Shown here in pieces: positions 1 through 31,277 of a stretch of DNA of 31,277 nt. The stretch is from positions 1 through 31,277 of IMG/VR virus record IMGVR_UViG_3300027754_000301; one strand, 5' to 3'. A model generated the notes under the pieces. That model saw only the letters and a program-made list of their open reading frames with translations. It had not been told where the DNA came from and did no database searches. This DNA comes from a virus. Both the position numbers and the translations under genes were made by a program. Positions within the stretch are counted from its first letter, which is position 1; every line of letters starts with the position of its first letter.

Positions 1-705
1 GTCTACGTCTGCCCCGGCCCAGCGGTAGATCGCTTGGTCGTCGTCGCCTGCGATATAGATGATGTTTGATTTGGCGATGATCGCCTGCACCATCTTCCAC
101 TGGAGCGGTGACAGATCCTGAACCTCGTCAATCAGAACGACATCCAGCTTCGGAGCAACGTCCCGTTGGAGAAAAAGCTCCAGCATGTCGGTGTAGTCGT
201 AGATCGCGTTGTCCTTCTTGTACGCCTCCAGCCCCCGGTTCACGTAATCAACACGGCTCCAGTCCGTCCGTAGCGGGACGGAGGATCCATTGTAAACCTC
301 TCGGAGGGGTAGCTGGCAGATGCGTGAGATGTTGATGATTTCCAAGAACCTATCTCCGAACCCGAAGTCAACGAAGGGGCCGTCAGGAAGAACCACAGCC
401 TCCGGAAACCCCCCGAGCTTCAACCACTCTGCGGCTTCCTTGTAGTGCTTGGTCGTCATGATGCTGGTTTTGCCAATACCAAGCTGGTGGTAGGCAAGGC
501 TATGCAGCGTCCGGAAGTAGGGGAAGTCCTTCGCTGTCATCTTGAAGCGTTCGGCAGCACGGGTGATCGCCTCGTGCGCAGCGCGTCTGGTGAAAGAAAA
601 GTACCCGATTCTGTCAGGGGGAACACCGGCTTCCATGTACTCCTCAACGAGCGTGAGGAGACGGGTCGTCTTCCCTGTCCCCGGTGGGCCAAGGATGATG
701 TTCAT
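1..705 (-). CDS. UvrD/Rep-like superfamily 1 DNA helicase (N-terminal part, cut by window edge)
   Basis: The first 235 residues of an ATP-dependent DNA helicase are visible; the C-terminal part runs off the left edge. The Walker A loop GPPGTGKTT is at residues 6-14, the Walker B/motif II DEVQD at 193-197, and motif III GDDDQAIYRW starts at 220. These match the first half of the 1A core of UvrD/PcrA-type enzymes. UvrD helicases unwind DNA 3'-5' in replication and repair; that role here is inferred. The ATG overlaps the TGA of the upstream primase gene (ATGA), so the two are translationally coupled and probably act together at the fork. Motifs IV-VI cannot be seen, so intactness is unknown. Confidence 0.88.
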   Translation of the reverse strand, partial: MNIILGPPGTGKTTRLLTLVEEYMEAGVPPDRIGYFSFTRRAAHEAITRAAERFKMTAKDFPYFRTLHSLAYHQLGIGKTSIMTTKHYKEAAEWLKLGGFPEAVVLPDGPFVDFGFGDRFLEIINISRICQLPLREVYNGSSVPLRTDWSRVDYVNRGLEAYKKDNAIYDYTDMLELFLQRDVAPKLDVVLIDEVQDLSPLQWKMVQAIIAKSNIIYIAGDDDQAIYRWAGADVD

Positions 706-2228
706 ATGATATTCTCTCTGGAATTGAGGGGCGGAAGGTCGAGGGTGACAGAAGACGCCTCACCGAAGAACGCCTCAGGGAAGCCCCAGACATGAACGCC
801 TTTGCCCTTCACCCGCCAGAACATCTTCTCCGCGCCTAGTTCCTTCACTCGCAGGGAAACCCTGTTCGAGGAGTAGTTCAGGAAGTTGTTTACCTGTAGG
901 TGCTTCATGATGTCCTTCACTTGAAAGTACACCTTACCATCTGTCCAGACGGCAATGCCTTGCAGGATGTCTTCACGCTCGACACCTTTCGCACGGTCGC
1001 AGCAGAAGGATGCCAGAAGATCCTCGAAGGCTCCCTTGAGGGTGGCGTCTGGCGGAACCTCGATGATTGTCAGGTTGTTCAGCAGGACTTGCATCCTCGC
1101 CTGCCACGACTTCGCGTTCATTCCGACGGGGTACTTATTGACCTGTGCCACGCACTCACGCTGGAATATCGCTTGGGAAACAAGGGCTTCGGTGCTTAGT
1201 TCTACTCGGCTACCGTCTACGTTGAGCAACCAGATTGGTGGATCGCCGTTGATCTTTGTCAGGCTTGACAGTTCGTTGTTGAGTTGGCCGGGGCCGACGC
1301 CGAACTTGCGGGTCATGCAGAGGTTCTTGTTGCAGAAGCTGGCGATGGGTTGGTCGTCACACTTGTAGAAGTAGTCTTTCTTTTGAAGCTGCTTGATGAT
1401 GCCAGCCACCTCGTTGGCGGGCAGCGGCGGCGTCATGTACTTGGTGTTGAAGTTCTGGACGACGGTTTCCCAGCCCTTTTTATCCGACAGACGGGCATAC
1501 ACGCCAAGATTGAAGAGCGCGTTGTTCCGACCGCCTTCCGCGAAACCTTCTTCGCATAGGTGCTGAAGGCAGGGGGGTCCATTCGGAAGGATGCTGTCAT
1601 CCTTGACCATATCCGTTTTGATATCAAGAAAGAAATCGACCCCAAGTTTCGCACCCTCCGCATAGTCCAGAAACTCTGAAAGCCCGAGTGATATCCCCTC
1701 CCTGTTGAAGCCATAGCGTGTTGTGTCCTCTCCCATGAAGTATGGCATGTTCAGAAAGTTCCCCGTGTCGCCACGCTCCACAAGGATCTCAGTCTGCTTC
1801 GGAAATATCTCGGAGCCAGCATAGCCCAGCAGCGATGCGATGTCCTTGAGCTTTGGTTGGAGGGCCGAGGCCGACACTTCCTCCTTGAAGAAGAAGAACA
1901 TATGGGCGCCGCCTGATTTGCTACGACAGATAATCCCCGGAACCCCAAGCTTCTGAACCTTTGAGTTCAAAACCTTGTGGTCGAGGTTATAGATATCAAT
2001 GTCGATAGCGCCCCAATGACAGGAGTTGTTGTCCTTGATGGGGATGATGCCGAGGCCCTGCTTCCCTAGGATGTGGTTCGACCAATGCTCTACGGTCGTA
2101 GCTTCCTTGAGAACGCGAGCAACCCCCTGCTTCTTGCCGTCCCTTTCTCGGTCGGTCTGTACGTTAAAAGTTCCGTGGGCTCTGTCGTTACCCCTGAATA
2201 GGTCGAAGAACCGTTGTGCGAGGTCCAT
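702..2228 (-). CDS. Archaeo-eukaryotic-type primase (TOTE/AEP-like), 508 aa
   Basis: The protein has the hallmarks of an archaeo-eukaryotic primase: the metal-binding pair in GAIDIDIYN (D76, D78), the SGGAH motif with H109, and the strand GNFLNMPYF (156-164), which resembles the third AEP motif of TOTE-type primases. A helical segment around GRNNALFNLGVYAR (from 233) looks like a PriCT module. Cysteines at 220, 225, 290, 299 and 304 could bind zinc. The last ~190 residues are unassigned. It probably makes primers, and possibly extends them, for phage replication. An ATG at 2288 is also in frame, but the ATG at 2228 has GGAG eight bases upstream and begins MDLAQRFFDLF, which looks like a natural AEP start. 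The gene lies between SSB and helicase genes. Confidence 0.8.
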   Translation of the reverse strand: MDLAQRFFDLFRGNDRAHGTFNVQTDRERDGKKQGVARVLKEATTVEHWSNHILGKQGLGIIPIKDNNSCHWGAIDIDIYNLDHKVLNSKVQKLGVPGIICRSKSGGAHMFFFFKEEVSASALQPKLKDIASLLGYAGSEIFPKQTEILVERGDTGNFLNMPYFMGEDTTRYGFNREGISLGLSEFLDYAEGAKLGVDFFLDIKTDMVKDDSILPNGPPCLQHLCEEGFAEGGRNNALFNLGVYARLSDKKGWETVVQNFNTKYMTPPLPANEVAGIIKQLQKKDYFYKCDDQPIASFCNKNLCMTRKFGVGPGQLNNELSSLTKINGDPPIWLLNVDGSRVELSTEALVSQAIFQRECVAQVNKYPVGMNAKSWQARMQVLLNNLTIIEVPPDATLKGAFEDLLASFCCDRAKGVEREDILQGIAVWTDGKVYFQVKDIMKHLQVNNFLNYSSNRVSLRVKELGAEKMFWRVKGKGVHVWGFPEAFFGEASSVTLDLPPLNSRENII

Positions 2229-2249
2229 TTCTAAGGCTCCATCGAGAGG

Positions 2250-2275
2250 AAGGGACGCACCGTTTTTAGGACGGT
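2250..2275 (-). promoter_or_regulatory. Small inverted repeat in the primase leader
   Basis: On the minus strand ACCGT and ACGGT flank a seven-base spacer just upstream of the preferred primase start. No T-run follows, so it is not a clear terminator. It could be an RNA hairpin that affects translation of the primase. If the longer start at 2288 is used, it is simply coding sequence. Confidence 0.25.
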
Positions 2276-2308
2276 ACGCCCCCCACATTGAGTGACTACG
2301 TAACCTCG

Positions 2309-3124
2309 TTAGAAGGGAACAGAGTCATCAACTTCTCGACTAGAGCGGGGACCACGCTCAGACTCTTCGGTCCCCATTTCTTCCTTGACCTTCACTTCGC
2401 CAGCCTTGACAGACTTGGCGAACGCAAGACCCAATTCAAACAAATCACTCTCGACATCCATGTTCAGCGGCCCGCTACGCGAGACTTCCCAGCCGAACCA
2501 CGAGCCTTTGTCGTTACGCTCCTCAACAGTACGGATCACGTACTTCTGAGACATCATGGGAAGTGTGTACATCCCATTCTTACCCTTCGCCTGTAGCGAC
2601 TGCATCTGTGTCAGCCACTTGCGAGCCTTCTTCAGTTGGGTGCTTGTCATCGTAAGCAGGCACCGCTGCGGACCATTCTCCGGATGCAGAAGCAACACGA
2701 AGAACTGTGCCGTGTTCGTCAGGAGGTTTCCGTTTGGAAGAACGTCGTTACCACGATCATCCCGGTGAGCCCTCTTTACGATGGGATCCTCGGCGTCGTA
2801 GCTGTTCACGTACCCGCCGCCCTTCTCACGAGGCTTCCACTCGACGTAGCGACGGCTGTAGTAGCAGGGAACGACCAAGATACCGTCTTCCCCGTTGTAC
2901 GCCTCGTTCGCTACCGTGTTGTAGATCATGCCAGCCTCGGCACCTTCCACGTAGGCCCCGTCCCTCTTGTTCACCTGAGGGGAGAGCTGCGCAAGGATGC
3001 GCAGGAAAGGAACCGAAAGGTCCTCTGTACGCACATCCTCCATGCCTGCGTTGGCGTACTGCTCGAAGCCTTCAAAGGCTACCACTGAAGTCGCCGTGTC
3101 TTTCTTTGCAACTGCGTTTGCCAT
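2309..3124 (-). CDS. Putative single-stranded DNA-binding protein, 271 aa
   Basis: The central part (about 30-225) is beta-rich and carries many aromatic and basic residues. The C-terminus is strongly charged and ends in DDSVPF, the acidic tip ending in Phe through which bacterial SSBs and T7 gp2.5-like proteins recruit partners. This tip, plus position directly before an AEP primase and a helicase, supports an SSB role: coating single strands at the fork and recruiting replication enzymes. The body does not obviously match E. coli SSB, so a phage-specific OB-fold is likely. The stop of the preceding gene abuts this start (TAAATG), so the two are cotranslated. A general replication accessory protein is the main alternative. 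Confidence 0.6.
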   Translation of the reverse strand: MANAVAKKDTATSVVAFEGFEQYANAGMEDVRTEDLSVPFLRILAQLSPQVNKRDGAYVEGAEAGMIYNTVANEAYNGEDGILVVPCYYSRRYVEWKPREKGGGYVNSYDAEDPIVKRAHRDDRGNDVLPNGNLLTNTAQFFVLLLHPENGPQRCLLTMTSTQLKKARKWLTQMQSLQAKGKNGMYTLPMMSQKYVIRTVEERNDKGSWFGWEVSRSGPLNMDVESDLFELGLAFAKSVKAGEVKVKEEMGTEESERGPRSSREVDDSVPF

Positions 3125-3676
3125 TTACTTTCTCCGGATCTTTGCTTTCTCGCCAATGAAGATACCAAACAGGTCGGAAGGAATTTCTCTTCCAGACTCG
3201 ACCTGCTCTTTGACAAAAGCCTTGAGCGTCATTGGCTCAACCCACTGCTTTTGCGAAGGCGTGTAGCCTTCATTCTCAAGCCGCCCGAACAGATCGTTCG
3301 CACGGTTAGATTCGTTGCGACCAAATGACGCACTGATTTGGTTTTTGATGATGTCAGCAAAGTCGTTCTTCTGCAACCACTCGAACGCCTCGGCGGTCTT
3401 GTCCTTGGGGATGGACGCGCCGTAGTTCTTGGTGACAGAAACCTCGCTGCCGTCCGCCATCTTCAACGTCTTCAAGCCATGCTCGGACAGAGCGGCAGGA
3501 AGAAGGTCGTCGGAGATGCTGGTAAGCTGGGCCTTGGTCGCCTTAAGTTCGGCTTCCAGATCCTCAACCCGGCTTTCTAGGGCGATCTGTTGTTTAACAA
3601 GCGAGGACACCCGAGACAGACCCTTCTCGTCCACCTCCTGTAGGCTCATCGCAACGTCTTCGAAGTTGTATGCCAT
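3125..3676 (-). CDS. Phage protein of unknown function with N-terminal coiled coil, 183 aa
   Basis: Residues about 15-60 form a charged heptad-like coiled coil (VKQQIALESRVEDLEAEL). A compact alpha/beta part follows, with a conserved-looking segment TLKAFVKEQVESGREIPSDL near the C-terminus. Similar small proteins are common beside replication genes in podoviruses, but I know of no assigned function. The coiled coil recalls Gam-type nuclease inhibitors, yet the rest does not fit them well. The TAA touches the ATG of the SSB-like gene, so the two are a unit and may interact on single-stranded DNA. That link is inferred from position only. Confidence 0.6.
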   Translation of the reverse strand: MAYNFEDVAMSLQEVDEKGLSRVSSLVKQQIALESRVEDLEAELKATKAQLTSISDDLLPAALSEHGLKTLKMADGSEVSVTKNYGASIPKDKTAEAFEWLQKNDFADIIKNQISASFGRNESNRANDLFGRLENEGYTPSQKQWVEPMTLKAFVKEQVESGREIPSDLFGIFIGEKAKIRRK

Positions 3677-3689
3677 GCTGTTTCCTTTC

Positions 3690-4007
3690 TCAGCCGCTAA
3701 TCGTCATCGACACGTACCGTTCTTCAATCCTATCCCACCGCAAAACCCTAAACGGACCTTCGTCGGAGAAGCTGTAATAGGACAGAACCATGAAAGCGAT
3801 CCCGATGATTACAGGATCACCCGATAAAAGAAGATAGTCTTCCTTTGTTTTGAAATCCCCAAGCGCGTCATACATGTTCTCTATTATGTCATCCACGCTT
3901 TCATCTGTTACCGCCACGTTTGCTCGAACCAACACCTCCAGTTCTCCGAAGGATAGGGCTCCAGACAAATCGCGACCTTTCAGTTCCTGAGTCACGTACA
4001 CTGTCAT
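3690..4007 (-). CDS. Hypothetical phage protein, 105 aa
   Basis: This small acidic protein has a hydrophobic central stretch (GDPVIIGIAFMVLSYYSF, about 63-80) ending at FRVLRWDRIEERYVSMTI. The stretch is too polar at its ends to be a confident membrane helix and may be the core helix of a compact fold. A pattern of tGDP, an alanine/aromatic helix, LkWDR and Y is familiar from many phage early regions, but no function is known to me. It lies 13 bases from the next gene and 15 from the previous one, in the middle of the leftward replication operon. Confidence 0.6.
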   Translation of the reverse strand: MTVYVTQELKGRDLSGALSFGELEVLVRANVAVTDESVDDIIENMYDALGDFKTKEDYLLLSGDPVIIGIAFMVLSYYSFSDEGPFRVLRWDRIEERYVSMTISG

Positions 4008-4022
4008 TCTGGAGTTCTCCCG

Positions 4023-4799
4023 TTACAGTTCTATCTTCCCTTTATGGATGGGACATCCACCAATCTCTTGGTCCCTTGTAAACTTGGCTGGGCGGAAAGA
4101 AAACTTCTTGGCCCACTCAAGCTTATCATACTCGCTCTGCGAAACCGTCTCGCAGATAATCTCGTATTCCTCATCAAACATGGGGATCAGGTAGCAAAGC
4201 ATTTCCCCTGCGGGAAAATCATACTTAACCATTGTTCCTTGGGCGGGTGCCCTGAACATCATGTTCACGTTCGAATGGTGCTGGTGGTAAAACTCGATCA
4301 CCCCCGGCATCGTCATCCAGTTATGCGACTTGTTGTGGTAGAACGCATCCGTCACGTAGAACTGGACATACCTCTCGGTGTAGATCAGCCAAGGGGAATG
4401 CGCCTTCCAGTTGATCCACTCCGGAGATACCATCCCCGGATACTGGACAGGAGAATGCTGGCTACCAGACTTCTTCTCTGTCGGAGAAACGCCGTGCGAC
4501 TTCCCATCCTGCATCGTGTTGATGGTCAACTCGCTCCACGCCGGAACGCAGATCCCCCGCTCCCAAAGCTTTTGAAGAGCATAACAGTGCTTGATTGTCC
4601 GAGCCATCTTGGCCGGTTGAAAACTGTGACGCTTCTTCCCATCCTTGTCCGTGACATGCTCCGGCCCATAAGCGGGCGTCTCACGCCACCAAGTAGGCGT
4701 TACCTTCGACAACCGGCTTATGGGAAACATCTCTGGAAGGGCCGGTATCGTTGTGAAACAACGAATGACAACCTTCTTCTTTCGGATCCAAGAGAACAT
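4023..4799 (-). CDS. Hypothetical phage early protein, 258 aa (first gene of leftward operon)
   Basis: The product is rich in aromatic residues and histidine. Notable segments are PTWWRETP (about 31-38), CYALQKLWERGICVPAWSEL (about 72-91), the HNKSHNW and EFYHQHHSNVN histidine clusters (about 154-178), and CPIHKG near the end. The spacing of Trp/His/Cys suggests a beta-sandwich or cupin-like fold with possible metal binding. No catalytic motif was recognised. GGAGG lies 12 bases before the ATG, slightly far for a ribosome site, and a candidate promoter lies further upstream. As the first gene after the divergent control region it is probably expressed early. Confidence 0.6.
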   Translation of the reverse strand: MFSWIRKKKVVIRCFTTIPALPEMFPISRLSKVTPTWWRETPAYGPEHVTDKDGKKRHSFQPAKMARTIKHCYALQKLWERGICVPAWSELTINTMQDGKSHGVSPTEKKSGSQHSPVQYPGMVSPEWINWKAHSPWLIYTERYVQFYVTDAFYHNKSHNWMTMPGVIEFYHQHHSNVNMMFRAPAQGTMVKYDFPAGEMLCYLIPMFDEEYEIICETVSQSEYDKLEWAKKFSFRPAKFTRDQEIGGCPIHKGKIEL

Positions 4800-4834
4800 T
4801 TCTTTCTGGTGCCTCCATTCCTATTCTGGTTCTC

Positions 4835-4863
4835 AACCTACCCACTGATTCGGGCAGTGTCAA
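4835..4863 (-). promoter_or_regulatory. Candidate sigma-70-type promoter for leftward replication operon
   Basis: On the minus strand a perfect TTGACA (4858-4863) is followed, after 17 bases, by TAGGTT (4835-4840), a weak -10 box. It lies about 35 bases upstream of the first leftward gene, in the only divergent gap of the window. The position and the consensus -35 support it; the poor -10 suggests an activator or a low basal rate. Confidence 0.45.
4843..4859. promoter_or_regulatory. Inverted repeat inside the candidate promoter (possible operator)
   Basis: CACTG and CAGTG are separated by seven bases and lie almost entirely in the spacer between the -35 and -10 boxes of the leftward promoter. 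A dimeric repressor bound there would block transcription. Five-base arms can occur by chance. Confidence 0.3.
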
Positions 4864-4920
4864 CCGTGTTGATATAAAATAAAGATTATGTTAATACGGA
4901 TTGGAACGGAGAACAGTTCG

Positions 4921-6372
4921 ATGTCAGAAAGCTACGCCTTCAAACTTAAGCCCTTTGAGCATCAGGTTGAAGCCCTAAAAAAGTCCCTCAACAAGGTTGA
5001 CTACGCCCTGTTCTGCGAGATGGGTACGGGCAAATCGAAGATCCTGATCGACACCATAGGCTTCTTGTACGCCAAGAAACAACTGAACGGGGCGCTCATC
5101 ATCGCACCCAAGGGGGTCTACAAGAATTGGGAGCGGCTTGAGATCACCAAGCACATGCCAGACGTTATCTTAGAGACCACAGATATTGTCGGATGGTCCC
5201 CGTCGATGACGAAGAAGGCCCGTGGTCCGTTGGACGCGGCCCTCAAGCCAAGCGAGCGCCTGCGCATTGTGGTTATGAACATCGAAGCACTGTCCACGGA
5301 CAAGGGGACCGAGTACGCCCTGAAGTTTGTGAAGTCCTGCAAGTGCATGGTGGCTGTGGACGAAAGCACGACGATCAAGAACATCAAGGCCAAGCGCACC
5401 AAGAACATCATGAAGGTCGGCGGTCACGCAGCGTTCCGCCGCATCATGACGGGATCCCCGATCACGCAATCCCCGATGGATCTCTATAGCCAGTGTACCT
5501 TCTTGGGGCCTTGGCACCTCGGCCATCGGTCATTCTTCTCGTTCCAAAACAGATATGCGAGGATCGTCAGGCGCAACCTTGGGTCGCACAGCTTCAATCA
5601 GGTTGTCGGCTATCAGAACCTCGACGAGTTATCGAGCAAGCTGGACGGCTTCTCGTATCGCATCCTGAAGAAGGACTGCCTCGATCTCCCTGAGAAGGTC
5701 TACGTAAAGCGGTCGGTCGAGATGAACGAGTGGCAGGCACGGGCTTACAAACAGATGAAGGACAACGCCGTGACCTTCTTGGAACAGGGGGACATGGTGA
5801 CAGCGCAGAACGTACTGACGCAGATCCTACGCCTGCAACAGATTTGCTCGGGGTTTGTGAAGACGGATGACGGGTCGGTGGAGAAGTTCCCCACCAACAA
5901 GCTTGACGAGTTGATGGCGCTTCTGGAGGAAACCTCCGGGAAGGTAATCATTTGGGCGGTTTTTGTTCAGGATCTGAACAACATCCAAGCTGCGTTGGCG
6001 AAGGAGTATGGTCCGGGGTCCGTGGCCGTCTATGCCGGAAGCACCGGGGCCGAGGACCGACAGAAGATCGTGACAGATTTTCAGGAACCGAAATCGCCAT
6101 TACGGTTCTTTGTGGGTCAGTCCCGCACTGGCGGGTATGGGCTGACGCTAACTGAGGCCTCGACGGTCGTGTACTACACGAACAGCTTCGATTTGGAGGT
6201 TCGCATTCAGTCCGAGGACCGTGCCCACCGGATCGGCCAGAAGAACAACGTGACCTACATTGATCTGGTGACGGAAGGCACGGTCGAGGAGAAGATCCTC
6301 AAAGCCCTCCGGAACAAGATCAACATCGCGAGCGAGGTCTTGTCGGAGGGCTACAAGGAGTGGCTGATCTGA
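4921..6372 (+). CDS. SNF2-like superfamily 2 helicase, 483 aa
   Basis: A two-lobed SF2 ATPase is complete here: Q15 in FEHQ, the Walker A GTGKS at 35-39, the DEST box at 147-150, the TGSP segment typical of motif III, and motif VI QSEDRAHRIGQ at 430-440, the SNF2/RAD54 signature. Such enzymes translocate on double-stranded DNA and remodel protein-DNA complexes; in phages they are found with replication or recombination genes. An ATG at 4888 is in frame, but the one at 4921 has CGGAG nine bases upstream and fits the N-terminal helix better. This is the only rightward gene in the window. Its stop lies one base from the stop of the convergent polyvalent gene. Confidence 0.87.
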   Translation: MSESYAFKLKPFEHQVEALKKSLNKVDYALFCEMGTGKSKILIDTIGFLYAKKQLNGALIIAPKGVYKNWERLEITKHMPDVILETTDIVGWSPSMTKKARGPLDAALKPSERLRIVVMNIEALSTDKGTEYALKFVKSCKCMVAVDESTTIKNIKAKRTKNIMKVGGHAAFRRIMTGSPITQSPMDLYSQCTFLGPWHLGHRSFFSFQNRYARIVRRNLGSHSFNQVVGYQNLDELSSKLDGFSYRILKKDCLDLPEKVYVKRSVEMNEWQARAYKQMKDNAVTFLEQGDMVTAQNVLTQILRLQQICSGFVKTDDGSVEKFPTNKLDELMALLEETSGKVIIWAVFVQDLNNIQAALAKEYGPGSVAVYAGSTGAEDRQKIVTDFQEPKSPLRFFVGQSRTGGYGLTLTEASTVVYYTNSFDLEVRIQSEDRAHRIGQKNNVTYIDLVTEGTVEEKILKALRNKINIASEVLSEGYKEWLI

Positions 6373-6373
6373 G

Positions 6374-9300
6374 TTACTTCTTGAGGCTGGTGGCACGGGC
6401 AGTTTCCTGCGCGTACTCCTGTAGCTTCTTGTAGTCGCTCTTGATCTTCTCGTTCAGGGAGTTGATCTCCTGCATACGCTTGTTGGGGACTAGGCTTTGA
6501 TCCTTTGCAACCTGTGCCCGCAGGCTTTCGGAGGCGCGGATCTGGGCGAGCATGTGGTTGATGTTCAGGGCGCGCTGGGTGACAGGATCCAGCGGGCTGA
6601 TGTTCGCACCAAACAAGCGGGCGGCGTTTGCCAGAAACTCAGGCTTTGGCTGACCACGCTTGTCGAGACCCGTCCCGTCTCCGAAGGCGTCGTTGTACAG
6701 GCGGGGGATTGCACCCGAGGCGTTCTGCGGATTGACGAGATCAATCGCCAGCATCGAGGGCAGCGTCTGGTTCCAGACGTAGGACATGAGCGCAAGCGCC
6801 TTGTTCTCGGGGGTCTGGCGAGGGTCCAAGATTTCCTTGTCGGTGAACGGATCCCGTCCTGTTGCGATTGCCGCAAGCACCGTGACGATGGGACCTGACG
6901 GGGTGATGAGTTTTGCTGCTTCCGCCGCACCCCCCTTGGGATCCTGACGAAGGGTCGCCTGTATGATCGGATCGGTAAACGCCGCCCACGGGAAGAAGGG
7001 GGCGAGATCAAAGTACTGCCAGCGTCCCTTCTCGTCCTTCCAAGGCATGATGAACAGGGATCCCTTGTTCCGGATGTACTCGGGCAGGCTCTTGCGAAGC
7101 GACTCGTAGTCGTCCGAGTCGATGTCGAGGACGGACATCGTGAGGTAGGGGATAGACAACGCCAGCGCGACATACGGAGCAAACCGAGTCGGGTGCTTGT
7201 AGGCCGTCTCCACCAGCTTCGGCAGCACCTTGTAGTAGTAGGTAACGAAGGGCAGACCGATGGGTGAGTTACGCAGGAAGCGGATGTTCGGGTTTACCTT
7301 CGTGTAATCGAACAGCGCATCGTTCGCAGCATCAACAGCCTGCGACGGCGTAGATCCCTTCTCCCGCTCATGGATGAACTGCACCATTTTGAACAGGACT
7401 TCCGTCTTCTGGTAGATGTCGGAGGCTGCACCGATAACATTGCCAGCAGCGATACGCATGGCGGCGAAGGCCCCCATCATATCTTTTCCGCCGCCCTTGC
7501 GAAGGTACGACTCAAGGGTGGAGCGCATCTGGATCAACTCAGCGGACGACATGGTTCCGCCAGTGATGCCGTACTTCTGCGCCTCCTGCCAGAACGTACC
7601 GTTCTCCGACACTTCCTTGGAAGCACGAAGAAGGAGCGGAGCGATCCGGTAGAATGGGACGCCGCCGAAGACGTTCAACGCGATGGCGTTCGACACCATG
7701 TTGCGGATCTGCGAAGGCACGTTGAGCGTGACCTTCATCATCTTCCAGAGCTGGTTTGCCTTGACGATGGTGCTTCGCTCGTCCCCAAGCAAAGCCTGCA
7801 TGAAGGGTTTCTCGCTGACAGGGATAGCAACAAAGGTTCCGATGATGTCGTCGTAGATACCCTTCTGGATCACAGCCCCGCGCAGCGCACCGTAGCGATG
7901 GCTGTCCGGAAGACGCTTGTAGTTTTCAGGAAGGATCTCTGACTGACTTCCAATGGCGCGGTCAGCAACATCCCGCATTTCGTTGGCACGATCAACCATC
8001 ATCTGCGCACCGGCAGGATCTGTTTTTTCTGTCAGCTCGGCCAAACTACGAAGAGTTTTTGCTTCATTGGCAAGCCAGTACGGAGTGACCTTATGGCCGC
8101 GATAATCAACAAGGCTGTTGTCCGCAATCCACTTTACGCCCGTCTGTTGCACAATGTTATCAAAGTAGTCCGCCATAGCCATGTCCTTTTGAGGACGTGA
8201 CAGAGCGACATACGAAAGGAAGGCGGGGTTCTTGATCTCACCCATAAGCTGACGCTCTTCGGGCGAGAAATCCTCGTTACGAAGTTTCAGATACTCGCGG
8301 GGGCTAATGCCCATGTTGCTCGTCTTAATCCCACGACCTGTCATTTCGTAATAGAGGTACATACGGGGGAGGTACTGATCGTAGTATTTGGCTAGGCTAT
8401 CGGCGGTAAGATAGCCGTTATCCACCATCTCCTTCGCGGTACGGTTGATCTCCTTCTTCACCTCCACCGCAGCGGCACGAACCTTCTCGTCAGTGATTGA
8501 CGATGGATCAGCGTTGGGTGTGGTGAGGTAGGCATACGTCTGCGCCTGAACCTCTTGGGTTCCCTTTGAGATGATTCCCGAAAGATCCTTCGCCTTCTGC
8601 GTAGACATGCCAATCTTGCCGAACAGAAGGTTTCTGAACTCTGACAGGATCGGAAACTTATCCACCGTGTACCATGTGTCGAAGAACTCGCGCACCGAGC
8701 CTGTGATCTTCGACCACCTCTCGGAGTTTAGTTGAGCGGTCGGGCCGCCGGGGAGATTGACTATCCCCTGCGGGTTTCCGTTTACGGCACTTGTAAGCGC
8801 AGCGTTCTGTGCGGAGATAGAGCCTGATCCAGACGCAGATGCCATGCTGCTGGATGCACCACTGAAGAAGTCGGACTGCTGATCCTGCGCCACGACCTCC
8901 GATATGTTGGAAGGACCACGAGCATCAAGAAACGCCTTCATGGCGTCCGTGGGCAGATACTTCCTTCCAGATACAGAGGAATAGAGCCCGCGCAACGCAG
9001 CTCCGATACGAGCAAAAAACTTCTCAACGACAGAGACGGGACGCTCCGAAGACGTAGCCCAACGAGCAACTTGGTCAGCGAACCATTCATTGAAAGACTT
9101 CCAGTACGGACGAAGCTCCTCCGACTTCATGTTTGGAGCCCTACGCGCAACATCCATCGCATCCATACGACCTGTCGTATGCGGCCTCAACGCTTCAATA
9201 TGTTGAGATGCAGATGTCCCTTTGTTGCTAACGGACCAGTTGTCAAATGCCGCCATCACGGCGCTCTTGGTGGCGCTGTCAGTGTTCTTCCACTCGTCCT

Positions 9301-12300
9301 TCTCAAGGATGTGGCCTATCTCATGCGCCAAGGTTTCAAGATTGGCAGAGGACCGTGGACGAATGCGCAAGGCGATATAGTGATCCCCATTGCTCAACCT
9401 ACGTGTTGTTCCGTAAGACTGTTGATCGAGTTGCGCAGACTCGATGGCTGCAAACGGCCCATCAAAACGTCCGTTTGCAGCGTCCTCTACAGTGGTGATG
9501 TACACACGGGAGTTAATCCCGAGCATATCCAAAAGACCCTTCGCAACCCCAAGGAGATCCTTCGGGAAGTTTTCAGAGGCCACTACCCTTTCACCGGACG
9601 AGAAGGGACCGTTTGGGTTTGCGTCGTTCCGAGCTTTTGCCTCGTCTATCAGACGCTCTCTTTGTTCGCGTAAAGCATCAAGCTCGCTCTTTGAAAAAAG
9701 AGCCCCCGTGTAAGAGGCGACATCATGCGTGGTGTGTTGACCACGCTTATTGAGGGCCATGTAGACAGGGCTTCCACTCATTATGGAATACCCACGAATG
9801 AGACCGGAGTTTTCCCCTGTGTAAACTATCCTGCCGGGAACCCTACCGTCGAAGGCCTTGCTCCAGTCGTACTCCTTCGCAGGTTTCTGAACAATGTCCT
9901 CCGCAGTAATAGGCTGCATGTTGTCGAGAGGTGCAAACTTCTCTGCGTTCTTCTTTCTTAGAAGCTCTTGTATCGCCAACCCTTCATTATTTCCAAGAAA
10001 CGAAGATTGCGTACTGGTTTTGTTAATGTCATGCCACCCCGGCACACCCATCGTAGTATAGGTGTCCATCCTTTGTATCTCAGACACCGTTCCATCCGAG
10101 AACGTGACGCGAACTATAAATCCGTCAACGGGGTTAAGCTTGACGCGCTTCCTCCCCGTAACGGTTATCGCCGCGAGAGGGGGTGCAGTTTCCACGGTCG
10201 GTGGTTGGATGTTCTCTCTGACAACAGGTGCCATCTCCCCAAAAAGACCGGGGCCTTCTTGAACTTCAACGCCGTGCGTGACCCTTATGGCCTCATCTAA
10301 AATATCGCTTGATGATTTCTTTGCGATACCGAGCTTCTCCGCGTTCTCTCCAATATCCTTCAAGGCCTCTGAAGCGTAGAAGTGAAGACCCCTTGATATT
10401 TTTTCACGACCAAGGGCTCTCGACTTCTCGCTGAAGAAGAGGCGCATAAACTTTTCTGTCATTGGGGGGATGGTATCGAACGCATCCCTTTGGGACAGAT
10501 AATTTTCTAGCTTAATGTTTTCGCTTCTCATTTCAGAGATTCGATTAATTGCATCAAGCAGGGGTTCAAAAGAAAACTCTTTTGATATGTTTCCCTTGTT
10601 CATCTCGACCCTGAGCTTTGCGAATATCGCTGCGTTGTCGAGCAAGGCGTTTGTTATGGACTTTATATTATCGTCTTGAACCTCAGACATGCGACGTATT
10701 GTTTCGGGATCCCCATACGCCTTGGCGAACACCGCATTTCTTATACGCTGAAGTCCTTCTTTACTGATGTTCCCGTCTTTGTCCAACAGCCTTCCACGAT
10801 TATCCTTAGAGAACTTACCAAGCATCTTCGCAAGGAAGTCAGGATGCGTGTAATCCCTCCCCGGAGGAATTGCATCGAGCATCTCCAGAGTTATCTTTCT
10901 GGAATCGCTGATAGCGATCTCGGTAGCCCCTCTCGAAAGTTTATCCTCGTCGTTCTGTTCCTCTGTAAAATCGGTAACTTGATCTTTTGACAAGGGTGTT
11001 GTGCGGCGTTGAACAAGAACGGGGTTCTTCATCCCCGAAATGTCAAACCCATTCTTTACCAACTCTTGCTTGTAGGCATCCGCAAAGGCTTGATCTTTTT
11101 TTCCATACACCGTGCGAAGCACCATGATGCGGCCATTGCCACTTTCGACATGACCGTTTTCATTTACGATTGGCGCTCCGCGATCTGCGGACGGATCAAA
11201 TATCAACCGCTCTGGGTTAAAATCCGTGTAGGCTGTCTCAGCAATCCAAGCGTCAGAAGCTTTTTGGTCCCTATCTCTTGGTTGCAGGGCGTCTTCGTAT
11301 CCGGGAACCTCGGACGAAACAACGTCCGACAGTTCAACAACCATTGGAGCAACGTCTATCTTCGGAACAGCCTTCATGCGCGTCATAAGAGTCTTCGTCT
11401 TATGCACTTCAGGTGTCGGGTTGAAAGGTGTAGGGGGTTTGACAAGAATGTTTTCTTGAGGAGCCAGAACCTCTTGTTCGGAAAGGGCCGGACTCACCAC
11501 CGGGGCCGTGGTCGGAGGAGCGACAACCGGGGCCGAACTGACAGAAGGTTTCTGTGCCTTGAGTGCTTCGATCAGTTGAAGGATTTCGGGAGCTTGTTGT
11601 TGACCCTGCGCGGGAGGCGCAGGGGCGGCCACTGGGGAGGCCACAGGAGGCTGAACAGACGGGGCCTGTCCTGTGAAGACTAGACCCAGCGGCCTCATCT
11701 GCGGAACGGTAATCGTGGATGCGCCGGGAGCCCTCCGCATCAGGCTGTCGATCCGGTTCTTTACCCGATTCCCTTCACGTTGGATTGTGGCATCCGTGAA
11801 ACCCTGACCAAGGAGCCACCTACGGTATTCCTCATGCGCCTTCGACTTGTTCTTACCCTGAACAATGTAGATGGCCTTGTCGGTATCGTTTTCAAAAACA
11901 AGCGGCGTCTTATCGTACCTCAGTTTTGCCCCCGCAAGACCCTGCGGAAGGGCAAGGGTCGTCGGAGCGAGGGGGGCCGAAGCCGGGGCTGCGGGTGCTA
12001 CCTGTGTTGGAGCAGGAGCAATAGGTGTGGCAGAGGTGGAGAAGAGATCCTTGGGCTGCGGAACCACAATAGGTGTCGGACCCGCCTGCGGTGCGGAAGA
12101 TGTAGCGCCAGCCTGTGCCGCAAGTTGCTGGGCTTGAACAGCCTGAGCAAACTGCTTCGCCGCGATGGGGTTTCCAACAACGGCGGCAGGGGGCTGTGCT
12201 AGTGTCTGGGCCACGGACCCCGAGGTCGCCAGAGGCCCACCCGTGGACGGAAGTCCGGGGACCGGGGGCGGCGCGGGAGGAACAACCGCTCCGGCGGCAG

Positions 12301-13354
12301 CGTTTGGAGGAGGGGGTGCGGTGGATGTACCTGTTGGTGGGATGATGGGCTCGGGGCGCTTGCCAAAGGCTCCGGAGGTAACACTACCGGCCAGAGCGCC
12401 TGCTCCACCCTCAAGCGCCATCTGTCCAGCAACACCCTGCCATGTCGGGCGGTCGATGCCTTCGCGTTGGATGGCTAGGTTCTGGGCAAGTTGTTCTTGT
12501 CCGCCCTGAAGAGCCTCAAGCGGAGCTTCTTCGGCAGCGCCCAAGGCTGTGCGCTTTAGGAGACTCTTCCCTGCTTCCTTTTCCCCGCCCATAATTGCCG
12601 TTTTACCGGCGGTTTTTCTGGCGACGTTGGTAAGGATCCGGTTAGCTCCTGTGACAGCATCAAGGGTTCCGAAACCAGCGCCTAAAAGGATCTGGTCAAG
12701 GTTCTCCCCGTTGTACTGCTGTGCGAGTTGAGCGCGCTTCTCAACTTCCTCTGGGGGAAGCTTGCCTGCAAGTTCCTGTTTTACCTCGTCGTAGATCGAG
12801 CCCTTGATGGACCCGGCACCTATCACTGCGCCAACACCAGCGGCAACAGCCGCACCAATAGCGGCTTCTGGGGCGAGGAGACCGGCGATGATTGCGGGAG
12901 CCGATGTTCCTAGGGCATTTGACACAAGATCAACGGGAGCAGTTCCGATTGCTCTTACAGCCGCAACAACCTGATCCCATACGCCCTTGTCCTTCGCATC
13001 GTTCATGATGCGAGAAATTTCTTGGGCGTTCTTCTGTGACTTGGCTGACAGAAGACCGCCAAGGTAATCCTCAACACCCCTGATGGTATTAGACGTATCA
13101 CTGCCTGCACCAAAGGCGTCCGAAATCATCCTGACGCCAGAGACTGCGCCCTTGCCAACCTGAAGCGGAACGTCGGCCACCTGACGGAGGGACGATTGTT
13201 TCTCCTCTGGCGGGGCAGGCTTGTTCTTTTTGCGAAGAATACCGGGATATACGTCCCTCTGAAACTTTAAGGAAACAAGCTCCGGAGGTGTCCCATCCGG
13301 AGCTTCAAGTTGATATGTCATCCCATCCGGAGCGTCCACCGCATAAATTGCCAT
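6374..13354 (-). CDS. Giant polyvalent virion/ejection protein with ParB-like, zincin and LPD38-like regions, 2,326 aa
   Basis: Regions in order: a short beta unit with APDG repeats (1-35); Ala/Gly hydrophobic helices (about 145-190); a Pro/Ala-rich linker (about 330-640) holding a small charged domain (about 470-545); a DdrB-like ParB domain with GNGR at 739-742; a metallopeptidase core HEIGH (1344-1348) with a possible third ligand in NEWFAD (E1423); a helical region resembling LPD38 (about 1700-2150); and a C-terminal coiled coil. Polyvalent proteins of phages and conjugative elements are thought to enter the host with the DNA and act on host defences or cell structures; the role here is inferred. 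AAGGA seven bases before the ATG supports the start. It is the last gene of the leftward virion block, where podoviruses encode internal ejection proteins. Confidence 0.82.
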   Translation of the reverse strand: MAIYAVDAPDGMTYQLEAPDGTPPELVSLKFQRDVYPGILRKKNKPAPPEEKQSSLRQVADVPLQVGKGAVSGVRMISDAFGAGSDTSNTIRGVEDYLGGLLSAKSQKNAQEISRIMNDAKDKGVWDQVVAAVRAIGTAPVDLVSNALGTSAPAIIAGLLAPEAAIGAAVAAGVGAVIGAGSIKGSIYDEVKQELAGKLPPEEVEKRAQLAQQYNGENLDQILLGAGFGTLDAVTGANRILTNVARKTAGKTAIMGGEKEAGKSLLKRTALGAAEEAPLEALQGGQEQLAQNLAIQREGIDRPTWQGVAGQMALEGGAGALAGSVTSGAFGKRPEPIIPPTGTSTAPPPPNAAAGAVVPPAPPPVPGLPSTGGPLATSGSVAQTLAQPPAAVVGNPIAAKQFAQAVQAQQLAAQAGATSSAPQAGPTPIVVPQPKDLFSTSATPIAPAPTQVAPAAPASAPLAPTTLALPQGLAGAKLRYDKTPLVFENDTDKAIYIVQGKNKSKAHEEYRRWLLGQGFTDATIQREGNRVKNRIDSLMRRAPGASTITVPQMRPLGLVFTGQAPSVQPPVASPVAAPAPPAQGQQQAPEILQLIEALKAQKPSVSSAPVVAPPTTAPVVSPALSEQEVLAPQENILVKPPTPFNPTPEVHKTKTLMTRMKAVPKIDVAPMVVELSDVVSSEVPGYEDALQPRDRDQKASDAWIAETAYTDFNPERLIFDPSADRGAPIVNENGHVESGNGRIMVLRTVYGKKDQAFADAYKQELVKNGFDISGMKNPVLVQRRTTPLSKDQVTDFTEEQNDEDKLSRGATEIAISDSRKITLEMLDAIPPGRDYTHPDFLAKMLGKFSKDNRGRLLDKDGNISKEGLQRIRNAVFAKAYGDPETIRRMSEVQDDNIKSITNALLDNAAIFAKLRVEMNKGNISKEFSFEPLLDAINRISEMRSENIKLENYLSQRDAFDTIPPMTEKFMRLFFSEKSRALGREKISRGLHFYASEALKDIGENAEKLGIAKKSSSDILDEAIRVTHGVEVQEGPGLFGEMAPVVRENIQPPTVETAPPLAAITVTGRKRVKLNPVDGFIVRVTFSDGTVSEIQRMDTYTTMGVPGWHDINKTSTQSSFLGNNEGLAIQELLRKKNAEKFAPLDNMQPITAEDIVQKPAKEYDWSKAFDGRVPGRIVYTGENSGLIRGYSIMSGSPVYMALNKRGQHTTHDVASYTGALFSKSELDALREQRERLIDEAKARNDANPNGPFSSGERVVASENFPKDLLGVAKGLLDMLGINSRVYITTVEDAANGRFDGPFAAIESAQLDQQSYGTTRRLSNGDHYIALRIRPRSSANLETLAHEIGHILEKDEWKNTDSATKSAVMAAFDNWSVSNKGTSASQHIEALRPHTTGRMDAMDVARRAPNMKSEELRPYWKSFNEWFADQVARWATSSERPVSVVEKFFARIGAALRGLYSSVSGRKYLPTDAMKAFLDARGPSNISEVVAQDQQSDFFSGASSSMASASGSGSISAQNAALTSAVNGNPQGIVNLPGGPTAQLNSERWSKITGSVREFFDTWYTVDKFPILSEFRNLLFGKIGMSTQKAKDLSGIISKGTQEVQAQTYAYLTTPNADPSSITDEKVRAAAVEVKKEINRTAKEMVDNGYLTADSLAKYYDQYLPRMYLYYEMTGRGIKTSNMGISPREYLKLRNEDFSPEERQLMGEIKNPAFLSYVALSRPQKDMAMADYFDNIVQQTGVKWIADNSLVDYRGHKVTPYWLANEAKTLRSLAELTEKTDPAGAQMMVDRANEMRDVADRAIGSQSEILPENYKRLPDSHRYGALRGAVIQKGIYDDIIGTFVAIPVSEKPFMQALLGDERSTIVKANQLWKMMKVTLNVPSQIRNMVSNAIALNVFGGVPFYRIAPLLLRASKEVSENGTFWQEAQKYGITGGTMSSAELIQMRSTLESYLRKGGGKDMMGAFAAMRIAAGNVIGAASDIYQKTEVLFKMVQFIHEREKGSTPSQAVDAANDALFDYTKVNPNIRFLRNSPIGLPFVTYYYKVLPKLVETAYKHPTRFAPYVALALSIPYLTMSVLDIDSDDYESLRKSLPEYIRNKGSLFIMPWKDEKGRWQYFDLAPFFPWAAFTDPIIQATLRQDPKGGAAEAAKLITPSGPIVTVLAAIATGRDPFTDKEILDPRQTPENKALALMSYVWNQTLPSMLAIDLVNPQNASGAIPRLYNDAFGDGTGLDKRGQPKPEFLANAARLFGANISPLDPVTQRALNINHMLAQIRASESLRAQVAKDQSLVPNKRMQEINSLNEKIKSDYKKLQEYAQETARATSLKK

Positions 13355-13356
13355 GA

Positions 13357-15096
13357 TTATTTCCTTGTGGGGCTTGAACTAAGGACTTCGGTTGGAAAAT
13401 CTAGGTTGGGGGATTTCATGCCCTTTGGCAATAGTCCTTGGGCCTGTTGTTTATACTCAAGCCTAAGACGATCAACTTCGGCTTGTTTCTGCGCAATGAG
13501 CTGCCCGTATTCTTTTTTCTTTTCATCAGGAAGCCCGGCGACATCCTGAAGCCTTTCAAGCGTAAGTATTTGATTTTCGTAGGAAATGACGAGGCCCTTG
13601 TTTGCATCCGCAACAGCTCTCAAGCCCGTTATGTCACGCGACAAGCCACGCTCGTCCCGCGCAGCAGCCCGTTCCTTAGCAGACTCTATCAACTTCTCCT
13701 TCGCCAACTCAAGCTCAAGGCCTTCCTTACGGAGCGAAGTATCTTCCGCACGACGGGTCTTCTCAAGATCCGCAAGGGTCGCAATACCGGCAGCACCACC
13801 AGCGCCAATGTTGGTAATTGCGCTGGAGCTTTTCCCCGCAGCCGCAGCAAAGCCCGCTTGCATCAACGAAAGAAGCTGGTTCTCACGGCGTTGCGCCTTG
13901 TTGGCCTCACGCTCCTGCTTCAACTCATCAATGCGAAGCGTAAGGCGCTTGCTGATACCGCTTTCCTCCTCCGGCTTCTTCGGAGGAAGAGGAGGGGCAG
14001 CAGCAGCGGCAGACGTTTCGGCAGTTGGTGCAGCCGCCGCAGGAGGCTTTGCTTCAACTGCCCCAACCCCCGCAGTGGGTTTTGTTTTTCCGCCAAAGAA
14101 GTAATCGTACACGGATGTTCCGATGCGCTTATACCTAGGATCCTGAAGATCCTTTGCCGTAGGAACGCTCGCAGACTCCTCCGTGAAACTGGCAAGGTTC
14201 TTTGCATCCACCTGTTCGGGAGTGAGGGTGGGAGTAGGAGGCTTCGGACGAAAGCCCGGAAACAAACCCGTCTGCGGGGGCAACGGCCTTTGCACGATAG
14301 CAGGAGCTTCTGGAGCAGCCTCCGGAGGATTGTCGAGGCGATCCCTCGACCTTTCTGCCATACCCCGAAGTTCGCCAAGCGAGGGAATACCCGCCGCTGT
14401 AGCCACTGCGGCAGGAGCAAGAACCCCCGCCATCGTCCTTCCAGCATTCGCCGCACTTCCAGTCATCTGGGAAGGTGCAGCGGGAGGAGAAGGGTAGCGC
14501 GCACCGCCCGCAGCCGGGGCGGCAACAACAGGGGGAGGGCCGCCCGCAGGCTGAGAGGCCAAGGTCCCCGGAACGAAGCGTGGGGGCAATGGTCCGGGGG
14601 CCGGGGTCGGGGTAAACCTCGGAGCCGCAGGCCTAAACCCGCCGCCCCGTGGACCGGGAACGGGAGGCGGAGAAGCCATCATCATTTCATTCGGATACGC
14701 CCGCAGAACCCTAGCCATCGCAGCGTTCGGATTGCCGGTCTCAGCAAGCGTAGCGTCATAGAGCGCCTGTACCTCGGGGGACTTGAAGGAGGTAGAAGGT
14801 TCCGAGAACTTAAAGTTAGGGGGGAGCCCCGAGGACTCGGACGGTGTATCCACGTAATCGTCCAAGACATCACCAACGTCCGTCGAAGGGGAGATGTTAT
14901 TATCACCACCCTTCTTGAAGTGCTTCACCCCATTGATAACCTGTCCACCCCCAGCATAGCCGGTTGTCTGAAACGCCATCTGCAAGGCGCGAGCGTTCTC
15001 ATCGGGGGACGCCACATTGGACGTTATCCCCGTCCCGTAGGACGATACGGGGGCTTGGTTGCGGAACATCGCACGGTCAAGGACAGGATCGTTCAT
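13357..15096 (-). CDS. Pro/Ala-rich putative virion protein with C-terminal coiled coil, 579 aa
   Basis: The N-terminal part carries glycine motifs (YAGGGQV, HFKKGGDN at about 48-65). A long Pro/Ala/Gly-rich region (about 140-380) follows, then a charged helical region (about 385-560) with strong coiled-coil character (RKEGLELELAKEKLIESAKE). No enzyme motif was seen. The gene lies between the 357-aa and 2,326-aa genes with gaps of three and two bases, so it belongs to the late virion operon. A structural or ejected internal protein is the best guess. The high GC content gives a long open antisense frame, which is not a gene. Confidence 0.6.
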   Translation of the reverse strand: MNDPVLDRAMFRNQAPVSSYGTGITSNVASPDENARALQMAFQTTGYAGGGQVINGVKHFKKGGDNNISPSTDVGDVLDDYVDTPSESSGLPPNFKFSEPSTSFKSPEVQALYDATLAETGNPNAAMARVLRAYPNEMMMASPPPVPGPRGGGFRPAAPRFTPTPAPGPLPPRFVPGTLASQPAGGPPPVVAAPAAGGARYPSPPAAPSQMTGSAANAGRTMAGVLAPAAVATAAGIPSLGELRGMAERSRDRLDNPPEAAPEAPAIVQRPLPPQTGLFPGFRPKPPTPTLTPEQVDAKNLASFTEESASVPTAKDLQDPRYKRIGTSVYDYFFGGKTKPTAGVGAVEAKPPAAAAPTAETSAAAAAPPLPPKKPEEESGISKRLTLRIDELKQEREANKAQRRENQLLSLMQAGFAAAAGKSSSAITNIGAGGAAGIATLADLEKTRRAEDTSLRKEGLELELAKEKLIESAKERAAARDERGLSRDITGLRAVADANKGLVISYENQILTLERLQDVAGLPDEKKKEYGQLIAQKQAEVDRLRLEYKQQAQGLLPKGMKSPNLDFPTEVLSSSPTRK

Positions 15097-15099
15097 CGT

Positions 15100-16173
15100 T
15101 TAACCCCCACCAACCGCAGATGCAGCACCCGACTTACCACCGAACAAGTTATACGCCGCCAAACCCGCAATGCCCAGACCACCAGCCTGAGAAAGGATGG
15201 ATGCAGACGGGGAAGTCGCCTGACTGATCGTCTGTTGCGAGGACGGCGCACCCTTGTAGATATCACTGAGGAACGAGATCCGTTGGAACGGCTCGTATTC
15301 ATACTGAAGCTTATTGGCCCTGTCAGCATCCTGAACCTTCTGTTGGAAGGCTTGGTTCTGCGAGCCCGTGTTGTACAGGAACGAAGCATCCCCCTGACCA
15401 AGGCCCGAGGTCAACTGTCCAAGGTTCGCGGTCGATGTTCCAAGGCCCCCGAGCCCCGCCGAAGCGCCCTGCGTCAACTGTCCGCCAGAGATATTGGCCT
15501 GACCGAGCGCGGTCCCCGCACCAAGGGCCGTGTTCCCCGCCTGCTGGAGACGCGACTGCTGGTTCTGGAAGGCGTTCATCGCCGCCGTCTGAGCCTGACT
15601 GTAGTTCGTGGAGTAGTCCTCAAAGATCCGCTTGCTCTGAATGTCCGCCAGATTGCGGGCAAGCTCCGAGGTTTGGACGCCCTGACGACTGCCACCAAAC
15701 GCGCCAGACTTCACACCCTGCGACTGGTTCTGAGCCTGTTGGATTGCAGCCTGACGCTGCATCTCCTTTGTGGCCTCGTTGGTGACAGCCTGCTGGTAGG
15801 GGTTCATAAAGTTCTGGGCGGAGTTCGGATTGTAGGCCTGCGCGCCCTGCAATGACAGATCGACCGCAGCGTTACCGCCCGTTCTGACAGCCTCAATGCC
15901 CGCTGCCCCATAGGACGGTACAGCCCCGTAGCCCTGCGCCGCCTGACCATAGAGCGAGGACGCCGTGTTCAGAAACGGCTGGTAGGATCCTATGCCCTGC
16001 GCCGCCAGTTCTGTTGCCTTGACTTGCTCGGGCGTCTGACCGGCAACAGTTATGTCCGGAATATCTACACGGATCTTTGACCGTTGTTGCGCCGCATCTA
16101 AAAGCCCAAGCTTATAGGCTTCAATATCTGGGGCTTCGCGGACGATCTGTTCTGTTGTTGTTACATCAGCCAT
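15100..16173 (-). CDS. Ala/Gln/Gly-rich putative internal virion protein, 357 aa
   Basis: The sequence is low in complexity and rich in Gln, Ala, Gly and Asn. Its middle is long and helical (QQAVTNEATKEMQRQAAIQQ, about 126-145, onward) and its C-terminus is Gly/Ala-rich and hydrophobic (ILSQAGGLGIAGLAAYNLF), which could insert into a membrane. This composition recalls DNA-injection or internal core proteins of podoviruses. The resemblance is of style, not demonstrable homology. Its ATG is three bases from the stop of the 531-aa gene. Confidence 0.55.
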   Translation of the reverse strand: MADVTTTEQIVREAPDIEAYKLGLLDAAQQRSKIRVDIPDITVAGQTPEQVKATELAAQGIGSYQPFLNTASSLYGQAAQGYGAVPSYGAAGIEAVRTGGNAAVDLSLQGAQAYNPNSAQNFMNPYQQAVTNEATKEMQRQAAIQQAQNQSQGVKSGAFGGSRQGVQTSELARNLADIQSKRIFEDYSTNYSQAQTAAMNAFQNQQSRLQQAGNTALGAGTALGQANISGGQLTQGASAGLGGLGTSTANLGQLTSGLGQGDASFLYNTGSQNQAFQQKVQDADRANKLQYEYEPFQRISFLSDIYKGAPSSQQTISQATSPSASILSQAGGLGIAGLAAYNLFGGKSGAASAVGGG

Positions 16174-16175
16174 GA

Positions 16176-17771
16176 TTAAGCCATCCGCTCATATTTGTGC
16201 ATCATCTCGTAAAGTTTACGAGCGCCCTTCATTCTGTCACCACCGCCAGCGCCTCTGACAGCTTTCGCCGTCATGACAAATTCGCCGTCACTGAGACGCG
16301 CAGGGATTGAGTCGCTGGTTCCCGTGCCGGGTCCGTCAATCTTCCCACCACGAGCGGCTACGCCGCCCATCGCCATCCTGATGGCACCCAAGCCTCCGGG
16401 CTGGTAGGGGATGACAGGGGAGGTAGCGGGCCGCTTAATGGCAGTAAAATCATTGATATTGAAGGCGTAGCGACCGGGGTTCGAAGCCAGAAGATCGTTG
16501 CCTGTCTGGCGCGGAACAAGAGGACCGGGGGTAGATCCTTTTCCCCCCATCGAGCTTGCGATCAAGGCTCCGCCGACGCCAGCGATACCAACCGAAGTCA
16601 GCGGGTTCGCCTTAATCCACGCCCCGGTCTTGTCTACCAGACCGCCGAGACCGCTGAGAGCGCCGCCCGATGATACAGGTGCTTTCAATGTGTCGCCAGC
16701 AAACCCGCTTGAAACACCCTTCTGGAAACTCTCAAAACCCTTGTCTCCAGTTGGAGCCTCATAAAGAGCGCCGGGTCGGTTTAGATCCCCTTGGATGCTG
16801 GGGGATCCCGCGCCAGTAGCTGTCGGGACCATCCCCTCCGGAGTAGCCGGTGTACTCGGGCCACCCATCATGGACTCAAGGAAGCCCTTCTGCGCCCCGC
16901 CTCCACCAACGGTATTCAAGCCACCGCCCATCGAACCGGGGAGGGCGTTCTCGACGCCGCCCATGAAGGTGCCGCCCTGCATCATGCTACTGACGCCTGA
17001 CGCCGCAAATCCGATAGCCCCCGCAAACAGCGCGCTCTTCATGGCGCTGGCAGGCGATGCACCGCCGATTAGAGATCCCACACCAGCGCCCGCCGCAGCC
17101 CCAAGTGGACCACCGACCATGTTTCCGAGGATGGGCAGAACGATAGGTGCAGCCGATTTGAAGAAGCTACCAATGGACGAGAAGAACCCGTACTCCGGAA
17201 GACCCGTCTCCGGATTGATGCTGCCCTCACCACCACGGCTCTTCAGAAGCATCGCCTCTTCAGGCGTGATATGCGCCAGCATCGTATCGTCGTTGCGGCC
17301 AGCATTCTTCACCTTCTGCGCGGCTTCATGCAGGCCGACAATCCCGCCCTTCTTGTAGCCGGGGGCCGTGGGCATCGGAGCGGGCATATTCGGCCCACCG
17401 CCCTCGGGCTTCTTCATCATGGCCTGATGGACCATGCCTTCAATGATGGCGAACAGGCGGTCGTCGTACTCCTCCGGAAGATCACCCTCGTTGATGAGCT
17501 TGGAGGAATAGAGCTTCTTGACGACTTCCTCGTACCGATCCTTGTTCTTCTTCAGGTATTCCAGAAGAGACCCGAAGGCCATGAGCTTGGGAACGGGGAA
17601 GGTGTCAAGCTCCTCGGCAAGCCCCTGAAGTGCCTGCTTCTCCTCGGATGTCAGACCCGCATAGGCGTCACCGATGGCCGTGCTGAGTTTCGGCACATCC
17701 CGTTCCGTGAACTTGGAACGGCTGAGAGCCTTTTGAATACCGGGATCGCGAAGGAGATCAGTGCCCTGCAT
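16176..17771 (-). CDS. Gly-rich putative virion protein with SDSIPARLSDGEFV motif, 531 aa
   Basis: The N-terminus is helical and charged (1-125). Two motif blocks stand out: YKKGGIV followed by DDTMLAHITPEEAMLL and INPETGLPEYGF (about 139-195), and near the C-terminus GGKIDGPGTGTSDSIPAR plus LSDGEFVM (about 475-500). The second block also occurs near the ends of some tape-measure and other virion proteins. Between them is a Gly/Ala/Met-rich hydrophobic stretch (about 200-290) with likely membrane-active helices. The protein is far too short and glycine-rich for a siphovirus tape measure. An internal or ejected virion role is inferred. AGGAA six bases before the ATG supports the start. Confidence 0.6.
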   Translation of the reverse strand: MQGTDLLRDPGIQKALSRSKFTERDVPKLSTAIGDAYAGLTSEEKQALQGLAEELDTFPVPKLMAFGSLLEYLKKNKDRYEEVVKKLYSSKLINEGDLPEEYDDRLFAIIEGMVHQAMMKKPEGGGPNMPAPMPTAPGYKKGGIVGLHEAAQKVKNAGRNDDTMLAHITPEEAMLLKSRGGEGSINPETGLPEYGFFSSIGSFFKSAAPIVLPILGNMVGGPLGAAAGAGVGSLIGGASPASAMKSALFAGAIGFAASGVSSMMQGGTFMGGVENALPGSMGGGLNTVGGGGAQKGFLESMMGGPSTPATPEGMVPTATGAGSPSIQGDLNRPGALYEAPTGDKGFESFQKGVSSGFAGDTLKAPVSSGGALSGLGGLVDKTGAWIKANPLTSVGIAGVGGALIASSMGGKGSTPGPLVPRQTGNDLLASNPGRYAFNINDFTAIKRPATSPVIPYQPGGLGAIRMAMGGVAARGGKIDGPGTGTSDSIPARLSDGEFVMTAKAVRGAGGGDRMKGARKLYEMMHKYERMA

Positions 17772-17860
17772 AGCTAGTTCCTATGATCTGAAGGGTTCTA
17801 AGCAGGACCAGAGCCTGTTACTGGCTCCCAAAAGTACCCTGTAAGTCCCAGAAAAACAAG
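17772..17860 (-). other. Short gap with a weak hairpin
   Basis: These 89 bases between the 97-aa and 531-aa genes hold no open frame that looks coding. GAGCC and GGCTC (17811-17827) can pair around a seven-base loop, but no T-run follows on the minus strand, so it is not a convincing terminator. It may be an RNA processing or stability element, or the leader of the large internal-protein genes. Confidence 0.35.
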
Positions 17861-18154
17861 TCATGTCGTCACCGTGACAGATCCGACAGACCCGGAAGAT
17901 GATATCCCCTTGACGTAGGGGCTGTAGATGACAGAAACCCGCAGCGCCCCGCCAACCTCGAACATCGTTCCCGGCTCAAGATTGTAGTCGTTGTTCGCCA
18001 AGTTCGTCAGGACAATCGTGGTCTGCCGACCTTCGCCCGGTGCCTGAACGACGTTGATTAGGGTGTCCAGCGCCCTCACAAGATCGGCAAAATACTTCCG
18101 GTCATAGTCCGCAGGCGGACTTGTGAACCTCGGAAAGACAAGCCTGACATCCAT
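17861..18154 (-). CDS. Hypothetical virion-associated protein, 97 aa
   Basis: The first half is helical and charged (YDRKYFADLVRALDTLINVV, about 17-36). The second half is beta-rich (NNDYNLEPGTMFEVGGALRV) and ends SSGSVGSVTVTT, a style like the neighbouring fibre proteins. Its ATG overlaps the TAA of the nozzle gene (TAATG), so its output is coupled to the nozzle. It may be a small tail-completion protein. No family was recognised. Confidence 0.6.
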   Translation of the reverse strand: MDVRLVFPRFTSPPADYDRKYFADLVRALDTLINVVQAPGEGRQTTIVLTNLANNDYNLEPGTMFEVGGALRVSVIYSPYVKGISSSGSVGSVTVTT

Positions 18155-20004
18155 TAGCGTTTACCATCGACTTGCGTCTCAATGCGAGGCGACCCAAGAC
18201 TCCAGCGAGTTCCGACCTTGTTGCTTTCCACCCTTAGGATGACAGACCGGCCCCTGAGGCGAACGTCGCAGACTTGAGTATACTGGTCCACGGGAACCGT
18301 CGATGTCCTGACAACAGCCGAGTCAGACCCGCTTTGGTAGTTCGAGCCGGGGTAGTTCTGCGTCTTCATGATGAAGTCAACCGTCGGGCTGTTCGTGGCG
18401 TTAAAGAACGAAACGTCCGGGATCACACGGCGCACGAACGAGAACTTGTCACCGTCTCCGATGTCGATGGGCGCACTCTCGATGTAGGAGTTGAGGGGCG
18501 TAGCCGGGGTCGTGCTGCCGTCGTCCGTCCCATACTCCTGATAGTACAGGTATTGGTCCGTGGACGCCGCGAGCGGGTACGGGCGAATGCCGCTGTCAAT
18601 CCATGCTGTACGAGCCATCGACCCATGCGACCAAACCCTGTCAGCGAAGTTATAGGTCACATACAGGTCGTTCTCTTCCGATTCAGCGGAAGGATAAAAC
18701 CAAGTGATCTCGCTGTATTCAGCCGTCACCGCCGCAAAAACCTTATCCGACTGTGTGCTGTTGTAGTTGTCAAAGATGTAGTCTTGAAGCGGGCATACGA
18801 GCGGGGCCGTCTGACCGGCATAGACATAAAAGCTGCTGCTCCCCATCCAGTAGATCGTATCGTCCACCGTCGCGAAGCTGTTGTACCCGTTGACGTTTAT
18901 GCCAGCAGCGATCTGCGTAATACCAAAGGTGTAGGGAGGGCCAACGAACTGGAGCGAATAGGCAGCGATGTCAGTGAAGATCACGATTTCGCGTTTCGTC
19001 TCCACGCCGCGAATGATCTTTGATCCGGACCCAAGACGCAGATCACCCGCCGTATTCGTCGGCAGGGAAGTCCACGTGAACGGATCCTCTTGGCTTGAGA
19101 ACCGGATGATGAGGGGATCCTGCGCGGTAACGCCACCATAGTTTGCACCAAGCGCGATCACATGGCGATCTCTGTCAGACACAATAACCTGAAGAGCCAA
19201 GGTCGGTGTTTGAGTGTCCGTGGACAACGACGCAAGCGTCACGCCCCGAGTGAATGACGGGTTTGTCCCATACCAGTAATAGACGCCGCCGTTCCTGACG
19301 TTGAAAACCAAATCCTCACCGTAGTTGTCCTGCGCCCACAGGCGCAGTGTGTTGCTGGCGGAAGAAGTTGTACCACTTCCCCACGTACCACGGCCCCATG
19401 TCCCCGAACCCCAGCCGTTGCCGCCGATCTGCGTGTTGAGGCCCGTGTTGATCTGATACGCCGCTACGACGGCAGACCCGCCCTGCGCAGTGTCAGACGC
19501 GTTTGCGGTGGCGCTGACAGTTATCTTGTAGTTATTGAGATCGACGTAAGTAATTTGAAACTCTTTGTTCAAAACCGTTGCGGTGATGGTTCCGCCGAGT
19601 GATGTAGCACCGCTAAAAGTCACATAGTCGTTGTTAACGCAGCCGTGTGCGACTTCGTATACAGCGATGACGCTGGATCCGGTGGTGGCGGTGAAGGGGT
19701 TATTGAGCGTGACGGTCTTGCGGATAGGTGTAATGTCGTGGTTGGTGCCACCCTCTTCCACGTAGTATTTGAGGTTCGTCCCAAAAGCCAGAAGGTTGGA
19801 CCCAATGAGCGTCACCCAATTCAGCATCGACCGACAGATGCCGAGGAATGGATTACCAGAGGCGTATTTTATCCATCCACCAATGGATTGCGGAAAACCC
19901 AAACGGAAACGGATCAGGTTGCTGTCACGCCAGCCGCCTTCATTTGTATAGCCCGTTACATCGCGAATGACACCGGGGCGGAACTGAAGTTTTTGAAGCG
20001 CCAT
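18154..20004 (-). CDS. Beta-propeller tail nozzle/hub protein (P22 gp10/T7 gp12-like), 616 aa
   Basis: The protein begins RPGVIRDVTGYTNEGGWRDS and then shows repeated beta-blades: IVSDRDRHVIALG, DPLIIRFSSQEDPFTWTSL, IVIFTDIAAYSLQFVG, DDTIYWMGSSSFYVY and ITWFYPSAESEENDLYV. This blade pattern is typical of podovirus tail nozzle or hub proteins, which extend the tail tube beyond the adaptor. A Gly/Trp-rich insertion (GWGSGTWGRGTWGSG) lies at about 193-210. A longer frame with a TTG start at 20067 overlaps the holin; the ATG at 20004 has AAGG nine bases upstream and a natural N-terminus, so it was chosen. It lies four bases from the holin stop. Confidence 0.72.
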   Translation of the reverse strand: MALQKLQFRPGVIRDVTGYTNEGGWRDSNLIRFRLGFPQSIGGWIKYASGNPFLGICRSMLNWVTLIGSNLLAFGTNLKYYVEEGGTNHDITPIRKTVTLNNPFTATTGSSVIAVYEVAHGCVNNDYVTFSGATSLGGTITATVLNKEFQITYVDLNNYKITVSATANASDTAQGGSAVVAAYQINTGLNTQIGGNGWGSGTWGRGTWGSGTTSSASNTLRLWAQDNYGEDLVFNVRNGGVYYWYGTNPSFTRGVTLASLSTDTQTPTLALQVIVSDRDRHVIALGANYGGVTAQDPLIIRFSSQEDPFTWTSLPTNTAGDLRLGSGSKIIRGVETKREIVIFTDIAAYSLQFVGPPYTFGITQIAAGINVNGYNSFATVDDTIYWMGSSSFYVYAGQTAPLVCPLQDYIFDNYNSTQSDKVFAAVTAEYSEITWFYPSAESEENDLYVTYNFADRVWSHGSMARTAWIDSGIRPYPLAASTDQYLYYQEYGTDDGSTTPATPLNSYIESAPIDIGDGDKFSFVRRVIPDVSFFNATNSPTVDFIMKTQNYPGSNYQSGSDSAVVRTSTVPVDQYTQVCDVRLRGRSVILRVESNKVGTRWSLGSPRIETQVDGKR

Positions 20005-20008
20005 TGCA

Positions 20009-20182
20009 TTAGCCCTTGTTCTTCCACTCACGATAGGCAAGTGCGATACGGAAAATAACAAGGACAAGGCCGCAGACGGTGATGCCTAGGCCCGCCCACT
20101 CATTCAAGTGGACCGCCCACCACGGAAGCGTTATGGCCCCCGTGGCGATTGCACCATCGACCACGACCTTGGTGTCGTTCAT
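20009..20182 (-). CDS. T7-like class II holin, 57 aa
   Basis: A 57-codon frame begins MNDTKVVVDGAIATGAITLP and has a hydrophobic helix ITVCGLVLVIFRIALAY (about 34-50) followed by the basic tail REWKNKG. Just before the helix is LNEWAG, matching the position of LNEW in T7 gp17.5, whose layout (soluble N-terminus, LNEW, one long helix, lysine-rich tail) is the same. Holins form the membrane lesions that time lysis. AGGGG lies seven bases before the ATG. No endolysin or spanin is adjacent, which is odd for a lysis gene. Confidence 0.72.
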   Translation of the reverse strand: MNDTKVVVDGAIATGAITLPWWAVHLNEWAGLGITVCGLVLVIFRIALAYREWKNKG

Positions 20183-20184
20183 TG

Positions 20185-20346
20185 TTATTCCCCTGTGGGT
20201 TCCTGCGGAGCAGCATTCACTTGCGCGTCAGCCTGCTTCTTGAGTTCCGCAACCAACTCCATGACTTCAGCGTATGGACGCTGACCAAGGGCGTTGAGAA
20301 TTACGTTCCAAGCTTGGACAGGCAACGTGATCGAGAGGTTTTCCAA
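20185..20346 (-). CDS. Small phage protein with TTG start, 53 aa
   Basis: The frame starts with TTG, six bases after a good AAGGA site, and reads MENLSITLPVQAWNVILNAL then a helix YAEVMELVAELKKQADAQV and a Pro/Glu tail. The compact strand-helix-helix layout and the good ribosome site make it a real gene despite its size. Small proteins beginning in this way are common in phage late regions; their role is unknown to me. It ends two bases before the holin ATG, so it may be coupled to lysis timing. Confidence 0.68.
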   Translation of the reverse strand: MENLSITLPVQAWNVILNALGQRPYAEVMELVAELKKQADAQVNAAPQEPTGE

Positions 20347-20364
20347 GGTAGTTCCTTTCTAGGT

Positions 20365-20694
20365 TTACGCGCTCCACGGCAGTGGAGGCGTCACAGTAGG
20401 AGGGTTTACCTGATTGGCGATGTTGGTGGCAAGCCCAGCCTCTATGCTGGCGACCTGCTCCGCGCCCATAGACGTTTGAACCCACCCAACAACTTGATCC
20501 TGCGTCAGATCAGCGAAGGGGGTGTAGGGCGAGCCAGCCTCGTAGGTGACGCCCGCCGTGCCGTAGGCGGTGGCGTAGAAGGTGCCGTCAGTGGCGTTAA
20601 CGCGCCAAGCCGCGTTGAACACAACGTCAGTCTGGCCTTCGGAGGTGGGGTAGCAGGACATCTGCTCGATGACCCAAGTGGTAGTGATGCTCAT
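20365..20694 (-). CDS. Hypothetical tail-region protein, 109 aa
   Basis: It starts MSITTTWVIEQMSCYPTSEG and continues with beta strands (DVVFNAAWRVNATDG), then a helix (FADLTQDQVVGWVQTSMG) and a Pro-rich end. The layout of a strand domain on inflow and outflow of a W-V-I core, and its location behind a tail fibre, match a phage family often called DUF7936; I give that only as a lead. Its ATG overlaps the TGA of the 28-aa coiled-coil gene. A tail-fibre accessory role is inferred from position. Confidence 0.6.
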   Translation of the reverse strand: MSITTTWVIEQMSCYPTSEGQTDVVFNAAWRVNATDGTFYATAYGTAGVTYEAGSPYTPFADLTQDQVVGWVQTSMGAEQVASIEAGLATNIANQVNPPTVTPPLPWSA

Positions 20695-20777
20695 TGTACG
20701 GTCTCCAGTTTAGCGAGACGAGCCTCAAGCGCGTCGTTCTTGGCGGATAGTTCTTGGATAGTCAGACCAAGTTTCAC
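20691..20777 (-). CDS. Tiny coiled-coil protein with GTG start, 28 aa
   Basis: A GTG, seven bases after AGGGG, opens a frame that reads MKLGLTIQELSAKNDALEAR then LAKLETVQ. Leucines and isoleucines fall in a heptad pattern, so it can form a short coiled coil. An upstream ATG (20792) overlapping the fibre stop would give 33 aa but has no ribosome site. The good SD and tight fit between fibre stop and the next ATG (ATGA overlap) support translation. Confidence 0.5.
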   Translation of the reverse strand: MKLGLTIQELSAKNDALEARLAKLETVQ

Positions 20778-20791
20778 GTTACTACCCCTCA

Positions 20792-23035
20792 TTACGGACC
20801 AGCGTCGCGCCATGCGCCGCCGGAATAGAAATATAGCTTGTTGTTGGTAGTGTTGATAACTATGGGGGCCATGCCCGTTACGGCTGTTGGTGTCCCTGTT
20901 GGCGTCCCAGCACAAGTCGGAACGTACAAGAAGCCGTTGGTAGCCGTGGTTGCTAGAGCAACAGACCCACCAGCAATGACGTTGCCGCTAATGTCGATGG
21001 ACATACTAATCGTTGTGGAACCGTATGTGCCGCGACTGAATATAATATTGGCTTGTCCGGTATTTAAAATGGTTGAACCATCTGAGCCGCGACGACCAAG
21101 ATAAGACCCATTGGTTCCAAGCAGCAACGAGCCAGAACCTATGTCATTGTTTGTAACAATATTTCCAATAGTGTTTGTGCCTATGGTTGGGGTTATGGTT
21201 GCGCTTACCAACAAATTGCCGCTGGTGTCGATGCGCATACGTTCGCCAGCAATGTCAAAAATCAAAGGTTGAGAAGTTGGCGTGTAAATAACGGCACTGG
21301 TTGATTTCTGTAAAAGAAACAAAGAGCCTGCGGAGTTTTGCGCTTTGAAATAAACATCCGATGAGGTAGCAATACCCGCCCTAGAGTTTCCGCTAACGTC
21401 AAGTTTTTCAGTAGGCGAACTCGTCCCAATCCCCACGTTGCCGCTGGAGTCGATGCGCATACGTTCTGTGCCGGAAGAGCCTGTACCAAAATAAATACCA
21501 TTGCCTGCATCACTAAAAATACGCGCAGTTTCTGTGCCATTAATCGCAAAGAAATTGTATGCCGCATTTCCTGTAGCAGCGTTTGCGTAAAACCCTGCAT
21601 ATCCAGAACTTGATGTCGATTTTACAAGTACGTTTGCCCCCACGACTTCCAACCTACTTGCTGGCGAACTTGTCCCAATCCCCACGTTGCCGCTGGTGTC
21701 AATGCGCATACGCTCACCATCAGCGCCACTGAATATGTAGCCCGTTGCGCCACTTTGATTGCCATAAAACTTAAATAAACCGGCTGTGTTTTCGCGTCCC
21801 AATTCATATCCGAGCGTCGTTGATGCAGTGTCCCCTAAATGAAGTTGATAGTCTGTGGATGTATTTCTTACGTCTAGCTTTCTTACCGGCGAACTCGTTC
21901 CAATCCCCACGTTGCCGCTGGAGTCGATGCGCATAGTCTCGCTTAATGTACCATTAAGCTGTGTTTTAAATATCAAAGCTCCGCTACCGTTTGACGAACC
22001 TGATGTGGTCAGCCCTCCAATACTTCCTGCTGTAAATGCGTTATCGGGGGCTGTGGCAGAATAAGTGCCAGCAAATTGTATGTCACAACCAGACGCTCCA
22101 CCTGCTACATTAATTAACCTCAAAGGGTTTGTATATGAGGAGGTTCCGCCAGTAAAATTAATAACCGTTTTGGTGCTAGGCGAACTCGTCCCAATCCCCA
22201 CGTTGCCGCTGGTATCGACAGTCATCGCGGTCGTAGCGCCGTTATTGCCGACCTTGAAGAGGATGCTGTCGGTAGTGCCAACGCCGGAGGTGGATTGCAG
22301 GGTCAGGGAGGACGAGGCAGACGTGCCGCCGATGACTGTGCCGATGAGCGGGGAAGTCAGCGTCTTGTTCGTCAAGGTGTCCGTAGTGGCCCTACCAACC
22401 AGCGTATCCGTGGAAGTCGGAAGCGTTAGGGTTCCGGTGTTGACGATAGTCCCGATGACAGGAGCTGTCAGGGTCTTGTTCGTCAGGGTATCCGTAGTGG
22501 CCCTACCAACAAGCGTATCCGTGGAAGTCGGAAGCGTCAGGGTTCCGGTGTTGACGATGGTCGCGATGACAGGAGCTGTCAGGGTCTTGTTCGTCAGGGT
22601 CTGCGTACCAGCTTCCGTGGCAGGAGCGTTCGCGACCTCGATGACATCGGTACTGTTGGTATAGACGATAGCCTTCTTGCCGTTGGCGATGACCACGCCC
22701 GTCTGACCAGTGACTTTCACCGTGACGGCAAAACCGCCCGTGGTGCTGTTGAAGAAGATGTAGGGCTTGTTGACCGCAGGAACCTCGACGGTTCGAGCGG
22801 CGGTGAGGGCACCTGTCAGGGCGATGACGTAGTTGCGGCCCGTGGACGACGCACCGTTGGAGATCAGGAGAACTGTAGCTACACCGCTATCCGTGACAGC
22901 CTGTGTGCTATACCCGACGATGGCCTGTTCTACGAGCGTACCAAAGTTTGTGTTGGTCGTCGCACCCCAAGTGCCGGATTGGTCGCCCGTGCCGATCAGT
23001 TCAATACCAAGGTTTGTCGAATAGGTACTAGCCAT
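20792..23035 (-). CDS. Tail fibre protein with GIGTSSP repeats, 747 aa
   Basis: The N-terminus (STNLGIELIGTGDQSGTWG) is a phage-fibre attachment-like region. Tandem 37-residue repeats follow at about 146-226 (TLTNKTLTAPVIGTIVNTG). A long shaft carries four copies of SGNVGIGTSSP and two degenerate ones. The tip ends NNKLYFYSGGAWRDAGP. Such repeats build trimeric beta-helical fibres and the C-terminal part normally recognises the host. The ATG at 23035 has AGGAG seven bases upstream and is preferred over the adjacent GTG. No chaperone-type peptidase domain is evident. The middle of the gene is AT-richer than its 5' part. Confidence 0.85.
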   Translation of the reverse strand: MASTYSTNLGIELIGTGDQSGTWGATTNTNFGTLVEQAIVGYSTQAVTDSGVATVLLISNGASSTGRNYVIALTGALTAARTVEVPAVNKPYIFFNSTTGGFAVTVKVTGQTGVVIANGKKAIVYTNSTDVIEVANAPATEAGTQTLTNKTLTAPVIATIVNTGTLTLPTSTDTLVGRATTDTLTNKTLTAPVIGTIVNTGTLTLPTSTDTLVGRATTDTLTNKTLTSPLIGTVIGGTSASSSLTLQSTSGVGTTDSILFKVGNNGATTAMTVDTSGNVGIGTSSPSTKTVINFTGGTSSYTNPLRLINVAGGASGCDIQFAGTYSATAPDNAFTAGSIGGLTTSGSSNGSGALIFKTQLNGTLSETMRIDSSGNVGIGTSSPVRKLDVRNTSTDYQLHLGDTASTTLGYELGRENTAGLFKFYGNQSGATGYIFSGADGERMRIDTSGNVGIGTSSPASRLEVVGANVLVKSTSSSGYAGFYANAATGNAAYNFFAINGTETARIFSDAGNGIYFGTGSSGTERMRIDSSGNVGIGTSSPTEKLDVSGNSRAGIATSSDVYFKAQNSAGSLFLLQKSTSAVIYTPTSQPLIFDIAGERMRIDTSGNLLVSATITPTIGTNTIGNIVTNNDIGSGSLLLGTNGSYLGRRGSDGSTILNTGQANIIFSRGTYGSTTISMSIDISGNVIAGGSVALATTATNGFLYVPTCAGTPTGTPTAVTGMAPIVINTTNNKLYFYSGGAWRDAGP
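22362..22600 (-). repeat. 111-bp tandem repeat in the tail fibre gene
   Basis: GTCTTGTTCGTCA (plus strand) recurs at 22362, 22473 and 22584, a period of exactly 111 bases, or 37 codons. Two complete near-identical units and the start of a third are present. The high nucleotide identity suggests recent duplication or ongoing homogenisation, and the unit number could vary by slippage and so change fibre length. Confidence 0.88.
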
Positions 23036-23045
23036 CACGTATCTC

Positions 23046-24014
23046 CTAAGCGGCTATCGGGGTCCATCCGGGATTTTGGGATGGAGATACAGGCGTCCAA
23101 GCGGGCGACTGAGCAGGGGATACCTGAGTCCAAACTGGAACCTGAGAAGGCACCGCCTGCGACCAAGCCGGGGTCTGAGACGGGGAGACTGGCGTCCAAT
23201 TCGGGTTTTGGTCAGGGACAATCTGCCCCCATACAAGAACGACCCCAACATACCCTGTCGCGCTGACTCCTGCAACATACACATTAGTGTCGAGAGTTAT
23301 CGCGACGGATCCAACAGCACCCGTGGCCGAGACACCAACAGCAAAGACATCTATTGGGAACTGTACCGCTACCGACCCAACATCGCCCGTGGCGGAAACG
23401 CCAGTAGGCGAGACATTGGCATCTGCGGTAACATCTACGGACCCCACACTTCCCGTAGCAGAGACACCTGTCAGATCGACGTTGGCATCCGCCGTAACGG
23501 TAGCAGTTCCAATGTCACCAGTGGCAGAGACACCTGTCAGATCGACGTTGGCATCCGCCGTAATGTCTACCGACCCAATTCCGCCAGTGGCAGAGACGCC
23601 TGTTAGATCGACATTGGCATCGTAGACAAGGGTTACATCGCCAACGGAGCCTGTAGCAGACAACCCCGTGACACTGACATTGGCGTCGTAAACAAGGGTG
23701 ACGGTTCCTACGGACCCAGTGGCAGAGACTCCCGTCGTATCAACATTTGCGTCTGCCGTAACCTCTGCGGTCCCCACGGACCCGGTGGCAGAGACTCCCG
23801 TCAGATCGACATTGGCGTCTGCAACAACGGAGGCAGACCCTACGGAACCTGTCGCCTCAACTCCAGTGACGCTTACGTTCGCATCCGCCGTGATCGCGAC
23901 AGATCCCGTGGAACCTGTCGCAACGCCAATCGCTATAGAGCCTGTTCCAAACGCTCCCAGACCCCATCCTTGGGATCTGTTCCACCCTTCAAAGGCTACG
24001 ATTGCGTCAGCCAT
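23046..24014 (-). CDS. Repeat protein with ten 22-residue beta repeats and a Trp/Pro repeat tail, 322 aa
   Basis: After a 31-residue leader (MADAIVAFEGWNRSQGWGLG) come ten units of 22 residues with the pattern ATGSVGSVTVTADANVDLTGVS (residues 32-251, shown here as its separate blocks ATGSVGSV, TADANVDL and TGVS), then part of an eleventh. The last ~57 residues are five 10-11-residue units of the type VSPSQTPAWTP. No catalytic motif was seen. The alternating Val/Gly/Thr suggests a beta-solenoid or stacked beta arches, and the position before the tail fibre suggests a virion appendage. The function is unknown. Confidence 0.75.
   Translation of the reverse strand: MADAIVAFEGWNRSQGWGLGAFGTGSIAIGVATGSTGSVAITADANVSVTGVEATGSVGSASVVADANVDLTGVSATGSVGTAEVTADANVDTTGVSATGSVGTVTLVYDANVSVTGLSATGSVGDVTLVYDANVDLTGVSATGGIGSVDITADANVDLTGVSATGDIGTATVTADANVDLTGVSATGSVGSVDVTADANVSPTGVSATGDVGSVAVQFPIDVFAVGVSATGAVGSVAITLDTNVYVAGVSATGYVGVVLVWGQIVPDQNPNWTPVSPSQTPAWSQAVPSQVPVWTQVSPAQSPAWTPVSPSQNPGWTPIAA
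23049..23225 (-). repeat. 33-bp coding repeats for an 11-residue Trp/Pro motif
   Basis: Five units of the type P-x-Q-x-P-x-W-(T/S)-x-(V/A)-x lie at the C-terminus, for example VSPAQSPAWTP and VSPSQNPGWTP. Eleven residues is half of the 22-residue unit in the same protein. Confidence 0.85.
23226..23921 (-). repeat. 66-bp coding repeat array (ten full units plus a partial)
   Basis: Each 66-base unit encodes 22 residues beginning ATG(S/D/A)(V/I)G and ending GV(S/E). Units differ mainly at positions 4, 7-12 and 17-18. Units 9 and 10 (near the C-terminal end) are the most diverged, with FPIDV and LDTNV in place of ADANV. Confidence 0.9.
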
Positions 24015-24021
24015 CTAAGCA

Positions 24022-24480
24022 TTACGCTATGCGAATGATAGCGTTGCTGGCATCGTTGGTCGGGAAGACAATAGTGAACGTACCCGCCGAAGCGGTCTTG
24101 TCCGAGCCAAAGTCCAGAACCACAACCGACTTGTTGCTTTGCGTGGAGTTGTAGATCAACGCACCACGGGCTGTGAAGGACGCCGTAGTCCACGAGGAGT
24201 CCGCAAAATCAACGTAGGCCGTCGTACCACTGGAGGTGGTAGTGGCGCTGGCAAGAGTATTACCGCCTGCCGTGTAGGCAGATCCAGTCGTATTCGTGGT
24301 TTCGTTCGTCGCGCTGTAGACCGTCGTAGACGCATCAAGCGTAGCAGACGAGGTGTACAACGCGATCTTGAACGTGTCCGCTGCCGTGCTGCCACGGGTC
24401 ACAGTTGTTGTGAAAGCGTGTGTCCCCGTCAGAAGCTGGAGCTTGAACGACGTACACATGAAGTTTCCGGTAAAAGCCAT
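24022..24480 (-). CDS. Thr/Ser-rich beta structural protein, 152 aa
   Basis: The ATG at 24480 has AGGAGG a few bases upstream and overlaps the TAA of the previous gene; the longer frame from 24558 lacks this. The protein is nearly all beta: DTFKIALYTSSATLDASTTV, then SYTAGG-like loops (AYTAGGNTLASAT), VDFADSSWTTASFTARGALI and VVVLDFGSDKTASAGTFTIV. This pattern is common in small phage tail or capsid-surface proteins of unknown exact role. It is placed among fibre genes, so an appendage or fibre-base role is likely. Confidence 0.65.
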   Translation of the reverse strand: MAFTGNFMCTSFKLQLLTGTHAFTTTVTRGSTAADTFKIALYTSSATLDASTTVYSATNETTNTTGSAYTAGGNTLASATTTSSGTTAYVDFADSSWTTASFTARGALIYNSTQSNKSVVVLDFGSDKTASAGTFTIVFPTNDASNAIIRIA

Positions 24481-24770
24481 TACAGCCTCCTGAGATGTTC
24501 GGCCAGTTGAGGATGACCAGCCTCTGACACCAGATAACTGACCGTCGATCTGTCGCACTTTATAGCACGATTTATGTGCTCAAGCACAACGACTTCGATT
24601 GCAGCCTTGTATGCCTGCGCCTGCTCCCGAATAGCAGGGTGAGCGGTGTCCGCGACCTGAACAATTCTGTCAGCGGCCCGCTTTGCCCAAAACTCGGGGG
24701 AATGACCGCCGTTGTTTGAGGTCTCAACATCGACCTGAAACGTGCTGACCTGTGCGGGTTCTACATACAT
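24480..24770 (-). CDS. Hypothetical helical phage protein, 96 aa
   Basis: The first 20 residues are beta-like; the rest is helical: SPEFWAKRAADRIVQVADTA, then HPAIREQAQAYKAAIEVVVL, and a C-terminal region with HPQLAEHLRR. The charged helices resemble a small structural or assembly protein. Its ATG touches the stop of the 211-aa adaptor-like gene (TAAATG) and its stop overlaps the next ATG, so all three are coupled. I do not recognise a function. Confidence 0.62.
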   Translation of the reverse strand: MYVEPAQVSTFQVDVETSNNGGHSPEFWAKRAADRIVQVADTAHPAIREQAQAYKAAIEVVVLEHINRAIKCDRSTVSYLVSEAGHPQLAEHLRRL

Positions 24771-25406
24771 TTAGGTAGCCTTTATTCTAATGAGACCATC
24801 ACGGTAGGAGTCGGTGTCTTCTCGGCCCTCACCAAAGTTTTTCAGGCGGGTCAGAGCCTCTGCAAACCTCTGATTATAGAGGTTAAGGATTTCCGGTTCG
24901 CCCTTCATGTAGGTGTACGCCTCGAACAACGCCCCGTAAAGAAGGGCCTGCTCGGCGTTTGTCCCAATCCACGTAGTTCCCGCCGTGACAATCGACTGTG
25001 GGCTGTACCAGTAGTGAAGCTCTGCCACCAAAGCAGCGTTTGGAGTCGGTGACAGGAGGAAGTTGCTAACGTCGAACAAGGCATAATACTTCGGGGTGCC
25101 CTGCGCACCCGTCGGATTGTACTCCTGAAGGTACTCGACATCCTTGTTAAGCAAGAAAGTCCGTGTCCCGCTGACGGTAACGCTCATTCCAAGAGGAGCC
25201 CGAAAGTCGCTTGGGACAGCCATGTACGGGTTGCCCGCCGTCATCGTCCCGGTATCGTTCTTACGAAACACAGCCAAATCAACGGAATACAGGATACGTT
25301 CTTCACAGTTCTGGATGAACGTGTCGATGTTCGCGACAAAGCTGGTCTCACTGTATTCAGTGAAATCCTTGATCGCTTGAACAAGTGTTGTGTAGGTCCA
25401 GCCCAT
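24771..25406 (-). CDS. Putative tail adaptor/tubular protein A (T7 gp11-like), 211 aa
   Basis: The N-terminal helix includes IDTFIQNCEERILYSVDLAV, followed by VPSDFRAPL, a strand region and GTPKYYALFDVSNFLLSPTP, then LHYWYSPQS and a C-terminal helical segment AEQALLYGALFEAYTYMKGE. This order (helix, lPsDF, PkyY, sPtPd, Yy-P, helices) is that of T7 gp11-like adaptor proteins, which form the ring between portal and nozzle. Homology is judged by eye. Its start overlaps the stop of the zinc-ribbon gene (TAATG). Placement with a second adaptor-like gene supports a neck role. Confidence 0.65.
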   Translation of the reverse strand: MGWTYTTLVQAIKDFTEYSETSFVANIDTFIQNCEERILYSVDLAVFRKNDTGTMTAGNPYMAVPSDFRAPLGMSVTVSGTRTFLLNKDVEYLQEYNPTGAQGTPKYYALFDVSNFLLSPTPNAALVAELHYWYSPQSIVTAGTTWIGTNAEQALLYGALFEAYTYMKGEPEILNLYNQRFAEALTRLKNFGEGREDTDSYRDGLIRIKAT

Positions 25407-25711
25407 TAGGTAATCCCCACGGTAACGATACCAACAGCCATAACGCCCTGAAGGCTGGTGTTCTGGATGAAGGGAAAAATCTCCTGACCAACAGGAACAT
25501 CCATAGGCTCAACCCGAGACGGGCGTGGCTCAAAGATAGCCTGCGGCTCGGTCGGTGGATAGATCGGGTCCAACTGAGGATGCTTACTGTCCCAGCAGTG
25601 GATGCAGTTTTTGAAGCCATTCCATTGCTTGCGCAGGCTGCGGAACGGGTACTGAAACCCGCACCTGTCGCATAGAGCAATCGCAACTGAGCCTTGGGTG
25701 TATTTAGCCAT
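25406..25711 (-). CDS. Zinc-ribbon phage neck protein, 101 aa
   Basis: Two CxxC knuckles, CDRCG (14-18) and CIHC (36-39), form a likely zinc ribbon in the N-terminal third. The middle has Pro-rich segments (HPQLDPIYPPTEP, about 44-56) and the end is a hydrophobic beta tail (LQGVMAVGIVTVGIT). Small zinc-ribbon proteins with this HPQLDP element occur between neck genes in many phages. A structural role is inferred. One base separates it from the preceding gene, and its stop overlaps the following one. Confidence 0.68.
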   Translation of the reverse strand: MAKYTQGSVAIALCDRCGFQYPFRSLRKQWNGFKNCIHCWDSKHPQLDPIYPPTEPQAIFEPRPSRVEPMDVPVGQEIFPFIQNTSLQGVMAVGIVTVGIT

Positions 25712-25712
25712 G

Positions 25713-26399
25713 CTAAACCACCCTATACCAGTCCCTCACCGGGGTAAGCGAAAGGGACGCCCGATCACGGTCCTCGCTCATGGCGCGGTCAAACTCCTCC
25801 TCATACGCAGCCTTAAGAAGCTGAATCCTGTCAGGAGCCTTCTTCATGGCGATGTAGTAGGCTAGTCCCGCAGCAAGGCATGGGTAGAACCGAAAGGGAA
25901 CCTGAACGGTGTTTACGCCGGACGAGGCATCGTCCATGCGGACCAATCTGTCAACGATCAGGTCATAGGCTTGGTCTGGCGTAGGCCAGAGGTACAGAAC
26001 CGGCGTAATCATGCGGTTGATTGTGTACTGGACGGGACGGCCCGTTGTGGTCTTGTTTGGAATGTTCAGGTAATAGTCGCGGCTGATCCGATCCACCGTC
26101 AGATCAATGTTGGCGATGCTACTACTGTTGTTGGGCATCTGAACGACAACAGTCAGGAAGTCGATGACAGATGCGGGGAGATTATAGCTGGCGCTGGCGG
26201 ATGTGACAGGAATTGTCACCCTCTCAATGGTCCACTGGTTGAGACCACGATTAGCCCACTCGGCAAGCAAAAGGTTCAAGCTTCTGCGAGCAGTGCGCTG
26301 GTCATATCCTGTACGGATCTCCAGACCACACCGCTCATAGGCTTCCTCGATGTACTCAGCTACATCAAGTTCAAACGTCTTTGTTCCCGAAAGGGCCAT
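25713..26399 (-). CDS. Putative head-tail adaptor (P22 gp4-like), 228 aa
   Basis: The start has helices with AYERCGLEIRTGYDQRTARR then SLNLLLAEWANRGLNQWTIE, the characteristic first part of P22 gp4-type adaptors that bind the portal. A beta domain follows (ASYNLPASVIDFLTVVVQM), then TPVLYLWPTPDQAYDLIVDR and a helical C-terminus with DRIQLLKAAYEEEFDRAMSE. The protein is longer than P22 gp4. Its fold also resembles the 211-aa protein downstream, so the two may be ring components of the same neck. Confidence 0.68.
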   Translation of the reverse strand: MALSGTKTFELDVAEYIEEAYERCGLEIRTGYDQRTARRSLNLLLAEWANRGLNQWTIERVTIPVTSASASYNLPASVIDFLTVVVQMPNNSSSIANIDLTVDRISRDYYLNIPNKTTTGRPVQYTINRMITPVLYLWPTPDQAYDLIVDRLVRMDDASSGVNTVQVPFRFYPCLAAGLAYYIAMKKAPDRIQLLKAAYEEEFDRAMSEDRDRASLSLTPVRDWYRVV

Positions 26400-26400
26400 A

Positions 26401-26691
26401 TTAGCACACCGAGGTAGACTTAGTACGAGCCATACCCTGACCCTTGGCCGTCACCATACCGCCGCCAGCCTTGCAGACCATGCCGCCTTCAGCATACCCC
26501 GAAACCATGCCACCGTGGTTGAGGCCCTTCATGGACTTCTGGGTGTCGTGCTTCGTGTCAGCCTCGGAGGACTCCCACTCCTTCATAGACATGCCGCGCT
26601 TTTTGGCAAGCTTCTTGTCCTGTGAAACGTCCTCCTTGGACCCCTCCCACATGCCAATATTCATTAGTCCTGTTGGTGATTTACCGGCCAT
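26401..26691 (-). CDS. Small Gly/Met-rich protein with GGM motifs, 96 aa
   Basis: The first half is charged (KEDVSQDKKLAKKRGMSMKE). The second half has NHGGMVSGYAEGGMVCKAGG, GMVTAKGQGMAR and ends STSVC: three GGMV units in about 25 residues. There is no enzyme motif. It follows the 115-aa protein, which has a similar GGMV and GQGKMR tail, so the two are probably paralogous small virion-block proteins. Confidence 0.6.
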   Translation of the reverse strand: MAGKSPTGLMNIGMWEGSKEDVSQDKKLAKKRGMSMKEWESSEADTKHDTQKSMKGLNHGGMVSGYAEGGMVCKAGGGMVTAKGQGMARTKSTSVC

Positions 26692-26692
26692 A

Positions 26693-27040
26693 TCAGAACA
26701 TCCTCATTTTACCTTGACCGCGCTGGGCGACCCCCGCGCCACGGACGGAACCGCCACTCTTCATGGAGACCATGCCGCCTTTCTTGTATCCATCTTTATC
26801 AACTTCTTCCGAGTAACCTCTTATTAGCATTCCAGTCTTTTTATCGGCTTGGTTAAATTCTTCCGCCTTTTCAGGCGAATACGTTTCTACTCCTTCCAGC
26901 CTGTGCCGCGCGTTTAATTCTTTTTGTTTACGGAGCGAGGAATCTGCTAAATCGCTGGCGGTCTTACGTCTTTCGTTCGGCGTATCCCCACGAACATATT
27001 GTTTTCCGGGGGAAACCGTGATGATTTTATCGTTGTCCAT
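26693..27040 (-). CDS. Small charged protein with YKKGGMV motif, 115 aa
   Basis: The ATG at 27040 gives MDNDKIITVSPGKQYVRGDT and is preferred; the longer frame to 27088 overlaps the DUF6496-like gene. The middle is very charged (SSLRKQKELNARHRLEGVET). The tail has DGYKKGGMVSMKSGGSVRGA and then GVAQRGQGKMRMF. The stretch is AT-richer than the genes on either side. The function is unknown. Confidence 0.6.
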   Translation of the reverse strand: MDNDKIITVSPGKQYVRGDTPNERRKTASDLADSSLRKQKELNARHRLEGVETYSPEKAEEFNQADKKTGMLIRGYSEEVDKDGYKKGGMVSMKSGGSVRGAGVAQRGQGKMRMF

Positions 27041-27044
27041 GATC

Positions 27045-27206
27045 CTATCCCTTCTTGGATTTACCAGCCTCAGACAAGGCGATGGCAATAGCCTGCTTTG
27101 GGTTCTTGACCAACGGACCTTTCTTCGATCCAGAATGAAGGGATTTGGTCTTGAACTCGTGCATGACTTTGCCGACCTTCGCTTGCGCTTTGGTTGGCTT
27201 TTTCAC
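27045..27206 (-). CDS. DUF6496-like small basic protein with GTG start, 53 aa
   Basis: A GTG start overlaps the TGA of the preceding gene (GTGA). The protein reads MKKPTKAQAKVGKVMHEFKT, then LHSGSKKGPLVKNPKQAIAI and ALSEAGKSKKG. The order KVMHEFK, LHSGSKKGP, VKN-KQAIAIALSEAG is the signature I recall for DUF6496, found in bacteria and phages. It is strongly basic, so nucleic-acid binding is possible but not shown. The role is unknown. Confidence 0.75.
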   Translation of the reverse strand: MKKPTKAQAKVGKVMHEFKTKSLHSGSKKGPLVKNPKQAIAIALSEAGKSKKG

Positions 27207-27505
27207 TTCTTCTTCCCCTTGCCCATCATCATTATGATGGCGAGGCCACCCTTTTTAGAGGCAGAGCCGCCCTTCTTGAACGAGGGGGTCTTGGAGGGAT
27301 CCTTGTTGCCCTTCTTGGCAACGCCGCCCTTCTTCATCGCCATCGGCGCAGCGGCCATAGGCATTGCAGGGGCCGCAGCCTTCATAGGCATGTCGGTCAT
27401 AATGTCGGGGGCCATACGCTGACCCTGACGCGAAGCGCCCATCGCCCGCTTCTTCATGCGGGCACCAGCAACCTCACGCCCAATTCCACCGCGAGACATA
27501 GCCAT
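27203..27505 (-). CDS. Small Lys/Met/Ala-rich protein with KKGG motifs, 100 aa
   Basis: The ATG at 27505 has GAGGAG seven bases upstream; the frame from 27520 does not. It starts MAMSRGGIGREVAGARMKKR, has a Met/Ala/Pro-rich core (MPMKAAAPAMPMAAAPMAMK), then KKGGVAKKG, SFKKGGSASKKGG and a lysine end. It is basic and low in complexity. Its composition suggests a DNA-contacting or membrane-contacting virion peptide, with no firm evidence. Confidence 0.58.
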   Translation of the reverse strand: MAMSRGGIGREVAGARMKKRAMGASRQGQRMAPDIMTDMPMKAAAPAMPMAAAPMAMKKGGVAKKGNKDPSKTPSFKKGGSASKKGGLAIIMMMGKGKKK

Positions 27506-27516
27506 TGTATTTCTCC

Positions 27517-27915
27517 TCAATAGAGCTTTCGCATTACAAGGATGATTGTGTAAGCATCCCCGGAAGAAGCATCGAGCGTGGTGAACAGGATGTTTCCCGT
27601 CTTGCCCGTGCCAGCGTTGTTGTCCAGACCACCGAAGCTATCGAAGTCCATCGTCTGAGCGGCGTTCTGCGGGAACGTCAGGATGGTGACGTTTGTCGAG
27701 GCTCCCCACAGCAAACGAACCTCCATGCCGTGCGTCAGTCCGTAGATCCTGTCGATCTGGACGCCCGTGCAAGCCTTACCCTGATAGGAGGCCAAGGTGG
27801 AAACATCCACCTTGGTTACAGCGGACTCACCCGTGCCATCCGAGGCATTGGTGAACTTCATAACTAGGACCTTATCCCCCTGAAAGAGGGTCTGTGTGGC
27901 AACTGCGTCAGCCAT
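27517..27915 (-). CDS. Putative small structural protein, 132 aa
   Basis: It begins with MADAVATQTLFQGDKVLVMK and FTNASDGTGES, then VQIDRIYGLTHGMEVRLLWG, and ends in a beta segment DAYTIILVMRKLY. The fold appears all-beta. Proteins of this pattern are frequent downstream of capsid genes in environmental phages. A decoration or head-completion role is inferred from position. No catalytic motif was seen. Confidence 0.65.
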   Translation of the reverse strand: MADAVATQTLFQGDKVLVMKFTNASDGTGESAVTKVDVSTLASYQGKACTGVQIDRIYGLTHGMEVRLLWGASTNVTILTFPQNAAQTMDFDSFGGLDNNAGTGKTGNILFTTLDASSGDAYTIILVMRKLY

Positions 27916-27927
27916 CAGAGCCTCCTA

Positions 27928-28407
27928 TTAGGGGTTGATGACACCGGGCTGAACGTAGCTGACAACCAACCAACCAGTGCCAGTGCCCGTATTTGTAGAG
28001 GTGAGCTTGATACGAACATCAAGGGTTCCGCCACCGACGCTGTACCAGTTGCCGATACGAGTCGCATCAGCGCCAGCGGTGGCAGTGATAATGCCAAGGG
28101 TTCCGCCAGCAACCGCAGCCGCTGCGGTCAAAGCCGTGGCGGAAGCACTCGTACCAATACCAAGCGTGGAAGCAACGCCGCTCCAAATCACGCCGACATA
28201 GAGCTTGATATCGGTGATCGTGCTGCCCGCAGGGAGGACAATGTTTGTCGTGTAGACGCCATCCGCACCGGGACCGGCCTGCGTGACAGCTTCTGACTGC
28301 ATGAGGACGACGTTGCCGGTGTTGGCTACGTCCTGACCAAGTGTCGTGCCGGTCGTGAACTTGATAGGACCAGCTTTAATTGGTCCAGAGAATGTTGACG
28401 TTCCCAT
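27928..28407 (-). CDS. Putative beta-rich head or neck accessory protein, 159 aa
   Basis: The ATG at 28407 has AGGAG six bases upstream, and the protein begins MGTSTFSGPIKAGPIKFTTG. It continues with LPAGSTITDIKLYVGVIWSG and an Ala-rich segment (ATALTAAAAVAGGTLGIITA) and ends WLVVSYVQPGVINP. It is the first gene after the terminator behind the capsid gene. A decoration or accessory capsid role is likely from position; no family was recognised with confidence. Confidence 0.6.
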   Translation of the reverse strand: MGTSTFSGPIKAGPIKFTTGTTLGQDVANTGNVVLMQSEAVTQAGPGADGVYTTNIVLPAGSTITDIKLYVGVIWSGVASTLGIGTSASATALTAAAAVAGGTLGIITATAGADATRIGNWYSVGGGTLDVRIKLTSTNTGTGTGWLVVSYVQPGVINP

Positions 28408-28430
28408 TATGTTCTCCTGTCGTGGGGTGT

Positions 28431-28444
28431 CTGCCAAGGGGCAG
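28431..28444. promoter_or_regulatory. Small hairpin in the leader downstream of the terminator
   Basis: CTGCC and GGCAG pair around a four-base loop, 24 bases upstream of the 159-aa start. It could protect a processed 5' end of the downstream transcript. A weak -10-like TATACT (28460-28465, minus strand) lies just upstream of it, so it could belong to a promoter leader. Confidence 0.25.
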
Positions 28445-28469
28445 TCAGGGACAAAAAACAGTATACATG

Positions 28470-28499
28470 AAAAAGGGGCCGGTACAATACCGGCCCCTT
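28470..28499 (-). terminator. Strong intrinsic terminator downstream of the major capsid gene
   Basis: On the minus strand AAGGGGCCGGTA and TACCGGCCCCTT form a perfect 12-base stem with a three-base loop, followed by a T-run. The GC-rich stem makes it the clearest terminator in the window. It lies 26 bases past the capsid stop, and would end or attenuate leftward transcription before the neck genes. Confidence 0.9.
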
Positions 28500-28524
28500 C
28501 GTTTCAGAGGTCTTCCAAGTGCAG

Positions 28525-29433
28525 TTACGCGCCGGGGGAGCCGTACATCGCACGGGGGTCAGACCAGCCGAAGCTGTAACGCTCGCGAGCTTTATAACGG
28601 ACGTTGCCCGTTTCAAAGTCGCCTTCCATCGCCGTCTTGATAGGCGAACGAACGAAGTGCTTCATACCGTTCGGGGCATCGGTCTTGATGTACCAAGAAT
28701 CCGTGTCGGTGATGAAGTGGTTAACGGTGAAGCCCTGAGGCATGTAGCCACCAGACTTCAGAGCGTTAATGTCGTTGTCGCTTGTCGAGACACGCTGCTC
28801 GGACTTCAGGATACGCTCGGCAGTGAACTGAAGGCTCGCCGGGATGATGAGCTTCATGCCACGCAGGGCAACCTTGATGCCACGCTCGTCGATGAAACCA
28901 GCGATGTCGATCAGAGCCTGTTCGAGAGAAGTCTCGTTCAGATCCGAAGCAGTCGCCAGAGTATTCGACCAGTTGCCGCCACCAGTGGTGGGGTGCGCGC
29001 TATTAATGAGCGAAACGCCGTCGCCGCCCAGATAGCTGGACGAGAAGGCGTTGTTCAGAATGGACGCAGCCGTCACCTGCTTGGTGTTGGACATCGAGCG
29101 AGCCAGCGCACGGGTATAGCGGGCGCTGAGTTTGTCGTAGAGGTTGTCCTCTACAGCTTCCTCAGTGATCGCAAAAGCCAGCGCGATGGTGTTGTGGGTG
29201 TAGCGAGCAGTGAAAGCTTCGCCAGCCGTGTCATACACGATGGCTGCGCCTTCGCCCTTTACAGGGGCCTGACCGAAGCCAGACAGCATAACCTCTTCCT
29301 CAAACGCACGATCCGAAGTCTCCGTATCGAAGATTTCAGCGTGTTCGTTGTCGTAGCGGTCGTACTCCATACCAAAGAGGGCGTTAAGGCCCGGCTCCAG
29401 TTCTTTAAGGAGTTGTGAACGAGTGATTGCCAT
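28525..29433 (-). CDS. Major capsid protein (HK97-like fold), 302 aa
   Basis: The protein starts MAITRSQLLKELEPGLNALF and goes through RAFEEEVMLSGFGQAP, a FTARYTHNTIALAFAITEEA strand/helix unit, LARSMSNTKQVTAASILNNA, HPTTGGGNWSN, LEQALIDIAGFIDERG, MKLIIPASLQFTAERIL and DSWYIKTDAPNGMKHFVRSP. This order (long helix, E-loop-like segment, spine helix, A-domain strand) is that of HK97-fold capsid proteins, which form the icosahedral shell. GGGAG eight bases before the ATG is a strong ribosome site, as expected for the most abundant virion protein. It lies between a putative scaffold and the neck genes, and a strong terminator follows. Confidence 0.78.
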   Translation of the reverse strand: MAITRSQLLKELEPGLNALFGMEYDRYDNEHAEIFDTETSDRAFEEEVMLSGFGQAPVKGEGAAIVYDTAGEAFTARYTHNTIALAFAITEEAVEDNLYDKLSARYTRALARSMSNTKQVTAASILNNAFSSSYLGGDGVSLINSAHPTTGGGNWSNTLATASDLNETSLEQALIDIAGFIDERGIKVALRGMKLIIPASLQFTAERILKSEQRVSTSDNDINALKSGGYMPQGFTVNHFITDTDSWYIKTDAPNGMKHFVRSPIKTAMEGDFETGNVRYKARERYSFGWSDPRAMYGSPGA

Positions 29434-29447
29434 TGTTCAAACTCCCT

Positions 29448-30065
29448 TTAGATACCCGCACCAGTACCGTTAGCATTATAACGGTAGAAGTGGTTGTTGA
29501 GGAGGACGATAGCCAGACGACCAGCAGCAGCAGCATCCGAACTGGCAGGAGTGTCCTCGAAGCCAAGAATGCGCATGTTGAGAGTATTGGTCGTGGTAGC
29601 CGTCGAGACGGCGAGCTTGCCAGCAGACAGGCCCGAAACAGTGCTGCCGGTTGTCGCGGTAGCAAAGTTGGCGTTGGCGTGGACAAGAGCGTCCGCAGCC
29701 GCAGCATCGCAGTTAATCAGGAAAGCCTGATCGGGGTGGGCGGAGACGATGCCAGTAGCAATGGAGTTCGCATAGCAAGCAGCGGTGCCGGGGTAGAAGG
29801 GCGACCAACGGGGTTTGCCCGTAAGGTCAATGTAGTTACAGCCAAGAAACGCGCCCAGAAGGGGGACAGTGCCGCCAGCAGCAGAGCCGACAACATCAAT
29901 CATGCCGTTCGCCAGCGGGATAACAGGAGTGCCCTGATAGATCACGCTGGAAGAACCGGCAGTAGCCGCAGTCTGAATAGAGAACACAATGTCGCCATTG
30001 GTGTTCGCGCCGCTTCCAAGCATACGATACGGGCGAAGCCCGAACGAGGCATTGATATTTGCCAT
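29448..30065 (-). CDS. Putative minor capsid or decoration protein, 205 aa
   Basis: The sequence is beta-rich and low in charge: ASFGLRPYRMLGSGANTNGD, VIPLANGMIDVVG, FLGCNYIDLTGKPRWSPFYP, then AHPDQAFLINCDAAAADALV and a C-terminal part ending LNNHFYRYNANG. Its place directly upstream of the capsid gene and its beta-rich nature suggest a shell-decorating or vertex protein. AAGGA eight bases before the ATG supports the start. No direct functional motif was seen. Confidence 0.6.
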   Translation of the reverse strand: MANINASFGLRPYRMLGSGANTNGDIVFSIQTAATAGSSSVIYQGTPVIPLANGMIDVVGSAAGGTVPLLGAFLGCNYIDLTGKPRWSPFYPGTAACYANSIATGIVSAHPDQAFLINCDAAAADALVHANANFATATTGSTVSGLSAGKLAVSTATTTNTLNMRILGFEDTPASSDAAAAGRLAIVLLNNHFYRYNANGTGAGI

Positions 30066-30082
30066 TGCTCAGATCCTTGTGG

Positions 30083-30544
30083 TTATTCGGAGGAACGATT
30101 TCCGCCGAAAGTTACCCGTGATTGTCGCTCGGGACGAACCATAGGCATTGAAGGGTGTTGCTCACGCATAAGGTCGTTGTCTACCGCCTGAAGCTGCTGT
30201 TGAGTTTGCTTCCGGAAGTAATCAGTCCTCTGGCGAACAAGTTCATCTGGAATACGCGCAAGGACCAATCCTCCAACTGCGATAACGCCAGCATGTTTGC
30301 CGTCGTTGATGGTGGGGAGATCCCAATCTGGGTATTCCTCGGCGCGAACTAGCTCAAAGCCTTCGCGTGTACGTGCGGAAACGTTCTTCCGGTCGTCGTG
30401 TCCGTTGGCTTCCATACGGATCCAACGGTGCTTGTACCCCTCGGGAGCCGGGGGTGCGTCCAAACTGGACGGGGGTTTCCACACAAGTGGGCGCGATTCT
30501 TTATCGCGGACAGTCTCTGATCTAGGAGTACGGTTAACAGTCAT
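30083..30544 (-). CDS. Hypothetical head-region protein, 153 aa
   Basis: The ATG at 30544 gives MTVNRTPRSETVRDKESRPL and has AGGG about eight bases upstream; the longer frame overlaps the putative scaffold. The protein is charged, with an alpha/beta middle (GYKHRWIRMEANGHDDRKNV, then EYPDWDL, VIAVGGLVLARIPDELVRQR) and a helical Gln-rich tail (KQTQQQLQAVDNDLMREQHP). Similar proteins sit between scaffold and capsid genes in some environmental phages. The function is unknown; an assembly role is inferred. Confidence 0.6.
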   Translation of the reverse strand: MTVNRTPRSETVRDKESRPLVWKPPSSLDAPPAPEGYKHRWIRMEANGHDDRKNVSARTREGFELVRAEEYPDWDLPTINDGKHAGVIAVGGLVLARIPDELVRQRTDYFRKQTQQQLQAVDNDLMREQHPSMPMVRPERQSRVTFGGNRSSE

Positions 30545-30548
30545 TTGA

Positions 30549-31277
30549 CTAACCCTGCTGCTGTATCCGAGCATGTCTAGCATACTCTTCTAAACTAACT
30601 CCTAGCGACTTGGCAACCCTGATCTGGCTTTCAGACAGTTTCACCTTGTTGTTGCTAGATTTCACGGTCGTCCGGGCGGAGGCCACGGCGGACTGCGGGC
30701 GGGTATTCCCCTGAGCGGATTTGAACTTGTGGGGGAATTCGTTGCGGATCCTACTGTCTAGCTCCTGATAGTAATCGTCGGAGGTAGGATCGAACCCTTC
30801 AGCTTCCACAAGGTCAGCATGAATAGCATAAGCCGTAGCTGTCATGGCCTTGTCGCTGCCAAACCACTCATTCCGTTCCGCCCAAGACTGAGCCTTCGGG
30901 TCCGGGCGGGGGGCTTGCTGCTCAACCCTAGGGGGAGGCGCGGCTTGGATCGCGGCCCTGTGCCGATCCTCATTATCGCGGCGGTTTTTAGATTGCCTAA
31001 GCTTGTCGTTTTCCACAGCTAAATTTGCAAGAGCCGTCTGCGCCGTGATCTGAGCGTCAACATTCCCCTCGTCGATGGCGCGACGAAGTTCGTCCTTGAC
31101 CATCTTCTCTTGGGTCTTCAGGCGGTTGTCAAACTCGTTGACCAACGTCCGGTCAAGAACATGAGCCCGTTCCTGATAGGTATCCAACTGACCCTTCAAG
31201 CCCTTGGCAAACTCAAGCGCGGCTTGTTCGCGGCGTTCGGCCTCCCGGACCCGGTAGGTCAGCTTGTCGATCCGTTT
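30549..31277 (-). CDS. Putative capsid scaffolding protein (C-terminal 242 aa, cut by window edge)
   Basis: The frame stays open to the right edge, so the true start lies outside. The visible part is highly charged and helical (IDKLTYRVREAERREQAALE, then DTYQERAHVLDRTLVNEFDN and RRAIDEGNVDAQITAQTALA), followed by a Pro/Ala/Gln linker, a segment with GFDPTSDDYYQELDSRIRNE, and ends with LSESQIRVAKSLGVSLEEYA. Long helices plus a small C-terminal domain just upstream of the capsid gene are typical of scaffolding proteins. The Leu at 31197-31199 (TTG) should not be taken as the start. A virion protein is the alternative. Confidence 0.65.
   Translation of the reverse strand, partial: KRIDKLTYRVREAERREQAALEFAKGLKGQLDTYQERAHVLDRTLVNEFDNRLKTQEKMVKDELRRAIDEGNVDAQITAQTALANLAVENDKLRQSKNRRDNEDRHRAAIQAAPPPRVEQQAPRPDPKAQSWAERNEWFGSDKAMTATAYAIHADLVEAEGFDPTSDDYYQELDSRIRNEFPHKFKSAQGNTRPQSAVASARTTVKSSNNKVKLSESQIRVAKSLGVSLEEYARHARIQQQG

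What the first reader, a model, noticed from the sequence alone, without database searches (positions are those of the whole stretch)
6374..13354. Polyvalent protein joining a ParB-like domain, a zincin and an LPD38-like region
GNGR at 739-742, HEIGH at 1344-1348 and NEWFAD at 1422-1427 are seen directly. Polyvalent proteins are established in phages and conjugative elements as multi-effector proteins delivered with DNA, but this combination at the end of a podovirus virion block, in the place of an ejection protein, deserves study. The peptidase could cleave the polyprotein itself or a host target.
Basis: partly seen in the sequence, partly recalled or inferred. Interest (0 to 1): 0.62.

Follow-up and report, generated by a model that had tools for sequence, protein, structure and literature searches.

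The report
Podovirus ejection protein with swappable protease
A virus of bacteria carries one giant protein, probably injected into the host with its DNA, that joins a delivery part, a DNA-acting part, a zinc-protease part and a tail part; the kind is known, but here a conserved delivery part is always found with a protease whose type is exchanged between close relatives.

Summary
Window 6374-13354, minus strand, is one 2,326-aa ORF (253 kDa) with GNGR 739, HEIGH 1344 and NEWFAD 1422 as stated. The ddrB-ParB domain is certain (Pfam E 8.7e-26; homologous to phage P1 DdrB). The zincin is well supported: HE..H plus E is invariant in 45 relatives, AlphaFold2 pLDDT is 89, and the leading structural matches are mostly zincin metalloproteases. 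LPD38 is supported only remotely (no Pfam hit; profile-profile 81%). The gene is last in a conserved podoviral ejection cassette. Its first ~340 aa are a module kept in 60 viral loci, weakly but specifically similar to the membrane/ejection domain of N4 virion RNA polymerase. All 38 complete proteins with this module contain HExxH (0.24 expected). Four sister proteins carry a different zincin clade in the same place, between well-conserved flanks. The kind is known: P1 DdrB joins ParB and zincin, and podovirus JC1 carries a 4.5k-aa LPD38 protein in its virion. New elements are the combination and the pattern of delivery module plus exchangeable zincin, in phages without N-module relatives in the isolate collection searched. 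Delivery and proteolysis were not tested. New variant of a known kind; moderate interest.

The parts
6374..13354 (-). 2,326-aa (253 kDa) polyvalent ejection-type protein
   Evidence: single ORF with ribosome-binding site; identical protein in a second strain L001
12335..13354 (-). N-terminal delivery module, aa 1-340 (beta-beta-alpha leader aa 1-45, then all-helical)
   Evidence: conserved 41-77% in 33 diverse proteins; N-terminal in the loci found; AF2 helical but low confidence beyond aa 45; similar to N4 vRNAP N-terminal domain
12386..12535 (-). motif aa 274-323, EEAPLEALQGGQEQLAQNLAIQREG..GVAGQMALEGGAGALAG, shared with N4 vRNAP aa ~388-437
   Evidence: hhalign, 31% identity over 59 columns to N4 gp50; 67% probability against a 7-sequence vRNAP profile
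11405..12355 (-). proline-rich linker, aa 334-650 (17.7% Pro)
   Evidence: composition
11003..11362 (-). ddrB-like ParB domain, aa 665-784; homology to P1 DdrB extends over aa 684-983
   Evidence: Pfam PF18763 E 8.7e-26; BLASTP to P1 DdrB 26% identity, E 5e-25
11129..11140 (-). GNGR, aa 739-742 (VESGNGR also in P1 DdrB)
8855..9907 (-). zincin cassette A, aa 1150-1500; the region replaced by another zincin clade in sister phages
   Evidence: alignment of 45, AF2 pLDDT 89 / pTM 0.87, fold matches; no DNA match to L002 between window 8789 and 10073
9311..9325 (-). HEIGH, aa 1344-1348
   Evidence: H, E, H invariant in 45
9074..9091 (-). NEWFAD, aa 1422-1427; E1423 predicted third zinc ligand
   Evidence: E, W, A, D of this motif invariant in 45
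6377..8803 (-). C-terminal region, aa 1518-2326
   Evidence: 73-84% identity in four sisters, 48% in L146; 24% in podovirus MW202615
6803..7855 (-). LPD38-like part of the C-terminal region, aa ~1834-2184
   Evidence: hhalign 81%, E 1.2e-5 against the C-terminal region of LPD38 proteins; shuffled/reversed controls at most 0.6%; Pfam LPD38 itself not matched
13357..15096 (-). upstream gene, 579 aa, of the ejection cassette
   Evidence: directly upstream in sisters and, weakly, in L082/L083
15100..16173 (-). upstream gene, 357 aa, PHROG 'DNA ejection protein'
   Evidence: phrog_4287 E 2.2e-5; homologue upstream in 48 of 56 N-module loci, duplicates not removed
16176..17771 (-). upstream gene, 531 aa, with a tape-measure-type C-terminal motif
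   Evidence: homologue upstream in 34 of 56 loci
18154..20067 (-). virion structural protein, 637 aa
   Evidence: phrog_3287 E 6.7e-62; homologue upstream in 46 of 56 loci

Best explanation
It is a polyvalent ejection protein of an uncultured podovirus-like phage. Shown by computation: a conserved N-terminal module (aa ~1-340), a Pro-rich linker, a DdrB-type ParB domain with its helical extension (aa ~665-983), a zincin with intact site (aa ~1160-1500) and an LPD38-like C-terminal region (aa ~1518-2326), encoded last in the virion/ejection cassette. Inferred: the protein is packaged in the head and follows the smaller ejection proteins through the tail. Its N-terminal module acts like the N-terminal domain of N4 vRNAP, entering or anchoring in the inner membrane. 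The payload reaches the cytoplasm, where the ParB domain acts on DNA (entering phage DNA or host DNA, as proposed for P1 DdrB). The zincin most likely works on the polypeptide or its delivery partners, separating payload from delivery module during head maturation or after entry. I prefer that to a purely host-directed protease because the HExxH motif is never missing (38 of 38 complete proteins with this module) although other payload domains come and go. Likelihoods: ejected polyvalent protein 0.8; N4-gp50-like delivery by the N-module 0.6; active zincin 0.85; its main job self-processing 0.45.
For: ParB. Zincin: invariant HE..H and E, AF2 pLDDT 89, VIA-align rows led by lethal-factor-type and Pro-Pro endopeptidase zincins, also IrrE and ACE2, viral matches named 'Large polyvalent protein associated domain', members weakly hitting several peptidase families M78/M10/M48. 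N-module: phrog_2206 virion RNA polymerase in 20 of 33 members, best 1e-6; hhalign 67%, controls at most 0.7%; N4 N-terminal domain is predicted membrane-spanning and inserts into nanodiscs (PMC12633501). Context: phrog_4287 and structural genes upstream here and in most N-module loci. HExxH 38/38 against 0.24 expected. Precedents for presence in virions: P1 DdrB 59.5% coverage (PMC9024508), JC1 gp69 51 unique peptides (PMC9144972).
Against: No virion proteomics for this phage and no relative of the N-module among 50,697 phage records. The N4 link is a 67% profile match over ~110 columns and the N-module model is poor (pLDDT 64). Zincin Z-scores (6.5-8) are in the range where VIA-align warns of common arrangements, and Foldseek gave no PDB match below E 0.001. 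N4 vRNAP is packaged unprocessed although it has an MPTase (PMC5512222), so processing is not a necessary consequence. The swap of zincin clades between sisters also fits a host-directed protease under diversifying selection.
Confidence: 0.6

Rival explanations
1. The zincin is a host-directed effector: once injected it cuts a host protein (for example a defence or regulatory protein), and its clade is exchanged between sister phages because hosts differ.
For: Sisters with well-conserved flanks carry a different zincin clade at the same place; the tail fibre, a host-range gene, is also exchanged between window and L002; the zincin A cassette joins different N- and C-terminal partners (49 complete distinct proteins, only 3 with this N-module).
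Against: HExxH is present in all 38 complete N-module proteins whatever else they carry, which is unusual for a dispensable effector; no target is known.
Confidence: 0.35
2. A purely structural or packaging role: the zincin and ParB parts are folding or packaging units, as P1 DdrB aids DarB incorporation, and enzymatic activity is secondary.
For: P1 DdrB is listed as aiding DarB addition to the capsid (PMC9024508); in N4 the region with the MPTase is needed for encapsidation (PMC5512222).
Against: Catalytic residues are strictly invariant in 45 zincins at 32-42% identity to the window's.
Confidence: 0.2
3. The protein is not injected: it is a late intracellular enzyme that merely sits next to structural genes.
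For: No proteomics; ParB and zincin domains also occur in non-virion proteins (general knowledge).
Against: [quoted passage not shown]
Confidence: 0.07

Closest known systems
DdrB of Escherichia phage P1 (995 aa)
   Same: ddrB-ParB followed by a HELGH zincin in the same order; ParB plus ~200 aa downstream homologous (26%, E 5e-25); virion protein (PMC9024508)
   Different: myovirus; 995 against 2,326 aa; nothing before or after that matches the N-module or the C-terminal region; zincin not alignable by BLASTP beyond the motif
N4 virion RNA polymerase gp50 (Schitoviridae)
   Same: giant protein encoded after the smaller ejection proteins gp52 and gp51; related N-terminal module; carries an MPTase domain (PMC5512222)
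   Different: the central RNA polymerase is absent here, ParB instead; similarity of the N-modules is weak
DarB-like protein gp69 of podovirus JC1 / Bcep22-like phages (4,515 aa)
   Same: podovirus, last gene of the virion block, C-terminal LPD38, shown in virions by MS (PMC9144972)
   Different: lysozyme-like and methylase-helicase payload; no ddrB-ParB reported; nearly twice the size
MW202615 Podoviridae sp. ctwe8250 protein UOF79314 (2,166 aa)
   Same: homologous C-terminal region (24%, E 1e-39), a HELGH motif before it, last gene before oppositely directed genes
   Different: no ddrB-ParB match reported there by the search with P0001; different N-terminal half

Membership tests
Polyvalent proteins (Iyer et al. 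2017) | several disparate domains in one polypeptide, among those listed | tested here: met
   ddrB-ParB and zincin in one ORF
Polyvalent proteins (Iyer et al. 2017) | encoded beside late/virion genes | tested here: met
Polyvalent proteins (Iyer et al. 2017) | delivered with DNA | not testable with these tools
   needs virion or injection proteomics
ddrB-ParB (PF18763) | above the curated cut-off | tested here: met
   90.9 bits against 27.6
ddrB-ParB (PF18763) | active-site Arg in (VES)GNGR and a following Tyr | tested here: met
   VESGNGR and the Tyr after it aligned to P1 DdrB; that these are the residues meant by Iyer et al. is my reading
ddrB-ParB (PF18763) | DNase/NTPase activity | not testable with these tools
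   no assay
Zincin-like metallopeptidase | HEXXH helix and a downstream helix with Glu | tested here: met
   invariant in 45; both on helices in the model
Zincin-like metallopeptidase | zincin fold | tested here: met
   VIA-align rows led by zincins, Z 6.5-8, model 100-334; moderate Z
MPTase-PolyVal or another curated Pfam peptidase family | above the curated cut-off | tested here: not met
   no Pfam peptidase above cut-off for the window
LPD38 (PF18857) | above the curated cut-off | tested here: not met
   no match at E<=1; relatives with the zincin or the N-module do match (13 of 19 and 14 of 20)
LPD38 (PF18857) | remote homology in the right position | tested here: inconclusive
   hhalign 81%, E 1.2e-5, controls at most 0.6% over the extended C-terminal region; only 9% for LPD38 alone
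N4 virion RNA polymerase | N-terminal ejection domain | tested here: inconclusive
   phrog_2206 in 20 of 33, hhalign 67%
N4 virion RNA polymerase | T7-type RNA polymerase domain | tested here: not met
   no polymerase match in Pfam; the strong whole-protein PHROG matches lie in the ParB region

The most novel reading that the evidence does not exclude
A widespread delivery system of podoviruses with no relative in the isolate collection searched: an N4-gp50-type injection module coupled obligatorily to a protease, with exchangeable protease clades and effector cassettes (ParB, ADP-ribosyltransferase, acetyltransferase, ATPase) between constant ends, so that the protease frees or licenses whichever payload is loaded.
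Probability: 0.3. Interest if true: 0.65.

Novelty: new variant of a known kind. Interest (0 to 1): 0.45.

Why it matters
Polyvalent proteins have been described mainly by their domain lists. Here a set of closely related phages lets one see which parts are constant (delivery module, a zincin, the C-terminal region) and which are exchanged (zincin clade, other payload domains), and it suggests that injection of payloads by podoviruses uses a module shared with N4 virion RNA polymerase. That makes the open question of what the zincins of polyvalent proteins do directly testable, by exchanging or inactivating the cassette.

Tried and rejected
N-module and zincin searches of the phage record collection: none found at E 1e-5 (the ParB and C-terminal parts are found). 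N-module in GTDB genomes: none; the zincin found in a Methylophilaceae MAG contig and an Acinetobacter contig, so the host of this phage stays unknown. Hydrophobic-segment scan (Kyte-Doolittle, threshold 1.6): a segment in the N-module of P0001 and L105 but of none of five other relatives that ran before the script stopped on an X, so a classical transmembrane helix is not a clear family feature. AF2 of the N-module too poor for a fold search. LPD38 alone against the C-terminus: 9% probability. HMM of the N4 N-terminal domain against the large ORFs: no hit, so the N4 link rests on the PHROG and profile-profile results. Idea that a Pro-Pro-endopeptidase-like zincin cuts the Pro-rich linker: the linker is clearly Pro-rich here (17.7%) but only mildly in the family (median 7.4% against 4.5%), so kept as speculation only. 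Searches of papers for ejection protein + podovirus + metallopeptidase and for large polyvalent protein + podovir + ejection: none.

Full report
The observation. The finding's coordinates hold one ORF on the minus strand, 2,326 aa, 253 kDa, preceded by an AAGGA ribosome-binding sequence. GNGR, HEIGH and NEWFAD are at the stated residues. A second strain, L001, 99.86% identical over 22.4 kb, carries the identical protein, so the architecture is not an assembly error.

Domains of the protein. Pfam finds ddrB-ParB at aa 665-784, far above cut-off. BLASTP to P1 DdrB gives 26% identity over aa 684-983, and P1 DdrB also has its zincin motif downstream (HELGH at 872). The region aa 1150-1500 is not matched by any Pfam peptidase family above cut-off, but a scan of viral contigs found 185 relatives (80 kept). 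In an alignment of 45, H1344, E1345, G1347, H1348, R1390, Y1417, E1423, W1424, A1426, D1427 and Q1428 are invariant. AlphaFold2 with that alignment gives pLDDT 89, pTM 0.87. Foldseek finds no PDB match below E 0.001, but VIA-align's best rows are mostly zincins of the lethal-factor/Pro-Pro-endopeptidase type, then IrrE and ACE2, over model residues about 100-334 (Z 6.5-8, moderate; some rows are related folds without a zinc site). The best viral models are named large polyvalent protein associated domain proteins. I take the zincin as established at fold level, activity untested.

LPD38. Pfam LPD38 does not match the window protein even at E 1. It does match 13 of 19 relatives that share the zincin or backbone and 14 of 20 that share the N-module, near the C-terminus where located. 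Profile-profile comparison of the six-sequence C-terminal alignment with the C-terminal region of LPD38 proteins gives 81%, E 1.2e-5 over 318 columns, against at most 0.6% for shuffled or reversed controls; with LPD38 alone it falls to 9%. So 'LPD38-like' is a reasonable but unproven label.

The N-terminal module. Aa 1-340 are conserved in 60 viral loci, at the N-terminus of large ORFs. Twenty of 33 members match PHROG 2206, virion RNA polymerase, best 1e-6. HHalign against seven Schitoviridae vRNAP N-terminal domains gives 67%, E 5e-5; column-shuffled, reversed and unrelated alignments give at most 0.7%. The shared core reads E..E..Q...QLAQN.A.Q....GV..Q..L..L.G. In N4 this domain is predicted to span the membrane and was inserted in nanodiscs (PMC12633501). 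This is an inference about delivery, not a demonstration; the AF2 model beyond aa 45 is poor, and a plain HMM of the N4 domain does not find the module.

Context. Upstream lie a PHROG 'DNA ejection protein' (15100-16173), a protein with a tape-measure-type C-terminal motif (16176-17771), a virion structural protein (18154-20067), and fibre, tail and capsid genes. Homologues of the 357-aa and 637-aa proteins lie upstream of the N-module protein in 48 and 46 of 56 loci (duplicates not removed). The polyvalent gene is therefore the standing last gene of an ejection cassette. JC1, a cultured podovirus, has the same arrangement with a 4,515-aa LPD38-containing protein detected in virions (PMC9144972).

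Modularity. Four sister proteins (P0002, L088, L092, L093) share ParB and C-terminus with the window (and the N-terminus, where the contig reaches it) but carry another zincin clade, HE[FM]SHPI ... RS[FY].EWVAE, in place of HEIGH ... KSFNEWFAD. Between window and L002, blastn finds no match from window 8789 to 10073, with 86% and 78% identity in the DNA blocks on either side. Most neighbouring genes are 74-98% identical in protein; exceptions are the fibre (48%), 23046-24014 (67%), the 579-aa protein (partial match) and 4023-4799 (no match). The two zincin clades are related at profile level (97.7%), so this is replacement by a distant homologue; fast divergence in place is less likely given the missing 40-aa segment and the sharp edges, but is not excluded. 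L146 has the N-module, a HEAFH motif, an ART-PolyVal domain and the same C-terminus. All 38 complete distinct N-module proteins hold HExxH, 0.24 expected. Conversely zincin A occurs in 49 complete distinct proteins of which only 3 have this N-module.

Mechanism. Best supported: packaged, ejected last through the tail, N-module in or at the inner membrane, ParB acting on DNA in the cytoplasm, zincin processing the chain or its partners. Iyer et al. proposed self-processing, processing in the head, or host targeting for such MPTases, and noted that P1 DdrB is processed before packaging while N4 vRNAP is not. The constant presence of a zincin with the delivery module argues for a role in the delivery or maturation path; the exchange of its clade leaves a host target open.

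Novelty. Kind known; combination and pattern new as far as the library shows. No N-module relative among 50,697 phage records or in the scanned GTDB contigs (a pattern-limited search). I score it as a new variant of a known kind, interest 0.45.

Noticed in passing
4888-6372 (+): A stand-alone helicase (phrog_62, E 6.6e-124) ends 1 nt from the end of the polyvalent gene, tail to tail; a homologue follows the gene in L002, L092, L093/L095 and L146.
   Followed up: partly
20792-23038: Tail fibre is 48% identical to L002 while most neighbours are 82-97%: a host-range exchange in the same pair of phages that differ in the zincin.
   Followed up: no
16176-17771: Podovirus-type internal protein with the C-terminal GPGTGTSDSIPARLSDGEFVM motif otherwise found in tape-measure proteins.
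   Followed up: no
26401-27520 and 13357-17771: KKGG / AGGG motifs recur in five structural or ejection ORFs of the block; meaning unknown.
   Followed up: no
L152 6848-19719: Acinetobacter contig: the same zincin cassette beside a methylase-helicase region and a further HEVGGH motif, spread over two overlapping ORFs, probably a frameshifted polyvalent gene, with a lytic-transglycosylase-like ORF upstream.
   Followed up: no
23046-24014: Protein built of tandem repeats (DANVDLTGVSATGSVG and variants), seen in the translation.
   Followed up: no
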